Shown piece after piece: positions 1 through 64,000 of a DNA stretch of 64,000 nt. The translations under genes and the position numbers were made by a program. How positions within the stretch are numbered: the stretch's first letter is position 1; every line of letters starts with the position of its first letter. The stretch comes from Bradyrhizobium sp. PSBB068 (GTDB lineage Bacteria > Pseudomonadota > Alphaproteobacteria > Rhizobiales > Xanthobacteraceae), in assembly GCA_016839165.1 (NCBI GenBank), contig CP069300.1, positions 4,402,001 through 4,466,000 on the forward strand, written 5' to 3'. The notes under the pieces are model-generated. The model was not told where the DNA came from. It saw only the letters and a list, made by a program, of their open reading frames with translations, and ran no database searches.

Positions 1-266
1 TCCGCAACGACGTCGATTATCTGCCGATCGACCAGATCTTCGGCCGCGTCGCCGCGACGCCGTTCGTGGTCTACCCGCCCGGCATCGCCACCATCGTGCC
101 CGGCGAGCGGCTGTCGGAACGAAGCAAGCCGATGATCGATTATCTCAAGATGTTCGAGGCGAGCTTCAACGCGTTCCCGGGCTTCGAGGTCGAGGTGCAA
201 GGCATCTACAAGGAGATCGACGACGCCGGCCGGGTCCGCTTCTACACCTATGTCGTGTCCGAATAG
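1..266 (+). CDS. Orn/Lys/Arg decarboxylase, C-terminal end (partial)
   Basis: Only the last 87 codons are inside the window; the reading frame is open from base 3 and stops at 264-266. The segment DQIFGRVAATPFVVYPPGI followed by VPGERL is the typical C-terminal domain of fold-I PLP-dependent ornithine/lysine/arginine decarboxylases (Pro-Pro-Gly-Ile ahead of a Pro-Gly-Glu turn). The family decarboxylates a basic amino acid to a polyamine precursor in the cytoplasm. The PLP lysine and the substrate-specificity residues lie upstream of the window, so ornithine versus lysine cannot be decided. It is followed 18 bases later by an acetyltransferase on the same strand, probably co-transcribed. Confidence 0.85.
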   Translation, partial: RNDVDYLPIDQIFGRVAATPFVVYPPGIATIVPGERLSERSKPMIDYLKMFEASFNAFPGFEVEVQGIYKEIDDAGRVRFYTYVVSE

Positions 267-284
267 GCCGGCGGACGCAGCACA

Positions 285-1028
285 ATGGAGAATGATCACA
301 AGATCACCGTCCGTGCCTCGCGCGACAGCGACGTCGATGCGATGCTGTCGATCTACCGCCACCACATCCGCCACGGCATCGAGGAGAGCGTCGACGACAA
401 CGGCACGCCAGAGCCCGACGATCTACGCGACCGCCGCAAGAATTTGCGCAACACCCGCCTGCCGCATCTGGTCGCGGTGTGCGACGGCGAGGTGGTCGGC
501 TACGCCTATGTGGTCCAGTTCCGCAAGCGCCCGGCCTACCGCTACACGGTGAAGCATTCGATCTACATCCACCACCGCTTCATCGGCAAGGGCGTCGGCG
601 GCCGGCTGCTGCAGGAGCTGGTCGACACCTGCGCCGCGGCCGGCTTCCGCCAGATGATCGGCTACATCGACAGCGACAACGCCGCATCGCTCGCGCTGCA
701 CGACCGCTTCGGCTTTGCCCGTGTCGGTCACCTGCCGGGCGTCGCCTATCGTTACGGCCGCTGGTCCGACACCGTGATGGTACAACGCTCGCTCGCCGCC
801 GGCTCGACCGCCCCGCCGCCCCCCCGCGCCGCTGTCGCGGCGGTGATGGGGGCCTTCCGCTTCCCGTCATTCCGGGGTTCGCAGAGCGAGAGCCCGGAAT
901 CCATTTCGCCGCAATTGTGCGGCCCGACGGATTCCGGGTTCGTGCTTCGCACGCCCCGGAATGACGGCGGGGAGAAACACCACTCGCTTCAACAGCTCGG
1001 CCGTACGCGCGCCCCTACTCCAGCGTGA
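285..1028 (+). CDS. GNAT family N-acetyltransferase with repeat-derived C-terminal tail
   Basis: Residues 6-170 form a GNAT fold: N-terminal [19 protein letters not shown], central beta strand [17 protein letters not shown], an acetyl-CoA loop [12 protein letters not shown] (Q/RxxGxG/A-like), and the [14 protein letters not shown] segment typical of the phosphinothricin/amino-acid acetyltransferase branch. Such enzymes acetylate a small amine from acetyl-CoA; the substrate is unknown. The closing strand VMVQRSL ends the domain near residue 170, but the frame stays open for about 75 more codons through a proline run and straight through an intergenic palindromic element (865-966), stopping inside the downstream dodecin gene. 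The tail therefore looks like readthrough of repeat DNA rather than conserved protein. It sits 18 bases after the decarboxylase and may act in the same polyamine/amino-acid pathway (inference). Confidence 0.8.
865..966. repeat. Intergenic palindromic repeat, family A copy 1
   Basis: The outer ends are inverted copies (CGTCATTCCGGGG and CCCCGGAATGACG), with an inner pair CCCGGAATCC / GGATTCCGGG, giving a long nested hairpin. Related elements occur at 55993-56067 and 62097-62209. This is a common intergenic element type in Bradyrhizobium relatives. Here it is inside the open frame of the acetyltransferase. Confidence 0.8.
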
Positions 1029-1236
1029 AGCCGACCCGCAGCGTCACCTGATAATGCGCAACCTTGCCGCCCTCGATGTGGCCCCGAGTCTGCACCACCT
1101 CGAACCACTTCATTTCCCGGATCGTCTTCGACGCGCGGCTGACCGCATTCTCGATCGCCGCCTCGATGCTTTTGTCCGATGATCCGACCAGTTCGAGGAT
1201 CTTGTAGACGTGGTCCTTGTCGTGCGTCGTGGGCAT
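1015..1236 (-). CDS. Dodecin
   Basis: A 73-residue protein, the exact size of bacterial dodecins, beginning [20 protein letters not shown]. Family features are visible: the helix [18 protein letters not shown], the flavin-stacking tryptophan in [13 protein letters not shown], and the final strand [13 protein letters not shown]. Dodecins assemble into hollow dodecamers that bind FMN/FAD (or CoA in some bacteria) and are thought to buffer free flavin and protect against flavin-driven oxidation. A strong Shine-Dalgarno (GAGGAGGT) precedes the ATG at 1236 and decides the start over a longer in-frame extension. The stop lies inside the end of the convergent acetyltransferase frame. A 21-bp tandem repeat is found 24 bases upstream of the start codon. 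Confidence 0.93.
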
Positions 1237-1259
1237 GTCGACCTCCTCTGTAGATGCGC

Positions 1260-1301
1260 GATCCGGACAATCTGTAGTCCGATCTGGACAGTTTGTCGTC
1301 T
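1260..1301. repeat. 21-bp tandem repeat upstream of dodecin
   Basis: Two adjacent 21-base units, 1260-1280 and 1281-1301, share the pattern GATCyGGACArTyTGTmGTCy (differences are mainly transitions). They lie in the dodecin leader/promoter region and could be paired operator half-sites or a small expanded repeat. No regulator can be named from the sequence. Confidence 0.55.
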
Positions 1302-1475
1302 GATGCAAACCGGCTGTCGCCGAACCAATGCTGCGCGGCAACACGCCGGTTGATTTGAATCAACGTGTCGCGGCGCATTTAGTGCCAACTGCATTTGGCG
1401 CCAACTTTGCAACTGCCCTTGTCCGCGCCTTGACCTATGGTAGCATGGTTTGATCAAGCATTCGGGAGCGATACG

Positions 1476-2057
1476 ATGTCGACTGCGTCCAGCTCACCCG
1501 CCACACCTCCTCACAGCCTCGGATCCGGGCTTGCCAACCTTCGCGCGAAGTGGGGCTGGATCGTCGCCCTCGGCGTGATCTACCTGATCGCCGGCGTGCT
1601 CGCCTTCGGCAGCGTGTTCTTCGCCACCGTCGTCAGCGTGCTGTTCGTCGGCGCCATGATGATCGTCGCAGGCGTTGCTGAGATCATCAACGCGTTCCAG
1701 TTCAAGACCTGGGGCAAGTTCCTGTTCTGGCTGCTCCTCGGCGCGCTCTACGTCGTCGCGGGCTTCATTACCTTCGAGAACCCACTACTCGCCGCGGCGA
1801 CGCTGACGCTGTTCCTCGGCGTAGCTCTCGTGGTGTCCGGCATTGTCCGCATCTTCCTGGCGTTCGGCATGAACTCGGCCGCGCCGTGGGGCATGGTCGC
1901 GATCTCCGGGCTGATCACGCTCGTGCTCGGCGCCATGATCCTGGCGCGCTGGCCGGTGTCGAGCCTCTACGTGCTCGGCATCTTCCTCAGCGTCGACTTG
2001 ATCTGCGCCGGTGTCAGCTGGATCAGCATGGGCATGGCGCTGAAGCAGCGCGCCTGA
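1476..2057 (+). CDS. HdeD/DUF308 family membrane protein
   Basis: 193 residues with six hydrophobic helices arranged as three similar hairpins: WIVALGVIYLIAGVLAFG, VLFVGAMMIVAGVAEII, FWLLLGALYVVAGFITF, LFLGVALVVSGIVRIFL, ISGLITLVLGAMILA and VLGIFLSVDLICAGVSW. This repeated G-x-x-x-(V/L)-x-G pattern is characteristic of HdeD/DUF308 proteins, which in enterobacteria are linked to acid resistance; the biochemical role is unknown. The start at 1476 is preferred because GGGAGCG lies 8 bases upstream; a longer in-frame start at 1437 lacks an RBS. No operon partner follows closely. Confidence 0.88.
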   Translation: MSTASSSPATPPHSLGSGLANLRAKWGWIVALGVIYLIAGVLAFGSVFFATVVSVLFVGAMMIVAGVAEIINAFQFKTWGKFLFWLLLGALYVVAGFITFENPLLAAATLTLFLGVALVVSGIVRIFLAFGMNSAAPWGMVAISGLITLVLGAMILARWPVSSLYVLGIFLSVDLICAGVSWISMGMALKQRA

Positions 2058-2247
2058 GCGCGCAAGGCGCCCGCGAACCTGCCGGCATCGCTTGAGGCGC
2101 GAGCCTTACGTGAAGGCGCGCGCCTTAACGTTGTCGTGTCCAGATCGCAGAATCGCAGCTTCCCGCTCGAACCCACTTCCATCAGGTCCCGTCCAATTTT
2201 GCGAGCGGGCCATTCCGGTTTCGCCGAACCGAAGGATGGAATTTCCT

Positions 2248-2541
2248 ATGTCGATGCGATCAAGGTTTTCATCAGTGACATTACTCACCGTTGCGAGCAC
2301 CACCGCGTCGGCGGCAGCCGCCGTGCTGGCCACTACCGTCGCCACGACGGCGCTGACGACCACGGCAGCCCATGCATTTCAGCCGCGATTCGATCCGCCC
2401 TGCAGTTTCCTGATCTTCGCAGGATGCGGGCAGCCTGTGTCAACGGCCGATCCGGGTCGCGCGCGCAACCGCGACATCTCGCCGGACTACATGAAACAAT
2501 CCGATCCCCGTTACAATCAGGCCCTGATGAACGGGGGCTGA
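2248..2541 (+). CDS. Small secreted protein, possibly interrupted before a poly-glycine tail
   Basis: 97 residues starting MSMRSRFSSVTLLTVAS, with an Ala/Thr-rich signal peptide likely cleaved after AAHA, then a short mature part (FQPRFDPPCSFLIFAGCG... PDYMKQSDPRYNQALMNGG). The frame ends at a TGA (2539-2541). Directly behind it, still in frame, are 13 glycine codons, an arginine and a TAG at 2584-2586. This suggests the original protein had a glycine-rich end and a Trp, Cys or Arg codon mutated to TGA. AAGGA about 11 bases upstream supports the ATG at 2248 over an ATG at 2236. I do not recognise the family; function unknown. Confidence 0.55.
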   Translation: MSMRSRFSSVTLLTVASTTASAAAAVLATTVATTALTTTAAHAFQPRFDPPCSFLIFAGCGQPVSTADPGRARNRDISPDYMKQSDPRYNQALMNGG

Positions 2542-2679
2542 GGTGGTGGTGGTGGTGGCGGCGGCGGTGGTGGCGGCGGCCGCTAGCGGGTTGGCGTTGG
2601 AACGTCGGGCGGGTGAGCGATGGCGCAACCCGCCCAACAAGGCCAACCTCAGGGCTGCGCGAGGTGCCAGTAACGGCTG

Positions 2680-3420
2680 CTATCGCCTGATCTCCTCGGC
2701 TGCGCGCACCAGCGGGCGGTCGGAGAGCTGGATCGGGCCGGAGAACGGCGTGCTCATTTCGAGGATCAGATAGATCGCGGCCGCGATCAGCGCCGCCGCG
2801 GCGACGGTGATCGAGATCACGACCGCGTTGCGCGGCGCACGAAAGCCCAGCGTCGCGAACATCAGCGTCAACCAGCCGACCAGGATGCAGATCAGCGGCG
2901 ACGGAAACGAACCGTCGGACTGCTCGACAAAGGTCCAGCGCTGCTGCACTGCCTGCCGGTAGACCGACCGGGCCTCGTTCCACAGCGCGATCTTCTGCTC
3001 GTCGTTGAACTTGAGCTCGCGGAGACTGTTGCCGACCTGGTCGAGCAGATGTTCGGACACCTCGTTCGCGCGCGAGATCGGCGCATCCTTGAGCGCCTGC
3101 TCGACATAGGCGAGCAGCCGCTTGCGCGGCTCGTCGGCGCTGGGGCCGAGCGGCCGCATGCTGCGGTCGAGCAGGATGAGATCGGTGGCGAAGACATGCA
3201 GATTGCGGTCGACCGCCACATAGGTGTTGGCGGCATTGTTCATCATCAGGCCGAGCAGCAGCGACGGCATGGTGACGAACAGGGTCGCAACCAGGCGTAC
3301 CGAGGTATTGGTCTCGTCGCTGCGGTGATGGTCCGCGAGCTGGGCATGGATCGCCATGGTCGCGAGCGCCGCACCGGTCAACAGTACGAAGATCAGGATG
3401 GCGACGACGACTGCAACCAC
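2680..3420 (-). CDS. DUF4239 (bestrophin-like domain) membrane protein
   Basis: 246 residues. It has an N-terminal membrane segment (VVVAILIFVLLTGAALATMA), a second one at ATLFVTMPSLLLGLMMNNAA, a central soluble region with DRNLHVFATDLILLDRSMRPLG, and two C-terminal helices (ICILVGWLTLMFATLGF; ITVAAAALIAAAIYLILEM) ending at STPFSGPIQLSDRPL. This order and the conserved D-R-x-L and P-F-x-G motifs fit the DUF4239 family found widely in rhizobia. Function is unknown, though a channel-like role has been suggested for the clan. The start used is GTG at 3420. It stands alone, divergent from the following cyclodeaminase gene. Confidence 0.75.
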   Translation of the reverse strand: MVAVVVAILIFVLLTGAALATMAIHAQLADHHRSDETNTSVRLVATLFVTMPSLLLGLMMNNAANTYVAVDRNLHVFATDLILLDRSMRPLGPSADEPRKRLLAYVEQALKDAPISRANEVSEHLLDQVGNSLRELKFNDEQKIALWNEARSVYRQAVQQRWTFVEQSDGSFPSPLICILVGWLTLMFATLGFRAPRNAVVISITVAAAALIAAAIYLILEMSTPFSGPIQLSDRPLVRAAEEIRR

Positions 3421-3579
3421 GGCTTGCGGAGACCTGCGAGAGAATCAGGTGCACAGGATAGCAAGTGCCACGCGGCGGTGCATGTTGACTGCCCTTCCCC
3501 ACGCGCTATCCAGTGCGGGCCAGATTGAGGGCGTCCGACGCGCCCCGGAGAGCGCAAGCGCGCTGTGGAGGAGACTGAC

Positions 3580-4524
3580 GTGCATATTGTCGACGACAGC
3601 GAGGTCAACCGCGTCCTGAGCTTTCCGGTCCTGATCGAGGCGATCGAGGCCGCGCACCGGCGGCCGAAGATTGCGGTGCATGACAGCTATCTCGGCGACG
3701 ACAAGGGCCAGCAGCTGGTGACCCGCAGCGCGGTCGATGCCGGTCGCTTCATGATGACCAAGCTGTACACCAGCTTCCCGGGCAACCTTGCCCACGGCAA
3801 GCTGCCGGCGGTGCAGGCGGTCTGCGTGCTGTTCGACGGCAATGACGGCCGGCCGCTCGCGGTGATGGACGCCGCCGAGATCACCCATTGGAAGACCGCG
3901 GCGGACTCTGCGCTCGGCGCCAAGCACCTGGCGCGGCCCGACGTCGAGACGCTGCTGGTGGTCGGCGCCGGCGAGATGGCGCACTGGCTGGTGCGCGGCC
4001 ACCGCACGGTGCGGCCGTCGCTAAAGCGGGTCCGGATCTGGAATCGGACCATCGCGCGTGCCGAGGAACTCGCCGCGCAGCTCGAAGGCGAAGGGATTGC
4101 CGCCGAGGCCGTCACCGACCTCGACGCCGCGACCCGCGAGGCCGACATCATCACCACCTGCACCCGCTCGCGCGCGCCGCTGGTCAAGGGTGCCAATTTG
4201 AAGCCCGGCACCCATCTCGACCTGGTCGGCGGCTTCACCCCCGACACCCGCGAATCCGACGACGAGGCGGCGCAGCGCTCGCGCATCTTCGTCGACCGCC
4301 GCGAATCCGCCTTCGACGGCGTCGGCGACATCCTGCAGCCGATCGCCAGCGGCGCGATCAAGGAGAGCGACGTGCTCGGCGACCATTACGACCTCGCCGG
4401 CGGCAAGGTGAAGGGCCGCTTGTCGGATAGCGACATCACCTTCTTCAAGAACGCCGGCGGCGGGCATCTCGATCTGATGACCTGCGAGACGGTGCTTGCG
4501 CAGCTGGGGAAGGAGTTGCGGTAA
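3580..4524 (+). CDS. Ornithine cyclodeaminase family protein
   Basis: 314 residues from GTG 3580, chosen because GGAGGAG ends 6 bases upstream; an in-frame GTG at 3565 overlaps that RBS. The N-terminal part carries the substrate-domain motifs MMTKLYTSFPGN and LFDGNDGRPLAVMDAAEIT, then a Rossmann dinucleotide motif (LLVVGAGEMAHWLVRGH) and IWNRTIARAEELAAQ. It ends with FKNAGGGHLDLMTCE, the usual C-terminal motif of the OCD/mu-crystallin family. Members catalyse NAD(P)-dependent deamination or imine reduction: ornithine to proline, alanine dehydrogenase, ketimine reductase. The true substrate is not determinable; proximity to the decarboxylase hints at basic amino-acid metabolism. Convergent with coaA, 56 bases away. 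Confidence 0.88.
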   Translation: MHIVDDSEVNRVLSFPVLIEAIEAAHRRPKIAVHDSYLGDDKGQQLVTRSAVDAGRFMMTKLYTSFPGNLAHGKLPAVQAVCVLFDGNDGRPLAVMDAAEITHWKTAADSALGAKHLARPDVETLLVVGAGEMAHWLVRGHRTVRPSLKRVRIWNRTIARAEELAAQLEGEGIAAEAVTDLDAATREADIITTCTRSRAPLVKGANLKPGTHLDLVGGFTPDTRESDDEAAQRSRIFVDRRESAFDGVGDILQPIASGAIKESDVLGDHYDLAGGKVKGRLSDSDITFFKNAGGGHLDLMTCETVLAQLGKELR

Positions 4525-4580
4525 CGACAAGGACCGAGGGCAGGCTAGCGAAGCGTAACTCGCCCGACGCCGTGACGCGG

Positions 4581-5513
4581 CTACGTCTCCCGCAGCCAGA
4601 CCTCGCCGATCGAGTGATCGGAGCGCTTGCGCAGCACGACGTCGGCGCGGGTCCGCGTCGGCAGGATGTTCTCCCTGAGATTGGCGCGATGATGCTCGCG
4701 CCACAGCCGCTCCGCCACCTCGCGCGCGTCGCTCGGCGGCAGGTCCCGGTAATGGTGAAAATAGGACGCCGGGTTTCGGAACGCGGTTGGCTGCAGCTTG
4801 AGGAAGCGCTCGACATACCAGGACTGGATGTCGGCCTCGTCGGCATCGAGATAGATCGAGAAGTCGAAGAAATCCGACACCACCACCGGCGCATTGCCGC
4901 GCGCCAGCAGCACGTTGAGGCCCTCGAACACCAGGATGTCCGGCAGCCGGATCAGCTGCCGCTCCGACGGCACGATATCGCCGATCAGATGCGAGTACAC
5001 CGGCAATTCCAGCTCGCCCTCGCCCGCCTTGGCCGCCGCGAGGAAGCGCAGCATCCGCGGCAGGTCGTAGCTGTCGGGAAAGCCCTTGCGCCGCATCAGG
5101 CCGCGCTCTTCCAGGACGGCGTTGGCATGCAGGAAGCCGTCGGTCGTCACCAGCTCGACGCGCGGATGATCGGCCCAGCCGGCCAGCAGCGCGCACAGCA
5201 CGCGGGCAAAGGTGCTCTTGCCGACGCCGACACTCCCGGCCAGTGCGATGATGTAGGGCGAACGCCGCGCCGGCCGGCCGAGAAATTCCGCCTTCACCTG
5301 CATCAGATTGCGCGCCGCCGAGAAATGCAGGTTCAGCAGCCGCGTGAGCGGCAAGTAGACGTCGGAGACTTCGGCCGTCGTGATCGGCCCATTCAAGCCG
5401 CGCAACGCCGCAAGATCGGCCTCCGAGAGCGTCAGCGATGTGCTGGCCCGCAATGCGGCCCAGTCGCTGCGGCTGAAGATCATGTAAGCCGAGAGTTCGT
5501 CGGGGTTGGTCAT
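4581..5513 (-). CDS. coaA: Type I pantothenate kinase
   Basis: 310 residues, the normal CoaA length. The P-loop is GSVGVGKSTFARVL (about residue 94), followed by VTTDGFLHAN, the D-R-like FPDSYDLPRML substrate loop, YSHLIGDIVP, and DILVFEGLNVL. The C-terminal RANLRENILPTRTRADVVLRK is diagnostic of bacterial CoaA. It phosphorylates pantothenate with ATP, the first committed step of coenzyme A synthesis, in the cytoplasm, and is normally feedback-inhibited by CoA. The ATG at 5513 (MTNPDELSAY) was chosen; a longer in-frame extension upstream is not family-like. Stands alone here, convergent with the cyclodeaminase. Confidence 0.95.
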   Translation of the reverse strand: MTNPDELSAYMIFSRSDWAALRASTSLTLSEADLAALRGLNGPITTAEVSDVYLPLTRLLNLHFSAARNLMQVKAEFLGRPARRSPYIIALAGSVGVGKSTFARVLCALLAGWADHPRVELVTTDGFLHANAVLEERGLMRRKGFPDSYDLPRMLRFLAAAKAGEGELELPVYSHLIGDIVPSERQLIRLPDILVFEGLNVLLARGNAPVVVSDFFDFSIYLDADEADIQSWYVERFLKLQPTAFRNPASYFHHYRDLPPSDAREVAERLWREHHRANLRENILPTRTRADVVLRKRSDHSIGEVWLRET

Positions 5514-5600
5514 CCCGCGATCTTGCCGAGGCAAAGACTGCCGCGTCAATGGCACAGAACCGTGGAGCGGGTTAGCGAACCCTAACCCGCCCGACGCTCC

Positions 5601-7859
5601 CTACTCCGCGGCCTGCTGCGTCGGCGCATCGAGCGCTGCCGAGACCTTCGGCGGCGACATCGGCAGGCTGTAGAAGCGCTTGCCGAGCGCATTGTGGACG
5701 GCGTTGGCGACTGCGGCCATGACGGGGACCAGCGGCACCTCGCCGACGCCCTTGACGCCCTGCGGATGCTTCGGGTTCGGCACCTCGACCAGCGCGCAGT
5801 CGAGCATCGGCAGGTCGGAGCAAACCGGCATGCGATAATCGAGGAAGCCCGGATTATCGACCTTGCCGTCCTTGTTGTAGATGTACTCCTCGTTCAGCGC
5901 CCAGCCGATGCCCTGCGCGACGCCGCCCTGCAGCTGGCCCTCGACATAGCTCGGATGCACGGCGCGGCCGACATCCTGCACGGCGGTGTAGCGGATCACC
6001 CTGACGATGCCGAGATCGACATCGACCTCGACGTCGCAGATATGGGTGCCGAAGCCGCCTTCGGCGCCTTGGGTGTTGAGCTGCACGCTGGCGCCGATCG
6101 GTCCGCCCTGCGACGGCGCCTTCTCGGCGAGGTCCGCGAGCGTCAGCGGCTCGAACTGGCCGGCATTCGGACTGACCGGATGCGCGGCGCCGTTCTCCCA
6201 CTTCACCGCTTCAGGATCGATCTCCCAGATCTTCGCAGCCCGCTCGCGCAAGGTCGCGATCACCTTGTCGGCGGCCTGCGTCACCACCATCGAGGAGGCG
6301 AACAGCACGCGGCTACCACCGGTCAGGTTGGAGAAACCGACGGTCTGGGTATCGCCGATGATGACGGAGACGCGCTTGTAGTCGATGCCGAGCAGCTCGG
6401 CGCAGATGTTGGCGATGCCGGCGCGCGAGCCGCCGATATCGGGATGCCCCGTCGTGACGACGACGTTGCCGTCCTCGGTGATGTTCACCTGCGCTGAGGA
6501 TTCACCGCCGGCATTGAACCAGAAGCCGCTAGCGACGCCCCTGCCCTGCAATTTGCCGAGCGGCGCGGCATAATGCGGATGGTTCTTCGCAGCCTCCAGC
6601 GTCTCGATATAGCCGATGCGCGGGAACACCGGGCCGTGCGCGGCCTTGGTGCCCTCCTTCGCTGCGTTCTTCAGCCGCAGCGCCAGCGGATCCATCTTGA
6701 GCGCCTCGGCGAGCTCGTCGAGCACGCATTCGACCGCATAGGCGCCGATCGGCGCGCCGGGCGCGCGATAGGCCGCGACCTTGGAGCGGTTGGAGCAGAC
6801 GTCGAAGCCTTCCGACAGCACATGCGGAATGTCGTAGGGCGCGAAGCTGCAGCCGACCGCGCCGCGGATCGGCGAGCCAGGAAAGGCGCCGGCCTGCAGA
6901 TAGAAGCTGCCATGCGCGGCGACGATGGTGCCGTCCTTCTTCGCACCGATCCTCACCGTGCTCTTCGAGCCCGAGGTCGGCCCGGTGGCGCGCATCACCT
7001 CCTCGCGGGTCATCACCATCTTGACCGGGCGTCCGGACTTCTTGGCGAGCAAGGTCGCTAGCGGCTCGAGATAGACGATGGTCTTGCCGCCGAAGCCGCC
7101 GCCGATCTCGGCGGGGATGGCGCGGATGTCGCTCTGCGGGATTCCCGTCAGCATCGAGGTCATCGCCCGCACCATGAACTGGCCCTGGCTCGACGACCAG
7201 ATCGTGGTCTTGCCGTCGGCCGCGACCGAGATCAGGCAGGCATGCGGCTCGATATAGCCCTGGTGCACCGGGCGCGTGGTGAAGGAGCGCTCGATCACGA
7301 TCTCGGCGTCCTTGAATCCTGTCGCGATGTCGCCCTTCCTGGATTCGATGCGGCCCATGATGTTCGAGGGCTTGCCGTCGAATTTGTTGAACTCGTGCAG
7401 GATCGGCGCGTCAGGCTTGAGCGCGTCGTCGATCTCGATCGCCCAGGGCAAAACCTCGTAGTCGACCTCGATCAGCTTGCAGGCTTCCGCCGCGATCGCC
7501 TCCGTGGTCGCGGCGACAGCGGCGACGGGGTGGCCGGGGAACAGCGCCTTGTCGCGCGCCATCACGTTGCGGCACATCCAGCGCATGTCCTGGATGCCGA
7601 GCATCACGGCGCCCTTCTCGATCGTGAAGTCGACGATGTCGCGCGAGGTGACCACCGCTTTCACGCCGGGCAGCGCCTCGGCCTTGGCGGTGTTGATCGC
7701 CTTGATGCGGGCATGCGGATGCGGGCTGCGCAGCACCTTGCCCCAGATCATACCGGGCATCGTGGTGTCGGCGGCAAACGCCGCGCGGCCGGTGACCTTG
7801 TCGACGCCATCCGGCCGGATGGTGCGCTGGCCGATCCATTTGTTGTTGACGACGTTCAT
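5601..7859 (-). CDS. Xanthine dehydrogenase family, molybdopterin-binding subunit
   Basis: 752 residues, typical for the large subunit of three-protein molybdenum hydroxylases. N-terminal a/b hammerhead domain (KVTGRAAFAADTTMPGMIWG, LRSPHPHARI), then the Mo-cofactor loops EIGGGFGGKTI and AAYRAPGAPIGAYAVE, and the catalytic glutamate region KGVGEVPLVPVMAAVANAV near the C-terminus. AYRAPGAP replaces the AYRCSFR loop of true CO dehydrogenase, so this is not CoxL; substrate could be a purine, N-heterocycle or aldehyde. The start ATG overlaps the stop of the 2Fe-2S gene by 4 bases (ATGA), indicating translational coupling. Last gene of a FAD - 2Fe-2S - Mo operon on the minus strand. Confidence 0.93.
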   Translation of the reverse strand: MNVVNNKWIGQRTIRPDGVDKVTGRAAFAADTTMPGMIWGKVLRSPHPHARIKAINTAKAEALPGVKAVVTSRDIVDFTIEKGAVMLGIQDMRWMCRNVMARDKALFPGHPVAAVAATTEAIAAEACKLIEVDYEVLPWAIEIDDALKPDAPILHEFNKFDGKPSNIMGRIESRKGDIATGFKDAEIVIERSFTTRPVHQGYIEPHACLISVAADGKTTIWSSSQGQFMVRAMTSMLTGIPQSDIRAIPAEIGGGFGGKTIVYLEPLATLLAKKSGRPVKMVMTREEVMRATGPTSGSKSTVRIGAKKDGTIVAAHGSFYLQAGAFPGSPIRGAVGCSFAPYDIPHVLSEGFDVCSNRSKVAAYRAPGAPIGAYAVECVLDELAEALKMDPLALRLKNAAKEGTKAAHGPVFPRIGYIETLEAAKNHPHYAAPLGKLQGRGVASGFWFNAGGESSAQVNITEDGNVVVTTGHPDIGGSRAGIANICAELLGIDYKRVSVIIGDTQTVGFSNLTGGSRVLFASSMVVTQAADKVIATLRERAAKIWEIDPEAVKWENGAAHPVSPNAGQFEPLTLADLAEKAPSQGGPIGASVQLNTQGAEGGFGTHICDVEVDVDLGIVRVIRYTAVQDVGRAVHPSYVEGQLQGGVAQGIGWALNEEYIYNKDGKVDNPGFLDYRMPVCSDLPMLDCALVEVPNPKHPQGVKGVGEVPLVPVMAAVANAVHNALGKRFYSLPMSPPKVSAALDAPTQQAAE

Positions 7860-8338
7860 CGCGCAGTCTCCCGCATTTCAGCCGCGGTCTCCATCACCGC
7901 GCGGACGATCTTGTCGTAACCGGTGCACCGGCAGAGATTGCCGGCGAGCCAGAAGCGGACTTCCTCTTCGGTCGGATTGGAATTCCTGGCGAGCAGCGCC
8001 TCGGAGGCGACCAGCATGCCCGAGGTGCAGATGCCGCACTGGAGCGCTGCGTGCTCCAGGAACTTCTGCTGCAACGGGTGCAGCCTGTCGCCCTTGGCCA
8101 TGCCCTCGATGGTCCCGATCTCGTGGCCTTCGGCTTCGGCCGCGAGCATCAGGCAGGAGCAGACGAGGCGGCCATCGAGCGTGATCGAGCAGGCGCCGCA
8201 ATCGCCGGACGAGCAGCCTTCCTTGGAGCCGGTGAGCCCCAATTGCCCGCGCAGTGCGTCGAGCATGGTCTCATAGGGCTCGCACAGGAATTCGACCGGC
8301 TCACCGTTGACCGAGGTGGTGACGTGCAGTTTCGCCAT
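7856..8338 (-). CDS. (2Fe-2S)-binding subunit of the molybdenum hydroxylase
   Basis: 160 residues. An N-terminal plant-type ferredoxin domain holds the first cluster (C-x4-C-x2-C in EGCSSGDCGAC plus a later Cys in LVCSC). The C-terminal all-helical domain holds the second cluster (CGICTSGM and NLCRCTGY), the standard CoxS/XdhC-type small subunit. It passes electrons from the Mo centre to FAD. It lies between the FAD and Mo subunit genes, with 4 bases between it and the upstream stop and a 4-base overlap with the downstream start, so the three are one operon. Confidence 0.95.
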   Translation of the reverse strand: MAKLHVTTSVNGEPVEFLCEPYETMLDALRGQLGLTGSKEGCSSGDCGACSITLDGRLVCSCLMLAAEAEGHEIGTIEGMAKGDRLHPLQQKFLEHAALQCGICTSGMLVASEALLARNSNPTEEEVRFWLAGNLCRCTGYDKIVRAVMETAAEMRETAR

Positions 8339-8342
8339 GGTG

Positions 8343-9212
8343 CTAATGTCCTCCCGCGCGCTGGGCGGCGATCGCGGCGGTGCGCTTGAGCAGCACGCCG
8401 GCGGTTTTGATCCGGTAAGCGATGGTGCCGCGCTTGTCGTCGATCGGACGGCAGGCGGCGCGGCACGCGGCAGCAGCAGCTTCGAGCGCCGCATCGTCGA
8501 GCTTCGAGCCAACAAGCGCTTGCGCTGCGGGTGCGACCAAGAGCGCCGTCGGCGCCACCGCGCCGAGGCCGACACGGGCCGCGGTGCAGGCGCCGTCCTT
8601 TAACGTCAGGCTGACGCCGATGCCGACCACCGCGATGTCCATCTCGGTGCGCGGAATCATCCGCAGGTACGCATCACCCGAGCCCTTGGGCCGTGGCGGC
8701 AGCGCAAAACTGACGAGAATCTCGCCGGGCTTGAGGTTGGTGCGGCCCGGTCCGGCCGGCACGTCCTCGACCTTGATCTCGCGGCGGCCGTTCGGGCCCT
8801 GCACGGTGACGATGGCACCCGCCGCGATCATCGCCGGTACGCTGTCGCCGGCCGGCGAGCCGTTGCAGAGATTGCCGCCGGCGGAGGCCCGGCCCTGCAC
8901 CTGCTTGGAGCCGATCAGGTTGACGGCCTCGAGCACGCCCGGCCACACCTTGCCGAAACGCGGATGCTCGGCGAGCGCCATGCCGGAGACGGCGGCGCCG
9001 ACGCGGAAACCGCCATCGGCGGTCTCGGTGATTTCGGTCATCTCGCCGATCTTCTTGATGTCGACGATCAATCCCGGCCGCACCAGGCCGGAGCGCATTT
9101 GCACCAATAAGTCGGTACCCCCAGCCATAATGCGGGCGGCACTCCCGGCGGCAGCAAATGCGCCAATCGCTTCATCAAGCGTGCGCGGTGCTACGTATCG
9201 GATATCGGTCAT
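8343..9212 (-). CDS. FAD-binding subunit of the molybdenum hydroxylase
   Basis: 289 residues of the CoxM/XdhB type. FAD motif IMAGGTDLLVQMRSGL near residue 32 and the second flavin loop ASAGGNLCNGSPAGDSVPAM near residue 108 are intact; the C-terminal CO-dehydrogenase flavoprotein domain includes RMIPRTEMDIAVVGIGVSL. The subunit reoxidises the iron-sulfur clusters and hands electrons to the final acceptor. The ATG at 9212 (MTDIRYVAPRTLDEAIGAF) matches the family N-terminus; a much longer in-frame extension upstream does not. First gene of the operon; its promoter must lie in 9213-9567, shared with the divergent binding-protein gene. Confidence 0.93.
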   Translation of the reverse strand: MTDIRYVAPRTLDEAIGAFAAAGSAARIMAGGTDLLVQMRSGLVRPGLIVDIKKIGEMTEITETADGGFRVGAAVSGMALAEHPRFGKVWPGVLEAVNLIGSKQVQGRASAGGNLCNGSPAGDSVPAMIAAGAIVTVQGPNGRREIKVEDVPAGPGRTNLKPGEILVSFALPPRPKGSGDAYLRMIPRTEMDIAVVGIGVSLTLKDGACTAARVGLGAVAPTALLVAPAAQALVGSKLDDAALEAAAAACRAACRPIDDKRGTIAYRIKTAGVLLKRTAAIAAQRAGGH

Positions 9213-9567
9213 GACGGTTCTTCTGGTCTCCCTCGGCTGCTTGTCAGCGCTGCTTGTTCCCGTTGGGGGATATGGCCTTATTGCTGGCCGGCAGACCGCA
9301 AGCCTACACGCCTGATCGGCGTCCGAACAGCCGTCGAGGTGCGGCAGGAAGCACAGGCTCCCATGCAGGATGTGCCCTTGCGCGGTGCCGAAGGGCCCGT
9401 CGACGGTTGCAGTCGTCGAACATTCGCGCGTCACCAATCCATGCGAAGGCGCGCCGAAGTGCGGTAATCGGCGGCGCGGCCCTTGCTTGCTTTCAACCAC
9501 GAATTCGTGAAGCATGCCGGTCGCTGCGGCAGGGATGCCCGCGCAACGACAGATCGGGAGATGGTGG
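9213..9567. other. Divergent intergenic region, no gene seen
   Basis: 355 bases separating the Mo-hydroxylase operon (minus) from the Tat-exported binding protein (plus). Open frames on the minus strand are extensions without family similarity. It presumably carries both promoters; I see no clear operator or repeat. Confidence 0.4.
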
Positions 9568-11178
9568 ATGGCGGATGTTTCGCGCAGAACACTCCTCAAG
9601 CTCGCGGCCAGCCTGCCGCCTGCGATGGCGACCCCGGCCATCCTGTCATCGCGCGCCGTCGCCGCGGCCAGGGGCAAGACCATCACTGCGGTGATGCATT
9701 CGGACCTGCGCATCATCGATCCCGGCTTCACCTCCGCCTACATCACCCGCGACCACGGCTACATGGTCTACGACACGCTGCTCGGCATCGATTCCAGCTT
9801 CAAGGTCCGGCCGCAGATGGCAGACTGGACGATCTCCGACGACAGACTGACCTACACCTTCACGCTGCGCGACGGCCTGAAATGGCATGACGGCGCGCCC
9901 GTCACGGCCGAGGACTGCATCGCCTCGCTGAAGCGCTGGACCGCCGTCGACGGCATGGCGCAGAAGCTCGCCGAATTCACCGCTTCGCTCGAGGCGAACG
10001 GCCCGAAGGCCATCGTGCTCAAGCTCAAGGAGCCCTATGGCCTGGTGCTGGAGTCGCTGGCAAAGCCCTCCTCCTATGTCGCGTTCATGATGCCGAAGCG
10101 GCTCGCCGAGACACCGCCCGGCAAGCAGATCCCCGAGCAGGTCGGCTGCGGGCCGTTCAAGTTCGTGGCCGGCGAATTCCAGCCGGGCGTCAAGGCGGTC
10201 TATGAGCGCAACGCCGACTACGTGCCGCGCAAGGAAAAGCCGGATTGGCTGGCGGGCGGCAAGGTCGCCAAGGTCGATCGCATCGAATGGATCACGATGC
10301 CCGACGCGCAGACCGCGATCAACGCGCTGCAATCCGGCGACATCGATTTCCTGGAACAGCCCTCGATCGACCTGCTGCCGGTGCTCGAGGCCAATTCCGA
10401 TCTGACCGTGGCCGTGCTGAACAAGTTCGGCTTCCAGATCGAGGGCCGGATGAACTTCCTGCATCCGCCGTTCGACAATCCCAAGATCCGCCGCGCCGCC
10501 TTCCTGGCGATGAACCAGAAGGACGTGCTCGACGCCACCGTCGGCAACGCGAAGTTTTACGAGATCTGCGGCTCCTATTTCGCCTGTGACACGCCGCTCG
10601 CCAGCGACGTCGGCGCGGAGACGCTGATCAAGGGCAACGGCATGGCCGAGGCCAAGAAGGCGCTCGCCGGCTCGGGCTATGACGGCACGCCGGTCGTGAT
10701 CATGATCCCCGGCGACGTGCAGACGCTGAAGGGGCCGCCGACGGTCGCGGCGCAACTGTTGCGCGCGGCCGGCTTCACCGTCGACGCGCAGGTGACGGAC
10801 TGGCAGACCGTGGTGAGCCGCCGCGCCAGCCAGAAGCCGCCCAAGGAAGGCGGCTGGAACCTGTTCTTCACCTTCACCGGCGCCACCGAAGTGATGAACC
10901 CGATCGTCAACAACCAGATCGCCGCGACCGGCAAGAAAGCCTGGTTCGGCTGGCCCGAAGACGCCAAACTCGAGCAGATGCGCGATGCCTATGCGCGCGC
11001 AACCTCGCCCGAGGAGCAGAAGAAGTTCGCGGTCGAGATCCAGAAGGAAGCCTACGAGCAGGTGATCTACCTCCCGCTCGGCCAGTTCCGCTTGCCGAGC
11101 GCCTGGCGCAAATCGCTGACCGGCGTGCTCGAAGGCCCGGCGCCGCCGGTGTTCTGGAACGTCGACAAGACCGAGTAA
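9568..11178 (+). CDS. ABC transporter substrate-binding protein, family 5, with Tat signal
   Basis: 536 residues. The N-terminus has a twin-arginine motif (SRRTLLKLAAS) followed by a hydrophobic stretch and cleavage near SRAVAAARG, so export is probably by Tat in folded form. The mature part is a family-5 (DppA/OppA type) peptide/nickel binding protein: DHGYMVYDTLLGID, LTYTFTLRDGLKWHDG, VTAEDCIASLKRW, and the C-terminal EAYEQVIYLPLGQF. It is a close paralogue of the Sec-exported protein at 47539-49158. The RBS GGGAG 7 bases before ATG 9568 fixes the start. No permease or ATPase genes are adjacent, so it is an orphan that may feed the Dpp-like transporter at 54-58 kb (inference). Confidence 0.9.
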   Translation: MADVSRRTLLKLAASLPPAMATPAILSSRAVAAARGKTITAVMHSDLRIIDPGFTSAYITRDHGYMVYDTLLGIDSSFKVRPQMADWTISDDRLTYTFTLRDGLKWHDGAPVTAEDCIASLKRWTAVDGMAQKLAEFTASLEANGPKAIVLKLKEPYGLVLESLAKPSSYVAFMMPKRLAETPPGKQIPEQVGCGPFKFVAGEFQPGVKAVYERNADYVPRKEKPDWLAGGKVAKVDRIEWITMPDAQTAINALQSGDIDFLEQPSIDLLPVLEANSDLTVAVLNKFGFQIEGRMNFLHPPFDNPKIRRAAFLAMNQKDVLDATVGNAKFYEICGSYFACDTPLASDVGAETLIKGNGMAEAKKALAGSGYDGTPVVIMIPGDVQTLKGPPTVAAQLLRAAGFTVDAQVTDWQTVVSRRASQKPPKEGGWNLFFTFTGATEVMNPIVNNQIAATGKKAWFGWPEDAKLEQMRDAYARATSPEEQKKFAVEIQKEAYEQVIYLPLGQFRLPSAWRKSLTGVLEGPAPPVFWNVDKTE

Positions 11179-11667
11179 TCGCGCGCGACCAAAAAACGCG
11201 AAAACAACCCCATGCAAAGGAGCCGGCGGCTCGACAAGGCCGCTTGACATGTCGGGCAACTCAGGGATAAATTTCTAATATTCCGAAATCGTGTAAATCT
11301 CGGCCGCGCCGGCAATCGCATCCGCGCTGCTCTTGCAGGCGAAGGACTCGCGAGATGAATGCCCGTGGACTCTCGAAGTCTAGCTTTCGGGTGAGCTGAT
11401 GTCAGGTGGACCGCCACGGGCGGTTTGTGACCAACGCGGACGAAGCGTAGTTCACAGTTCCCTGCTTGTTCTCACCCGATCATGGGTCTGTCCGCACTTG
11501 ACCCCGTGTGTCCTGGTTTGAATCTCGCAGTGTCCTAAATCACTTAGCGACACCGTTTAGGCTGTTATACTGACCGCAGTGCTCATGACGATTTTTATGG
11601 GGTGGCAAACTCGTTCCCTACGGGGTTCTCCGTAAGGAAAAGCCCGGATTCTCCGCGGCGGACGGTA
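11179..11667. other. Intergenic stretch without a recognisable gene
   Basis: 489 bases between the binding protein and the convergent AraC regulator. The first part (about 11190-11300) includes a CTTGACATGTCGGGCAACTC sequence resembling elements that recur between Bradyrhizobium genes. The rest is of lower GC, shows stop codons in all frames and contains no RNA gene I can recognise. Confidence 0.4.
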
Positions 11668-12795
11668 TCACAATCGTCCCCTAGCCTGTCTCAAGGTTTC
11701 GGAGGGCAGTTCTCCAATGAGCCGAGCGTATTCGAAGGAAAAGCGGCCAAGGTTCTGGAATCCGCACCTTAACGCCACGCCGGTTACAGTCGTCAGTTCA
11801 TCCGGCTGCCTCAAACATTCCGCGGCGCGCTGGAGTCGTATGCGCTTGGCGAATTGCGCCGGCGAGCCATGACCTGCAAGCGCAAATTCTCTAAACATTG
11901 TCCGTGCACTGACGTTGGCAACGCTGGCAAGTTTCACGGCGTCGATAGGCTTGTCCCAATTCGTCTCAATGAATGTTTCGACGATATTGACCACCGAGCG
12001 ATTCGCGCGAGGAGGCGTGCCCTGCAGCCGATCCGTGAAGTTGTGCCGGTGCGCCAGCAAGAACCTTAAGATCAGGCTTCGCTCCAACTCGGCCAGAAGC
12101 ATGGGCGAACATTCTGGACCAAATGTTTCCAGATCCTGGGCCAGCTGAAAAACACCCTGGCGAACGAACGACATCTGCCTCGAATCAGGGGCGTCGCCGG
12201 AGAATGTCAATTTCCGGTCGCTGGCATCTCCTAGCAGGCTCTTCAACGAGCGTTCGAGAGCTTTCGCATCTACCCTGACCACCAACTGCCGGTAGCCAGC
12301 TTCAAAATCGAGCCGAAGCCTGGACTCAGCCGATACAAATGGACTCCAAGCTCCGATCGGCTCGCTCCTGTTCGCAGTGCTGAATTTCGCGTCCCCCTGA
12401 ATTGAAAAAAACTGCCGGACAAAATCCGCCTCCGGAAAGGACAGGGAAACAGCGCTGTTATAAGAGCAGAACGCCAACCCGATCGACGTCAGCTGTGCAA
12501 AATTAGCGCGGATACCAAAGCCGTCGTTCCGTGCTTCGAAACCGGTTGCGCCGTAAGCAGAATAAAGCTTGTCGCGTGCAAACTCGCTGTCGCGCGAGTG
12601 CACCACGGGGTAACGCTCGAGATATGCGAGGCCGCGCAAGTCGAATCCTGCTCCGCCCCGAATATTACGTCGTCGGACGAGTTTTTCCAGCAATCTCAAA
12701 TTGCACAGCGGAAGATGGATCGCTGGCCATCCTGTGCCACGTGCTGGCCGGAAACTGCCAATTCCGGCTGATCCGCTGACATGCGACAGACTCAC
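11668..12795 (-). CDS. AraC family transcriptional regulator
   Basis: 375 residues. The C-terminal third has the two helix-turn-helix units of the AraC/XylS family: KLASVANVSARTMFREFALA with FAKRIRLQRAAECL, and TGVALRCGFQNLGRFSFEY followed by GELPSE. The N-terminal 230 residues resemble the AraC-binding-like sensor of AraC-type regulators of catabolic genes (FxSIQG strand at FFSIQGDAKFS). It starts at GTG 12795; there is no closer Met with an RBS. Target genes are unknown. The gene ahead on the other strand (13063) and a palindrome at 13009-13023 in the shared upstream region are possible targets. GC is lower than that of neighbours, which may mean acquisition. Confidence 0.85.
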   Translation of the reverse strand: MSLSHVSGSAGIGSFRPARGTGWPAIHLPLCNLRLLEKLVRRRNIRGGAGFDLRGLAYLERYPVVHSRDSEFARDKLYSAYGATGFEARNDGFGIRANFAQLTSIGLAFCSYNSAVSLSFPEADFVRQFFSIQGDAKFSTANRSEPIGAWSPFVSAESRLRLDFEAGYRQLVVRVDAKALERSLKSLLGDASDRKLTFSGDAPDSRQMSFVRQGVFQLAQDLETFGPECSPMLLAELERSLILRFLLAHRHNFTDRLQGTPPRANRSVVNIVETFIETNWDKPIDAVKLASVANVSARTMFREFALAGHGSPAQFAKRIRLQRAAECLRQPDELTTVTGVALRCGFQNLGRFSFEYARLIGELPSETLRQARGRL

Positions 12796-13008
12796 CCGCG
12801 AACTGCGCTTGCTGAACGCGATGGGCGCAGTCGGATTGGCAGGAAATGTACAAATCCCGGTTTAACCGAATGCATCTAACGTTTGGAATGCATTCGTCAC
12901 CAGCGCCGTACGTTGGAAAACCTGCGCGCCCACACTGCGCGACAATCCGTGTCGACGGCCGCGAGTGGCACGATGACCGACTTTTGACGGTGTTGAGTTG
13001 ATCGGTCT

Positions 13009-13023
13009 CGCTCAAATTGAGCG
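13009..13023. promoter_or_regulatory. Perfect 7-bp palindrome in divergent promoter region
   Basis: CGCTCAA-A-TTGAGCG, a perfect inverted repeat with a one-base centre, flanked on both sides by GATCGG. It lies 40 bases upstream of the TTG start at 13063 and 214 bases upstream of the AraC gene. It is a candidate operator; the binding protein is unknown. Confidence 0.35.
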
Positions 13024-13062
13024 CGATCGGCGCAACGCCATAACTGAGGTGAGAAATAGGCC

Positions 13063-13365
13063 TTGGCTCAAGTGGTTCAATTCCCCCGAATTCGCCAATC
13101 GCTGCAGCCCGGACGCAGGCCCCGGCCGCAGATGACGGATGCTCTCGGGAGCATGTCGGTTGCGCTGTCCGTTGTCCGCGATGCGCCAATGGAAACGAAG
13201 GAAGATGTTCGCAAGGCAATACTCCTTCTCGATCTCGTAAATACGCAGGCCCGGCTGCTCGCTCGTGATCTCGGCGACACTGCCGCCCGCGAACTGATTC
13301 TGGCCAACGCCGCACTCGTTGCAGAATGGCTTGAGGTCGCCCGCAGCGCGACATCGAAAACGTGA
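13063..13365 (+). CDS. Hypothetical protein preceding a chemoreceptor
   Basis: 100 residues from a TTG start (MAQVVQFPRIRQSL), with internal ATGs possible at 13132 or 13153. The body is helical (KEDVRKAILLLDLVNTQARLLARDL and LILANAALVAEWLEVARSA), without membrane segment or signal peptide. It ends 46 bases before the chemoreceptor gene and is on the same strand, so the two are probably co-transcribed. I do not recognise a named family; the helical pattern would suit a small adaptor, but that is a guess. Confidence 0.6.
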   Translation: MAQVVQFPRIRQSLQPGRRPRPQMTDALGSMSVALSVVRDAPMETKEDVRKAILLLDLVNTQARLLARDLGDTAARELILANAALVAEWLEVARSATSKT

Positions 13366-13411
13366 AGCGCCTTCCCATCAATGACGAAACTCACGGAATC
13401 GGAGACAAACC

Positions 13412-15085
13412 ATGTTTAGCCGTAACCTAGGCGCTGACCGCCTTGCTCTCCTCGCGGCCAAAACAATCGGCGCCAGCATCATGGTGGCGGACCAGAACCT
13501 CAACATCGTCTACATGAACGACGCCGTCGTTGAGCTTCTGCGCGAAGCGGAATCTGATCTTAAGAAGGAGCTGCCGCAGTTCAGCGTCGACACGCTGATC
13601 GGAAGCAATATCGATATCTTTCACAAGAACCCGAGCCATCAGCGACGCATGCTGGAGGGTCTCAGCGCCAAGCATCGCGCGACCATCAAAGTAGGTCAGA
13701 GGACGTTCGACCTGTTGGCATCGCCGCTGTTGCAGGCTGACGGACGCCGGGTCGGCTTCGTCGTTGAATGGGCCGACGCGACGGTACGCCTGCAAAACCT
13801 GAATTATGCGGCCCAAGCCTCGGCTGCCGGCCGAGCGCAGGCGGTGATCGAATTCAATCTCGACGGCACCATCGTGACCGCTAACGAAAACTTCCTAAAT
13901 GCCTTGAGCTATTCTCTGGGCGAAATTCGGGGCAAACACCACAGCATGTTCATGCCGATTGAGGAGCGGGATAGCGCAGCCTACCGCGAATTCTGGGCCT
14001 CGCTCAATCGTGGTGAATACCAGGCCGCCGAATACAAGCGGATCGGAAAGGGAGGCAAGGAGGTATGGATCCTTGCGTCCTACAATCCGGTTCTTGATGA
14101 AAAGGGCAAGCCCTTTAAGGTTGTCAAGTTCGCGACCGATGTCACGAACCAAAAACTGCGGAATGCCGACCTGTCCGGCCAGATCGACGCGATCAGGAAG
14201 TCTCAGGCCGTCATCGAGTTTAAATTGGACGGAACCATCGTTGAAGCCAACGACAATTTCCTGCAGGCCCTCGGTTACTCCCTTGGCGAGATCAAGGGGC
14301 AACACCACAGCATGTTTGTGGAGCACGTGGAGCGCACCAGCGCCGAGTATCGCGAATTCTGGACGTCGCTCAATCGGGGCCAGTTCCAAGCCGGAGAGTA
14401 CAAGCGCATCGGCAAGGGAGGCAAAGAAGTTTGGATTCAAGCTTCTTACAATCCAATCTTTGATCTCAACGGCAAGCCGTTCAAGGTCGTTAAATACGCC
14501 AGCGATGTTACGAGCCAGGTCCTGACGCGCATAGGAAACGAACGCGTCCGTAACATGATGGAGTCGGTTGCAGCAGGATCAGAAGAGCTCAATGCTTCAG
14601 TGCGGGAAATCTCCGAAGCGATGACCAAATCGCGGGAGACCGCTTTGGGGGCCGTCGAGCAGGTCGCCACGGCAGATGCACAAGCACAGCGTCTTTCCAA
14701 CGCCGCGCAGGCGATGAGCGGCATCGTCGAGATGATCAACAACATTACTGGCCAGATCAATCTCCTTGCACTGAATGCGACTATCGAGTCTGCCCGTGCA
14801 GGTGAGGCTGGCCGTGGCTTTGCGGTGGTGGCGTCCGAGGTCAAGAGTCTCGCCAATCAAGCCAAGCAAGCGACCGACAAGATCGCTCAAGAGATCGGCA
14901 GCCTCAATGGCATTTCGGCGGATGTGGTGAACGCGCTGAATTCGATCAAGCAAGCAATCAACAGCGTCAGCGAGTACGTTACCTCGACGGCGGCTGCTGT
15001 CGAGGAGCAATCTACGGTGACCAACGAGATGTCTAGCAGCATGCAGCGCGCCGCCGCCGAGGCAGCAGCGATTGCGCGTGGCTAG
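13412..15085 (+). CDS. Soluble methyl-accepting chemotaxis protein with tandem PAS domains
   Basis: 557 residues and no membrane segment. Three sensor modules precede the signalling domain: a divergent PAS-like one (IMVADQNLNIVYMNDAVVEL, residues 20-130), then two nearly duplicated PAS/PAC units (QAVIEFNLDGTIVTANENF and QAVIEFKLDGTIVEANDNF, each ending in a YKRIGKGGKEVWI PAC strand). The C-terminal region is the MCP signalling hairpin with the conserved tip NLLALNATIESARAGEAGRG. It should contact CheA/CheW in a cytoplasmic array; the PAS pair resembles Aer/BdlA-type redox or flavin sensing. The C-terminus after the tip is short (about 90 residues). Stop overlaps the opposing gene at CTAG. Confidence 0.93.
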   Translation: MFSRNLGADRLALLAAKTIGASIMVADQNLNIVYMNDAVVELLREAESDLKKELPQFSVDTLIGSNIDIFHKNPSHQRRMLEGLSAKHRATIKVGQRTFDLLASPLLQADGRRVGFVVEWADATVRLQNLNYAAQASAAGRAQAVIEFNLDGTIVTANENFLNALSYSLGEIRGKHHSMFMPIEERDSAAYREFWASLNRGEYQAAEYKRIGKGGKEVWILASYNPVLDEKGKPFKVVKFATDVTNQKLRNADLSGQIDAIRKSQAVIEFKLDGTIVEANDNFLQALGYSLGEIKGQHHSMFVEHVERTSAEYREFWTSLNRGQFQAGEYKRIGKGGKEVWIQASYNPIFDLNGKPFKVVKYASDVTSQVLTRIGNERVRNMMESVAAGSEELNASVREISEAMTKSRETALGAVEQVATADAQAQRLSNAAQAMSGIVEMINNITGQINLLALNATIESARAGEAGRGFAVVASEVKSLANQAKQATDKIAQEIGSLNGISADVVNALNSIKQAINSVSEYVTSTAAAVEEQSTVTNEMSSSMQRAAAEAAAIARG

Positions 15086-15342
15086 ACAGGCTGCTGCACG
15101 TCGAACGAAGATGCCGGGCCGTTGCCGCTGGAAATAGCCAATTCTGCTTCCACGCAATGGTCCTCCGGCTCTGGCTTCCCACATTCGTCGAGTCGGAACT
15201 GGATCGGCCGAGTCTGCATCTCGAAGCTAATCTCGTCCCAACCTTCTGCTTCGTTGATCCAAAACGAGGCGTCTTCATTTTCAAATACTGCGCGCTGGCG
15301 GCAAAAGCTGGCCATTGCTTGGCAATAAGCAAGCATATCCAT
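15082..15342 (-). CDS. Small conserved rhizobial protein
   Basis: 86 residues from ATG 15342 (MDMLAYCQAMASFCRQRAVF), with GGGAG 8 bases upstream. The N-terminal 45 residues, including YCxxMAxFCRQRAxFExE and FWxxEAExW, resemble a short protein that recurs many times in Bradyrhizobium genomes; the acidic remainder is less regular. No function is known. It is convergent with the chemoreceptor gene, and the two stop codons interlock in the palindromic sequence CTAG (15082-15085). Confidence 0.6.
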   Translation of the reverse strand: MDMLAYCQAMASFCRQRAVFENEDASFWINEAEGWDEISFEMQTRPIQFRLDECGKPEPEDHCVEAELAISSGNGPASSFDVQQPV

Positions 15343-15747
15343 TACGCATGCTCCCACCTGTCAATCACTCTGGGCGAATTGCGCGACCTACCTATCTTGG
15401 CGCGACTGTCGTGACAACGGCTTCTGTCGAACTTGGCACGAACCGAACAACATTGGCACCAACCGGACTAGATGTTAGCTTTCAGGAGGTGTCCATCGAG
15501 CAGTATCTCGCGCTGCCCGAACGGGTGGATGCTGCTAAGTTCGCTATCCGGGAATACGGCGAGCACCTCGTGCCGAGGCTCGGATGCCGCATTTTGAGAT
15601 CAAGCAACCGCAGAACCGGTCCACCTCTCCCCGTAGTGGAGAGGTGGATTTGCGCAGCAAATTTGGTGAGGGGTCGCAGCTCCAGCGAGGGACCGTAACC
15701 CCACCGGCGCTTCGCGTCGACCTCTCCCTTGGGAGAGGTGCCTCGCC
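15343..15747. other. Intergenic region with a decayed open frame and a repeat
   Basis: 405 bases. AGGAGG at 15484-15489 precedes a frame encoding IEQYLALPERVDAAKF and REYGEHLVPRLG, but the codon at the right distance is ATC, not ATG. The frame then runs into the repeat at 15621-15740 and stops at 15698. It looks like the start of a small gene with a lost start codon and a tail replaced by repeat DNA. The remainder holds nothing I recognise. Confidence 0.35.
15621..15740. repeat. Intergenic repeat, CCTCTCC-type palindromic element
   Basis: It begins with a 10-bp inverted repeat (CCACCTCTCC / GGAGAGGTGG, 7-base loop) and ends with CCTCTCCCTTGGGAGAGG, another palindrome. The middle has TTGGTGAGGGGT, typical of the rhizobial intergenic elements built from CTCTCCC/GGGAGAG arms. 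It lies just behind the SPFH gene and may also work as its transcription end. Confidence 0.7.
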
Positions 15748-17757
15748 TTACTGCCCGTTGGTCCGGCGTGCGGCCTTCGGCGCTTCGTCCTTCAGCTTCT
15801 CCAATGCGCCGGGCATCATCTGGCCGAACATCGAGCTCAGCATCGCGGTCGGGATCAGGCCGGCGCTGCTGCCTTCCTGCCCCTGCCCGCCCGACATCAG
15901 GAATTGCGGCACCAGGGGCTGGTTGATCCGCGTCAGCGCCTCGGCGAATTTTGCAAAATTCTGCTCGGCAAGCCGGTATTCCGGCCCGCCATAGGCATCG
16001 ACCGCGAGCTTGGTCGCCTGCGCGTTGGCGGTGCCGACCGCCAGCACGCGGTCGGCCTCGCCCTGGCCTTCGAGCCGCGACTGCTCGCCGACCGCGGCCG
16101 CGGTCACCTTGCGCGTCTCGGCATCCTTTTGCGCGCGGGCCAGCGCCGCCGCACCCTCGTTCTCGTTGACCTTGACCTGGATCAGCGATTGCGTCAGCGC
16201 CGACTGCGCCGCCGCCGTCGCCTTGGCTTCGTTCAACGCGCGTTCCTGCACCGCGGCCTTCTCCTGCTCCTGATAGGTCTCGATCTGCTCGCGCGCGATC
16301 TGGCGCGAACGCAGCTGGATCAGGATGTTCTCGATGGTGTGGTCGCCGGGAGCTGCGCGCGGCGTGCCGATCAACACCTCCTGAAGGTCGAGCGAATAGC
16401 TCTCGAACCTCGCCTTCATGTCGTGCGCCGCCTCCTCCTGGATCGCGGCGCGGTTCTGCAACAGCTCGATCAAGGTCATCTTCTGCGCGATGTTCTTGAA
16501 GAACGCAGAGACCATCGGGTCGAGCGTCTGCTCGACCAGCTTCTTCACGTCGCCGAAGCGCTGGATGATCATCGGCGCCTTCTTGTAGTCGATATGCATC
16601 ACCACCGAGAGCGGCAGCGTCGGCTCGAACGCATCCTTCGTGATCAGCGAGATCTCCGACAGGTTCTCGTCGAGCTTCATCGCGCCGACCTCGCCGCGCA
16701 TCCATTTCAGGATGAAGTTGACGGTCGGGATCACCTCGATCTTGCCGGCGTAGGTGTTGAAGGCGTATTTGCCCGGCAACAGCGGCTCCTTCCAGACGCC
16801 GCGGCTGCCGTTCAGCACCAGTTCGCCATGGCGATATTGCTCGCCCGAGACGTCGTCGGTGCGCGGACCAGTGTAGAAGATGACGACGCCGACATTACCG
16901 ACCGGGATCACCGTCTTCGGCACCGCCTCGACGGTCGCGAACAGGCGGTTGATGTACCAGGTGCCCTCGACGATGACCTGGAGCTGACGGCCGCGATAGC
17001 CGCCGGCGCTCAGGAATTTCTCCGGCTCCTGGAAATTGTTGTGGAAGGTCGCAGCATCCCGCAGCGCGATGCCGACCTCGGGCGCGATGATCTCGCCCGG
17101 AGGCAGCGACGGGCCGTCATGCACGGTGACGATGCCGACCAGATCGTGATCGGCCGCCAGCACGACCGGAGCAAAGCCCCAGCGCTCGGTGATGGTGAGC
17201 TGCATGCTCTCGAGCACGCCGCGCTCACGCTCGCTCAGGGCGTGACCGTAGACGCGCTCGTCGGTGATGACGGCGAACTGCGTGGTGTTGATCGCATAGG
17301 TACCCTCGCGCAGGATCTTGCGCTGCGGGCCCTTCTGGCCGCCGCCGAGCAGGAAGCGGCGTGCGTCCTGGAAGTCCGACTTGTCCTCGGTGTCGTTGGC
17401 ACCGAGCACCTGCGACGGCTCCAGCGGCGCGCCGTCGCGCGCGAACACATAGGCGATCTTGCCCTGGCCGACGGTCACGAGGTCCGAGCGGTGGATCCGG
17501 TACATGAAGGGAAACATCACGTGCAGGCCGCCGCGCAGCACCTCCGGCTCATAACCGGCCTCGCCGTTCAGCGCGATGAAGCCGCCGCCGATCGAGCCCT
17601 TGATCGCCCACAGCTTCTCGACGATGCCGACCTGATTGTTGGGAATGTAGCGAAATACGTTCGATATCCGCAGCAGGATCACAAACGCGATCGCGACTGC
17701 GGTCCAAATGGCCGGTTGGGTTAAACCTGAGCCATTAAGAAAACCGAGGAAGTCCAT
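15748..17757 (-). CDS. SPFH/band-7 domain membrane protein
   Basis: 669 residues. One N-terminal membrane helix (WTAVAIAFVILLRISNVF), then a large band-7 region (GKIAYVFARDGAPL to about residue 420), and an extended helical region rich in Ala/Glu/Gln (QIAREQIETYQEQEKAA; ALARAQKDAETRKVTAAAVG) typical of flotillin-like coiled coils, ending in a Gly/Gln-rich tail. SPFH proteins oligomerise at the membrane and organise microdomains or regulate proteases. The start at 17757 puts the membrane helix near the N-terminus; a 24-codon upstream extension reads through non-coding DNA. It is a single gene, divergent from nothing close. The size is larger than FloT/HflK and nearer to the unnamed SPFH family of rhizobia. 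Confidence 0.85.
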   Translation of the reverse strand: MDFLGFLNGSGLTQPAIWTAVAIAFVILLRISNVFRYIPNNQVGIVEKLWAIKGSIGGGFIALNGEAGYEPEVLRGGLHVMFPFMYRIHRSDLVTVGQGKIAYVFARDGAPLEPSQVLGANDTEDKSDFQDARRFLLGGGQKGPQRKILREGTYAINTTQFAVITDERVYGHALSERERGVLESMQLTITERWGFAPVVLAADHDLVGIVTVHDGPSLPPGEIIAPEVGIALRDAATFHNNFQEPEKFLSAGGYRGRQLQVIVEGTWYINRLFATVEAVPKTVIPVGNVGVVIFYTGPRTDDVSGEQYRHGELVLNGSRGVWKEPLLPGKYAFNTYAGKIEVIPTVNFILKWMRGEVGAMKLDENLSEISLITKDAFEPTLPLSVVMHIDYKKAPMIIQRFGDVKKLVEQTLDPMVSAFFKNIAQKMTLIELLQNRAAIQEEAAHDMKARFESYSLDLQEVLIGTPRAAPGDHTIENILIQLRSRQIAREQIETYQEQEKAAVQERALNEAKATAAAQSALTQSLIQVKVNENEGAAALARAQKDAETRKVTAAAVGEQSRLEGQGEADRVLAVGTANAQATKLAVDAYGGPEYRLAEQNFAKFAEALTRINQPLVPQFLMSGGQGQEGSSAGLIPTAMLSSMFGQMMPGALEKLKDEAPKAARRTNGQ

Positions 17758-17972
17758 AGTCCGTCTCCACAATTCGCAACTGGGCGGTTTGGGGACCCAA
17801 ACCTGACCCAAGAATTGCGATGCGGACATGTGGAGCGGCCATGGCGGTGCAAGGCGTGAACATTATTCGCGCAGCCGATCTTTTTTTGATGACAGGATGA
17901 ACCGCCTGACGACTCGCGCGACATCGACGCGCGCTGCAATTGCACATCATTCGCAGCGCGGACACCTTACGC

Positions 17973-18827
17973 TTAACGTTTCGGGTCACGCCCGCGGATA
18001 TGGTCGAAGCCTTGCTTGATCGCGGCGAAGCGCGCGTCGACCACCGGTTCGAATTCGAGGTCGGTGAAGATATAGGGCCAATCGCTTTCGATGCCTTCGC
18101 GGACGAGTTCACCGACGTACATCGGATCGATACCATCGGAGATGCGTTGGCGGACCAGATTGATCCGCTCGGCAAGCGGGCCCGACGTCGGCAAAGGACG
18201 GGTCGCCCCCTCGAAGCGCTTGGGGAGATTGCGCGTGGAGTCCATGATGTGAGTGCGGATAAACCCGGGACACAGCACCGATACGCCGATCCCGCGCGGC
18301 GCGAGTTCGGGCCGCAGCCCCTCGGACAACGCGACGACGCCATACTTCGACACGTTGTAGGCCGTGCTTCCCCCTGAAATGATGCCGGCGAGCGAGGCCG
18401 TGTTGACGATGTGTCCACCCTCGCCGTGCTGCTCGATCAACGGCCCGAAAATCTCGATCCCCCAGATGGTCGCCATCAGGTTGACGCCCAGGGTCCAATT
18501 CCACGACGCGTCGGTCCAGGTGCCATAAGGCCCACCGCCGCCGACGCCCGCGTTGTTGACGAGGATATGCACCTTGCCGTAGCGAGCCGTCGTGGCTTCG
18601 GCGGCGGCGTGGAGTTCGGCTTTCAGTGAAACGTCCGCTTTCACGCCGTCGACATCGGCGTTGGTGCGCCTCAGTTGCTCGAGCGCCGTGGACAGGGCTG
18701 CTTCCTCAATATCGCAAAGCATGACCTTCGCGCCGGCCTGGGCGAGAGCGGTCGCGATCCCCAATCCAATGCCCGACGCTGCACCGGTCACGAACGCCGT
18801 CTTTCCAGCGAGGTCCTTCACGTGCAT
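17973..18827 (-). CDS. Short-chain dehydrogenase/reductase
   Basis: 284 residues with the classical SDR signature: cofactor loop TGAASGIGLGIATAL (residues 12-26), LCDIEEA (Asp favouring NAD), NNAGVGGGG, the catalytic Ser in NTASLAGIISGGS and Y-x-x-x-K in AYNVSKYGVVALSE. It oxidises or reduces an alcohol/ketone; the substrate is unknown. The ATG at 18827 (MHVKDLAGKTAFVTGAASG) is chosen over a longer extension because the family starts a few residues before the beta strand. No operon partner; an intergenic element follows upstream at 18923. Confidence 0.93.
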   Translation of the reverse strand: MHVKDLAGKTAFVTGAASGIGLGIATALAQAGAKVMLCDIEEAALSTALEQLRRTNADVDGVKADVSLKAELHAAAEATTARYGKVHILVNNAGVGGGGPYGTWTDASWNWTLGVNLMATIWGIEIFGPLIEQHGEGGHIVNTASLAGIISGGSTAYNVSKYGVVALSEGLRPELAPRGIGVSVLCPGFIRTHIMDSTRNLPKRFEGATRPLPTSGPLAERINLVRQRISDGIDPMYVGELVREGIESDWPYIFTDLEFEPVVDARFAAIKQGFDHIRGRDPKR

Positions 18828-18922
18828 TCCCCCATGCAAGCGGACATCTTGTCCGCAACATGCCAAGCATCAGCGGGCGCCATATGACCGCACTTTCATG
18901 TGATTGGGAAGTATGCGGGACG

Positions 18923-18982
18923 TCCGCTCTTGGCCCCAAAGCCGACATCCGACCGGCCGGAGCTGACGTCAGCTTTTGACCC
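18923..18982. repeat. Intergenic element upstream of adenylate cyclase gene (copy 1)
   Basis: Contains TCCGCTCTTGGCCCCAA (18923-18939), GCCGACATCC and ends with TTTTGACCC. The same 17-base block and TTTTGACCC recur in the same orientation at 20903-21010, on the other side of the adenylate cyclase gene. Confidence 0.6.
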
Positions 18983-19061
18983 TGACCGGACATTGGCCCT
19001 AGCCGGACAACAGCCTGCCATGCTTTGATGCAGCGGGTCATTTTCCGATTTCGGAGGCCTT

Positions 19062-20846
19062 TTGACAGGCGGGCGCGTTGAACGGCGGTTAGCGGCAGTG
19101 CTTGCGGCGGATGTCGCTGGCTATAGCCGCCTCATGGGTGCCGATGAGGAGGGCACACTGGCCCGGCTAAAGGTTGTCAGAAATGCCGTGGTCGACCCCA
19201 CCATCGCCGCTCATCGCGGCCGCATCGTCAAGACCACCGGTGACGGGTTGCTGGTGGAGTTCGCCAGCGCGGTGGATGCCGCTCGCTGCTCGGTTGAGAT
19301 TCAGCGCGGCATGTCCAGTCAGAATGTGAATTTCCCAGAGCACCGCATCGATTTCCGGATCGGCATCCACGTCGGTGACATCATTTTTGACGACAACGAT
19401 ATTTTCGGCGACGGCGTCAATATCGCCGCGCGGCTGGAGAGTATTGCTGAGCCGGGCGGAGTTTGTATCTCCGATGACGCCTATCGGCAAATACGGGGCA
19501 AGGTCGAAATCGTCAGTGATGATCTTGGGCCTCAAAACCTGAAGAACATTGTGGAGCCGATGCGGGCGTGGCGGCTTCAGCTTGCTGATCAACACGTGGC
19601 GAGACCGCAACCGGGCTTGCATTCAGGCCAATCGCAAGCGCTCGCGATTCCCGACAAGCCGTCCATCGCCGTGTTGCCATTTCAAAACATGTCCGGCGAT
19701 CCTGAGCAGGAGTATTTCGCGGACGGAATCGTCGAGGACATCATCACTGCACTGTCGCGCTTCAAGTCGCTGTTCGTCATCGCGCGCAATTCGAGCTTCA
19801 CTTTCAAGGGTAAGGCGGTCGACATCAAGAAGGTCGGCCAGGAGCTGGGCGTTCGTTATGTGCTCGAAGGCAGCATCCGCAAGGCGGGAGCAAGGGTCAG
19901 AATAACCGGGCAGTTGGTCGATGCCGCGAGCAGCTCGCATCTGTGGGCAGACAAGTTCGATGGATCACTTGAAGATGTGTTCGGACTTCAGGACCGGATC
20001 ACCACGAGCGTGGTTGCCGCGATTGCACCGAAGCTCGACCAGGCCGAGATTGAACGCTCTAAGCGAAAGCCGACCGAAAAGCTGGATGCCTATGATTACT
20101 ATCTTCGCGGGCTTGCGGTTGTCGAAGGCGCAACCAAGGACGAGAACGAGGAAGCTCTTCGGCACTTCTACAAAGCCATCGAGATCGATCCCAATTTTGC
20201 ACTAGCGCATGCGATGGTGGCGCGGTGCTTCACCCTACGCAAAGCAAACGGCTGGATGACAGATGTTGCAAAGGAATCAGCCGAGACCGCCAAAGTGGCC
20301 CGACGCGCGGCGGAGCTGGGAAGAGAAGACGCGGCAGTTCTGTCACGGGCCGGTTACGCTCTCGCGCGGGTTGCGTTCGAACCGGAGGAAGGCGCTGACC
20401 TTATCGAACGGGCGCTTGCGCTCAATCCGCATCTTTCCTCTGCATGGCAATACGGTGGCCTGCTCAAGGCATTTCGCGGAGAGCCGGAAACGGCGATTGA
20501 ACATTTGGCTCACGCTATGCGACTGAGCCCGCTCGATCCCAGTCTCTACTCGATGCAGACGGCTATGGCGCTCGCCCATTTCGTTGCCGGCCGATATGAC
20601 GAGTCGGTTTTTTGGGCTGAAAAAGCCTCGCGGGAGGATCCGAACTTCTTGCCCGCCATTAGAATTATCGCGACTAGCGCCGGAAATTCCGGTCAACTGG
20701 AGCAAGCCCAGAAAGCGGCAAAGCGAGTGCTGGAAATAGATCCTGCATTTAGAGTATCTAGTGTGGCCGATCACGTACCGCTGCGCCGTCCCGACGATCT
20801 TGCTAGATATGCGGAAGGTCTACGACGCGCCGGATTGCCAGAATAG
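19062..20846 (+). CDS. Adenylate cyclase domain / TolB-like / TPR protein
   Basis: 594 residues from TTG 19062, with CGGAGG just upstream. Residues 8-165 are a class III nucleotidyl cyclase domain: LAADVAGYSRLMGADEEG with the first metal Asp, KTTGDGLLVEF with the second, and FGDGVNIAARLE. Residues 200-320 are the TolB-like segment IAVLPFQNMSGDPEQEYFAD found in CadC/adenylate-cyclase fusions of rhizobia, and the rest is TPR-like (HFYKAIEIDPNFALAHAM; LIERALALNPHLSSAW; VLEIDPAF). No membrane helix. It probably makes cAMP under control of an unknown partner bound by the TPRs. Rhizobia carry many paralogues, often between similar intergenic elements as here. Confidence 0.9.
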   Translation: MTGGRVERRLAAVLAADVAGYSRLMGADEEGTLARLKVVRNAVVDPTIAAHRGRIVKTTGDGLLVEFASAVDAARCSVEIQRGMSSQNVNFPEHRIDFRIGIHVGDIIFDDNDIFGDGVNIAARLESIAEPGGVCISDDAYRQIRGKVEIVSDDLGPQNLKNIVEPMRAWRLQLADQHVARPQPGLHSGQSQALAIPDKPSIAVLPFQNMSGDPEQEYFADGIVEDIITALSRFKSLFVIARNSSFTFKGKAVDIKKVGQELGVRYVLEGSIRKAGARVRITGQLVDAASSSHLWADKFDGSLEDVFGLQDRITTSVVAAIAPKLDQAEIERSKRKPTEKLDAYDYYLRGLAVVEGATKDENEEALRHFYKAIEIDPNFALAHAMVARCFTLRKANGWMTDVAKESAETAKVARRAAELGREDAAVLSRAGYALARVAFEPEEGADLIERALALNPHLSSAWQYGGLLKAFRGEPETAIEHLAHAMRLSPLDPSLYSMQTAMALAHFVAGRYDESVFWAEKASREDPNFLPAIRIIATSAGNSGQLEQAQKAAKRVLEIDPAFRVSSVADHVPLRRPDDLARYAEGLRRAGLPE

Positions 20847-21174
20847 TCACGCGCCGCCTACGTTTTGCGTGTCCCGGCATCGTTGTGACGGTAGGCGCCA
20901 CTTCCGCTCTTGGCCCCAAGCGGCCGACCCGGCATGTCCGCTGGATGTCGGCTCTTTGGGGTGAAGCCGACTTGATATACTCAGCCTGAGTTCTTCCGGT
21001 TTTGACCCATGGCGGACGATCCGCCGGTTCGTCAAATCCCGGACCCATTGTTGATCTGCCTGTGGCTCCCCACTTCCGTCAATTTTGGTCGTCATGTCAG
21101 ATCCGGCATTTTCGCCAACGCGTAGCCGTGGAAGGTCACGCGATCATTTTTTAGTAATTTGCAGGACGGAAAAA
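20847..21174. other. Intergenic region carrying repeat copy 2
   Basis: 328 bases: mainly the 20903-21010 element, followed by AT-rich sequence (about 21140-21165) that probably holds the promoter of the following secreted-protein gene. No gene is seen. Confidence 0.4.
20903..21010. repeat. Intergenic element downstream of adenylate cyclase gene (copy 2)
   Basis: Starts with TCCGCTCTTGGCCCCAA (identical over 17 bases to 18923-18939), continues through GATGTCGGCTCTTTGGGGT and ends in CGGTTTTGACCC. It is in direct orientation relative to copy 1; the two bracket the cyclase gene. Confidence 0.6.
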
Positions 21175-21690
21175 ATGAAAAGCGCAACGCTGTTTGCCCT
21201 TGGTCTGTTTGCGGCGGCAATCTGGTCACACGACAGTGCGAGATGTCAGACGTCGCCTTTCCCTCCGCTTTCGCTTGCGCCGCCGGCGTCGAATGAAGAG
21301 GCCGCATCTCCGGACGCAACCAACGCTCGGCCGCCGACGGCGACCGCCAAGGGTTCGGTGCCGCCCCGAGCCGCCCAAGATGTGCCACCACGCGCCGCTT
21401 CACGATCTGCGGCTGTCGAACACACACCGTCGCAGTCCGACCGCGCTTCGCCCGCACAAGCGATCAACAGGCCGTCGCCGTCTGCCGGGGCGGCCCCCGA
21501 TTACGATGGCTTTAGCGTCGGCATCGACGATGCCCCCCCAAGCCGGACGACACGACCCGTCAGGTCGCACGAGGCAAGGCAGCCCAAGCTCAATCAAGCA
21601 GCAGATCATGTCTCGAGGCAACAGACGGCCAATCCCGGGAACGATGACGAGCTAAAGGGCAAGCTTACGATTTGCCGGGGCTGCAAGTAA
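21175..21690 (+). CDS. Secreted Pro/Ala-rich hypothetical protein
   Basis: 171 residues from ATG 21175 with AGGACGGA upstream. Signal peptide MKSATLFALGLFAAAIWS with likely cleavage near the following Ser-Ala-Arg. The mature chain is low-complexity, rich in Pro, Ala, Ser and Arg, with no recognisable domain, and ends with a Cys pair (LTICRGCK). It is likely periplasmic and disordered. Function unknown. It ends 36 bases before the convergent rpoH gene. Confidence 0.6.
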   Translation: MKSATLFALGLFAAAIWSHDSARCQTSPFPPLSLAPPASNEEAASPDATNARPPTATAKGSVPPRAAQDVPPRAASRSAAVEHTPSQSDRASPAQAINRPSPSAGAAPDYDGFSVGIDDAPPSRTTRPVRSHEARQPKLNQAADHVSRQQTANPGNDDELKGKLTICRGCK

Positions 21691-21726
21691 CAGCTGCCAC
21701 TCGGGGCGGATGTTGGAATTGGCACG

Positions 21727-22632
21727 TTATTTTTTGCGGGAGGCTTCTTGCGATGCAAGAGTCCGGTGATGGCCTCCTGCCAGCATCGCGGACTGTACCT
21801 TTTCAAATGACCGTTGCTCGATCTGGCGGACGCGCTCGCGCGATATTCCGTACTCCGAGGCCAGCGCCTCGAGCTTCGGGGGATCTTCGCTCAAATAGCG
21901 TGCGGTGAAGATATGCCTTTCACGGGGGCTCAGCTTTTGAATGGCTGCAGACAAAGCCTGGCGCCGTTGAGCCAGCTCCTGGTCCTCGGCCAACGTCACG
22001 TCATGGGGAGGCGACGGATCAACCAGCCGTTCGAGGGCATCGCCGACGTCACCGGCATGGTTGTGGCGCAAATTCAGGGACAAGTCGCCACGCAAGCGTC
22101 GGTCCATGTTCACGACGTCACGTTCGGATACCCTGAGGTGCGCGGCGATCGTCTTGACCTGTTCTGGCCTCAGATCCCCCTCCTCCAAGGCGGAGATCGC
22201 ACTCTTCGATTGCCTCAGTTTGAAGAATAACTTCTTCTGGGCAGCGTCCGCCGTGATCTTCACCAGCGACCAGGAGCGAAGAACAAAATCCTGGATCGTC
22301 GCCTTGATCCACCACATGGCATAGGTGGACAGGCGGACACCCCGCTCCGGATCGAATCGTCGCACGGCCTGCATCAGGCCGACATTGCCCTCGGAAATGA
22401 CATCGGCAATGGGTAGCCCATACCCTCGATATCTCATGGCGATTTTCGCAACGAGACGCAGGTGGCTCGTCACCAAGCGATAAGCCGCTTCACGATCGCC
22501 GCGGTCTCGCCATCGCCGACCGAGGGTGGCCTCTTCGTCCTGAGAGAGGATCGGAAATTTTCGAATTTCCGTCAGATAGGTCGTCAGATCGGTGCCGAGC
22601 GACGGCAATCTCTGAGAAACAGCTCGAGACAT
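21727..22632 (-). CDS. rpoH: RNA polymerase heat-shock sigma factor (sigma-32)
   Basis: 301 residues with all sigma-70 class conserved regions. Region 2 has LVTSHLRLVAKIAMRYRGYG, ISEGNVGLMQAVRRFDPERG and LSTYAMWWIKATIQDFVLRS; the RpoH box follows (QKKLFFKLRQSK). Region 4.2 is YGISRERVRQIEQRSFEKV. It directs RNA polymerase to heat-shock promoters. ATG 22632 has GAGGGAGA just upstream. It is the last gene of a tightly packed minus-strand series with hsp20 and two small genes, led by a ROSE thermometer, the arrangement known for the hspA-rpoH1 unit of Bradyrhizobium japonicum (established knowledge; assignment as rpoH1 is inference). Confidence 0.95.
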   Translation of the reverse strand: MSRAVSQRLPSLGTDLTTYLTEIRKFPILSQDEEATLGRRWRDRGDREAAYRLVTSHLRLVAKIAMRYRGYGLPIADVISEGNVGLMQAVRRFDPERGVRLSTYAMWWIKATIQDFVLRSWSLVKITADAAQKKLFFKLRQSKSAISALEEGDLRPEQVKTIAAHLRVSERDVVNMDRRLRGDLSLNLRHNHAGDVGDALERLVDPSPPHDVTLAEDQELAQRRQALSAAIQKLSPRERHIFTARYLSEDPPKLEALASEYGISRERVRQIEQRSFEKVQSAMLAGGHHRTLASQEASRKK

Positions 22633-22707
22633 TTCTCCCTCGCAGTGCTCAAAAATCTTCTCACATCTGCCGCGCTCTCGTAGCGGCAGAGCAACAGGAT
22701 GCATCGT

Positions 22708-23214
22708 CTACAAAGCAGGATTACCGTCTGCCTCATGACGGCCAGAACGTCGGCCCTTTCGGTTGGAGCCATCGGTCTTTCGATCCGAACCGGACTCCAG
22801 AAGACGCAGGGCATCCACGATGTCGTCGAAGCTCCCAGCTCCATCGATCGTCTGGTTCGAGTCCCGATCGTCTTTCACGGCGCAGGCATCCACGGCCCAA
22901 GACGATAGAATGGCCCGTTTCTCGTACGATGTCAGGTCGCAATCATCGACAACGTCCATTGGATGGGCGAACGCCTCGGCTGGATGCAATAGCCCGGCCA
23001 TCTCCAAGTCCGTCGTTCGTCGGCGATCCATCTGCAGCGAGAGGCGATCGGGAAACGTCTCGTGCAAAAGTGCCTCGACGGAGCGCTGCTCCTCCCTCAT
23101 CCGGCGCGCGATATACGCTCGCTCCAGGTCCGACAGACGCGTCGCGAGCAGCCTGCGGTAGCGCCGAATATTGGTGCGATGGGTACGCAGGCGTTCAAGG
23201 TGTCCCTCGATCAT
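22708..23214 (-). CDS. Hypothetical protein in heat-shock operon, apparent fusion of two small families
   Basis: 168 residues from ATG 23214. The N-terminal half (residues 4-55: HLERLRTHRTNIRRYRRLL, DLERAYIARRMREEQ) resembles a short basic helical protein that is common as a stand-alone gene in Bradyrhizobium. The second half (HPMDVVDDCDLTSYEKRAIL, SSWAVDACAV, FDDIVDALRLLE) is the same motif set as the next gene upstream (23233-23553). So one protein appears to join two usually separate small families. No catalytic motif, membrane segment or signal is visible. It is 18 bases behind its paralogue-containing neighbour and 75 bases ahead of rpoH, so it should be made with them on heat shock. Confidence 0.7.
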   Translation of the reverse strand: MIEGHLERLRTHRTNIRRYRRLLATRLSDLERAYIARRMREEQRSVEALLHETFPDRLSLQMDRRRTTDLEMAGLLHPAEAFAHPMDVVDDCDLTSYEKRAILSSWAVDACAVKDDRDSNQTIDGAGSFDDIVDALRLLESGSDRKTDGSNRKGRRSGRHEADGNPAL

Positions 23215-23232
23215 CACTCGCCCCCTTTCATC

Positions 23233-23553
23233 TCAGGCAGCCAGGGCACGTTCGGTCGAGCGCAACCGGCAAGGCTTTCCACCCGGAGGATTTCGGGGTC
23301 CCCCGTCGAGTTCGCACAGGGCCTCGAGAATTTCATCGATCGATACGGGCTTCTTCAATCCGGCGGGCGAGCGAAGCGACGGGCATGATGCGATCGCGGA
23401 TGCGTCAGACGCCCAGGATGCCAGAATCGCCCGCTTCTCGGCCGTCGTCAGGCCGGTGTGGCACACGACATCCCGGGGATGGTCGAAAGCGGTGCCGGGA
23501 TGCAGGAGCGCGTTGAAGTCAAACACGTTGTCGTCAGCGGTCGTCGGCCGCAT
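23233..23553 (-). CDS. Small conserved protein, HPxDVV/LTxxEKRAIL family
   Basis: 106 residues from ATG 23553, with a very strong RBS (AAGGAGG). The core reads FDHPRDVVCHTGLTTAEKRAI, shortened here to the motif HPxDVV-LTxxEKRAILxSWAxDAxA, followed by SIDEILEALCELD. This pattern occurs in many short rhizobial proteins of unknown role and is shared with the gene downstream. It lies 70 bases after hsp20 in the ROSE-led unit. Function unknown; placement suggests a heat-stress-linked accessory role. Confidence 0.75.
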   Translation of the reverse strand: MRPTTADDNVFDFNALLHPGTAFDHPRDVVCHTGLTTAEKRAILASWASDASAIASCPSLRSPAGLKKPVSIDEILEALCELDGGPRNPPGGKPCRLRSTERALAA

Positions 23554-23623
23554 GATATCCTCCTTTGCATTGACGACGAGTGGCAGCCGCGCGAAGTCTC
23601 GCGCGGCGCCGGTCGGAGACGGC

Positions 23624-24076
23624 TCAGGCCGCCTTGGCTTCCAGCTTCTGGACGTTGTCACTCGGCACGCCGATTGCGATACGGCGCGGCTTCATGGCCT
23701 CAGGGATTTCCCGGACCAGCTCGATCTTGAGCAAGCCATTGTCGAACGCGGCGCTCTTGACCTGAACATAGTCGGCCAGATTGAACTGGCGCTTGAAGTT
23801 GCGGGTCGAGATGCCGCGATAGAGAAAATCGCGCTCGGCCTTGTCCGACTTGCTGCCCTCAATGGTGACCACGTTCTGCTCGGCCGTGATCGAGATCTCG
23901 TGGGGCGCAAAACCTGCAACCGCCAGCGAAATCTGGTAGCGGTCCTCGGAGAGCCTCTCGATATTGTAGGGCGGATAATTGTCCTCGCCGGCCCGCTGGG
24001 CCATTTCCGCGAGGTCAAAAAGGCGGTCGAAGCCAACGGTCGAACGCCAAAGGGGCGAGAAGTCATAAGTGCGCAT
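23624..24076 (-). CDS. Small heat shock protein (Hsp20/alpha-crystallin)
   Basis: 150 residues, the class A rhizobial sHSP length, beginning MRTYDFSPLWRSTVGFDRLF. The alpha-crystallin domain runs from YPPYNIERLSEDRYQISLAV to the end: AGFAPHEISI, GLLKIELVREIPE (the G-x-L motif) and KPRRIAIG. It is an ATP-independent holdase chaperone forming large oligomers in the cytoplasm. SD GGAGGA (24084-24089 on the complement) is the target of the ROSE hairpin. It is the first gene of the unit ending in rpoH, comparable to hspA of B. japonicum. Confidence 0.95.
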   Translation of the reverse strand: MRTYDFSPLWRSTVGFDRLFDLAEMAQRAGEDNYPPYNIERLSEDRYQISLAVAGFAPHEISITAEQNVVTIEGSKSDKAERDFLYRGISTRNFKRQFNLADYVQVKSAAFDNGLLKIELVREIPEAMKPRRIAIGVPSDNVQKLEAKAA

Positions 24077-24185
24077 AGCCAAATCCTCCAAAGAGCAAGA
24101 TGGTTACGAGCGGCACCGGACACGACCGGTGCCCGTCTCAACGGTCCGGACCCACGAGGCTTCCGGACACCACCGTTCGGTGGCG
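24077..24185 (-). promoter_or_regulatory. ROSE-type RNA thermometer (5' UTR of hsp20)
   Basis: The about 109-nt leader folds as expected for ROSE. A 5' stem pairs AACGG/CCGTT and TCCGGA/TCCGGA (24140-24177). A second stem GGCACCGG/CCGGTGCC spans 24112-24133. A short 3' hairpin puts CUUGCU (24094-24099) against the SD GGAGGA (24084-24089). The sequence around it (CTTGCTCTTTGGAGGATTTG on the complement) closely follows the known ROSE consensus, with the conserved U-U-G-C-U opposite the SD. At low temperature the hairpin hides the SD; melting on heat shock allows translation. Confidence 0.88.
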
Positions 24186-24191
24186 ACAAAA

Positions 24192-24219
24192 AAACTAGCA
24201 AAGTCGTTTTTGGTTTCAA
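24192..24219 (-). promoter_or_regulatory. Candidate promoter of the hsp20-rpoH unit
   Basis: On the complement, TTGAAA (24214-24219) and TAGTTT (24192-24197) are separated by 16 bases, about 7 bases before the inferred start of the ROSE leader. This is a plausible housekeeping-type promoter, as known for other ROSE-controlled genes. A CTTGAAA start could alternatively be read as a sigma-32 -35 box. Confidence 0.5.
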
Positions 24220-24383
24220 GAGGGGGACCAAAAATTTTTATGGCTTTGGTCGGCCGAAACCGAAAGCACGCGGGCCAGGGTAACAAATGCCGGCTATCGC
24301 GGCCCTTAGCCGACACCACTTCAATCCGCCTTCGGTGCCGGCCTTTCGGGGAGAAGCCGATGCGGATTCCTTGAGCGTGCCCC

Positions 24384-25523
24384 CTACCTCGGATGCCACC
24401 AGCGTCCGCCGATCACGACGCCTTCGGATGCGATCCTGCGATCACCGGTCAGGTGCTCGCCGACGACGTCGACATAGTCGAATTGCCCTTGCCGGATCGA
24501 GAGCAGCGTGGCGTCGCCGACGCTGCCCGGCTTGAGGCTGCCGAGCTCCGGCCGCCGCAACGCCATCGCGGCATTGACGGTGGAGGCCGCGATCACGTCC
24601 GGCAGCGACATCCCCATGCAGAGGAATTTCGACATCGTCGTCACCTGGTCGAAGGCCGGGCCGTCGATGCAGAGCTGATGGATGTCGGACGAGATGGTGT
24701 CCGGATAAAAGCCGTTGGCGAGCATCGCGCGCGCGGTCTTGAAGGCGAACGAGCCCTTGCCATGGCCGATGTCGAACAGCACGCCGCGCTCGCGCGCTTC
24801 CAGCACCACCTTCTTCACGGTGCCCTGCGCGGTTGCCGGCGTATTGGGGAACGGGCGGAAGGCATGGGTCAGCACATCGCCCGGGCGCAGCCGCGCCAGC
24901 ACCTCCTCATAGCTCGGCGGCGGATGGTCGATATGCGCCATCAGGGGCATGCCGACCTGCTCCGCCACTTCGAGCGCGATCTCGAGCGGCACCAGCCCCG
25001 AGGTGCCCGAGGCGAACAGACCGACCCGGACCTTGATGCCGACGATGAGGTCGCGATTCTCGTCCGCGACGCGCGCGGCATCGACCGGATTCATCAGGCG
25101 CAACTCCTCGCTTTCGCCGACCATCACCCGGTCGGAGAAGCCGAAGATGCCGGCATGCGAGACATGCAGATAGGCCAGGATGCGAACCTGGCTCGGCTCG
25201 ATCACATGCTTGCGGAAACCCGCAAAGTTGCCCGGGCCGGCGCTGCCGGTATCGACCGAGGTTGTGACGCCCGAGGTCCGGCAGAATTCCTCCGCGTCGA
25301 TGCCGAGCGAGGTGCCGCCCCAGTACACGTGAGTGTGCAGGTCGATGATCCCCGGCGAGACGATCTGCCCGGAGACGTCGCGCACGTCGGTCGCACCGTC
25401 GGCGGCCAGTCCCTGCCCGATCGCCGCGACCTTGCCGCCGGCAAAGGCGACGTCCGTCACCGCATCGAGCTTTTGCGACGGGTCGACCACCCGCCCGCCG
25501 CGCAGAATCAAATCGAAAGCCAT
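24384..25523 (-). CDS. Amidohydrolase/deacetylase family metallohydrolase
   Basis: 379 residues of the urease-like amidohydrolase superfamily. Metal ligands appear in the strand-1 motif PGIIDLHTHVYWGG (HxH), and further His in PLMAHIDHPP and LTHAFRPF; the terminal Asp is in TISSDIHQLC. The order and length fit the dihydroorotase-like EF_0837/AHA_3915 type, which hydrolyses amide or N-acetyl bonds; the true substrate is unknown. Start: ATG 25523, since AGGAG is 6 bases upstream; another ATG at 25529 touches the RBS. Followed at 60 bases upstream by the patatin gene on the same strand. Confidence 0.88.
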   Translation of the reverse strand: MAFDLILRGGRVVDPSQKLDAVTDVAFAGGKVAAIGQGLAADGATDVRDVSGQIVSPGIIDLHTHVYWGGTSLGIDAEEFCRTSGVTTSVDTGSAGPGNFAGFRKHVIEPSQVRILAYLHVSHAGIFGFSDRVMVGESEELRLMNPVDAARVADENRDLIVGIKVRVGLFASGTSGLVPLEIALEVAEQVGMPLMAHIDHPPPSYEEVLARLRPGDVLTHAFRPFPNTPATAQGTVKKVVLEARERGVLFDIGHGKGSFAFKTARAMLANGFYPDTISSDIHQLCIDGPAFDQVTTMSKFLCMGMSLPDVIAASTVNAAMALRRPELGSLKPGSVGDATLLSIRQGQFDYVDVVGEHLTGDRRIASEGVVIGGRWWHPR

Positions 25524-25582
25524 CGTCATCTCCTGATTTCAGTCCGGGACGATGGTCGACTTCGGCGGTGCCTGCAAGCGGC

Positions 25583-27514
25583 TCAACCGACACGGGCCTG
25601 TTGGGAAACCGGCGCGGTCACTGTTGCATGATCCGCGCTACGGTCCGCATCCTTATCAACATCCTTGGCGGATGCGAAGATCGCCGCAATGGCCGGGTTG
25701 TGCGCAGCCTCGGAGACGGCAATGGTCTCGCGTGCCCAACGGTATGACGACTGGAATATCTCCTGATGGCGGTCGAAATCGGTGACATCGATGCCATCGG
25801 GCGTCGGCGGGCGCATCACCATGTCGAGCGGCGTGGTCGGCAGCGTATCGTAGCGCTGATGCGCGACGAGGCTTCGCCACAGCACGTTGACGGCGCTCGG
25901 CGCAGCCGGAAGCGCCTTGCGCCGGAACGGCATCAGCAGCGACGCGAGCAACTCGAACCTGCCCGGCAGCGCCGCGTAGTCGACATCGAACATCTCGGTC
26001 GCCGGCTCGCCGAAATGGACCACCAGATTGGGGCCGCTCTTCATCTGGTGCATCTGCGCCAGCGGAACGTTGTCGACGAGGCATCCGTCGACCAGCATCG
26101 AGCCGTCGTGGGTGTAGAACGGTGGCAGCAGGCCGGGAATGGCGCTGGATGCGCGCACCGCCTGCCACAGCAGGCCGGTCCGGATCAGTTCGAGGCTGTG
26201 CGTCGACAGATTGGTGGCGACTGCCGCGAACGGCCGCCAGCAATCCTCGATCCGGCAATTGTGGCCGTACTGATCGGCCAGCGCCGCATCGAAGGCCTTA
26301 TGGTCGAGCAGCGCGTAGCGCGGCCAGGTCGGGCGGCGGAAGCTGCGGCTGGAGACGAAGATCTCATGCGTGCCGCGCTCGAGATGCTCGGCGTCGTAGT
26401 TCTTGGCAAAGCCTGCCGCCATCGCCGAACCGACGCTGGTGCCGACGAAGATGTCGAACATCGCGCCGCGCTCGCGAAACGCCTTGTAGACGCCGACATG
26501 CGCGGTGCCGAGGCTGCCGCCGCCGCCGGCGACGAACCCGACGGCGCGGCCGCACAGGAAGCGAACCAGGCTGTCGATATCGATCTGGTCCTCGAGCGCG
26601 ACATGGTGGTGCATGAAGCACGGCAGCCGCGCGAGCCAGGCCGCGGTGCCGCTGACCTCGTTTTGCCTGATATCATGAACGCGCACGAGGCGCCGCGCCG
26701 GCGCCGGATGCACCCCGCAAGCAAAGCTTTCGAGCTGGGTGAGATCAGGCGCCGGCGCCTGGCCGCGGCAGGCGAACACGACGAGATCGGCCTGGCGGAT
26801 GGTCTTTCGCGCCCATTCCGACGCTTCGGCGCCACCGAAATAGGCCACCAGCGGCACGTCATACTCGATCCGGTTGAGCCAGTCGGCGACTTCGGAGGCA
26901 TCCAGCGCACGGCCGGGAAACATCGCCTGGACGCGCGCGAGGTCGACGATCTCGGCGCCGGCGGCGGCAAGGCCCTCGCGCAACCTTTGCTCGAAGGCGG
27001 CAGGGACCGGTTCGCGTCCGCCCGAAATCAGCGCGACGGTGCGTGCCTTCGGTGAGGCCCGGACCGGCAACAGCCGCGCGGTCTGGATCGCAAAGCGCTG
27101 TGCAAGCGCGGCCAGCAGCGCCTCGACGATCCCGGGCGTCTCCTCGACCAGCCGCGCATAGGCCGCCCGCGTCAGCACCAGCACGCTGCTGTCGCGGATC
27201 GCGATCACATTGGCGGTGCGCGGGATGTTGGCGAAGAAGCCGATCTCGCCGACCAGTTCGCCGGCGCGCAGCTCCGCAATCGGCTCGGGATGATCGGTCC
27301 GGTGCACCGCGAGCGCGCCGTGCAGCACCAGGAATAATGCATCCGAAGCACCGCCCTGCTCGACCAGCAGCTCGCCGCGAACCAGGTCGCGCCGGGTCAT
27401 CGCGCCAAAGGCGATCAGCCGCTGCTCGGCGCTGAGTGTCCTGAACAGCGCGAAGTCCTCGGACAGGTTTCCCCACGCAAATGTTGCACGCGGCGGCACA
27501 CGGTTCGATTGCAT
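25583..27514 (-). CDS. Patatin-like phospholipase with cyclic-nucleotide-binding domain
   Basis: 643 residues. Residues 18-135 form a cNMP-binding/Crp-like beta roll (LFRTLSAEQRLIAFGAM, LVLHGALAVH, LRAGELVGEIGFFANIPRTA). A linker domain follows (about 150-310). The patatin domain begins FVAGGGGSLGTAHVGVYKAF (oxyanion G-rich loop), carries the nucleophile in IFVGTSVGSAMAAGF (G-x-S-x-G) and the catalytic Asp in DGCLVDNVP. This is the domain order of neuropathy-target-esterase-like lysophospholipases. Activity on membrane phospholipid or lysophospholipid is likely; cNMP control is inferred from the domain. Confidence 0.93.
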   Translation of the reverse strand: MQSNRVPPRATFAWGNLSEDFALFRTLSAEQRLIAFGAMTRRDLVRGELLVEQGGASDALFLVLHGALAVHRTDHPEPIAELRAGELVGEIGFFANIPRTANVIAIRDSSVLVLTRAAYARLVEETPGIVEALLAALAQRFAIQTARLLPVRASPKARTVALISGGREPVPAAFEQRLREGLAAAGAEIVDLARVQAMFPGRALDASEVADWLNRIEYDVPLVAYFGGAEASEWARKTIRQADLVVFACRGQAPAPDLTQLESFACGVHPAPARRLVRVHDIRQNEVSGTAAWLARLPCFMHHHVALEDQIDIDSLVRFLCGRAVGFVAGGGGSLGTAHVGVYKAFRERGAMFDIFVGTSVGSAMAAGFAKNYDAEHLERGTHEIFVSSRSFRRPTWPRYALLDHKAFDAALADQYGHNCRIEDCWRPFAAVATNLSTHSLELIRTGLLWQAVRASSAIPGLLPPFYTHDGSMLVDGCLVDNVPLAQMHQMKSGPNLVVHFGEPATEMFDVDYAALPGRFELLASLLMPFRRKALPAAPSAVNVLWRSLVAHQRYDTLPTTPLDMVMRPPTPDGIDVTDFDRHQEIFQSSYRWARETIAVSEAAHNPAIAAIFASAKDVDKDADRSADHATVTAPVSQQARVG

Positions 27515-27555
27515 GATTAGATGTTAGCGCCGGGGCGCCGCCCCTGCGAGCGATA

Positions 27556-28140
27556 TCACAGCATGATCGGCAGCACCCGGCCGCTATTCCCTTGGGGGCA
27601 CTGCAACAGGAATAGCGACCTCACCCGACCAATTCGGGCCATGGCACGATGGTCGACTTCACCGTCTTCATCGCCATCGCGTCCGCCACCGCCATCGAGA
27701 TCGACATAGACATAGACATATTCAGCCCAGCCGCCCCACATGTGCGGCGCCTTGTCGAAGCCGGGATCGCGGCCGCAATAGACCGGCGTCAGGCATTTGT
27801 TGGCGCTCTGCGGATAGTGGATGCAGTAATAGCAGCGGCTGCACGGCATCAAGGGCGGGATCATCACCTTCGATCCCACCTTGAGCGGCTTGCTCATGAA
27901 GTCCTCGGTGAACTCCGGGCAGCATTCGACGATCACGCCGCCGAGCTCATGGCCGAGCGTGAACGGCCAGGGCAGCGGCTTCGGCCAATGCCCTTTCAGG
28001 ATGTGCAGGTCGGTTCCGCAAACGCCGCAGGCGCCGACCTTGATCAAGGCCGCCTTTTTGCCGACTTCCGGCCATGGCACGGTCCGGATTACGGGCTTGG
28101 CTCCAGGTCTGTCATGCGTGCAGACGCGGATCTGCTCCAT
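27556..28140 (-). pseudogene. Truncated zinc-dependent alcohol dehydrogenase
   Basis: The first ~147 codons match the N-terminal catalytic domain of a medium-chain alcohol dehydrogenase: GACGVCGTDLHILKGHWP, FTLGHELGG (Zn ligands), and the structural-zinc cysteines in PPLMPCSRCYYCIHYP. After GGWAEYVYV the sequence changes to a Gly/Asp-rich, unrelated tail and ends at 27556. A normal protein would be about 370 or more residues with a Rossmann NAD-binding domain, which is absent. It cannot be a working dehydrogenase. A tandem copy of TACGTATACGTC-like bases (EYVYVYVDLD) marks the break, suggesting deletion or slippage. Confidence 0.75.
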
Positions 28141-28221
28141 CGGTTCGCCCTCCCTGTCCGTGTCGTTGGGCCGGGTTCGGCCGCACCGGCCTTAGGTCAG
28201 GACGATCGGGATGTCATGAAG

Positions 28222-28249
28222 GCCTGTCATGAAGACTTTCCTGACAGGC
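28222..28249. promoter_or_regulatory. Perfect 8-bp inverted repeat upstream of a hypothetical gene
   Basis: GCCTGTCA (28222-28229) and TGACAGGC (28242-28249), separated by 12 bases, end 36 bases before the ATG at 28286. The position and spacing suit an operator; a terminator for the opposite direction is less likely because no T-run follows. Confidence 0.45.
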
Positions 28250-28285
28250 TTTGGCGGACGAGGCGCTTCAGCGGGGAACGACAGC

Positions 28286-28792
28286 ATGAATCCTGGTATC
28301 GAAGGCATCGTCGGCATGTACGTCAAGCTGGGCGAGCTCGACACGCTGCAACGCATGAAGGAGCACCGGCAGAGCCTGCTCGACCAATGCGTCGACACTG
28401 CGAATTTCAACTTCGACGTGACGCGATCGATCTACCGGAGTGATCTCGAAGTGATCAAAGCCGGCATCGAGAAGCTCTCAGGCGAGATCACCGGCCATGT
28501 CGACGTGTTCAACGAGAACAGGATCGCCGGCTGGGCCTTGTACGACCAGCACCCCGACAAGCGGGTGACGATCGATATCTATTTCAACGGCGAGCTCGTC
28601 GCCGAGATCGTCGCCGATCAGTTCCGCAAGGACCTGCTCAAGCTCAACAAGGGCGACGGGCACCATGGCTTCATGTTCGAGCCGCCGAGCGGGTCCTATC
28701 AGCCGCCCTTGCAGCTCGAGATCCGCGCGGCGAAGCAAAAAGTGCTCAAGGCGGTGACGGTCGAGCCGGCGATCGACGCCGAGACCAAATAG
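28286..28792 (+). CDS. Conserved hypothetical protein with a GWA-type beta domain
   Basis: 168 residues from ATG 28286, GGGGA upstream. Residues 1-75 are helical (MYVKLGELDTLQRMKEHRQS). Residues 80-150 form a small beta-rich domain: GHVDVFNENRIAGWALYDQ, VTIDIYFNGELVAEIVADQF, RKDLLKLNKGDGHHGFMF. The pattern G-x2-D-x-GWA ... A-D-x-FRxDL ... GHGF is seen in alphaproteobacterial proteins as a module next to glycosyltransferases, with unknown role. No signal peptide. An inverted repeat lies just upstream. Confidence 0.7.
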   Translation: MNPGIEGIVGMYVKLGELDTLQRMKEHRQSLLDQCVDTANFNFDVTRSIYRSDLEVIKAGIEKLSGEITGHVDVFNENRIAGWALYDQHPDKRVTIDIYFNGELVAEIVADQFRKDLLKLNKGDGHHGFMFEPPSGSYQPPLQLEIRAAKQKVLKAVTVEPAIDAETK

Positions 28793-28968
28793 GATGTGCG
28801 AGTAGACCGCAAGCTTCGGCCTCGCCTTGTTCGGGTACGGCGCATGTGAACTTCGCTGATCGCTCTAGCGCCGCGTCCGGGTTCCCTCCCACAACCGTAA
28901 CGCCCCGTTAACCCTATCAGCTTTAGGGTCATCGGGGCTCCGAATGGACGGTGGCCGGGTTTGTCGTG

Positions 28969-29586
28969 ATGTCGTTTGCACAGAAGAAAACTAACGTCGT
29001 CCCCGTAGCCGAGGAGCGGCGCCGCTTCCAGCGCGTCAAGGTGCACCTGCTCGGCCGCTACATGCTGCCCGACCGGCGCGAGTTTCCCTGCCAGATTATC
29101 AACATGTCGCCGGGCGGCCTCGCGCTGCTGGCGCCCGGTATCGGCAATGTCGGCGATCGCGTGATCGCCTATCTCGACCATATCGGCCGCGTCGAGGGCC
29201 GCATCACCCGCATCATCGACAACGGCTTTGCCATGACGATCGGCGCCACCGCGCGCAAGCGCGACAAGCTCGCCGCCCAGCTCACCTGGCTTGCCAACCG
29301 CGACATCCTCAACCTGCCCGAGGATCGCCGCCACGACCGTATCGTGCCGCGCAACCCGATCGCCCTGCTCACCCAGGAAGACGGTACGCGGATGACCTGC
29401 CGTATCATCGACCTTTCCTTGTCCGGTGCAGCCATTGCCGCCGAGAACCGCCCGCCGCTGAAGTCGCTGGTGATGCTCGGCCGGGTGCAGGCCCGCGTGG
29501 TGCGAAATCTCGAGGAAGGCTTCGCGCTCGAGTTCGTCCACGAGCAGTCCGCGGAAACCCTCGAAGAGAGCGTTACCGCGAGGTAA
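28969..29586 (+). CDS. Double PilZ-domain protein
   Basis: 205 residues from ATG 28969. Two PilZ modules are visible. In the first, RRRFQRVKVHLLGRYML carries an R-x-x-x-R c-di-GMP-binding start and CQIINMSPGGLAL the N-x-S-x-x-G part. In the second, RRHDRIVPRNPIALL is followed by CRIIDLSLSGAAI (D-x-S-x-x-G). Both key motifs look preserved in each copy, so the protein should bind cyclic di-GMP, perhaps as a pair. No membrane segment. It is followed by a strong terminator and by a LapG-like protease gene, another family tied to c-di-GMP control of adhesion. Confidence 0.88.
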   Translation: MSFAQKKTNVVPVAEERRRFQRVKVHLLGRYMLPDRREFPCQIINMSPGGLALLAPGIGNVGDRVIAYLDHIGRVEGRITRIIDNGFAMTIGATARKRDKLAAQLTWLANRDILNLPEDRRHDRIVPRNPIALLTQEDGTRMTCRIIDLSLSGAAIAAENRPPLKSLVMLGRVQARVVRNLEEGFALEFVHEQSAETLEESVTAR

Positions 29587-29621
29587 AGCGAAAAGCCGCT
29601 TCAGACCCCCGTTTTCAGCCT

Positions 29622-29659
29622 GCGAAGGCGGCCTCCGGTGCACCGGTGGCCGCCTTCGC
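29622..29659 (+). terminator. Hairpin terminator after the PilZ gene
   Basis: GCGAAGGCGGCC (29622-29633) and GGCCGCCTTCGC (29648-29659) are perfectly complementary, with a nested CCGGTGCACCGG palindrome in the loop; GCGTTT follows. Located 36 bases after the stop codon. Confidence 0.75.
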
Positions 29660-29694
29660 CGCGTTTGGCACGGTGCAATCGGCGGTTAACGGCC

Positions 29695-29720
29695 GCGCGG
29701 TTTGGCGCAACAAACCGCGC
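29695..29720. promoter_or_regulatory. 9-bp inverted repeat in the protease upstream region
   Basis: GCGCGGTTT / AAACCGCGC with an 8-base spacer. It is the first of three dyads between the PilZ terminator and the LapG-like gene at 29920. Confidence 0.4.
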
Positions 29721-29748
29721 TGGCGCAACACTTGCCGCGTTAATGCAT

Positions 29749-29816
29749 AAAATTTGAATCAATTGCAGTTGTTTCAAATTTTACGCGAATTCGATTCAAG
29801 TACAGATCGAATTCGC
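29749..29816. promoter_or_regulatory. Two adjacent long inverted repeats upstream of the LapG-like gene
   Basis: Dyad 1: AAAATTTGAA (29749-29758) and TTCAAATTTT (29773-29782), 10-bp perfect arms. Dyad 2: GCGAATTCGAT (29785-29795) and ATCGAATTCGC (29806-29816), 11-bp perfect arms. Both are far more AT-rich than surrounding DNA and lie 104-171 bases before the start at 29920. They could be operators or cruciform/RNA hairpins in the leader. Confidence 0.55.
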
Positions 29817-29919
29817 CGCAGCTTTTACCAGTATTCGCGTCAAATCTACTTTGCGCACTTAGCGGCGGCGAAAAAACTTTGTGCGAAACGTGGTCCCAAC
29901 AAGAAGAACGGGGGCCACA

Positions 29920-30534
29920 ATGTTTGGGTTCAGGGGACAGGGGAAAGGTTTGGCGGTTGCCGCCATCCTGTTTGCGACGTGCGTGTCGGCCAAGGCCGGC
30001 GACGTGGTCTATGCCAGCCTGGGTGACGTCGCGCGTTCGCCGATCGGCTGGGTCGAATTCTGCGCCGACAATCCGGCCGAATGCCGCGGCGGCGCGACGC
30101 AACCACGCGACATCGTGATGTCGCAGACCGCCTGGCGTGACCTCGTGCGGGTCAACAAGTGGGTCAACGAATCCATCAAGCCGATGACCGACATGGATCA
30201 TTGGGGCGTGATCGAGAAATGGTCGTTGCCGACCGACGGCTACGGCGACTGCGAGGACTACGTGCTCCTGAAGCGCAAGATGCTGATGGATGCCGGCTGG
30301 CCCCGCGAGGCGCTGCTGATCACGGTGGTCCGCGACAAGAAGGGCGAAGGCCACGCGGTGCTGACGGTGAAGACCGACAAGGGCGAGTTCGTTCTCGACA
30401 ATCAGAACGAGAGCATCGTCGCCTGGACGGAGACCGGCTACCGCTTCGTCAAGCGGCAATCGCAGAGCGATCCCAATGTGTGGGTCTCGCTCGGTGACAA
30501 CCGCCCCGCAGTTTCAACGGCCAGCTCGCGCTGA
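29920..30534 (+). CDS. Transglutaminase-like cysteine peptidase (BTLCP/DUF920, LapG-like)
   Basis: 204 residues from ATG 29920, with a signal peptide (GLAVAAILFATCVSAKA) cut near AGD. The catalytic triad of the bacterial transglutaminase-like cysteine protease family is present: Cys in DGYGDCEDYVLLKRK, His in GEGHAVLTVKT, Asp in FVLDNQNE. LapG-type members act in the periplasm, cutting the anchor of large surface adhesins when c-di-GMP is low. No LapD or adhesin gene is close, so the target is not known; the neighbouring PilZ gene is a suggestive link only. Three inverted repeats lie upstream and a terminator follows. Confidence 0.88.
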   Translation: MFGFRGQGKGLAVAAILFATCVSAKAGDVVYASLGDVARSPIGWVEFCADNPAECRGGATQPRDIVMSQTAWRDLVRVNKWVNESIKPMTDMDHWGVIEKWSLPTDGYGDCEDYVLLKRKMLMDAGWPREALLITVVRDKKGEGHAVLTVKTDKGEFVLDNQNESIVAWTETGYRFVKRQSQSDPNVWVSLGDNRPAVSTASSR

Positions 30535-30604
30535 GCGGCAACAAGGAATCGAGTTCGCGACCCGGTCACATCCCCACCCCTCCCCGTCCCAGACCGGTTC
30601 GCGC

Positions 30605-30642
30605 GCGGCCAGGCTTCCCCCAAAGCCTGGCCGCAACCTTTT
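30605..30642 (+). terminator. Hairpin terminator of the LapG-like gene
   Basis: GCGGCCAGGCTT (30605-30616) and AAGCCTGGCCGC (30623-30634) are perfectly complementary over 12 bases with a 6-base loop, followed by AACCTTTT. Bases 30615-30642 are repeated with one mismatch at 34011-34038. Confidence 0.8.
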
Positions 30643-30675
30643 GCTGCATGCGAAAACACCGAAAATCCTTATGGA

Positions 30676-31096
30676 TCATAGGTGTTTAGCGATCCACTCC
30701 GAAACGATTGGAGACGCAAAACCCAGGAACAGGCCGTAAACTTCCGACAGGACCGGGAAAAATCCGGGCAACACCGGCCGGCCGTTCAAATAGAACGGCC
30801 ACACCACGTCCGCCCGTAGCGGCTCGGCTCGGTAATGACGGTATCACCCGGCACATCGATCCATTGCCCCTCGAGCCGCGCCCGGTAGCGCCCGTCGGGG
30901 GTGTCCCAGTCGACGTCAGACAGCGCGGTGCCGTCGGCGTCGCTGCAGCACCGCCCGCCGCCCGTGCTGGCGAGGCCCTCGAAACATCCCCTCAGCGGCG
31001 AGTTGGCGTAGCGGCCGTCAGAATCCCGCGCGGACGCCGGCGCGCCAGGTGAACAATGGCGACGAGCGCAGCGATGCCGATCGCAAAGCGCGACAT
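30676..31096 (-). pseudogene. Frameshifted small secreted protein gene
   Basis: An ATG at 31096 starts a signal-like peptide (MSRFAIGIAALVAIVHLA). After about 18 codons the homology moves to another frame: RDSDGRYANSPLRGCFEGLA, GGGRCCSDADGTAL, DVDWDTPDGRYRARLEGQWI, DVPGDTVITEPSRYGR. A second shift gives VVWPFYLNGRP. The pieces in order match a common small secreted protein of Bradyrhizobium (pattern DGRYANSPLxxWFxGLAS...CCSxADG...DVPxDxVxxEPNR...VVWP). Two frameshifts make it inactive unless there are sequencing errors. The frame open to 30676 ends in unrelated sequence (SEWIAKHL). Confidence 0.65.
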
Positions 31097-31237
31097 AGTC
31101 TCATCCTTTGGTGGTTCCCGGCGCCTGTTGAAGGGCTTCAACTTCCAGTTGGCATGGTCCCTATACAGACCTAAAAGCGTCTCTTCTAAGAACTAGATCG
31201 ATCCACTCGCGGTTCGGACGGCCGCAACCGGAGCGCG

Positions 31238-32593
31238 ATGACCTTCACATCCTGGCAGTTTGGAATTTTCGTCAGCGCCGTTTTTGCAGTCTTTTACTTG
31301 CCGCCCCTGCGGCGCGCGCAGGTCCATATTCTGATCGCTGCGAGCGTCTTCTTTTACGGATACGGCCAGCCGGAACTGTTACCGCTGCTGTTAGTCGCCG
31401 TGGTCGGCACTTGGGCTTTCTTGGCTCTGTCGTTCCGGCGGCCCGCCTATACCGCGCTCGGCATTATCTTCAATCTCGGCCTGCTGGCGTTTTTCAAATA
31501 CAAATTCCTGTTCTTTGCGCCGCCGGTCCAGACCGGCCAGGCCATCGGGGATTTCCTGCTCAACCTGCCGCTCCCGATCGGGATCTCGTTTTTCGTTTTC
31601 CACAATATCAGCCTGCTGGTCGACCTGCCGAAGCAAAAACGCGAAAGGAGCCTGTGGGAAGTGTTCCTCTATGTGATCTTCTTTCCGCAGCTGGTCTCCG
31701 GGCCGATCACGCAGGCCAAGAACTTCTTCCCGCAGATCAAGCCCAAGTCGATTGCCGAAGTGCCGTTCGTTGAGGCGGTACAGTGGCTGGTGCTGGGCTA
31801 CTTTTTCAAGCTGTACGTCGCCAATAATCTGAATGAGATGACGTCCTACATGGCCTATCCGCTCTTTGAGACGGTGAAGGCCACTGATAAATGGCTGCTG
31901 TTGTTCCTCTACAGCTTCCAGATCTACGCCGACTTTTCCGGCTATTCGGCGATTGCGCTGGGCCTTGCATTGCTATTCGGGTACCGCCTGCCGGAGAATT
32001 TCAACCGGCCATACATCGCGACCTCGATCGCCGACTTCTGGCGCCGCTGGCATATCTCGCTGTCGAGCTGGCTACGGAACTACCTCTACATCCCGCTCGG
32101 CGGCAACAAGCACGGCAAGGCCCGCACCTACTTCAACCTGATGGCGACGATGGCTCTCGGAGGCCTCTGGCACGGTGCGGCCGTCAGCTATCTGGTGTGG
32201 GGCTTCATGCACGGCCTCCTGCTCGCAATCGAGCGGCGGTTCGTAGACCGGCTGGATGGCGCCAAGTCCCCCCTGCTGAACGCCGCCAGGGCTTTCGTCG
32301 TGTTCTTCGCCGTGTCGCTGTTGTGGATCCTGTTCAAGCTGCCGGACTTCGCGCACGCCGCAGCCTATTTTGTGGGACTATTCAGCAGCGACGAGGTACC
32401 GAACCCACCGAAGATCTATCGGAGCTTGGCGCTGGCCTATGCGCTGCCGGTGATCCTGCAACACTTCATCGTCCCCGGCCGGCCAAAGGGCTCGTGGGCG
32501 CGACGGCTCGAGCCGGTTTTCTACGGCGCGCTTGTCGCCCTGACCTTCGCCGAAGCCGGACCGGATTCCGCGTTCATCTATTTCCAGTTCTGA
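31238..32593 (+). CDS. MBOAT family O-acyltransferase (AlgI-like)
   Basis: 451 residues, around 11 hydrophobic segments. MBOAT hallmarks: FFPQLVSGPITQAKNFFPQI, the basic FWRRWHISLSSWLRNYLYIP and PLGGNK loop, and the catalytic His in GGLWHGAAVSYLVWGFMHG. AlgI/DltB/PatA relatives move an acyl group from the cytoplasmic side through the membrane for transfer onto a polysaccharide or teichoic acid. It is followed after 10 bases by a SGNH-like protein gene, the usual periplasmic partner that completes transfer. The polymer is unknown; no polysaccharide genes are next to it. Confidence 0.93.
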   Translation: MTFTSWQFGIFVSAVFAVFYLPPLRRAQVHILIAASVFFYGYGQPELLPLLLVAVVGTWAFLALSFRRPAYTALGIIFNLGLLAFFKYKFLFFAPPVQTGQAIGDFLLNLPLPIGISFFVFHNISLLVDLPKQKRERSLWEVFLYVIFFPQLVSGPITQAKNFFPQIKPKSIAEVPFVEAVQWLVLGYFFKLYVANNLNEMTSYMAYPLFETVKATDKWLLLFLYSFQIYADFSGYSAIALGLALLFGYRLPENFNRPYIATSIADFWRRWHISLSSWLRNYLYIPLGGNKHGKARTYFNLMATMALGGLWHGAAVSYLVWGFMHGLLLAIERRFVDRLDGAKSPLLNAARAFVVFFAVSLLWILFKLPDFAHAAAYFVGLFSSDEVPNPPKIYRSLALAYALPVILQHFIVPGRPKGSWARRLEPVFYGALVALTFAEAGPDSAFIYFQF

Positions 32594-32603
32594 GGCCGGA
32601 TCG

Positions 32604-33452
32604 ATGTCGTGGCTGCTGAAGTTTTTCGTTACCGCCATCATCGGCATTCTGGCCTTGAAGGCCCTGGGCGGATCGGACGACCCGCTGTTGCCGGTCACGA
32701 CGGATGATCGCAACTATCATGTTGCCGTCAGATACGTCGACCAGCCGTCGCACCGCATGGTGATCGTCGGCAGTTCGCTGTCGGTCAGGCTGTCCGAGGA
32801 TTACTTCACCTCGCCCAACATCGAGAATTTAGCTCTGGCCGGCGGGTCGCCGGAAACCGGCCTTCAGATCATTGCAGCCAACGAGCCGCTCCCGCAGCTG
32901 GTGCTTGTCGAAGCCAACATCCTGACCCGGCCGGTTGACGCCCGCCTGATCGAACGGCTCAAAGCAAGATTGACGACCGCGACGCCGGCGGCGTTCCAGC
33001 CGATCAGATCGGCTGCGGCTGGTTATGAGGTCCTGTTACACCCCACGAAGTCGAAAGACCAGGTCAGGCGCGGCGCCGACTGGCGTGTGGCGCAGCCGGC
33101 TGCTGAGATCGTCGGTCCGCCATTCCAGCTTCAGGCGCAGCCAGCTCCGCCACCAGAAACGATCGAGCGAACTCTCTCGAGGATCGAGCAACTTGTCCGG
33201 AGCCTGCGATCGCGAGGCACCAAGGTGCTGTTCTTCGAAATGCCTTATCCCGCCGAGGTCGAGCGGAGCGCCGCTGTCATCAGCAGCGCCGCGATGGCGC
33301 GGAAGACCTTTCCCGACAGCGCTTCGTGGCTTGCGCTTCAGGTCGACCGGTCGGAGCTCAGATGGACGGATGGCGCTCACCTGGATGAACGCTCAGCGAT
33401 CTTCGTGGCAAGAGCAATAGAGACGGCCGCGGCAGAGCAAATCAGCCCATAG
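32604..33452 (+). CDS. SGNH-like (AlgJ/DltD-type) acetyltransferase partner
   Basis: 282 residues from ATG 32604. One N-terminal membrane anchor (LLKFFVTAIIGILALKAL), then SGNH blocks: MVIVGSSLSVRL (block I, nucleophile Ser), NLALAGGSPETGLQII (block II, Gly), LVLVEANIL (block III, Asn), and WTDGAHLDERSAIF (block V, Asp-x-x-His). Residue order fits a periplasmic O-acetyltransferase/esterase. It is 10 bases behind the MBOAT gene, so the two form a two-gene unit for O-acylation of an exported glycan. The family is divergent; I infer the function from motifs and neighbour. Confidence 0.75.
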   Translation: MSWLLKFFVTAIIGILALKALGGSDDPLLPVTTDDRNYHVAVRYVDQPSHRMVIVGSSLSVRLSEDYFTSPNIENLALAGGSPETGLQIIAANEPLPQLVLVEANILTRPVDARLIERLKARLTTATPAAFQPIRSAAAGYEVLLHPTKSKDQVRRGADWRVAQPAAEIVGPPFQLQAQPAPPPETIERTLSRIEQLVRSLRSRGTKVLFFEMPYPAEVERSAAVISSAAMARKTFPDSASWLALQVDRSELRWTDGAHLDERSAIFVARAIETAAAEQISP

Positions 33453-33741
33453 CGCGGAAAAGCCCGCGCGGCGGGAAATCCCCACCGCGCGGGCCACCTC
33501 CCAGCCACTCCGCCGAGGAACAGCCGGCCGGGACATCTCATCAGCCGACGGCATCACTCGCCGGCGCGCGAACGGTACTTGCCGAATTTGGTCTGGATAC
33601 CGAGCCAGATGGCCGCACAGGCCGGTGACAATAACGGTCGCGATTGCCTTCCAGCCGGCGCGCTCGACCTGATCGCTGGCCTTGCACCACGCGACAATGG
33701 CAGCCTGCGGACCCGAATGTCCGAAGCGCCGGCCGACCGGA
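33453..33741. other. Degraded region upstream of integrase remnant
   Basis: On the minus strand, two overlapping frames give WKAIATVIVTGL and, after a shift, AAIWLGIQTKFGKYRSRAGE ending at a stop near 33554. This looks like the end of a small membrane protein broken by a frameshift. No intact gene is seen. Confidence 0.35.
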
Positions 33742-33978
33742 TGGAAGAAGCCGAAGTTCAGGCTAGCATTCGTGACCTTCCACGTCTTCCGCCACACATG
33801 GGCGACGTGGCTCCGCTACTACGGCGGCGCCGATGTGCAGGGCCTGGTTGCGACGAAGAACTGGCGCGACGAGCACAGCGCGAGCCGCTATTCGCACGTG
33901 GTGCTGCGTGATGAATGGAAGCAGGTCGAGGATCTGCCGATGATGGGGAAAACCCGGGGGAAGCGACGTCGCGCGTGA
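33742..33978 (+). pseudogene. C-terminal fragment of a phage-type tyrosine integrase
   Basis: About 70 codons retain the end of a tyrosine recombinase catalytic domain: FHVFRHTWATWLRYYGGA (the H-x-x-R box), LVATKNWRDEHSASRYSHV (Tyr nucleophile candidate), then a basic tail. The upstream two-thirds of an integrase, with the first catalytic Arg and the DNA-binding domain, is absent. It is the trace of an integrated element that has decayed. A 28-bp repeat matching 30615-30642 lies 33 bases after its stop. Confidence 0.75.
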
Positions 33979-34010
33979 AATTCGCGAGTGCGATCAACGC
34001 GCAGCCCTTT

Positions 34011-34038
34011 TTCCCCCAAAGCTTGGCCGCAACCTTTT
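34011..34038. repeat. 28-bp direct repeat, second copy
   Basis: TTCCCCCAAAGC at its start and GGCCGCAACCTTTT at its end; it equals 30615-30642 at 27 of 28 positions, in the same orientation. The first copy is part of a complete hairpin terminator, while this copy lacks the left arm. It may be an old attachment site of the element whose integrase remnant ends at 33978. Confidence 0.5.
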
Positions 34039-34224
34039 TCGAGAGACGCGAAGACTCTGACTTCCGCATCAGTCGGCCTGATCGCCCCGGCGGACTGAGA
34101 CGTCAGTCCCGTCTTGGGGCAGAAGCCTCGGAATTTGCGGCGAATTTTATGGACCCCGAGCCATCGGCTTGAGGCCACGGGTTTTGCCCGAGCCGAGGTT
34201 GTGCTATTTCCAACCTTTCAATTG

Positions 34225-34734
34225 ATGTCCGGTTCTGGTCGCATGGTCGAACTTGCCCCCCGGAATGCACAAGCCAGCAGCCTGATCGGCGTGCAGCCGA
34301 TCGCGATCGGCGCTGTGGCGCTGGTGCTCGTGCTGTTCGGGATCGGCTCGATCGCGCTGTGGCGCAGCTTCGGCGGCACCGTGCCCGAGACCGACCGGAT
34401 GGCCGCCGCCCGCCTGCTGCAGGCGCGAACTGCGCAGGTCTCCGAGGCCCTGGTGGAGAAGACCAAGGGGATGGAGCTGACCCAGCAGGAATCCATCGAC
34501 CAGTTGCAGGAGGTGCAGGACCAGCTGCAAACCATGCGCAAGCAGTTCACCGCGCAGCAGGCCGACACCAAGAAGCTGTCCGACCAGGTCACCGCGCTGA
34601 CCGAGCAGGTCGAGGGCCTGCGCCAGTCGCTGGCGAGCGCGCAGGCCAATGAGCCAGCAGCCGAACCCGAGCCGCGCAAGCGCTCGAAGGCAGCCCGTAG
34701 CGCCAACCGGAAGCGCCACAGGTCGCGCGGCTGA
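34225..34734 (+). CDS. Membrane-anchored coiled-coil protein
   Basis: 169 residues from ATG 34225. One membrane helix near residues 25-47 (IAIGAVALVLVLFGIGSIAL), then a long coiled coil (QQESIDQLQEVQDQLQTMRK; KKLSDQVTALTEQVEGLRQS), and a basic Arg/Lys/Ala tail. This is a type-II-like topology with the coil in the periplasm or cytoplasm depending on insertion. No enzymatic motif. It probably acts as a scaffold or cell-envelope spacer. No clear operon partners; the upstream region is the decayed integrase patch. Confidence 0.7.
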   Translation: MSGSGRMVELAPRNAQASSLIGVQPIAIGAVALVLVLFGIGSIALWRSFGGTVPETDRMAAARLLQARTAQVSEALVEKTKGMELTQQESIDQLQEVQDQLQTMRKQFTAQQADTKKLSDQVTALTEQVEGLRQSLASAQANEPAAEPEPRKRSKAARSANRKRHRSRG

Positions 34735-35122
34735 CGGCCCCCGGGGCGGCCAGCGCCGAGCGGCGGGATCAGCCACAAAATGCACCAAATCCCATGCAAG
34801 ATCAGTCACTAACGTGGAACCTTGCGAACTCGGACCGTCCGGCAGCGGCCTCGCAGGAGTGCCTGTTACAGTGAATTAATCCTGACTTTGTGAACTGCTT
34901 CACATATCCGACTTCGAATCCGAGTCATCCTTAAATGACCGGATGGCGTGAGCCGATTTCAATATCCGGGGCTGGCAAGGTCGTTGACGGTATACTGCGT
35001 CGACGGCCTTGTTTTTTGGCCCGCTGAATCCCGGTCTCCGGACTGCACCCCGCACCCGACACCGAGCGCGCCGCGCCAGCGACCGCAAGCAAGCGGCCGA
35101 CGGCCCTGCAGGCGCGACATCG
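34735..35122. other. Intergenic region, no long gene
   Basis: 388 bases with stop codons in all frames apart from minus-strand shadow frames. It contains a CRP-like dyad at 34889-34904 and otherwise nothing I can name. Confidence 0.4.
34889..34904. promoter_or_regulatory. CRP/FNR-like dyad
   Basis: TGTGAACTGCTTCACA fits TGTGA-N6-TCACA exactly, the consensus of CRP-type regulators. No gene start on either strand is within a normal distance, so it may be chance or may serve an unrecognised transcript. Confidence 0.3.
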
Positions 35123-35278
35123 CTACGGCTGCTTCGTGGGATCGTGCGACACGCGATTGCCCCTCAGCCGCAGCCGCGCCAGCTTCGGCTCGAGTTCGTG
35201 GAGCATGTAGACCAGCGCAACCGCAAGGCTCGAAACAATCACCATGAACAGCAATGTCAGATCGGGAATGGTCAGCAT
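35123..35278 (-). CDS. Small single-helix membrane protein (51 residues)
   Basis: ATG 35278 with AGAGGA 8 bases upstream. The sequence has a clear membrane helix (DLTLLFMVIVSSLAVALVYM) followed by a charged tail (HELEPKLARLRLRG) rich in Arg/Lys, stop at 35123. It has the classical make-up of a small inner-membrane protein with a cytoplasmic basic tail. Not recognised as a named family. The codon use matches neighbouring genes. Confidence 0.55.
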   Translation of the reverse strand: MLTIPDLTLLFMVIVSSLAVALVYMLHELEPKLARLRLRGNRVSHDPTKQP

Positions 35279-35493
35279 CTCGGATGTCCTCTGAGACCGG
35301 CTCCAACCGCAGCCGGACCATATGTTTTCGTGATGCGCTCACGCGCTAACCGCTGTCACGCAAAGCAAGCTGCATACCAATGCGCGACGGCCCCGGCATC
35401 AAGACACCGAGGCCGCGCCTGTATTCCAAGACCTGTATTCCAAGACTCATCAGCATGGCGATCCAATGGATCGTCCATGCGTCGGCGGATGGC

Positions 35494-35982
35494 TCAGTTG
35501 CAAACCTGCACGGGCCGGATCTGCCAGCCATACGGTGTCAGCATGCGACGGCGCACGACGTAACAGCCGCCGTCACCGTAGCCATAACCATCGTCGTAGC
35601 CGTAGCCGGCATAGTACGGATTGCCGTAATAGCCGTCATAGTAATCGTAGGCGCCGTAGCCGAGCCCGAAGCCGATCGCTGCTGCAGCGAACGGATAGCC
35701 CCAGCCGCGCCGATAGTAGCCGCCGTGCCAGCCACCGCCATGCCAGCCACCACCGTGCCAGCCACCACCGTGCCAGCCACCACCGTGCCAGCCGCCGCCG
35801 TGCCAACCGCCACCGCCGCCCATGGCGTGGAAGGCGCCGCCGTGGAAGCCGCCACCGCCGTGGAAGCCACCACCACCGTGGAAGCCGCCGCCGCCAAATC
35901 CGCCGCGCGCCGACGCGGTGTCGACCGTGAACAGGCCGACCGATACCGTCGCCAGCAAGGCGATCATCGTTTTACGCAACAT
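35494..35982 (-). CDS. Secreted Gly/His/Trp-repeat protein
   Basis: 162 residues from ATG 35982 (AGGAG 9 bases upstream). Signal peptide (MIALLATVSVGLFTVDTASA), then GGFHGGGG units, about six near-perfect HGGGW units, and a second half rich in Gly/Tyr (GYYGNPYYAGYGYDDGYGYG) ending with VVRRRMLTPYGWQIRPVQVC. The His/Gly repeats could bind metals, and the C-terminal Cys-containing end resembles small rhizobial surface/periplasmic proteins. Function is unknown. Repeat number likely varies among strains. Confidence 0.75.
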   Translation of the reverse strand: MLRKTMIALLATVSVGLFTVDTASARGGFGGGGFHGGGGFHGGGGFHGGAFHAMGGGGGWHGGGWHGGGWHGGGWHGGGWHGGGWHGGYYRRGWGYPFAAAAIGFGLGYGAYDYYDGYYGNPYYAGYGYDDGYGYGDGGCYVVRRRMLTPYGWQIRPVQVCN

Positions 35983-36136
35983 CACCCGTCACTCCTCTTT
36001 CCAGGCTTTTCCTTTCAAGCCTCCTCCGCCGCGTCCCGCGCATGCTAACCCAATCTAGGACCGCAGCTTCCAACGCGCGCCTGTGTCGCGCTCACTTCTG
36101 CGCGACCCGCGTTCATCAAGGCACGGCCTTCAAAAG

Positions 36137-36241
36137 TTAACAACCGCGGCTGCTGCTCCCCGTGCCTTGGGCGACGATCGCTCCGGGCGCGAGCAGAATC
36201 GCGATTGTCGCTGACGCGACGGTGACGGATAATTTGCGCAT
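36137..36241 (-). CDS. Very short secreted peptide (34 residues)
   Basis: ATG 36241 with AGGGAGA upstream, ending TAA at 36137. It encodes a signal-peptide-like sequence (MRKLSVTVASATIAILLAPG) and a 10-residue remainder with a cleavable AIVAQG site and Cys end. It may be a real small peptide or the remnant of a longer secreted protein. Confidence 0.4.
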   Translation of the reverse strand: MRKLSVTVASATIAILLAPGAIVAQGTGSSSRGC

Positions 36242-36328
36242 GGCAACTCTCCCTTGCGGACATCAACGGGTCCGCAAAACGCCGGTTCCCACAGGCGTTG
36301 GAGCAATAAGGTTTGGGAGCAATGCAAT

Positions 36329-36565
36329 TTGCGCAAGCTGATCGAATTTGACGACGACACGTTCGGCAAGCTGAAGCAGCTTGGGCGCGACCGGATGGCG
36401 ACCCTGCAGGAGCTCGCGGACGAGGCGTTCGCCGACCTGCTCAGGAAGCACGGTATTCCGATCGACCTGAAGGACGCGCTGCGCAAGAGCGCAAGACTTC
36501 AGGAGGCAGCAAAGCCCGGCCCCGCAGCACCGAAGGCTGCGCGCAAGCAGGGCCGGAAGCGCTGA
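36329..36565 (+). CDS. Small DNA-binding-like hypothetical protein
   Basis: 78 residues from TTG 36329, with GGGAG 8 bases upstream, reading MRKLIEFDDDTFGKLKQLGR. The first strand and two helices (DRMATLQELADEAFADLLRK) resemble a ribbon-helix-helix arrangement, and the tail is Lys/Arg/Ala-rich. A role as a small regulator is a guess from shape. It ends 4 bases before the convergent carbonic-anhydrase-like gene. Confidence 0.6.
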   Translation: MRKLIEFDDDTFGKLKQLGRDRMATLQELADEAFADLLRKHGIPIDLKDALRKSARLQEAAKPGPAAPKAARKQGRKR

Positions 36566-36569
36566 GGGT

Positions 36570-37100
36570 TCAGCCGATCTTCTTCAGTCCCGCCTTGTAC
36601 TGCGGTCCCCTGATCGCATAGGACTTCGCCGGCCGCGACAACGCTTCCGCCTGCGCGGCGTCGAGCGTGCGCACCACGCGCGCGGGCGCTCCGATGATCA
36701 GGGAATTTTCCGGAAACTCCTTGCCCTCGGTGATCACGGAGCCGGCGCCGACCACACTGCCGCGCCTGATGCGCGCGCCATTCATCACGATCGATCCCAT
36801 CCCGATCAGCACGCCGTCTTCCAGCGTGCAGCCGTGCACGATCGCGTTGTGGCCGATCGTGACGTTGTTGCCGATGGTCAGGGGGAAGCCGGGATCGACA
36901 TGCAGGGTCGAATTGTCCTGGACGTTGGAGCCCTCGCCGATCTCGATCCACTCATTGTCGCCGCGCAGCACGGCGCCGAACCAGACGCTCGCTCCCGGCT
37001 TGAGGCGCACCTTGCCGATCACGACGGCATTATCGGCGATGAAGTAGCTGCCGTCGGCGGGAAGATCGGGCCCCTGCCCGTCGAGTTCGTAGATCGCCAT
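36570..37100 (-). CDS. Gamma-carbonic anhydrase family protein (YrdA/PaaY-like)
   Basis: 176 residues with a left-handed beta helix of hexapeptide repeats (VVIGKVRLKPGASVWFGAVL; ITIGHN-type turns). The family signatures RGDNEWIEIGEGSNVQDNST, HVDPGFPLTIGNNVTIGHNA, IVHGCTLEDGVLIGMGSIVM are intact, with three zinc-binding His in the right spacing. Such trimers bind metal and may have carbonic anhydrase or thioesterase activity. ATG 37100 fixes the usual MAIYELDG start. Stand-alone gene on the minus strand. Confidence 0.9.
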   Translation of the reverse strand: MAIYELDGQGPDLPADGSYFIADNAVVIGKVRLKPGASVWFGAVLRGDNEWIEIGEGSNVQDNSTLHVDPGFPLTIGNNVTIGHNAIVHGCTLEDGVLIGMGSIVMNGARIRRGSVVGAGSVITEGKEFPENSLIIGAPARVVRTLDAAQAEALSRPAKSYAIRGPQYKAGLKKIG

Positions 37101-37192
37101 TGAGGTCTCCTTGGATCGGAAGAGACCTTGGCACAGCGGCGGACATGGTTTCAAGCAAGCGCCGTGACGATCCGGCGCGGATCACGATCGGC

Positions 37193-37522
37193 TCAGCCGA
37201 GCACGCCCGTAGCGCGTAGCGTCATCATGAAGAAAGTGCCCGACATCAGGCTCCAGAAGCCGGAGATGACGGTTGCCATCATCACGAACTCGAAGCGGCG
37301 GCGCTCGATGCGCGCGCCGCGCAGCGTGTTGCGCATGATGATGAAGGGTGCGGCGAACACCAGGAACGGGACAGCGGCGAAGGTCTTCGGCGCCACGCCC
37401 TCCTGCAGCAGGCCGAAACCGGCCGGGCGCTCTGCCATCGCCTGATAGCCGCTGGCCAGTGCGCCCGCGAACGCAAAGCCGATGAAGAGCGAGAACAGGG
37501 AATTAAGGGTATCGGGCGACAT
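37193..37522 (-). CDS. Small integral membrane protein (DUF6949-like)
   Basis: 109 residues from ATG 37522 with three hydrophobic helices: LFSLFIGFAFAGALASGYQA, FAAVPFLVFAAPFIIMRNTL and VMMATVISGFWSLMSGTFFM. The motif EGVAPKTFAAVPFLVFAAP joins the first two. It resembles a short conserved rhizobial membrane protein; I believe DUF6949 but cannot verify it. No function known. Confidence 0.65.
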   Translation of the reverse strand: MSPDTLNSLFSLFIGFAFAGALASGYQAMAERPAGFGLLQEGVAPKTFAAVPFLVFAAPFIIMRNTLRGARIERRRFEFVMMATVISGFWSLMSGTFFMMTLRATGVLG

Positions 37523-37689
37523 CGGGAACTTCCGCTACGCAACAGGCTACTCACCCCTGCTTCGCAGAATTGGCTGCCGGCCGCCACATCATCCTTAAGG
37601 AAAGGTTAATCCGGTCCGCCCGGCTTGGCGTTTGCGCATGGCCGTTCGCTCAGGGATTCCGTTGGAATCGTACGGAAATTCCTCGCCTC

Positions 37690-38454
37690 ATGGCATATTC
37701 GGCAGGTGATTCGACCACCCCCGACCCGGCCTTTGCCTCGTTCATGACGCTTCTGTCGACCGCCCAGCATCTCGCCCGCGACACCCGCCGCAATCCACGC
37801 GCGCATCTCGTCCCGATCATCGCCTCGGCGGTCATCGCGGCCGGCGCGATTGCGCTCGTCGCCTATCTGTTGTGGCCGACCTATACGACCATCCCGGTGA
37901 GCGATCCGTCGCGGCTGCCGGTCAGCGTCGGCGGCACGCTGTTCAACGTGCCGACGATGGCGGTGCGCATGAAGATCCAGCGCCACTCCGGGCCGCAGGA
38001 GCGCGTCGATCTGAGCTTCCTCTATCCCTCGCTGGAGGCGCCCTCAGCGCCCAAGCACTACAGCGCCGAAACGGTCGAGGACAAGGTGCAGCCGATCGAC
38101 CGGATCTTCGTGTCGATCGCGGCCCACCACGATTCACTGGCGCCCGACATGCGCCTGCGCACGATCTACCCGCGCTATCTCGACGATCGTGCAAATACCG
38201 ATGACGGCCTGACGGCGCGCGCGTTCCGCGACGGCACGCCCTATGGCGGCGAGGACCTGTACACCGCGGCCGAGCCGCAGCTCGTGGCGCGCTGCACGCG
38301 CGATACCTCGACACCCGGCATGTGCCTGAGCGAGCAGCGCATCGAGGGCGCCGACCTGACCTTCCGCTTTCCGCGCAGCTGGCTTGCGCAGTGGCGCGAC
38401 ATCGCCACCGCGATGAACCGCCTCTCCGCGCAGATGCACAGCGCGAAGGGATAA
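37690..38454 (+). CDS. Single-pass membrane protein of unknown function
   Basis: 254 residues from ATG 37690 (MAYSAGDSTTPDPAFASFMT). The membrane helix is at residues 42-64 (IIASAVIAAGAIALVAYLLW), followed by a periplasmic domain of about 185 residues with YTTIPVSDPSRLPVSVGGTL, DRIFVSIAAHHDSLAP, RTIYPRYLDD and LTFRFPRSWLAQWRDI. Conserved in Bradyrhizobiaceae as far as I recall, without assigned role. A hairpin follows directly. Confidence 0.7.
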   Translation: MAYSAGDSTTPDPAFASFMTLLSTAQHLARDTRRNPRAHLVPIIASAVIAAGAIALVAYLLWPTYTTIPVSDPSRLPVSVGGTLFNVPTMAVRMKIQRHSGPQERVDLSFLYPSLEAPSAPKHYSAETVEDKVQPIDRIFVSIAAHHDSLAPDMRLRTIYPRYLDDRANTDDGLTARAFRDGTPYGGEDLYTAAEPQLVARCTRDTSTPGMCLSEQRIEGADLTFRFPRSWLAQWRDIATAMNRLSAQMHSAKG

Positions 38455-38460
38455 CTTGTT

Positions 38461-38485
38461 CGTCACTGCGAGCATCGCAGTGACG
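38461..38485. terminator. Bidirectional hairpin terminator
   Basis: CGTCACTGCGA (38461-38471) and TCGCAGTGACG (38475-38485) form an 11-bp perfect stem with a 3-base loop, between two convergent genes. No strong T-run, but the placement fits a shared terminator; it also resembles a short GTCACTGCGAG-type intergenic repeat. Confidence 0.6.
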
Positions 38486-38511
38486 ATTCAACAAGCAGAG
38501 GCTGTTCAGCC

Positions 38512-38736
38512 TTACTCGGCCAGATCTTCTTCCAGGATGGCCATCTGGAACTGGAACGAGCGATCATCGTCCTCGTCGTCGACGAACAGCACGCCGATGA
38601 ACTCCTCGCCGATATAGACCTCAGCGGAGTCGTCCTTCTTGGGCCGCGGCACCACGCGGATCTTGGGATTGCTGAACACGCGCTTCAGATACGCGTCGAG
38701 CTTCCTGACTTCCTGAACGTCCACGGCCGTCTCCAA
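38512..38736 (-). CDS. DUF3126 family protein
   Basis: 74 residues, METAVDVQEVRKLDAYLKRV then PKIRVVPRPKKDDSAEVYIG and EFIGVLFVDDEDDDRSF, which is the DUF3126 pattern, a short acidic protein of alphaproteobacteria. It lies next to cysE on the same strand in many alphaproteobacteria, as here (126 bases apart), suggesting a link with cysteine/sulfur metabolism, but no function is proven. Confidence 0.88.
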   Translation of the reverse strand: METAVDVQEVRKLDAYLKRVFSNPKIRVVPRPKKDDSAEVYIGEEFIGVLFVDDEDDDRSFQFQMAILEEDLAE

Positions 38737-38862
38737 TCGGGTCGATGATTTTCGGGGAGGTTTTAGGACGAGATGGCAAAGATCGCCAGCGCCTTTTCAG
38801 GCTTTGGCGACGTGATGTTGCGCACACGCAAAAACGCGCTGCCGATCAGAAAGCGAATGAAA

Positions 38863-39690
38863 TCAAAGACCGATCGCGTTGAGCATCTGGTCCATGGTGC
38901 GCGAAGGTTCGGCACAGCCGGCTTCGCCGACGATTTTCGCCGGCACGCCCGCGACGGTGACGTTGTGCGGCACGGGCTTGACCACGACGGAGCCCGCCGC
39001 GATGCGCGCGCAATGGCCGATCTCGATATTGCCGAGGATCTTGGCGCCGGCGCCGATCAACACGCCGTGGCGGATCTTCGGATGGCGGTCCTCGTTCTCC
39101 TTGCCGGTGCCGCCGAGCGTGACGCCATGCAGGATCGAGACGTCGTCGTCGATGACGGCGGTCTCGCCGCAGACGAAACCGGTGGCATGATCGAGGAAGA
39201 TGCCGCGGCCGATCCTGGCCGCCGGATTGATGTCGGTCTGGAACACCGCCGAGGAGCGGCTCTGCAGATAGAAGGCAAAATCCTTGCGGCCCTTCTGGTA
39301 CAGCCAGTGCGCGAGACGATGGGTCTGCAGCGCATGAAAGCCCTTGAAGTAGAGCAAGGGATCGATGAAGCGCGAGGTCGCGGGATCGCGGTCATAGACG
39401 GCGACGAGATCAGCGCGAAACGCATTGCCGATATCGGGCTCGTCGCGCAGCGCCTCGCCATAGGTCTGGCGGATCAGGTCGCCCGACAGCGCGGCGTGGT
39501 CGAGCCGCTCGGCAATGCGATGGACCACCGAGTCTTCCAGGCGCTCATGATGCAGCACGGTCGCATAGATGAAGCTTGCGAGCTCGGGCTCGCGCCGCAG
39601 GATGTCTTCCGCCTCGCCGCGGATCCGATCCCAGATCGGATCGAGCGCCGCGAGCTTGCTCCCCTGCGGATTGACCTGATGAACTGCCAT
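38863..39690 (-). CDS. cysE: Serine O-acetyltransferase
   Basis: 275 residues from ATG 39690. The N-terminal helical domain (DPIWDRIRGEAEDILRREPE; LASFIYATVLHHERLEDSV) and C-terminal hexapeptide domain (IGRGIFLDHATGFVCGETAV, ISILHGVTLGGTGK) are complete, with the catalytic Asp-His pair. It makes O-acetylserine from serine and acetyl-CoA for cysteine synthesis in the cytoplasm. The C-terminal end (DQMLNAIGL) keeps the Ile tail that binds cysteine synthase CysK. Followed downstream by the DUF3126 gene. Confidence 0.96.
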   Translation of the reverse strand: MAVHQVNPQGSKLAALDPIWDRIRGEAEDILRREPELASFIYATVLHHERLEDSVVHRIAERLDHAALSGDLIRQTYGEALRDEPDIGNAFRADLVAVYDRDPATSRFIDPLLYFKGFHALQTHRLAHWLYQKGRKDFAFYLQSRSSAVFQTDINPAARIGRGIFLDHATGFVCGETAVIDDDVSILHGVTLGGTGKENEDRHPKIRHGVLIGAGAKILGNIEIGHCARIAAGSVVVKPVPHNVTVAGVPAKIVGEAGCAEPSRTMDQMLNAIGL

Positions 39691-39887
39691 AGCTGGTCTC
39701 GCAATTCGGTTGTTCTGGAGTGCGTTATAGCACGGTAGACCCAGCGCGTCCCGGGAAGGCTCGGTACGGTAAACCCCAGCCGAACGACCCTGGGGCCGAC
39801 GTCTAGAGGAATTGGTCGGGATTTCGCCGAAATCAAGCCGTGCTTCTGCAACTATTGGCGGATTTCGGCCCAAGTGTGGTTTTGGGC

Positions 39888-40160
39888 ATGGTCGGCCCCT
39901 CTGACGGGGGAAGCATCATCAACAGCCAGACGTTACGCGCCCGCCTGACCGATGCCCGGTCGGTCTGGATCGCCACCATCGCCATTCCCCTCCTCCTGCT
40001 CGCGCCTGCCTTCTGGAACGGCTATCCGCTGCTCCAATGGGATACCGGCGGCTACCTGGCGCGCTGCGCGCATGGTGTGGGTCGCGACCTTCGTGGTGCT
40101 GATCGCAGCGGCGCGCGCCTTCGCAAAAGACGATACCGAAGACGATGCCGAGAACAATAC
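39888..40160 (+). pseudogene. Remnant of a rhizobial polytopic membrane protein
   Basis: ATG 39888 gives MVGPSDGGSIINSQ, a membrane segment (WIATIAIPLLLLAPAFWNGY) and PLLQWDTGGYLAR, the conserved N-terminal part of a large membrane protein in Bradyrhizobium. It then jumps, in another frame, to VWVATFVVLIAAARAF and DDTEDDAENNTDELFA, likely the last helix and tail. The several hundred codons between are lost. An internal deletion with a frameshift is the simplest explanation. The end runs up to the convergent hydrolase. Confidence 0.5.
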
Positions 40161-40167
40161 CGACGAG

Positions 40168-40923
40168 CTATTTGCGCTGCGCCAGGAAGTCGATGACGCC
40201 GGTCTTGTAGACCTTGTCCCCGACCGCCCGCATGTGGTCGCGGTTCGGAATGTCGAGCACCTGCGCGCCCGGAATGATCCGGCCGAGCGCTGACGCCGAG
40301 CCCGCGATCTCGTCCTTGCTGCCGACTGCGATCAGGACCGGCACGCCGATGCCGGCGGCTTCCTCGTGCGTCATCAATCGGCGCGAGCCGCGCAGGCAGG
40401 CGGCGAGCGCGCGGCGGTCGGAGCGGGTCTGGTCGGCGAAGGCACGGAAGGTGCGGCCGACCGGATCGGTGACATCGTCGAGCGACGGCGCCTCCAGCGC
40501 CAGCGCGACGGTCTCGCCGGGCCCGCCGCCCTCGATCAGCCCGATGCCGATGCCGCCCAGGATCGCCGAGCGCACCCGATCGGAATGCTGGTGCGCCAGG
40601 ATCGCGGTCATCCGCGAGCCCAGCGAATAGCCCATGATGTCGGCGCGCGCGATGCCGAGATGATCCATCAGCGCGATCACGTCGCTTGCCATGATCGCGA
40701 TCTCGTACTGCGCGGCATCGTAGAGCTTGGCGGATTCACCGTGGCCGCGATCGTCGAGCGCGATGACGCGACGGCCGGCCTTGACGAGCTCCGACACCCA
40801 GGTCGGATAGATCCAGTTGACGTTCTTGCTCGAGGCAAAGCCGTGCACCAGCACGATCGGTTCGCCCGCGCCCTCGTCGAGATAGGCAATTTCAACATCG
40901 CCGTGATGGAAGCTCGGCATCAT
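40168..40923 (-). CDS. Alpha/beta hydrolase
   Basis: 251 residues. Oxyanion strand GEPIVLVHGFASSKNVNW, DDRGHGES, nucleophile in IMGYSLGSRMTAILA (G-x-S-x-G), Asp in LIAVGSKDEIAG and His in IPNRDHMRAVGDK. Standard alpha/beta hydrolase fold with an intact triad; the substrate is not clear (ester or lactone). Two adjacent ATGs (40923, 40920) are both possible starts. Followed by a large hypothetical gene on the same strand 61 bases upstream. Confidence 0.88.
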   Translation of the reverse strand: MMPSFHHGDVEIAYLDEGAGEPIVLVHGFASSKNVNWIYPTWVSELVKAGRRVIALDDRGHGESAKLYDAAQYEIAIMASDVIALMDHLGIARADIMGYSLGSRMTAILAHQHSDRVRSAILGGIGIGLIEGGGPGETVALALEAPSLDDVTDPVGRTFRAFADQTRSDRRALAACLRGSRRLMTHEEAAGIGVPVLIAVGSKDEIAGSASALGRIIPGAQVLDIPNRDHMRAVGDKVYKTGVIDFLAQRK

Positions 40924-40984
40924 CGATTCCGTTTCTTCTTGCGATTTGCGATTTGGGATTTGCGATCGACCGGCGACCGCAAGC

Positions 40985-42118
40985 TTAGCCCTGGACTGGC
41001 ATACTCGCCAGCGCGGCCTGGGCGGCCATCTGCCGCTTCAGGCGCAGGGCCTTGCTTCGTCGGAGCCACCACGCCGTGGTTCGCTCGGTGGTGGCCTTGA
41101 TCGACGACAGGAAACCGAACAGCGCAAGCAGCGCGCCGAACAGCCACATGGTGAGGTTGAACGTGCCGGCCACCAGCAGCAGCGCGCCGCGCCCGAGCAG
41201 CTTCATGATGGCGCGGGTCTGGCCGCCCTTCACCTCGGCGATGCGGGCCGCACGCGCGATCTCCTGCGGGTTCTCCGCGACCTTCAGCGTGTCCCGCGCG
41301 GCGCGAACGCCGGCCGCCTCGCCGATGCGCCCGACGTCCTTGGCGACGCGCACCAGCCCGCCGGCCTTCTCGGCGCGGAATGCCGCGCGAATGGCCGTTG
41401 CGGTTTCCGCCGGCCGAAGCACCGAGCCGGAGGCGACCGCCTCGCGCAGCGCCGCCTGATCGACCACTTCGCGGGTCGAGCGTCCGGCCCATTCGATCAT
41501 GCCCTCGCTCAGCCGTCCCGCCTTGCGCGTGTCCTTGACCAGCGTCAGCCCGGCGCGCAGCGGCCCGGCGCCACCGACCGACACGTAGGTCGCCGCGGTC
41601 ACGGCAAGCCCGGCGGCCGCAAGGCCGAGCACCAGCTGGTCGGTGTCCTCGCCCATCACCAGGTGCTTGCCCTCACGCACGACGTCCCTGACATCGCCGA
41701 ACACGAACAGGTCGCCCGCGACCGTGCCGGACAGGCTCGCCACATCGTCGGCATTGCCGGTCACGAGGCCGGTGGCGAAGCCCTTGGCGAAATGCGTAGT
41801 CGACGACTGCTCGGCGCGCGCATCGTCGACTCGCTTTGTGAGCTCCGCGCTGAGCGCGATGTTCTTCTCGCCCGCGAGCGCGACGAAGCTGGCCGCAAGA
41901 TCGGCGTCTCCGGTAGCGAGTGCCGCCTCGATATGGTCCGATATCAACCCCGGGTTGTTGCGCAGCACGGAATTGACCCTGAGGTCGGCGAGATCAGCGG
42001 GATCGTCCCGCGCCGACAGCAGCGCGCCCGCGTCACGGGCATGCGGCCAAATAGCAGCGCCGACGGCAGCACTTACCGCCAGGCCAGCCACCGCAACGCC
42101 GAGGCGCACCCCGTTCAT
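40985..42118 (-). CDS. Hypothetical membrane protein
   Basis: 377 residues from ATG 42118. N-terminal membrane segment (VAVAGLAVSAAVGAAIW), another at LGLAAAGLAVTAATYVSVG, and a C-terminal one (ALLLVAGTFNLTMWLFGALL) followed by a basic tail. The middle is Ala/Gly/Asp-rich with helical stretches. I do not recognise the family. It is probably an inner-membrane protein; the gene pair with the hydrolase might be an operon, but nothing shows a joint role. Confidence 0.65.
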   Translation of the reverse strand: MNGVRLGVAVAGLAVSAAVGAAIWPHARDAGALLSARDDPADLADLRVNSVLRNNPGLISDHIEAALATGDADLAASFVALAGEKNIALSAELTKRVDDARAEQSSTTHFAKGFATGLVTGNADDVASLSGTVAGDLFVFGDVRDVVREGKHLVMGEDTDQLVLGLAAAGLAVTAATYVSVGGAGPLRAGLTLVKDTRKAGRLSEGMIEWAGRSTREVVDQAALREAVASGSVLRPAETATAIRAAFRAEKAGGLVRVAKDVGRIGEAAGVRAARDTLKVAENPQEIARAARIAEVKGGQTRAIMKLLGRGALLLVAGTFNLTMWLFGALLALFGFLSSIKATTERTTAWWLRRSKALRLKRQMAAQAALASMPVQG

Positions 42119-42352
42119 TCCGCTAAAACCTCTAGTTTTATTCGCCTTGGAAATAGTGTGCCGTTTTTGCGACACAACGGCTCCGACCAAAGAAGGGCTT
42201 CTCTGGGACGACAAGATTGTGTCGAATTTGCATGAGCAAATGAGCCATCGGGGCTCTAGGAATCAACTGTTCCCGCCAGTATGGTGCGCGGCATTTCGCG
42301 ATGCCGCATGCTGTTGATTGCGTCTGCCCATCGTTGCCACCAAGGTGAGAAT

Positions 42353-42598
42353 ATGTCCGACCACGTCGTCCCGCACTTCCATAACGATGCCGGTGTCTCG
42401 GTGATCGAGATCGGATCGCAGGAGTTCATGTGCGTGGGCGCCAACCCGCCGTTCGACCATCCGCACGTGTTCCTCGACCTCGGCAACGACAACGAGATCA
42501 TCTGCCCGTATTGCTCGACGCTCTATCGCTTCGCGCCCGACCTCGCCGCCGGCGAAGCGCGGCCGCCGGAATGCGTGCTGAAAGACAAGGTCGCCTGA
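42353..42598 (+). CDS. Zinc-finger domain protein (zf-CHCC, NDUFS6-like)
   Basis: 81 residues from ATG 42353 (AAGGTGAG upstream). It contains the CHCC zinc pattern: Cys in EFMCVGANPPFDHPHVFLDL with His, then the pair in EIICPYCSTLYRF. Such short proteins are homologues of the mitochondrial complex I NDUFS6 zinc domain; their bacterial role is uncertain. It is followed 8 bases later by a monooxygenase gene, so the two are probably co-transcribed. Confidence 0.85.
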   Translation: MSDHVVPHFHNDAGVSVIEIGSQEFMCVGANPPFDHPHVFLDLGNDNEIICPYCSTLYRFAPDLAAGEARPPECVLKDKVA

Positions 42599-42605
42599 CC
42601 GCCCC

Positions 42606-43808
42606 GTGGCGCTGACGCGAACCGTCATCGTTGCCGGCGCCGGGATCGGGGGACTGACGGCGTCGCTGACCCTTGCGGCACAAGGCTTTCGCGTCGTGGT
42701 GCTGGAAAAGGCCGAACGGCTCGAGGAAGCCGGCGCCGGCATCCAGCTCTCTCCCAACGCCAGCCGCATCCTGGTCGAGCTCGGGCTCAAAGAGCCGCTT
42801 GCGCGGCGCGCGGTCACGCCTGAATCCGTCAACATCCTGAGCGCGCGGGCCGGCGGCGAAATCGCCCGGATGCCGCTCGGCCAGGCCGCCGAATTCCGCG
42901 CCGGCGCTCCCTACTGGGTGATCCATCGCGCCGATCTGCAGGCCGCGCTGCAGGCCGCCGTCAACGATCACCCCGATATCGACCTGCGGCTCGGCTGTCA
43001 GTTCGAGGACGTGACAAAGCACGCCAAGGGCCTGACCGTCGTGCAGCGCCGCGGCAATGCACGGCAGCAGGAATTGGCGGTTGCGCTGATCGGCGCCGAC
43101 GGCATCTGGTCGTCCGTCCGCGGACATTTGTTTCCGGATGTACAGCCGCAATTCTCCGGCCTGATCGCCTGGCGCGGCACGCTGGACGCAACTGCCCTGC
43201 CGCGTGAATACACCGCGCCGCGCGTGCAGCTCTGGATGGGACCGGACGCGCATCTCGTGGCCTACCCGATCTCGGCCGGACGCCAGATCAACGTGGTCGC
43301 GATCGTGTCGGGCACCTGGAACAGGCCGGGCTGGAGCGCGCCGGGCGACAGCAACGAGATCAAGGGCGCGTTCGCCTCGGCTCGCTGGCCCGGCACCGCG
43401 CGGATGCTGATCGGCGCGGTCGACGGCTGGCGCAAATGGGCGCTGTTCACGCTGCCCGACGTCGGCCACTGGAGCGAAGGCGCGGTGACGCTGATGGGCG
43501 ACGCTGCGCACGCCATGTTGCCGTTTGCCGCGCAAGGCGCCGGCATGGCGATCGAGGATGCCGCCGTGCTCGCCAAGGCCCTGGCCGACTGCACCGGCGA
43601 AAACACCGCCGGGATTCCCGCCGCATTGAAACTCTATGCGCGAATGCGCCGCGAGCGTGTGCTGAAGGTGCAGCGTTTGGCGCGGCAGCAGGGCCGCATC
43701 TATCATCTGAGCGGACCGCTGGCGATCGCACGCGATCTCGCGATTCGCGCCATCGGCCCGCAGCGCATGCTGGCGCGGCAGGATTGGATCTACGACTGGC
43801 GCGCCTGA
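42606..43808 (+). CDS. FAD-dependent monooxygenase (salicylate hydroxylase-like)
   Basis: 400 residues from GTG 42606. FAD motifs of group A flavin hydroxylases: VAGAGIGGLTASLTLAAQGF (GxGxxG), the DG motif in LIGADGIWSSVRGH, and LMGDAAHAMLPFAAQGAGMA (GD). NAD(P)H-dependent hydroxylation of an aromatic or related ring is likely; the substrate is unknown. Start shares a short gap with the zinc-finger gene. No aromatic-ring operon is visible next to it. Confidence 0.9.
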   Translation: MALTRTVIVAGAGIGGLTASLTLAAQGFRVVVLEKAERLEEAGAGIQLSPNASRILVELGLKEPLARRAVTPESVNILSARAGGEIARMPLGQAAEFRAGAPYWVIHRADLQAALQAAVNDHPDIDLRLGCQFEDVTKHAKGLTVVQRRGNARQQELAVALIGADGIWSSVRGHLFPDVQPQFSGLIAWRGTLDATALPREYTAPRVQLWMGPDAHLVAYPISAGRQINVVAIVSGTWNRPGWSAPGDSNEIKGAFASARWPGTARMLIGAVDGWRKWALFTLPDVGHWSEGAVTLMGDAAHAMLPFAAQGAGMAIEDAAVLAKALADCTGENTAGIPAALKLYARMRRERVLKVQRLARQQGRIYHLSGPLAIARDLAIRAIGPQRMLARQDWIYDWRA

Positions 43809-43853
43809 AGCATCTGCGGCTCGCGCCCGATCACCTCGGCCGAAAGCGCTTGT

Positions 43854-44288
43854 TCAGTGAACCACGCCCCGCGGGGCGCGCGGCCCCCTCGCCGCCGGCG
43901 CGGGCGTTGCGGGTGCGGCCGCCGCAGGGGTGTCCGGCGGGCTTTCATGGCACTTGTTGGCCCGCCATGCCTGATCCGCCAGCCTCTGCTGTGAGTGGAT
44001 CGAAATTAGCTCGTTGCGATACACCACCTCGGAGACCACGGTACCGCCGACGCCGGTTTCCGCCTTGGCCATCAGCTTTTCCTGATCCGTCGCGCGGGAC
44101 GCGAGGTTCTTGCGCTCGGTGTCGAGCTGCTTGCAATCATAAAGGTCGTATTTGGCGGGATCGGCGAATGCCGACGGCACGCTGTCGCCGATCTGCGCAC
44201 AGCCGGAAACGCCCGCGGCCGAGGCGAGCAGCACAACGATGGCTGCCGCGCGCAACAGATTCGGGCGGCATGGGAAACGAACGGGCAT
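43854..44288 (-). CDS. Putative lipoprotein
   Basis: 144 residues from ATG 44288. Signal peptide with lipobox: AIVVLLASAAGVSGC, with Cys at the expected place. Mature chain: KYDLYDCKQLDTERKNLASR, a helical middle and a Pro/Ala-rich end. It resembles a twin-Cys rhizobial lipoprotein of unknown function. It is convergent with the monooxygenase gene. Confidence 0.7.
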   Translation of the reverse strand: MPVRFPCRPNLLRAAAIVVLLASAAGVSGCAQIGDSVPSAFADPAKYDLYDCKQLDTERKNLASRATDQEKLMAKAETGVGGTVVSEVVYRNELISIHSQQRLADQAWRANKCHESPPDTPAAAAPATPAPAARGPRAPRGVVH

Positions 44289-44506
44289 TCGGCTTTCTTA
44301 TTCGGACAGTGTTGAGATTGCCTAAAGCAGCCGCCGGTGTCCGGATTGAGGCTCAATCGCGGCGGCGCGCTGCTTATCCCAATGCCCGGCCGCCAACGCA
44401 AATGGAATTGCGGGCCGCAGCTTAAGCCCTTGAAAGCGCATCTGTTAGCAGCGGATAATGGCAATTCCACTCCGCCACCAAACGCGCTAGATATCGGCAC
44501 GCCCTG

Positions 44507-44605
44507 GAGCATGATCCGGAAAAGTGGAAACCGGTTTTCCGACAAGATCATGCTCAAACAAAGAGATGAGATCGTGACGCGTTTCCGTGGAAACGCATCA
44601 CGATC
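44507..44605. repeat. Compound palindromic repeat upstream of tRNA-Leu
   Basis: First pair GAGCATGATC (44507-44516) and GATCATGCTC (44546-44555), then GATCGTGACGCGTTTCC with GGAAACGCATCACGATC (44570-44605), 16 of 17 paired. The sequence between contains GGAAAACCGGTTTTCC-like symmetry. It belongs to a class of long multi-dyad elements widespread between genes in Bradyrhizobium, Nitrobacter and Rhodopseudomonas. It ends 7 bases before the tRNA. Confidence 0.75.
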
Positions 44606-44612
44606 TGGCAAT

Positions 44613-44699
44613 GCGGACGTGGCGGAACTGGTAGACGCAAGGGACTTAAAATCCCTCGACGGCAACGTCATGTGGGTTCGAGTCCCACCGCCCGCACCA
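44613..44699 (+). tRNA. tRNA-Leu (TAA)
   Basis: An 87-base gene including the encoded CCA. Anticodon stem GGGA/TCCC with loop CTTAAAA gives anticodon TAA. The long variable arm of class II tRNAs (CGACGGCAACGTC region) and the T loop GTTCGAGTCC are present. The acceptor pair at position 5:68 reads A-C in this sequence; the other acceptor pairs are canonical. A compound palindrome lies just upstream. Confidence 0.93.
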
Positions 44700-44779
44700 C
44701 ATCTCCAGCGCTTGGGCGCCTGCGAGTCTGCGCACCCTACCCTGCGCTACCGCTTCAATTTGCTGGCCTTCGATTTCTT

Positions 44780-46711
44780 CTATTTCTTGGCCTTCGCTTT
44801 TTTGGCCTTGGCCTTCTTTGTTGTCTTGGCCTTCGCCTTCACCGGCTTCTTGGCCTTGGCCTTCTTCGGCGATTTCTTGACTGACTTCTTGGTTGACGCC
44901 TTGGCGGCAGCCCTCTTGGTCGGCTTCTTGGCTGCCTTCTTGGGGGTCTTCTTGACGGCCCTCTTCTTCGCGGCCCGACCAGCGGTGTTGGGCTGTTGCG
45001 CCGCGCCGCCACTGCCAGCACCCCCGACGCGTGCCGGGCGCGGCGGCACCGGCTCCTCCATCCAGAAGTCGAGCTCCTGCTCCTTGCCGCCGCCCGGCTT
45101 CCAGCCATCGAGCGAATAGATCTGATCCGCATTGCCGCCGCTGCCGAGATAGCCGCGCCAGGAATAGTGGTCGTAGACGCCGTTGATGTGCAGCGCATAG
45201 GCCTGGGCAAGCTTCTTGTTGCCGCGGATGATCACGAGATTCTCGTCATTCTTCTCCGAGGCGGCGACCGAGAAATTGTGCGATCCGGTGATGACCGCGC
45301 AATCGTCGGAGAACGGATCGATCACGATGGTCTTGGAATGCACGATCGCGATCATCCCCGCATTGCGGATCTGCGACACGCTGAACTCGACATCGGCCCA
45401 CGACGGTTCGTTCGTGGCGTTGACGCCATGCGGCAACTGCACGTCGTCATGGAAGGATTGCGCCGGCGCGCCCGATTTCACGACCTGGCCGCCGACCGAG
45501 ACGATGTTGCCGTTCTTGCTGGGCATCATCGTCGACACCACGCCGCGGACGTACATGTCGTTCTGCTGCGCGCGGTCGAGCAGTGCGCTCAGCAGCGGCG
45601 ACTGGCCCGGCATGAACATCAGGAAGAGCGCGCCGTCCTTGGCGTTCTTGATCAGGTCCAGCACCGGCTTGAACTCCGCCTCGCCGTTGGTCGCGGCGAA
45701 GTAGACCGAGATGTTGCTGTCGTTGGTCGGAGAGGAATTCGACGCCTTCAGCGCCGCCGGCATGGCGTTGCCCGCGGCGACCAGCTTGCCCCACTGATCG
45801 AGGTAGCGCTTGGCGATCACCGCATTCTCGATGATCAGCACATTGTTGAGCTGCGTGCACAGCCCGGTGGTGGTCCAGTTCGTGCTTCCGGTCAGCACAC
45901 GGATGGCGTTGCCATGCGCGTCGCTTTCGACCACGAACTTGTTGTGAACGCTGGGCGACGACCTGCCCGCATTCGACAGGTCGCGATGCTTGACCGTCAG
46001 GCCGGCGCTACTGAGCTCGCCCGCGATGTTCGGTTTGGTCGCACTGCCATTGCCGAGCAGGACGTTGCCGCGGCTGCCGAACGGCTTCAGCGCGCCGACC
46101 AGTTCCTCGTCATTCATCTCGTAGATGGCGGCATGCACCTGGCTGCCGCGCAGGTCGGCATCATGCAGAAAGCCCAGGATCTCGTGCAGGGCGTCGCCGG
46201 ACAAATAGCGCCGCGCCTGGTTGGCCGGATCGGACAGGCCCTTGACGAAATTGCGCAGCGCGTCGTCGGTCGTATTGCCCTTCACGAAGCGGCTGACGAT
46301 CTGGGACATCAACGTGCCCCGGTTGAAATAGGCCGACAGGCCGCCGCCCGCATCGCCGGAAGCGACCGTCGGCGCCGTCCATGCCGACACCGAGGCGGGA
46401 TCGGGCGTGAAGGTGCCGTTCGCACCATTGTTCATCGCGGTGACGCGGTAGGAGACGTTGTCGGTGTCGACGACGCTGTGATCGGTCCAGATGCAGCGCC
46501 GGAACGGCGATTGAGTCGAGGAGATGCCGGCGTCCGCCACCGGCTTCTCGCCGGGCTTCGGCGGAATGCGGTTGGACAGCACGGTCGTCTGCTGCGTGAT
46601 GTTGTTGCGCCGCTCGAGCTGGAAACCGACCCAGTCGTTGGACCAGGTGCCCGGCTGCCAGGCGATCAGGATATCGTCGGCGTTCGCATAGGCCTTGACA
46701 TTGATTGTCAT
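44780..46711 (-). CDS. Phospholipase-D-like protein with histone-H1-like C-terminal tail
   Basis: 643 residues from ATG 46711. Residues 1-110 form a fibronectin-III-like beta domain (NVKAYANADDILIAWQPGTW... DNVSYRVTAMNNGA). Two phospholipase-D half sites follow: HNKFVVESDAHG in the first, which deviates from HxKxxxxD, and HSKTIVIDPFSDDCAVITGS in the second, which is canonical. The final ~85 residues are Lys/Ala/Pro-rich (KKRAVKKTPKKAAKKPTKRA) like histone H1. A PLD nuclease or phospholipase with a DNA- or membrane-binding tail is the best reading. No signal peptide. Stands alone, behind tRNA-Leu. Confidence 0.8.
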   Translation of the reverse strand: MTINVKAYANADDILIAWQPGTWSNDWVGFQLERRNNITQQTTVLSNRIPPKPGEKPVADAGISSTQSPFRRCIWTDHSVVDTDNVSYRVTAMNNGANGTFTPDPASVSAWTAPTVASGDAGGGLSAYFNRGTLMSQIVSRFVKGNTTDDALRNFVKGLSDPANQARRYLSGDALHEILGFLHDADLRGSQVHAAIYEMNDEELVGALKPFGSRGNVLLGNGSATKPNIAGELSSAGLTVKHRDLSNAGRSSPSVHNKFVVESDAHGNAIRVLTGSTNWTTTGLCTQLNNVLIIENAVIAKRYLDQWGKLVAAGNAMPAALKASNSSPTNDSNISVYFAATNGEAEFKPVLDLIKNAKDGALFLMFMPGQSPLLSALLDRAQQNDMYVRGVVSTMMPSKNGNIVSVGGQVVKSGAPAQSFHDDVQLPHGVNATNEPSWADVEFSVSQIRNAGMIAIVHSKTIVIDPFSDDCAVITGSHNFSVAASEKNDENLVIIRGNKKLAQAYALHINGVYDHYSWRGYLGSGGNADQIYSLDGWKPGGGKEQELDFWMEEPVPPRPARVGGAGSGGAAQQPNTAGRAAKKRAVKKTPKKAAKKPTKRAAAKASTKKSVKKSPKKAKAKKPVKAKAKTTKKAKAKKAKAKK

Positions 46712-47085
46712 GATAATTTCCCCGAAGCTGGGTGAATCCATCGGTGCGAAACAATGGACGCCGCCGTGCACGGCTGGTGATGCATCCCGGGCGGCGCCGA
46801 CACCAGCCCGTAGAACAATACCTCGATAACCCAAGGTAGATTGTGAAATAGACGACAACTTGCCAGGCAAAATCGGCGCGGCGCGACCGCCGTCAAACCC
46901 TTTGCGAGCGCCCATTGGCATGCCAGGGCGCGCGGCCGGCCCGCATCACCTCATCGTGTCCACCGGCTGTGGCGAGGTTCACACGCCGTGCTCGCCGACT
47001 GTGGTATTGTCGAGGCGTTGGAAAATTCCTGCCGCGCATTTCGCGGCTCTCGCATTCCGAGATCAAATGTCTTTGGAGCTGGGCG
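46712..47085. other. Intergenic region, no gene seen
   Basis: 374 bases between the PLD-like gene (minus) and a small gene (plus); it should hold both promoters. No RNA gene, repeat or convincing reading frame is seen. Confidence 0.4.
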
Positions 47086-47403
47086 ATGACGATTGCTGAT
47101 CGCAATCGGATTGCCGGTCGCAATCAGATTGACAACACCGCGCCGGACCATGGCGCTTCCCTGCTCGAGCACGGCGACGACGCCGCTCATTGCAGCAACG
47201 GGCTCAATGCGCAGAGATTCCGCGAAGCACCGCCCGACGAACGCGCGATCTACCAACGATGGATCCGCGGCGCGATCGTGTCGTGCGTGCTGCTGGCGCT
47301 GGCCGCTGGCGCGGCGGTCTGGATGAGCGGCGGCAACGCCGGACAGACGCAGCTCACGAGCCTGTCGAGCACGAGCAGCGCGAGATCGGGCCACATGCCC
47401 TAG
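47086..47403 (+). CDS. Small single-pass membrane protein
   Basis: 105 residues from ATG 47086 with GGAG 8 bases upstream. A charged N-terminal region of about 60 residues (PPDERAIYQRWIRG) precedes one membrane helix (AIVSCVLLALAAGAAVWMSG) and a Ser/Thr-rich tail. No domain is recognised. The tail after the helix may be periplasmic. Confidence 0.6.
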   Translation: MTIADRNRIAGRNQIDNTAPDHGASLLEHGDDAAHCSNGLNAQRFREAPPDERAIYQRWIRGAIVSCVLLALAAGAAVWMSGGNAGQTQLTSLSSTSSARSGHMP

Positions 47404-47490
47404 CGGCCATCGGTTCGGTCCGATCACTGCTTCATTGTCGTCGTGCTGCAGGCGGGCGCATGCCTCGCCGCACGCGGCGACGCAAACGAA

Positions 47491-47517
47491 AATGGCCGGG
47501 GACGAGCCCCGGCCATT
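47491..47517 (-). terminator. Terminator of the peptide-binding protein gene
   Basis: AATGGCCGGGG (47491-47501) and CCCCGGCCATT (47507-47517) are perfectly complementary with a 5-base loop; on the minus strand TTTTCGTTTG follows. It is 22 bases past the stop of the binding-protein gene. Confidence 0.85.
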
Positions 47518-47538
47518 CCATTCTGAATCAAGGCGCGC

Positions 47539-49158
47539 TTACTCGGACTTGTCGATGTTCCAGAAGATCGGCGTCGCCGGGCCGTCGAGCACACCGGTCA
47601 GCGACTTCCGCCATGCGCTCGGTCCCTGATACTGGCCCAGCGGGATGTAGATGACCTGCTCGTAGGCTTCCTTCTGGATATCGGATGCGATCTTCTTCTG
47701 CTCGTCGAGCGACGGCGCGCGGACGAAGGCATCCTTCAGCTGTTCGATTTTCGGATCATCGGCCCAGCCGAACCAGCCGCCATTCTTGCCCTGGCCGCCG
47801 ATCGAGAGGTTGGCGATCGGGTTGGAGACGTCGGCGCTCACCCAGTTGGTGAAGAACATGTTCCAGCCACCGTCCTTCGGCGCCTTCTGGCTGGCGCGGC
47901 GAGTCACCACGGTCTGCCAGTCGGTCGCCTGCAGATCGACCTTGAAGCCGGCGTCGCGCAGCTGCTGGGCAACGACGACCGGCTGCGCCTTCAGCGTGGT
48001 GACGTCGCCGGGCGCCATGATGACGACCGGCGTGCCGTCGTAACCCGACTCGGCGAGTGCCTTCTTGGCCGCCGCCATGTCGCCTCCCTTCGCCAGCGTC
48101 TCGCCACCGATCTCCGACGCGAATGGCGTGTCGCAGATGAAGAACGCGACACAGGTCTTGTAATACTTGGGATTGCCGACCAGCGCGTCGAGCACCTGTT
48201 TCTGGTTGATCGCCAGCAGCGCCGCCTGGCGAACCTTGATGTTGTCGAAGGGCGGATAGAGGAAGTTCATGCGGCCAAGCGTCTGGAAGCCGAACTTGTT
48301 CAGCGTCTCGACCTTGATGTCCTTGTCGGCCTCGAGGATCGACAACGTGTCGAACGACGGGTTCTCCACGAAATCGATATCGCCGGACTGCAGCGCGTTC
48401 ATCGCCGTCTGCGCGTCGGCCATCGTGACCCACTCGACGCGGTCGACCTTGACGACCTTGCCGCCCGCGGTCCAGCTCGCCGGCTCCTTGCGCGGCACGT
48501 AGTCCTTGTTCTTGACGTAGACCGCCTTGACGCCCGGCTGGAATTCCGCCTGGACGAATTTGAAGGGGCCCGAACCGATCTGTTCCGGGATCGGCTTGTC
48601 CGGCGGCGTTTCGGCGAGCCGCTTCGGCATCATGAAGGCGACGCGCGACGACGGCTTGCCGATCGAATCCAGCACCAGGCCGTAGGGCTCCTTCAGCTTC
48701 AGCGTGATCGTCTTGGCATCGGTGGCCTCAAGGCTCGCCGTGAAGTCCATCAGCTTCTGGCCCATGCCGTCGACCTTGGCCCAGCGCTTCAGCGACGCGA
48801 CGCAGTCTTCGGCGGTCACCGGCGTGCCGTCATGCCACTTCAGGCCGTCGCGCAGCGTGAACGTGTAGGTCAGCTTGTCGTCGGAGACCTTCCAGTCCGC
48901 CATCTGCGGCTCGATCTTGAAGTTGGAGTCGGTCGCCACCAGCGTGTCGTAGACCATGTAGCCATGGTCGCGCGTGATGTAGGCCGTGGTCAGGATCGGA
49001 TCGATGACGCGCAGATCCGAATGCATTACCGCGGTGATGGTCTTGTCCGCGGCCACGGCGTGTTGCGTAAACGACAATTCCTGCGGCGCGAACGACAGCG
49101 CGACCGCCGTCAACGCAGCCGCTAGCGTGCGGCGCTTCCAACGCGAGATAGGGAACAT
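47539..49158 (-). CDS. ABC transporter substrate-binding protein, family 5 (peptide), Sec signal
   Basis: 539 residues from ATG 49158 with CAGGAGAG upstream. Sec-type signal (RRTLAAALTAVALSFAPQEL) cleaved near HAVAADKT. The mature domain is a DppA-like family-5 protein: DHGYMVYDTLVATD, LTYTFTLRDGLKWHDG, VTAEDCVASLKRW, SGPFKFVQAEFQPGVKAVYV, EAYEQVIYIPLGQY. It is a close paralogue of 9568-11178 but with a different signal type. It is divergent from the peptide catabolism genes and likely supplies DppB/DppC/DppDF encoded at 54-58 kb. Its promoter is in the 285-base divergent spacer 49159-49443. Confidence 0.93.
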   Translation of the reverse strand: MFPISRWKRRTLAAALTAVALSFAPQELSFTQHAVAADKTITAVMHSDLRVIDPILTTAYITRDHGYMVYDTLVATDSNFKIEPQMADWKVSDDKLTYTFTLRDGLKWHDGTPVTAEDCVASLKRWAKVDGMGQKLMDFTASLEATDAKTITLKLKEPYGLVLDSIGKPSSRVAFMMPKRLAETPPDKPIPEQIGSGPFKFVQAEFQPGVKAVYVKNKDYVPRKEPASWTAGGKVVKVDRVEWVTMADAQTAMNALQSGDIDFVENPSFDTLSILEADKDIKVETLNKFGFQTLGRMNFLYPPFDNIKVRQAALLAINQKQVLDALVGNPKYYKTCVAFFICDTPFASEIGGETLAKGGDMAAAKKALAESGYDGTPVVIMAPGDVTTLKAQPVVVAQQLRDAGFKVDLQATDWQTVVTRRASQKAPKDGGWNMFFTNWVSADVSNPIANLSIGGQGKNGGWFGWADDPKIEQLKDAFVRAPSLDEQKKIASDIQKEAYEQVIYIPLGQYQGPSAWRKSLTGVLDGPATPIFWNIDKSE

Positions 49159-49443
49159 GAAATCTCTCCTGACGTGTAACTGGTCAAAGCCGGCTTATTC
49201 GTTATGCATGCGGTTCGTTATTTGGCGAACTAACATGCTGTATGGCTTGTGAAATCGAGACTTGCATCAAGCGCAATGCGCGTCAATCGGTTTCGGGCGA
49301 GATCAAACGTATACGAACGAATGAACGAGAAGCCTGGTGCATTTTGACTTTACAAAATCGTCGCCTGAGCCTTTCGTGCGATAAGCATGCGCGCAGGTAC
49401 GGATATGCGTAGTCATGCAATCAAACAACTAGAGAGAAACGAC

Positions 49444-50574
49444 ATGAACCCAGCCAATCTTCCGTTTGATTCCGAAGCGATGCTGCAGGGCCTGCGCAGC
49501 TGGGTGGAATGCGAAAGCCCGACATGGGATGCGGCTGCGGTCGAACGCATGCTCGGTCTCGCCGCGCGCGAGATGGCGATCATGGGCGCGACGATCGAAC
49601 GCATCGCGGGACGCCAGGGCTTTGCCGGCTGCGTCCGCGCCCGTTTCCCCCATCCGAAGCAAGGCCAGCCCGGCATCCTGATTGCCGGCCATCTCGACAC
49701 CGTGCACCCGGTCGGCACCATCGAGAAGCTGCAATGGCGGCGCGAAGGCAACAAGTGCTTCGGGCCCGGCATCTTCGACATGAAGGGCGGCAACTATCTG
49801 TCGATCGAAGCGATCCGGCAATTGGCTCGCGCGTCCTTCACGACGCCGCTGCCGATCACGGTGCTGTTCACGCCCGATGAAGAGGTCGGCACGCCCTCGA
49901 CGCGCGACATCATCGAGGCCGAGGCCGCACGCAACAAATATGTGCTGGTGCCGGAGCCCGGCCGGCCGAACAACGGTGTCGTCACCGGCCGCTACGCGAT
50001 CGCGCGCTTCAACCTCGAAGCCACCGGCAAGCCGAGCCATGCCGGCGCGACGCTGTCCTCCGGCCGTTCCGCGATCCGGGAAATGGCCCGGCAGATCATC
50101 GCTATCGACGGCATGACCACCGAGGACTGTACCTTCTCGGTCGGCGTCGTGCATGGCGGCCAATGGGTCAATTGCGTCGCGACCACCTGCACCGGCGAAG
50201 CGCTCAGCATGGCCAAGCGCCAGGCCGATCTCGACCGCGGCGTCGAGCGCATGCTGGCGCTGTCAGGCACGGCCAACGACGTCACTTTCAAGGTGACGCG
50301 CGGCGTCACCCGCCCGGTATGGGAGCCGGATGCCGGCACCATGGCGCTGTATGAAAAGGCAAAAGGCCTCGCAGCGGCGATGGGCCTCGACCTGCCGCAT
50401 GGCAGCGCCGGCGGCGGATCGGACGGCAACTTCACCGGCGCAATGGGCATCCCGACGCTCGACGGCCTCGGCGTTCGCGGCGCCGATGCGCATACGCTCA
50501 ACGAACACATTGAGGTCGACAGCCTTGCCGAGCGCGGCCGCCTGATGGCGGCACTGCTGGCGACGCTCGACTGA
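49444..50574 (+). CDS. M20 family metallopeptidase (carboxypeptidase G2-like)
   Basis: 376 residues from ATG 49444. Metal-binding motifs of the M20 clan are intact: ILIAGHLDTVHP (HxD), FGPGIFDMKGGNY (bridging Asp), FTPDEEVGTPS (catalytic Glu-Glu), PEPGRPNNG and, at the end, DAHTLNEHIE. The dimerisation domain is in the middle (ARFNLEATGKPSHAGATLSS). The enzyme type hydrolyses a C-terminal amino acid or N-acyl bond using two zinc ions in the cytoplasm. It opens the plus-strand catabolic series; the glycine riboswitch lies just downstream, before the next gene. Confidence 0.92.
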   Translation: MNPANLPFDSEAMLQGLRSWVECESPTWDAAAVERMLGLAAREMAIMGATIERIAGRQGFAGCVRARFPHPKQGQPGILIAGHLDTVHPVGTIEKLQWRREGNKCFGPGIFDMKGGNYLSIEAIRQLARASFTTPLPITVLFTPDEEVGTPSTRDIIEAEAARNKYVLVPEPGRPNNGVVTGRYAIARFNLEATGKPSHAGATLSSGRSAIREMARQIIAIDGMTTEDCTFSVGVVHGGQWVNCVATTCTGEALSMAKRQADLDRGVERMLALSGTANDVTFKVTRGVTRPVWEPDAGTMALYEKAKGLAAAMGLDLPHGSAGGGSDGNFTGAMGIPTLDGLGVRGADAHTLNEHIEVDSLAERGRLMAALLATLD

Positions 50575-50670
50575 CGTCGATTGCACTGCACAACACGTTG
50601 GCACTGCCAGATCGAAATTTAGCCTTGTCCATTTTTGAGGCTTCGCCTACGGTCCGGCCGTCCAACTCGA

Positions 50671-50897
50671 CGATGCGGGAGAGATCGAAGCGACAACATT
50701 CGTGTTGTCAGCTTCGGCGCCGACGGAGCAACCGCCCCGGAAACTCTCAGGCAAAAGGACTGTATCGTCAGGACGATCTGGAGAGAGACGGACACGACCG
50801 CACATCAAGGGCCGTGACGTCCACCGAAGGGGATAGTTCGCGATCGGGCACAGGTCCGATGCGGATCAAGCTCTCAGGTACCGTGACAGATGGGGCG
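50671..50897 (+). promoter_or_regulatory. Tandem glycine riboswitch
   Basis: Two consecutive glycine aptamers. The first (about 50671-50760) has GGGAGAGAUC, the core GCCGACGGAGCAACCGCCCC and closing AAACTCTCAGGCAAAAGGAC. The second (about 50777-50897) has CTGGAGAGAGAC, CCACCGAAGGGGA and CTCTCAGGTACCGTGACAGA with GGGG. The two aptamers follow each other with a short linker, as in natural gcvT-type riboswitches. The controlled gene 63 bases downstream is a D-amino-acid-dehydrogenase-like flavoprotein. Glycine binding is expected to switch on expression, typically of glycine catabolism. Confidence 0.93.
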
Positions 50898-50959
50898 CTG
50901 AAACAGCCGGTTGCACCGGCGGTTCGGCGACTCTAATCCACGGGAGCCTGAAGACCACC

Positions 50960-52267
50960 ATGCCACACATTGCGATCATCGGCGCCGGCATCACCGGCGT
51001 GACGACGGCCTATGCCCTGCTCGAGCGCGGCTACCGGGTGACTGTCCTCGACAGGCATCGCTACGCCGCGATGGAGACCTCGTTCGCCAACGGCGGACAG
51101 CTTTCCGCCAGCAATGCCGAAGTCTGGAACAGCGCCGCGACCATTCTCAAGGGGCTGCGCTGGATGCTGCGAAGCGACGCTCCGCTGTTGATGAATCCGA
51201 AGCCGAGCTGGCACAAATATTCCTGGATCGGCGAATTCGTCGGCAGCATCACCCGTTATCGCGCCAACACCATCGAGACCACACGGCTCGCAATCGAAGC
51301 GCGCAAGTATCTGTTCTCAATCGCGCAGCGCGAGAACATCGCCTTCGATCTCGAGCGCCGCGGCATCCTGCACGTCTATCACGACAAGGCCGGCTTCGAC
51401 GCGGGCCTGCGCGTCAACACGCTGCTGCAACAAGGCGGCCTCGACCGACGTCCGGTGACGGCGGACGAAATCCGCACCCTCGAACCCGCGCTGCAGACGA
51501 GCTGCTATGGCGGCTTCTTTACGCCGTCGGATGCGACCGGCGATATCCACAAGTTCACGCGCGGTCTCGCCGAGGCCTGCATCCGTCGCGGCGCGAGCTT
51601 TGTCCATGAAGCCGATGTCGACACCATCGCGCGCGGCGATGACGGTTTCCGCATCGGCTGGAACGACGTCGCTTCGCATGACGCCGAGGTCGCGCAACGG
51701 CACGAGCTGCAGGCCGACGGCATCGTCATCTGCGCCGGCGTGGCAAGCCGCCACTTCGCAAGCCTGCTCAACGACCGCGTCAACGTCTATCCGGTGAAGG
51801 GCTACTCGATCACGGTGCAGCTCGATGCGCCGCAAAGCCGCGACGCTGCGCCGACCGTCAGCCTGCTCGATGAAGCGGCAAAAATCGTCACCAGCCGGCT
51901 CGGCGCCGACCGCTTCCGCGTCGCCGGCACCGCCGAGTTCAACGGCTTCAACCGCGATATCCGCGCCGACCGCATCCAGCCGCTGGTGGATTGGGTGCGG
52001 CATCATTTTCCGGGGATCGATACATCGAAGGTCGTGCCGTGGGCGGGCCTGCGCCCGATGATGCCGAACATGATGCCGGTGGTGCGCTCGGGACGGATTC
52101 CTGGCGTGTTCTACAACACCGGCCACGGTCATCTCGGCTGGACACTCTCGGCCGCGACGGCACAGATGATCGCGGGTGCGATCGATGACTGGCGCGACCT
52201 CGACACGCCTTCAATGGTGCCATCGCAGGCCGATGCGATCGAGCCTGCCCGCGCAGCTTTCCCCTAA
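50960..52267 (+). CDS. dadA: D-amino-acid dehydrogenase/glycine oxidase-like flavoprotein
   Basis: 435 residues from ATG 50960. The N-terminal FAD motif is IAIIGAGITGVTTAYALLERGY, followed by ETSFANGGQLSASNAEVW (DadA-type flavin loop), a substrate domain, and the C-terminal GVFYNTGHGHLGWTLSAATA. This matches DadA, which oxidises D-amino acids to 2-oxo acids and ammonia, passing electrons to the respiratory chain. A glycine riboswitch just upstream argues that it acts on glycine or on a related D-amino acid. Located between two M20 genes in the peptide-use series. Confidence 0.88.
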   Translation: MPHIAIIGAGITGVTTAYALLERGYRVTVLDRHRYAAMETSFANGGQLSASNAEVWNSAATILKGLRWMLRSDAPLLMNPKPSWHKYSWIGEFVGSITRYRANTIETTRLAIEARKYLFSIAQRENIAFDLERRGILHVYHDKAGFDAGLRVNTLLQQGGLDRRPVTADEIRTLEPALQTSCYGGFFTPSDATGDIHKFTRGLAEACIRRGASFVHEADVDTIARGDDGFRIGWNDVASHDAEVAQRHELQADGIVICAGVASRHFASLLNDRVNVYPVKGYSITVQLDAPQSRDAAPTVSLLDEAAKIVTSRLGADRFRVAGTAEFNGFNRDIRADRIQPLVDWVRHHFPGIDTSKVVPWAGLRPMMPNMMPVVRSGRIPGVFYNTGHGHLGWTLSAATAQMIAGAIDDWRDLDTPSMVPSQADAIEPARAAFP

Positions 52268-52575
52268 TCATCCGACCGGAGAGGAAGAATATGTGCGTAT
52301 TTGCGTGTGTCCAAGTCGGGATTCGCTGGGAATCGCCGCGTGACAACGATTAGCGTCGTAATGGGGAAAAGCGCTTCAGCGCGGGAGGGGACAATGCGCA
52401 TTGGGGTCACGGGCACGCATGGCATTGCGGCCCGGAGCGGCATTCCGGCCGGCACGCGTGTCGTTGGCAATCGCTTCGGCGGACCGATACGCAATCTCGC
52501 CATCGGCACGCGCATCGGTTGCGCGCGCCATCTTTCCGAAACGCTCATTGCTCAAGGCTCCACGAAAGGCGCGAC
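52268..52575. other. Intergenic region with two short RBS-led frames
   Basis: 308 bases. A 20-codon frame (ATG 52291, MCVFACVQVGIRWESPRDND) has GAGAGGAAG upstream. A 61-codon frame (ATG 52394, GGGAGGGG upstream) ends in a TGA overlapping the next ATG at 52576 as ATGA. Neither resembles a known protein; the second might couple translation of the next gene. No riboswitch recognised here. Confidence 0.3.
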
Positions 52576-53874
52576 ATGACAACCGGGACGTTGACCAAGG
52601 CGGATCAGATTGCCGCCGAGTTGTGCGCGGCCGTCGATCGAAACTTCGACGATCAGATCGCGTTCCTGTCGCGCATGGTGCAATTCCGCAGCCTGCGTGG
52701 ACAGGAGGCGCCACAGCAACATTGGCTGGCCGAGCAATTCGCCAAGCGCCGCTACGACGTCGATGCATTCAGCCTTGCGGACGTCAACCTGATGAGCCAT
52801 CCGAAAGCAGCACCGATGGACGGCATCGATCTTGCCGGATCGCAGCAGGTCGTTGCGACGCTCAACAGCAAGGGCAGCGGGCGCAGCCTGATCCTGCAAG
52901 GTCATATCGACGTGGTGCCTGAAGGGCCTGCTGACCTTTGGGACCAGCCGCCGTTCTCGGGCGCCGTGCAGGACGGCTGGATGTTCGGGCGTGGCGCGCA
53001 AGACATGAAGGCCGGCGTCTCGGCAATGATCTTCGCGCTCGATGCGATCCGCGACGCCGGCTATGTTCCGGGCGGACGCATCCATCTGCAGACCGTGACC
53101 GAGGAAGAGAGCACCGGCAACGGCGCATTGTCGACGTTGATCCGCGGCTATCGCGCCGACGCCTGCCTCATTCCCGAACCAACCGGACACACGCTGACGC
53201 GTGCCCAGGTCGGCGCCGTCTGGTTCCGCCTGCGCGTCCGCGGCACGCCGGTGCATGTCGCCTATTCGGAAACCGGGACAAGCGCCATCCTGTCGGCGAT
53301 GCATCTGGTGCGCGCGTTTCAGGATTACACCAAGGCGCTCAATGCCCGGGCGCTCGACAACAGCTGGTTCCGCAGCGTCAAGAACCCGATCAAGTTCAAC
53401 GTCGGGATCATCAAGGGCGGCGATTGGGCCAGTTCGACCGCGGCCTGGTGCGAACTGGATTGCCGTCTCGGCCTGCTGCCGGGCGAAACGCCGCAGCAGG
53501 CGATGCAGGGCATCGAGGAGTGCCTGGCCGACGCGCACAAGGCCGACGAGTTCCTGTCCGGCAATCCGGCTGAACTGGTGTGGAGCGGCTTTCAGGCCGA
53601 CGCAGCGGTCTGCGAGCCCGGCAGCGAAGCGGAAGCAGCCCTGTCGGCTGCCCATCATTGCGTCTTCCAGGCTCCGATGCAGGAGCGCCTGTCGACGGCC
53701 GTCAACGACACCCGCTACTATTGTGTCGATTACGGCATCCCTGCACTTTGCTATGGTCCTTACGGTGTCGGCCCACATGCGTTCAACGAACGTGTCGAGC
53801 TCGACAGCCTTCGCAAGACAACGCAGAGCATCGCACTGTTCGCCGCCAACTGGTGCGGCGTGATGAGAGCGTGA
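52576..53874 (+). CDS. ArgE/DapE family deacylase (M20 metallohydrolase)
   Basis: 432 residues from ATG 52576. M20 motifs: SLILQGHIDVVPEGPADLWD (HxD), FGRGAQDMKAGVSAM (bridging Asp), LQTVTEEESTGNGAL (Glu-Glu), CLIPEPTG, and PHAFNERVELDSL at the end. The N-terminal helical part and length fit the subfamily annotated as N-formylglutamate/acetylornithine deacetylase-like deacylases. It removes an acyl group or splits an amide of an amino-acid derivative. It lies in the same direction after the DadA-like gene, so it may free the amino acid DadA then oxidises (inference). Confidence 0.9.
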   Translation: MTTGTLTKADQIAAELCAAVDRNFDDQIAFLSRMVQFRSLRGQEAPQQHWLAEQFAKRRYDVDAFSLADVNLMSHPKAAPMDGIDLAGSQQVVATLNSKGSGRSLILQGHIDVVPEGPADLWDQPPFSGAVQDGWMFGRGAQDMKAGVSAMIFALDAIRDAGYVPGGRIHLQTVTEEESTGNGALSTLIRGYRADACLIPEPTGHTLTRAQVGAVWFRLRVRGTPVHVAYSETGTSAILSAMHLVRAFQDYTKALNARALDNSWFRSVKNPIKFNVGIIKGGDWASSTAAWCELDCRLGLLPGETPQQAMQGIEECLADAHKADEFLSGNPAELVWSGFQADAAVCEPGSEAEAALSAAHHCVFQAPMQERLSTAVNDTRYYCVDYGIPALCYGPYGVGPHAFNERVELDSLRKTTQSIALFAANWCGVMRA

Positions 53875-54078
53875 ATGAACGTGTCGCTTCAGCTCGGTGG
53901 CACACGACGACAAGTGCAATTCGAAATAGCAGCATCAGACCAGGGAAGGCCGCCAACGGCACGACCCTCGCCTTGATATAACGTCGCCATTGGCACAGTA
54001 TTTGCCTGCAAATTCATCACGTTCGCGCTGGCTTTGACACAAGACGCAGAAGCGCATGAGACACATCACGGGGACACC

Positions 54079-54132
54079 ATGAGTATGATGCGGCCCAGCC
54101 TTCGCTTCACACCATCTGACGGCAGGAGATAG
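54079..54132 (+). other. Short open frame before the permease operon
   Basis: ATG 54079, ACGGGG 5 bases upstream, codes for 17 residues (MSMMRPSLRFTPSDGRR) and ends 5 bases before dppB. It may be a leader peptide or nothing. Confidence 0.2.
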
Positions 54133-54137
54133 CAGCG

Positions 54138-55079
54138 ATGATCGGATATCTGCTTCGCCGCATCCTCGCTGCCATTCCCGTGATGGGCGTGGTGGCCCTG
54201 TTCGTGTTCCTGTTGCTGCGGCTGACGCCGGGCGACCCCGCCGCAATCCTCGCCGGCGACAATGCGACGCCGGAACAGCTCGAGCGCATCCGTACCTCGC
54301 TTGGTCTGAACGAGCCGATCTACATCCAGTTCTACACCTGGGTCGCGAAGCTCCTGCACGGCGACCTCGGCGTCTCCCTGATCTCGAACAAGCCGATCCT
54401 CGAGATGATCGGCCCGCGCCTCGAGCCGTCGATCTCGGTCGCGCTCGCCACCATCGTCCTCTCGATCCTGGTCGCGGTGCCGCTCGGCGTCATCGCGGCG
54501 TGGAAGCACGGCACCTGGATCGACCGCTGCGTGATGGGGCTGTCGGTGCTCGGCTTCTCGGTGCCGGTGTTCGTGATCGGCTATGTGCTGATCCAGGTGT
54601 TCGCGATCGATCTGCGCTGGGTGCCGGTGCAGGGCTTCAAGAGCATCTCGGCCGGCTTCGGTCCGTTCTTCGAGCGCATCATCCTGCCGACCTGCACCCT
54701 CTCCTTCATCTATGTGGCACTGATCGCGCGCATGACCCGGGCCTCGATGCTCGATGTGCTGGGTGAAGATTACGTCCGCACCGCGCGCGCCAAGGGCATC
54801 GGCGAGACCGGCGTGCTGCTGCGCCACGCACTGCGCAACGCCGCGGTGCCGGTGATCACCGTGATCGGCTCCGGCTTCGCACTGCTGATCTCCGGCGTCG
54901 TCGTCACCGAAAGCGTGTTCAACCTGCCCGGCATCGGCCGCCTCACCGTCGATGCGGTGCTGGCGCGCGACTATCCGGTGATCCAGGCCATGATCCTTCT
55001 GACGTCGGGCATCTATGTCGGCGTCAATCTGTTGATCGACGTGGCGTACACCCTGCTCGATCCTCGTATCCGGTACTGA
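54138..55079 (+). CDS. ABC transporter permease (DppB family)
   Basis: 313 residues with six membrane helices, starting MIGYLLRRILAAIPVMGVVA, the classical DppB/OppB N-terminus. The EAA loop is visible as ARMTRASMLDVLGEDYVRTA and RAKGIGETGVLLRHALRNAA. It forms the channel with the DppC protein 3 bases downstream. AGGAG is 9 bases upstream of the ATG. With 55083 and 56109 it makes a full dipeptide/peptide-type importer whose binding protein is probably 47539-49158 or 9568-11178. Confidence 0.93.
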   Translation: MIGYLLRRILAAIPVMGVVALFVFLLLRLTPGDPAAILAGDNATPEQLERIRTSLGLNEPIYIQFYTWVAKLLHGDLGVSLISNKPILEMIGPRLEPSISVALATIVLSILVAVPLGVIAAWKHGTWIDRCVMGLSVLGFSVPVFVIGYVLIQVFAIDLRWVPVQGFKSISAGFGPFFERIILPTCTLSFIYVALIARMTRASMLDVLGEDYVRTARAKGIGETGVLLRHALRNAAVPVITVIGSGFALLISGVVVTESVFNLPGIGRLTVDAVLARDYPVIQAMILLTSGIYVGVNLLIDVAYTLLDPRIRY

Positions 55080-55082
55080 GCA

Positions 55083-55970
55083 ATGGCGATCGAAACCCTT
55101 CCCGAAGCCTCTCTCCCCGTCACCCGGCCGTTCCGCGTCAAGTTCGGCTTCCTGACCTCGACGCCGATCATCGCGGTCGCAACGATCTGTCTCGTCCTCA
55201 TCATCCTGATGGCGATCTTCGCGCCGCTCCTTGCGCCTCGTGATCCACTCTTGCTGACGCCGTCGCTGCGGCTGAAGCCGTCGAGCGCGCAATATTTGCT
55301 CGGCACCGACGCCTATGGACGCGACCTGTTGTCGCGCATCATCTACGGCGCGCGGATCTCGCTGGTAATCGGGCTCGGCGCCGCCGTCTGCTCGATCGCC
55401 ATCGGGCTCCTGATCGGCCTCGTCGCCGGCTTCTTCCGCTGGGTCGATGCGGTGATGATGCGCGTGATGGACGGCTTGATGGCGATCCCGGCCATTCTGC
55501 TCGCAATCGCCGTGGTCTCGCTGTCTGGCGCCAGCATCTGGACCGTGATGGTCGCGATCACCATCCCCGAGATCCCGCGCGTAGCACGCCTGGTGCGCTC
55601 GGTGGTGCTGACCGCGCGCGAGGAGCCCTATGTCGAGGCCGCGATCTCGCTCGGCTCGAGCCTGCCGAAGATCATGTGGCGGCATTTGATGCCGAACACG
55701 ATCGCGCCGCTGATCGTGCAAGGCACTTATGTCTGCGCGTCCGCGATCCTGACCGAGGCGATCCTGTCGTTCCTCGGCGCCGGCATCTCGCCGGAGACGC
55801 CGACCTGGGGCAACATCATGGCCGAGGGCCGCGCGTTCTTCCAGGTCAAGCCGTCGCTGATCTTCTGGCCGGGACTTCTGCTCTCGATCGCCATTCTCAG
55901 CATCAACCTGATCGGCGACGCCGCGCGCGATGCGCTCGATCCCCGCATGAAGCAGCGTGAGGGCAAGTGA
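55083..55970 (+). CDS. ABC transporter permease (DppC family)
   Basis: 295 residues from ATG 55083, 3 bases after dppB. Features of DppC/OppC: LGTDAYGRDLLSRIIYGARI, six helices, and the EAA loop in VVLTAREEPYVEAAISLGSS and LPKIMWRHLMPNTIAPLIVQ. Ends at RDALDPRMKQR. It pairs with DppB. The gene is followed by a repeat element (55993-56067) in the gap before the ATPase gene. Confidence 0.93.
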   Translation: MAIETLPEASLPVTRPFRVKFGFLTSTPIIAVATICLVLIILMAIFAPLLAPRDPLLLTPSLRLKPSSAQYLLGTDAYGRDLLSRIIYGARISLVIGLGAAVCSIAIGLLIGLVAGFFRWVDAVMMRVMDGLMAIPAILLAIAVVSLSGASIWTVMVAITIPEIPRVARLVRSVVLTAREEPYVEAAISLGSSLPKIMWRHLMPNTIAPLIVQGTYVCASAILTEAILSFLGAGISPETPTWGNIMAEGRAFFQVKPSLIFWPGLLLSIAILSINLIGDAARDALDPRMKQREGK

Positions 55971-55992
55971 CGGCTTCGATGCAATCGAAGCC

Positions 55993-56067
55993 GTCATCCC
56001 GGGGCGCGCAGCGAACCCGGGATCTCGAGATTCCGGGTCTGGTCCTGGCGCACCATCCCGGAATGAC
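55993..56067. repeat. Intergenic palindromic repeat, family A copy 2
   Basis: Starts GTCATCCCGGGGCGCGCAGCG and ends CATCCCGGAATGAC; the ends are imperfect inverted copies with an inner CCCGGGATCTCGAGATTCCGGG palindrome. It sits within the 138-base gap between the permease and ATPase genes of one operon, so the hairpin is transcribed in the mRNA. Confidence 0.75.
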
Positions 56068-56108
56068 AGTGGGTAAATTCCTTCGCAGCCGCGCCAAGAG
56101 AGCCTGAC

Positions 56109-57758
56109 ATGACCAACGTCGTCCTCGACATCAACAACCTCGTCGTCGGCCTCGGCCGCAAGGCGGACGCGCATCGCATCATCGACGACCTCTCCCTCCA
56201 GGTGCATGAGGGCGAGACGCTGTGCCTGGTCGGCGAAAGCGGCTCGGGCAAGTCGGTGACCTCGCTAACCACGATGGGCCTGTTGCAGAAGGGCACGCTG
56301 GTGCCGTCGGGCGGCAGCGTCAAGCTGGTCGGCGAGGAGCTGCTCACTGCCACTGACCGCCGGCTGCGCCAGCTGCGCGCCACGCGAATGGCGATGATCT
56401 TCCAGGAGCCGATGACCGCGCTCAATCCGGTGGTCCCGGTCGGCCGCCAGATCGACGAGGTGCTGCGCGCCCATACCGATCTCGACTCCCGCGCGCGGCG
56501 CCAGAAGATCCTGGCGATGATGGAGCATGTGCGGCTGCCGGACGTGCAGCGCATCTTCTCTTCCTACCCGCACCGCCTCTCCGGCGGACAGCGCCAGCGC
56601 ATCATGATCGCGATGGCTCTGGTGCTGGAGCCGAAGCTCCTGATCGCGGACGAGCCGACCACGGCGCTCGACGTCACCACCCAGAAGCAGATCCTCGCCC
56701 TGATCCGTGATCTGCAACGCGATCACGGCACCGCCGTCCTCTTCATCACCCACGACATGGGCGTGGTGGCCGAGATCGCCGACCGCGTCGCGGTGATGCG
56801 GCACGGCCGGCTGGTCGAAACCGGCCCGCTGCAGGATGTGCTGCGCAATCCGAAGATGGAGTACACCCGCAACCTGCTGTCCTCGGTCCCCAGCCTCGTG
56901 CCGCGCGCGCCGCGCCCGGAGACGAAAGAGCCGGTGGTGCTGGAAGCCAACGAGCTCAGCAAGGTCTACCGGGAGCGGTCGCTGTACGGCAAAGCCCGCG
57001 AGGTCGCCGCCGCCAGCAACGTCACGCTCACCTTGCGCAAGGGCCGCACGCTCGGCATCGTCGGCGAAAGCGGCTCCGGCAAATCGACGGTGGCGCGCTG
57101 CATCGTCCGGCTGATCGATCCGACCTCGGGCGGGGTGCGCCTCGCCGGCCGCGAGATCTCCGATTTGTCGCGCCGGCTGTTGCAGCCGCATCGCCAGAAG
57201 ATCCAGATCATCTTCCAGGACCCCTACCGCTCGCTCAATCCGCGCGTCACGGTCGGCGAGAGCATCGCGGAGGGCCCGATCAATTACGGCATGCCGCGCA
57301 AGGACGCGCTGGCGCGGGCCCGCGAGTTGCTCGAGCTGGTGCATTTGCCGCCCGACGCGATCTCGCGCTATCCGCACCAGTTCTCCGGCGGCCAGCGTCA
57401 GCGCATCGCGATCGCGCGCGCGCTGGCGCTCGATCCCGACGTGCTGGTGGCGGACGAGGCGGTATCCGCGCTCGACGTCTCGGTGCAGGCGCAGGTTCTG
57501 CAGCTGCTTGACGAAATCCAGCGGCGGCTCGGCATCGCGCTGCTGTTCATCACGCATGATTTGCGCGTCGCCGCCCAGATCTGCGACGACGTCGCCGTGA
57601 TGCAGCGTGGACGGGTCGTGGAACAGGGACCGGCGGCGGAGGTGCTGACCAATCCGCAGCAGGCCTATACCCGCGCACTGCTCGAGGCGGCGCCCGGGCG
57701 CGGCTGGGACTTCGCCAACTTCCGCCCCGTTTCGGAAGGCATTGTGGCGACGGCCTAG
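56109..57758 (+). CDS. Fused DppD-DppF ABC transporter ATPase
   Basis: 549 residues with two complete ABC domains. The first has Walker [13 protein letters not shown] (about residue 43), signature [16 protein letters not shown], Walker [13 protein letters not shown]. The second, from about residue 280, has Walker [15 protein letters not shown], signature [17 protein letters not shown] and Walker [13 protein letters not shown]. Each half also has the C-terminal oligopeptide-transporter domain. Usual hosts encode DppD and DppF separately; here they are one chain, as in GsiA. It powers the DppB/DppC channel. Confidence 0.95.
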
Positions 57759-57974
57759 GTCTTTAGCCTCAAGCCTTTACGCCCACAGGGCATGCAAATC
57801 CGGTGGTGCTCCCCGGCTTGCGCTTGGCGCGACGACACGCTTAACGTCGCCCGCCAGAGCGCGATCCGGAGAGGCGAACCGGCCTTCGAAGATCATGCTG
57901 ATATTGAAAAGGCGAGATGATGCGATTGCTTCCAAATCGCATCACAAGCGAAGAAACGTGTCGAGACCTACTTG

Positions 57975-59495
57975 ATGACCCGTATTGCCGTTGGCGGCTT
58001 CCTGCACGAGACCAACACCTTCGCACCGACGAAGGCAACTTACGACGACTTCGTGCATGGCGGCGGCTGGCCGTCGATGACGCGCGGCGCCGAGGTGCTC
58101 AAGGTCATGCGCAAGATCAATGCCGGCCTTGCCGGTTTTGTCGAGGCGGCGGAAGCCAATGGTTGGGAGCTGGTGCCGACGATCGCGACCGGGGCGACCC
58201 CGTCGGCACATGTGACGAAGGACGCCTTCGAGCGGATCGTCAAGGACATGGTCGACGGCATCGCCGCGGCCGGGCCGATCGATGGCGTCTATCTCGACCT
58301 GCACGGCGCCATGGTGACCGAGCATTATGACGACGGCGAAGGCGAAATCCTCGCCCGCGTGCGCAAGGCGATCGGCAAGGACATTCCGCTGGTAGCGAGC
58401 CTCGATCTGCATGCGAACGTCTCACCCGAGATGATCGAACATGCCGACGCGCTGATCGCCTACCGCACCTATCCGCATGTCGACATGGCCGACACCGGCC
58501 GCGCCTGCGCGAGGCATCTGGCCTTGCTGCTCAAATCCAGACAACGTCTCGCAAAAGCGTTCCGGCAGCTGCCGTTCCTGATCGCGATCAGTTGGCAATG
58601 CACCAACGACCAGCCGGCCAAGGGCATCTATCAGAAACTTGCGGCGCTGGAGAGCGACGCGGTTCCGACGCTGTCGTTTGCGTTCGGCTTCCCGGCCGCC
58701 GATATCAGGGACTGCGGCCCGAGCGTATTCGCCTATGGCCGGACCCAGGCCGACGCCGACGCTGCCGCCGACAGCATCGCCGCGCTGGTCGAACGCCACG
58801 AGAACGATTTCGACGGCCCGATCCATACGCCCGACGAGGGCGTGCTGCTTGCGATGAAGCTCGCGGCGACGGCGTCGAAGCCGATCGTGATCGCCGACAC
58901 CCAGGACAATCCCGGTGCCGGCGGCAATTCCGACACCACGGGCATGCTGCGTGCGCTGGTACGCAACGGAGCAAGCGCGGCCACCGGCGTGATCTGCGAC
59001 CCGCAATCCGCGCGCGCTGCGCACGCGGCCGGCGTCGGTGCGACCGTCACGCTCGATCTCGGCGGCAAGTCCGGCATTCCCGGTGATGCGCCCTACAGGG
59101 AAACGTTCGTCGTCGAGCAGCTCTCGGACGGCCGGTTCGTCGCGCCGGGACCATTTTACGGCGGCCGCGATATGGATATGGGACCCTCGGCCTGCCTGCG
59201 GATCGGCGACGTCCGCGTCGTCGTCGGCTCCTACAAGGCGCAGCTCGCGGACCAGGCGATGTACCGCTATGTCGGCATCGAGCCGACCGCGCAGAAGATC
59301 CTGGTCAACAAGAGCTCGGTGCATTTCCGCGCCGATTTCGAGCCGATTGCCGAGAAACTGCTGATCTGCGCCGCGCCCGGGCCGATGCCCGCCGATCCCG
59401 CCACGCTGCCGTGGAAACATTTGCGGCCGGGCATTCGTATCAAGCCCAACGGCCCGACTTTCACCCCCTCCTCCCCATCACGCACAGACGGATAG
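57975..59495 (+). CDS. M81 family metallopeptidase (MlrC-like)
   Basis: 506 residues from ATG 57975. N-terminal DUF1485 domain with IAVGGFLHETNTFAP and VYLDLHGAMVTEHYDDGEGE (the metal-binding D-x-H-G-A), LVASLDLHANVSP and AYRTYPHVDMADTG. The C-terminal MlrC domain begins near residue 300 (DTQDNPGAGGNSDTTGML). MlrC in Sphingomonas ends the degradation of linearised microcystin; relatives in other bacteria have unknown peptide substrates. It is 216 bases after the ATPase gene, on the same strand. Confidence 0.92.
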   Translation: MTRIAVGGFLHETNTFAPTKATYDDFVHGGGWPSMTRGAEVLKVMRKINAGLAGFVEAAEANGWELVPTIATGATPSAHVTKDAFERIVKDMVDGIAAAGPIDGVYLDLHGAMVTEHYDDGEGEILARVRKAIGKDIPLVASLDLHANVSPEMIEHADALIAYRTYPHVDMADTGRACARHLALLLKSRQRLAKAFRQLPFLIAISWQCTNDQPAKGIYQKLAALESDAVPTLSFAFGFPAADIRDCGPSVFAYGRTQADADAAADSIAALVERHENDFDGPIHTPDEGVLLAMKLAATASKPIVIADTQDNPGAGGNSDTTGMLRALVRNGASAATGVICDPQSARAAHAAGVGATVTLDLGGKSGIPGDAPYRETFVVEQLSDGRFVAPGPFYGGRDMDMGPSACLRIGDVRVVVGSYKAQLADQAMYRYVGIEPTAQKILVNKSSVHFRADFEPIAEKLLICAAPGPMPADPATLPWKHLRPGIRIKPNGPTFTPSSPSRTDG

Positions 59496-59500
59496 AGACC

Positions 59501-60673
59501 ATGCCGACCATCGAGCGCATCGACAGTTTTGCCGACGAACTCACCGCCATCAGACGGGATCTGCATGCGCATCCCGAAATCGGCTTCGAGGAGGTGCGGA
59601 CATCGGGCATCGTGGCCGAGAAGCTGACGAGCTGGGGCATCGAGGTGCATCGCGGCCTCGGCGGCACCGGCGTGGTCGGCGTGCTCAAGGGCAAGGGCAG
59701 CGGCACCAGGAAGATCGGCCTGCGCGCCGACATGGACGCGCTGCCGATGGAGGAGAACACCAATCTGAAATGGCGTTCGACCATTCCCGGCCGGTTCCAC
59801 GGCTGCGGCCATGACGGCCACACCACGATGCTGCTCGGCTCGGCGCGCTATCTCGCCGAGACCCGCAATTTCGACGGCACCGTGCACTTCATCTTCCAGC
59901 CGGCCGAGGAAGGCCTCGGCGGCGCCCGCGCCATGATCAAGGACGGCCTGTTCAAGCAATTCCCCTGCGACGAGGTCTACGGCCTGCACAACGCCCCCGA
60001 CCTCAACCATGGCGAGATCGCGATCCTGCCGGGCCCGGCGATGGCCGCGGCCGACTTCTTCGACATCAGGATCCAGGGCTATGGCGCACATGGCGCGATG
60101 CCGGAACGCTCCAAGGACGCGGTCGTGATCGCAATGACGCTCGGACAGGCGCTGCAGTCCATCGTCAGCCGCAACGTCGATCCGCTGCAGGCAGCGGTGC
60201 TGTCGATCACCCAGATCCATTCCGGTTCGGCCTACAACGTTATTCCAGGCGATGCCTGGATGTGCGGCACGGTGCGCTGCTTCTCCGAGGAGATCCGCGC
60301 GCTGATCCGCACGCGCATGCGCGAGATCTGCGCCGGCTTTGCCGCCGCATATGGCGCCGAAATCTCGGTCGAGGTCCGCGACGGTTTCAGCGTGCTGGTC
60401 AATCAGGAAGAGCAGTCCCGCGTTGTCGAGGAAGTCGCGCGCACCGTGGTTGATCCGGCCAAGGTGATCACGCGCTCGACGCCCAAGATGGGCAGCGAGG
60501 ATTTCGCCGACATGATGCAGGCCGTTCCCGGCGCGTATTTCTGGGTCGGCCATGACGGTTCAGTGCCCGTGCACAATCCCGGTTACGTTCTCGACGACAA
60601 GATCCTGCCGATCGGCGCCAGCATGTTCGCCCGCATCATCGAGAAACGTATGCCGGCAGGTGCGCATGCATAG
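59501..60673 (+). CDS. M20 amidohydrolase (hippurate hydrolase-like)
   Basis: 390 residues from ATG 59501. Motifs of the HipO/IAA-amino-acid hydrolase subfamily: GLRADMDALPMEE, FHGCGHDGHTTMLLG (Cys/His metal site), FIFQPAEEGLGGARAM (Glu), VYGLHNAP, and the dimerisation region FFDIRIQGYGAHGAMPERSK. It splits an N-acyl amino acid such as benzoylglycine. The ATG is 6 bases after the MlrC stop, and its own stop overlaps the next gene by 8 bases, so it is cotranscribed with both. Confidence 0.92.
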   Translation: MPTIERIDSFADELTAIRRDLHAHPEIGFEEVRTSGIVAEKLTSWGIEVHRGLGGTGVVGVLKGKGSGTRKIGLRADMDALPMEENTNLKWRSTIPGRFHGCGHDGHTTMLLGSARYLAETRNFDGTVHFIFQPAEEGLGGARAMIKDGLFKQFPCDEVYGLHNAPDLNHGEIAILPGPAMAAADFFDIRIQGYGAHGAMPERSKDAVVIAMTLGQALQSIVSRNVDPLQAAVLSITQIHSGSAYNVIPGDAWMCGTVRCFSEEIRALIRTRMREICAGFAAAYGAEISVEVRDGFSVLVNQEEQSRVVEEVARTVVDPAKVITRSTPKMGSEDFADMMQAVPGAYFWVGHDGSVPVHNPGYVLDDKILPIGASMFARIIEKRMPAGAHA

Positions 60674-62084
60674 GCCGAAAGCGGACGCCATCACGTCGCT
60701 GCACGATCTCTCGGCCGTCGACCTGCTCGCCGGCTATCGTGCCAAGCAGTTCTCGCCGTCCGAGGTGCTCGAGGAAATCATCTCCCAGGTCGCGACCTGG
60801 GAGCCGCACATCAAGGCGCTGTATCTGTACGACCCCGACGGGGCGCGGAAGGTCGCCAAGGCCGCGACCGAGCGCTGGCAGCAGGCCGAGCCGGCCGGCA
60901 CGCTCGACGGCGTGCCCGTCACCATTAAGGACAATGTCGCGACCAAGGGCCAGCCGGTGCCGCTCGGCAGCGCCAGTGTCAAGCTCGCGCCGGCGGAGAA
61001 GGATGCGCCGCCTGCCGCGCGGCTGCGCGAAGCCGGCTGCGTGATCTTCTCCAAGACCACGATGCCGGACTACGGCATGCTGTCGTCGGGACTGTCGTCG
61101 TTCCATCCCCTCACCCGCAATCCCTGGGATGTCAGCAAAAACCCCGGCGGCTCGAGCTCCGGCGCGGGCGCCGCCGGTGCTGCCGGTTACGGCCCGCTGC
61201 ATCTCGGCACCGATATCGGCGGCTCGGTGCGGCTGCCGGCCTCCTGGTGCGGCCTCGTCGCGCTGAAGCCGAGCCTCGGCCGCGTGCCGATCGACCCGCC
61301 CTATGTCGGCCGCGTCGCGGGGCCGATGACCCGCACCGTCGACGACGCCGCGCTGATGATGAGCGTGCTGTCGCGCCCGGATCGCCGCGACGGCATGAGC
61401 CTGCCGGCGCTTGAGGTGAACTGGAAGGCGCTGGAGAAATCGCCGCGCAAGCTGCGTATCGGGCTGATGCTCGATGCCGGCTCCGGCCAGAAGGTCGAGA
61501 AGGACGTTCGCGAAATCGCCGTCAAGGCGGCGAAGGCGTTCGAATCCGCCGGCGCCGTCATCACCGAGATCGACGGCATCCTGACGCCCGAGATGCTCGA
61601 AGGGCTCGACAATTTCTGGCGCGCGCGGACCTGGGACGAGCTGTCGAAATTGTCTGAGGCCGATCGCGGCAAGACGCTGCCCTATATCCTCAACTGGGCC
61701 GAGGCCGGCGCAAAACTCTCTGGCGTCGACGTGGTGCGCGGATTCAACCAGACGATGGCGATCCGCGCAGCCGCCGCAAAATTGTTCTGCGAGGTCGACT
61801 ACGTGATCTCGCCGGTGTCGCCGGTGGTGAACTTCCCGGCGGAATTCGCATCACCGCTCAACGATCCGGCAAAGCCGTTCGAGCACATCTGCTTTACCGT
61901 GCCGTGGAATATGTCGGAGAATCCTGCGTTGTCGATCAACGGCGGCTATGACAAGAAGGGCTTTCCGATCGGCGTCCAGATCATCGGCCGCCGCTTCGAC
62001 GATATCGGGGTGCTCGGCATGGGCAAGGCGTTCGAAGGCCTGCGTGGCCCGCAGAAGCCGTGGCCGACGCCGCCGAAGAAGTAG
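60666..62084 (+). CDS. Amidase (amidase-signature family)
   Basis: 472 residues from ATG 60666, overlapping the previous stop. The Ser-cisSer-Lys triad of the amidase signature family is visible: Lys in VPVTIKDNVATKGQPVPLGS, the cis-Ser in SKNPGGSSSGAGAAGAAG, and the nucleophile in GTDIGGSVRLPASWCG. It hydrolyses a linear amide to acid and ammonia. With two M20 enzymes and MlrC it completes an amide-cleaving set. A repeat element follows the stop. Confidence 0.93.
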   Translation: MHRPKADAITSLHDLSAVDLLAGYRAKQFSPSEVLEEIISQVATWEPHIKALYLYDPDGARKVAKAATERWQQAEPAGTLDGVPVTIKDNVATKGQPVPLGSASVKLAPAEKDAPPAARLREAGCVIFSKTTMPDYGMLSSGLSSFHPLTRNPWDVSKNPGGSSSGAGAAGAAGYGPLHLGTDIGGSVRLPASWCGLVALKPSLGRVPIDPPYVGRVAGPMTRTVDDAALMMSVLSRPDRRDGMSLPALEVNWKALEKSPRKLRIGLMLDAGSGQKVEKDVREIAVKAAKAFESAGAVITEIDGILTPEMLEGLDNFWRARTWDELSKLSEADRGKTLPYILNWAEAGAKLSGVDVVRGFNQTMAIRAAAAKLFCEVDYVISPVSPVVNFPAEFASPLNDPAKPFEHICFTVPWNMSENPALSINGGYDKKGFPIGVQIIGRRFDDIGVLGMGKAFEGLRGPQKPWPTPPKK

Positions 62085-62096
62085 ATACCTCCACTT

Positions 62097-62209
62097 GTCA
62101 TTCCAGGATGGCCCGAAGGGCTGGGCCCGGAATCCATTTCCCCGCAGGTCCGGCTGTGATTTGTGGAGCAATGGATTCCGGGCTCGCGCTTCGCGCGCCC
62201 CGGAATGAC
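62097..62209. repeat. Intergenic palindromic repeat, family A copy 3
   Basis: Starts GTCATTCCAGGATGGCCCG and ends CGCCCCGGAATGAC, with the inner pair CCCGGAATCCATT / AATGGATTCCGGG (13 bases). It is a full-length copy of the element seen at 865-966, and it separates the amidase from the enoyl-CoA hydratase gene. Confidence 0.85.
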
Positions 62210-62255
62210 GTGCTAGAGATCAATCAGAAACGAACGAAGGAAGGAAATCATCCCC

Positions 62256-63146
62256 ATGGCGTATGAGACGATCAAGTACGAGGTCGCCGAGCAGATCCTG
62301 ACCATCACGCTGAACCGGCCCGACAAGCTCAACGCCTTCAACGCCACGATGCAGCAGGAGCTGATCGACGCGTTTGACAAGGCCGACAAGGACGACGACG
62401 TCAGGGCGATCATCGTGACCGGCGAAGGCCGCGGCTTCTGCGCCGGCGCCGACCTCTCCTCCGGCGCGAACACATTCGACCGCGATGCGCGGCGCGGTCC
62501 GGTCAAGCGCAATGCCGACGGCAGCGTCGACTACAGCGATCCGCAGGTGCGCGACGGCGGCGGCCAGGTGACGCTGCGCATCTTCAAATGTCTGAAGCCG
62601 GTGATCGCCGCGGTGAATGGTCCCGCGGTCGGCATCGGCGTCACCATGCAGCTCGCGATGGATATCCGCATCGCCTCCGAGGCCGCGCGCTTCGGCTTCG
62701 TGTTCTCCCAGCGCGGCATCGTGCCGGAAGCCGCCTCGAGCTGGTTCCTGCCGCGCATCGTCGGCATCTCGCAGGCGCTGGAATGGTGCTATTCGGGCCG
62801 CGTCTTCCCGGCGCAGGAAGCGCTCGCCGGCCGGCTGGTCAGCAAGGTGGTGCCGCCGGAGGACCTGTTGCCGACCGCGCGTGCGCTCGCCAAGGAGTTC
62901 GCGGCCAAGACCGCGCCGGTGTCGGTGGCGCTGATCCGCCAGATGATGTGGCGCATGCTGGGCGCCGACGATCCGATGGAGGCGCACAAGGTCGACAGCC
63001 GCGGCATCTATGCCCGCGGCCGCTCCGAGGACGTCAAGGAAGGCGTGGTGTCGTTCCTGGAGAAGCGTCCCGCGCAGTTCAAGAACAAGGTCTCGTCCGA
63101 CATGCCCGACTATTTCCCATGGTGGCAAGAGCGCGACTATAAGTGA
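62256..63146 (+). CDS. Enoyl-CoA hydratase/isomerase family protein
   Basis: 296 residues from ATG 62256. Crotonase fold: ITLNRPDKLNAFNATMQQEL, IVTGEGRGFCAGADLSSG (oxyanion Gly-Ala-Asp), VIAAVNGPAVGIGVTMQLAM and the catalytic-Glu region RGIVPEAASSWFLPRIVG. Acts on a 2-enoyl-CoA, adding water; the substrate chain is unknown. Length is a little above the 260 typical because of an insert near ARRGPVKRNADGS. Its stop shares GTGA with the next gene start. Confidence 0.93.
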   Translation: MAYETIKYEVAEQILTITLNRPDKLNAFNATMQQELIDAFDKADKDDDVRAIIVTGEGRGFCAGADLSSGANTFDRDARRGPVKRNADGSVDYSDPQVRDGGGQVTLRIFKCLKPVIAAVNGPAVGIGVTMQLAMDIRIASEAARFGFVFSQRGIVPEAASSWFLPRIVGISQALEWCYSGRVFPAQEALAGRLVSKVVPPEDLLPTARALAKEFAAKTAPVSVALIRQMMWRMLGADDPMEAHKVDSRGIYARGRSEDVKEGVVSFLEKRPAQFKNKVSSDMPDYFPWWQERDYK

Positions 63147-63817
63147 GCGAACGGCGTCCCACGACGTCCACTTCCGACGGCGTCGTCCTGCTGCACGGCA
63201 TCAGCAGGACGGCGCGCTCGTTTCGCAGGATGGAGCTGGCGCTCGGCGATGCCGGCTTTGCCACCCTCAACCTCGACTATGACAGCCGGCGCAAGGCGCT
63301 CGATGCGCTGGCCGAGGATATTCATCCGGCGATCGATCGTTTCGCCGAAGGGCTCGACGGCTCGGTGCATTTCGTCTGTCATTCGATGGGCGGCCTGCTG
63401 GCCCGCGCGTACCTCGCACGACACCGCCCCGCGCAACTCGGTCGCGTCGTGATGCTGGGCACGCCGAACGGCGGTAGCGAGATCGCCGACCGCCTGAAGA
63501 ACCTCGCCGCGTATCGTGCGTTCTTCGGCTCGGCCGGCCAGCAGCTCGTTACCCGCCGCGATGCTGCGACCAGCGCGCTGTTGCCCGCAATCGATTATGA
63601 GGCCGGCATCATCGCCGGCAACCGCTCGGTCTATCCGATCACCTCGATGGCCCTGCCCCGTCCGCATGACGGACGGGTGTCGGTCGCCAACACCAGGCTC
63701 GACGGCATGGCGGATCACATCGTGATCCGCACCTCGCATCCCTGGCTGGTACGCAACAGGGAGGCGATCGCGCAGACGATCGCGTTCTTGCGGGAGGGAC
63801 GATTCAACACACCATAG
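63143..63817 (+). CDS. Alpha/beta hydrolase (triacylglycerol-lipase-like esterase)
   Basis: 224 residues from GTG 63143, overlapping the hydratase stop by 4 bases (GTGA). Lipase-type motifs: GVVLLHGISRTARSFRRMEL (oxyanion), nucleophile in HFVCHSMGGLLARAYLARH (G-H-S-M-G class), VMLGTPNGGSEIAD, and a distal catalytic His in GMADHIVIRTSH. Resembles small bacterial alpha/beta fold esterases. Likely co-translated with the hydratase; the substrate is unknown. Confidence 0.88.
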   Translation: MSERRPTTSTSDGVVLLHGISRTARSFRRMELALGDAGFATLNLDYDSRRKALDALAEDIHPAIDRFAEGLDGSVHFVCHSMGGLLARAYLARHRPAQLGRVVMLGTPNGGSEIADRLKNLAAYRAFFGSAGQQLVTRRDAATSALLPAIDYEAGIIAGNRSVYPITSMALPRPHDGRVSVANTRLDGMADHIVIRTSHPWLVRNREAIAQTIAFLREGRFNTP

Positions 63818-63820
63818 CGG

Positions 63821-63902
63821 TCATTGCGAGGAGCAAAGCGACGAAGCAATCCATCGCTCCGCATATCCGGCAGCATGGATTGCTTCGCTTCGTTCGCAAT
63901 GC
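63821..63902. repeat. Intergenic palindromic repeat, family B
   Basis: TCATTGCGAGGAGCAAAGCG at the start and CGCTTCGTTCGCAATG at the end are inverted relatives; the inner GAAGCAATCCAT / ATGGATTGCTTC is a perfect 12-bp dyad. A common element type between genes of Bradyrhizobium relatives; here it separates two convergent genes. Confidence 0.75.
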
Positions 63903-63906
63903 CGAA

Positions 63907-64000
63907 TTATTGCATCATCAGCGCCACCCGCCCGATCGCCTTGCGCTCGATCAACAGCCGCATCGCCTTCGCGTAGTCCTCCAGCGGCAGCCGGTGTGAG
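63907..64000 (-). CDS. Zinc-binding alcohol dehydrogenase/quinone oxidoreductase family, C-terminus (partial)
   Basis: The last 31 codons read HRLPLEDYAKAMRLLIERKA, then IGRVALMMQ and a stop at 63907. The pattern P-L-E-D-Y-A-x-A-M-x-x-L-x-x-R-K-A-I-G-R-V is the C-terminal helix and strand of NADPH:quinone-oxidoreductase-like members of the medium-chain dehydrogenase family. The rest lies beyond the window, so function beyond family cannot be stated. Confidence 0.75.
   Translation of the reverse strand, partial: SHRLPLEDYAKAMRLLIERKAIGRVALMMQ

Follow-up and report, generated by a model that had tools for sequence, protein, structure and literature searches.

A tandem glycine riboswitch and an NF009074 flavoenzyme form a conserved unit inside a transporter and hydrolase cluster of Bradyrhizobium

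Described systems and the Bradyrhizobium locus

The riboswitch class, the enzyme fold and the importer encoded at this locus are of known kinds. The closest described system is the gcvT tandem glycine riboswitch (RF00504), and glycine riboswitch platforms in Pseudomonadota have been reported to be mostly translational (PMC12452182). A known target other than gcvT in alphaproteobacteria is the malate synthase gene glcB, with cases mostly from Candidatus Pelagibacter fragments (Kazanov 2007, PMC2211319), and PMC3766115 refers to twelve glycine-metabolism genes under a glycine riboswitch, listed in its supplement. In the 64-kb window analysed here (contig C1, 4402001-4466000, of the 7.67-Mb genome G000) the riboswitch resembles that of gcvT in its two aptamers, short linker and probable control of glycine disposal, but one flavoenzyme gene lies downstream in place of gcvTHP (Table 1). 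The enzyme also differs from that of the glcB system, and the pairing, unlike that with glcB, is spread over several families of alpha- and betaproteobacteria and a single gammaproteobacterial MAG.

Both aptamers exceed the RF00504 gathering score of 32, the core positions of aptamer 1 are invariant among 22 aligned relatives, and the pair precedes one gene, with 68 nt from the aptamer-2 match to the ATG. On the plain reading of RF00504, glycine is the probable signal. The gene families named by a first-pass annotation are all present, as is the tandem riboswitch 5' of the DadA-like gene. The four RF00504 matches in the genome comprise the flavoenzyme pair and a second tandem riboswitch (4606109-4606289) directly 5' of gcvT (1733-2881 of locus L001); neither this second riboswitch nor the sigma-54-type site 5' of dppB figured in the first-pass annotation. 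The promoter-like sequence before aptamer 1 has close counterparts, in both sequence and spacing, in those Bradyrhizobium loci whose slices reached that far (several are cut short) and differs in the Tardiphaga locus L038. It is weak by the sigma-70 consensus, because the scan for that consensus did not list it.

Table 1. Features of the locus, in window coordinates
Feature	Position	Strand	Evidence
Family-5 solute-binding protein (SBP5), divergent, neighbouring cluster	47539..49158	-	Pfam, NCBIfam
M20a hydrolase NF005678, carboxypeptidase G2-like, neighbouring cluster, outside riboswitch unit	49387..50574	+	Pfam, NCBIfam
Promoter-like TTGTCC-N17-TACGGT, putative promoter of riboswitch-flavoenzyme unit, directly 5' of aptamer 1	50625..50653	+	
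Glycine riboswitch aptamer 1	50666..50772	+	RF00504 62.2 bits, model 1-94
Glycine riboswitch aptamer 2, with long insert	50776..50891	+	RF00504 40.0-46.6 bits, model 9-86
Expression platform	50879..50959	+	Duplex and swap tests, accessibility calculation, overlap count
DadA-like FAD-dependent amino acid oxidase/dehydrogenase NF009074, annotated D-amino acid dehydrogenase	50960..52267	+	721 bits vs cut-off 494
M20 ArgE/DapE-type hydrolase NF005306, sporadic extra gene	52519..53874	+	657 bits
Sigma-54 (-24/-12) promoter-like site TGGCACAGTATTTGCC 5' of dppB	53991..54006	+	Conserved site, scan vs shuffles
DppB-type permease	54138..55079	+	Pfam, NCBIfam
DppC-type permease	55083..55970	+	Pfam, NCBIfam
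Fused DppD/DppF ATPase	56109..57758	+	Pfam: two ABC_tran and two oligo_HPY stretches
M81/MlrC-like metallohydrolase	57972..59495	+	PF07364, PF07171
M20 amidohydrolase (M20c), aminoacylase/IAA-amino acid hydrolase type	59411..60673	+	TIGR01891 385 bits
Amidase NF005450	60552..62084	+	797 bits
Enoyl-CoA hydratase NF006109, 3' of amidase	62256..63146	+	

The flavoenzyme scores well above the curated NCBIfam cut-off for NF009074 (PRK12409, 'D-amino acid dehydrogenase') and has the DAO fold and carboxylate-binding arginine of a DAO-fold amino acid oxidase. DadA (NF001933) is the closest sequence family after NF009074, but the flavoenzyme stays below its cut-off (326.1 bits against 383) and differs in its loop (G45, N52, V55). 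In the predicted structure (pLDDT 91.2) glycine oxidases are the nearest solved fold and the carboxylate arginine is kept, although the score for the ThiO glycine oxidase model TIGR02352 (131 bits) falls short of the cut-off of 250.8 and the adjoining genes encode hydrolases rather than thiamine functions; the fold is also common to proline dehydrogenase, sarcosine oxidases and D-arginine dehydrogenase. Oxidation of D-amino acids is a putative activity that comes with the annotation name of NF009074, and glycine may be the substrate, with sarcosine or D-alanine as alternatives. The reading we prefer, at a probability of roughly 0.6, is that the flavoenzyme serves glycine-induced disposal of glycine and that it and its riboswitch are an old, self-contained unit lodged in a separately controlled uptake cluster.

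Conservation of the riboswitch and flavoenzyme

The named loci are the best 80 of 581 relatives of the flavoenzyme (94 to 62% identity), the nearest being from Bradyrhizobium. Tandem aptamer signatures lie directly 5' of the flavoenzyme in 77 of these 80, which include Bradyrhizobium, Methylobacterium, Mesorhizobium, Shinella, Aminobacter, Burkholderia, Paraburkholderia, Achromobacter and Ralstonia together with a MAG of the gammaproteobacterium Granulosicoccus. L052, whose sequence begins 246 bases upstream of the flavoenzyme, has one aptamer signature, confirmed by Rfam, and L078 and L084 have no riboswitch upstream of the flavoenzyme by signature or by Rfam; PurU (TIGR00655, over cut-off) precedes the flavoenzyme in L078, and the upstream sequence of L084 is identical.

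Against the bias of nearest hits, a sample not selected by closeness was drawn by running the NF009074 model on two overlapping genome sets, 142 at class level and 200 at phylum level, where matches over the cut-off score at least 648 and the others among the matches listed score 206-342, except L124 at 465. Among the loci returned, Rfam places RF00504 upstream of all 13 genes over the cut-off, a count that takes in the window's own gene, and in one of the 45 remaining related loci (L165), two of the 45 being paralogues from the window's own genome; DadA-type genes, unlike NF009074, are thus mostly without a riboswitch. A tree (omitting L115, which equals the window, L152, whose frame ends early, and the 20 Bradyrhizobium loci L011-L033 except L012, L022 and L033) gathers all NF009074 rows and L124 in one branch with support of 93, 78 of its 82 rows having a riboswitch. 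L165 lies outside this branch, so its riboswitch is probably a separate acquisition.

The same association is seen within the genus, where 71 of 195 Bradyrhizobium genomes carry the flavoenzyme in 84 copies and aptamer number follows copy number, as counted with stricter filters that lose weak aptamers and gave none in three incomplete genomes. Four or more aptamers occur in 70 of the 71 carriers versus 3 of the 124 non-carriers (G012, G095 and G173, with four each; one place examined in G173 is gcvT). Single-copy genomes number 59, with four aptamers in 55, six in two, seven in one and two in one, while 11 of the 12 genomes with two or three copies have six to nine (the exception is G152). 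The riboswitch and the NF009074 flavoenzyme are a conserved unit smaller than the whole locus, and the assignment of the riboswitch to the DadA-like gene, as first proposed, is borne out by 77 of the best 80 loci and by 13 of 13 members in the sample not selected by closeness.

Outside the Bradyrhizobium/Tardiphaga cluster the neighbours change. Simply called reading frames of at least 120 residues from 47 such loci, clustered at 35% identity, yield eight groups that recur in at least five loci, with 10 loci for the largest group. By Pfam, one representative per group, these are an ABC ATPase, a beta-lactamase fold, a TctC receptor, an octopine-dehydrogenase fold, an M24 peptidase with a creatinase N-domain, an amidohydrolase, a GntR regulator and an aldehyde dehydrogenase, and no shared pathway was found among the eight groups of these 47 loci. 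The M24 gene and the amidohydrolase both lie upstream in L040, L042, L049, L054 and L059; the nearest solved structures to the M24 protein are proline dipeptidases, and it matches no NCBIfam model at E 1e-30.

That riboswitch and flavoenzyme are kept together across many Proteobacteria while neighbours change suggests that glycine is what the enzyme acts on and that the genes for peptide uptake form a unit of their own. Glycine could instead be a signal only, the enzyme oxidising D-alanine, sarcosine, D-serine or an N-substituted glycine that occurs alongside glycine or gives rise to it, as might happen when peptides or cell wall are broken down. We regard this as unlikely: the riboswitch is the constant partner amid differing neighbourhoods, Pfam, applied to one representative per group, places no racemase and no N-methyl amino acid oxidase among the eight recurrent neighbour groups, the other DadA-related genes mostly lack a riboswitch, and an ON switch turned on by the product of its own enzyme would be unusual.

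The surrounding cluster and its promoter-like site

The cluster resembles Opp/Dpp importers associated with N-acyl amino acid hydrolases in having a family-5 solute-binding protein, two permeases and two ABC domains, as in ABC importers of the peptide/opine/nickel type, together with M20 hydrolases; it differs in its fused ATPase and sigma-54-type promoter site. Its M20 hydrolases are related to carboxypeptidase G2 and N-acyl-glutamine aminoacylase, while the M81/MlrC-like protein scores 159.5 bits with the microcystinase MlrC model NF041767, under the cut-off of 999. These families fit the earlier proposal that small peptides or conjugates are taken up and hydrolysed, with peptides or N-acyl amino acids as candidate substrates of import.

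Comparison across Bradyrhizobium, as proposed in the first-pass annotation, shows the hydrolase/ABC cluster to be nearly genus-wide and the flavoenzyme to be missing from many genomes. M20a (NF005678) occurs in 191 of the 195 genomes versus 71 for the flavoenzyme. At the 20 empty sites fetched from flavoenzyme-less genomes, dppB and the remaining cluster genes come immediately after M20a in 16, and MlrC comes next, with no intervening dpp genes, in the other four; G015, G017, G146 and G152 have the cluster without the flavoenzyme and the flavoenzyme at another place. The enoyl-CoA hydratase gene follows the amidase gene in the majority of loci that have the cluster and in each of the 20 loci without the flavoenzyme, and the M20 gene that follows the flavoenzyme in the window is in the same place only in L005 and L035 among the best 80 loci.

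The gap 5' of dppB contains a sigma-54-type -24/-12 site, scored as a GG-N10-GC core near the sigma-54 consensus TGGCACG-N4-TTGCW, in 55 of 60 loci at 10 or more of 12 consensus positions, compared with 1.0% of letter-shuffled sequence. Its start lies 85-150 bases upstream of dppB in 53 of these 55 loci, and all 12 positions match in 14 loci, all of them empty sites without the flavoenzyme. No such site was found 5' of dppB in L038, L181, L185, L187 and L189, the last four being without the usual dppB. The window site is the sole exact match in 64 kb to a stricter, degenerate sigma-54 pattern (0.16 expected), which also matched in 15 of 100 shuffles; since the 10-of-12 criterion passes 15 sites over the window (mean of 5.2 in shuffles), several within one repeat near 35.8 kb, this site by itself is weak evidence, and conservation carries the claim. 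The criterion used for dppB also matches 5' of SBP5 in 24 of 56 loci, mostly through one repeated sequence about 240 bases upstream that is absent from the window, and found no site before M20a, the flavoenzyme or MlrC. A conserved site downstream of the flavoenzyme indicates that a separate promoter, putatively RpoN-dependent, probably drives the transporter-hydrolase run. Sigma-54 promoters often, not always, serve nitrogen control.

These observations bear on the proposal, made at first pass, that the whole gene set is one glycine-centred pathway in which the cluster hydrolases free the glycine that switches the oxidase on. The flavoenzyme does lie within the SBP5, M20a, dppBC-DF, MlrC, M20c and amidase cluster in 33 of the best 80 of 581 relatives (32 Bradyrhizobium and one Tardiphaga, incomplete contigs included), but in the other 47, four Bradyrhizobium among them and some on short contigs, it occurs without the cluster. 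Gene presence and absence in the genus, with many genomes having the cluster and no flavoenzyme, and the separate sigma-54-type site both weaken the proposal, and we consider it improbable.

The expression platform and the direction of the switch

The strand 3' of the aptamer-2 motif CUCUCAGG, consisting of CCGUG (50881-50885), the P1' segment CAGAU (50887-50891) and GGGG, can pair with the ribosome-binding region CCACGGGAG (50938-50946). This strand differs between clades and the region 5' of the start codon changes alongside, giving matched pairs such as CCGAGACA with UGUCUCGG (L041), CCGGGAC with GUCCCGG (L044) and CCGUG with CACGG (window). For 48 leaders chosen out of 79 for their low identity, which thins kinship but retains some of it, native duplexes average -15.8 kcal/mol versus -13.3 for swapped ones, none of 5000 permutations being as low. 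With a shorter strand in 25 less related leaders, chosen by hand from the 79 and not one per genus, the values are -10.3 versus -8.7 (again 0 of 5000), compared with 2285 of 5000 for a control stretch at -52 to -33. The helix overlaps the aptamer-2 P1' in 21 of these 25 leaders and takes in at least two ribosome-binding bases in 15; the simple pattern behind this count picked an incorrect CAGA in L039 and L051.

When the strand is blocked, as it would be by a formed P1, the calculated mean accessibility of the ribosome-binding region in the 48 leaders rises from 0.30 to 0.41, versus 0.31 when another stretch is blocked; the increase exceeds 0.1 in 25 leaders and the window moves from 0.34 to 0.54. 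The co-variation of the strand after aptamer 2 with the ribosome-binding region favours a translational ON switch, activated by glycine. An OFF switch, in which glycine would repress, as might be expected of genes for glycine uptake or synthesis, is improbable. The aptamers themselves do not reveal direction and accessibility falls in 7 of the 48 leaders, but the co-varying helix that spans P1' and the ribosome-binding region is seen in distant clades and agrees with ON.

Under the preferred reading of glycine-induced disposal, the unit would comprise a promoter, two aptamers, one expression platform and one NF009074 enzyme. At low glycine the strand 3' of aptamer 2 would pair with the ribosome-binding region and allow little translation, whereas bound glycine would promote formation of the aptamer-2 P1, which would sequester the strand, free the ribosome-binding region and permit synthesis of the enzyme. 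Oxidative deamination would then convert glycine to glyoxylate and ammonia, with electrons passing to the respiratory chain or oxygen, and the flavoenzyme would offer a further route of glycine disposal in addition to the glycine cleavage system, whose gcvT has a tandem riboswitch of its own. In this lineage the unit sits within the genus-wide cluster, probably for peptides or N-acyl amino acids, whose transporter-hydrolase run has its own sigma-54-type site.

As far as our literature search shows, the new elements are the near-constant pairing of a tandem glycine riboswitch with NF009074 and the separate, putatively sigma-54-type control of the surrounding cluster. No paper naming the pairing was found in the passages available of PMC12452182, PMC6944388, PMC3766115, PMC1273637, PMC2211319, PMC2258182, PMC12827605, PMC5756330, PMC5760752, PMC5596092 and PMC13273304; it may already be listed, because the supplement of PMC3766115 lists glycine-riboswitch genes.

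A riboswitch tells what its gene responds to, whereas gene neighbourhood by itself is misleading here, the neighbours apparently belonging to a different, separately controlled unit. The near-constant pairing with a family named 'D-amino acid dehydrogenase' yields a cheap, sharp hypothesis on its real substrate. We lean, at a little better than even odds, towards NF009074 being a mis-named family of dedicated, riboswitch-gated, glycine-oxidising flavoenzymes, a one-gene unit found in many genomic settings. It may thus provide a second, translationally induced outlet from glycine to glyoxylate, beside the glycine cleavage system, in many alpha- and betaproteobacteria, rhizobia and Burkholderia relatives among them, and in at least one gammaproteobacterial lineage.

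Layout of the cluster and its surroundings

The M20 ArgE/DapE-type gene that separates the flavoenzyme gene (family NF009074) from dppB is an unusual addition, being found at that position in only 2 of the 80 related loci (the best 80 of 581 flavoenzyme relatives). The putative sigma-54-type site ahead of dppB recurs in 55 of 60 loci in a scan of the region before that gene. The stretch from M20 to MlrC lacks dpp genes in the clusters of four loci (L181, L185, L187 and L189), each of which has an upstream SBP5/DppB pair that is more distant. In the window, the sub-threshold SorX sRNA-like match is probably due to chance.

Features located in the window and at compared loci
Feature	Location	Strand	Basis
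Additional M20 gene of ArgE/DapE type, flanked by flavoenzyme and dppB	window 52519-53874	+	
Putative sigma-54-type promoter site, upstream of dppB	window 53991-54006	+	sequence scan
ROSE heat-shock RNA thermometer	window 24070-24166	-	71 bits
SorX sRNA-like match, 3' end of SBP5 gene	window 47488-47559	-	23.8 bits (cut-off 46.6)
713-residue reading frame, PLD-like domain	window 44780-46921	-	
Genes encoding an M24 peptidase of the prolidase/creatinase superfamily and an amidohydrolase, 5' of riboswitch unit	L040 6921-9686		
Second tandem glycine riboswitch of own genome, immediately 5' of gcvT	G000:C1:4606109-4606289 (L001)		
Glycine riboswitch of DadA-type gene	L165 2833-2943	-	

Flavoenzyme copies with and without the riboswitch

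Upstream of the riboswitch unit, the M24 peptidase and amidohydrolase genes of L040 occupy an equivalent place in L042, L049, L054 and L059, giving five rhizobial loci in all. The riboswitch is absent from a stand-alone Bradyrhizobium flavoenzyme copy (L202), whose genome (G152) also holds a riboswitch-bearing copy (L203), and from L078 and L084, where the flavoenzyme is located behind purU. The genes and upstream sequence of these last two loci are near-identical while their metagenome-assembled genomes are labelled Amaricoccus and Bauldia, and one label is therefore probably wrong.

A glycine riboswitch outside NF009074

The DadA-type gene of L165 scores 318 bits against the NF009074 model (curated cut-off 494 bits) and falls outside that family. 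Its glycine riboswitch was probably acquired independently.
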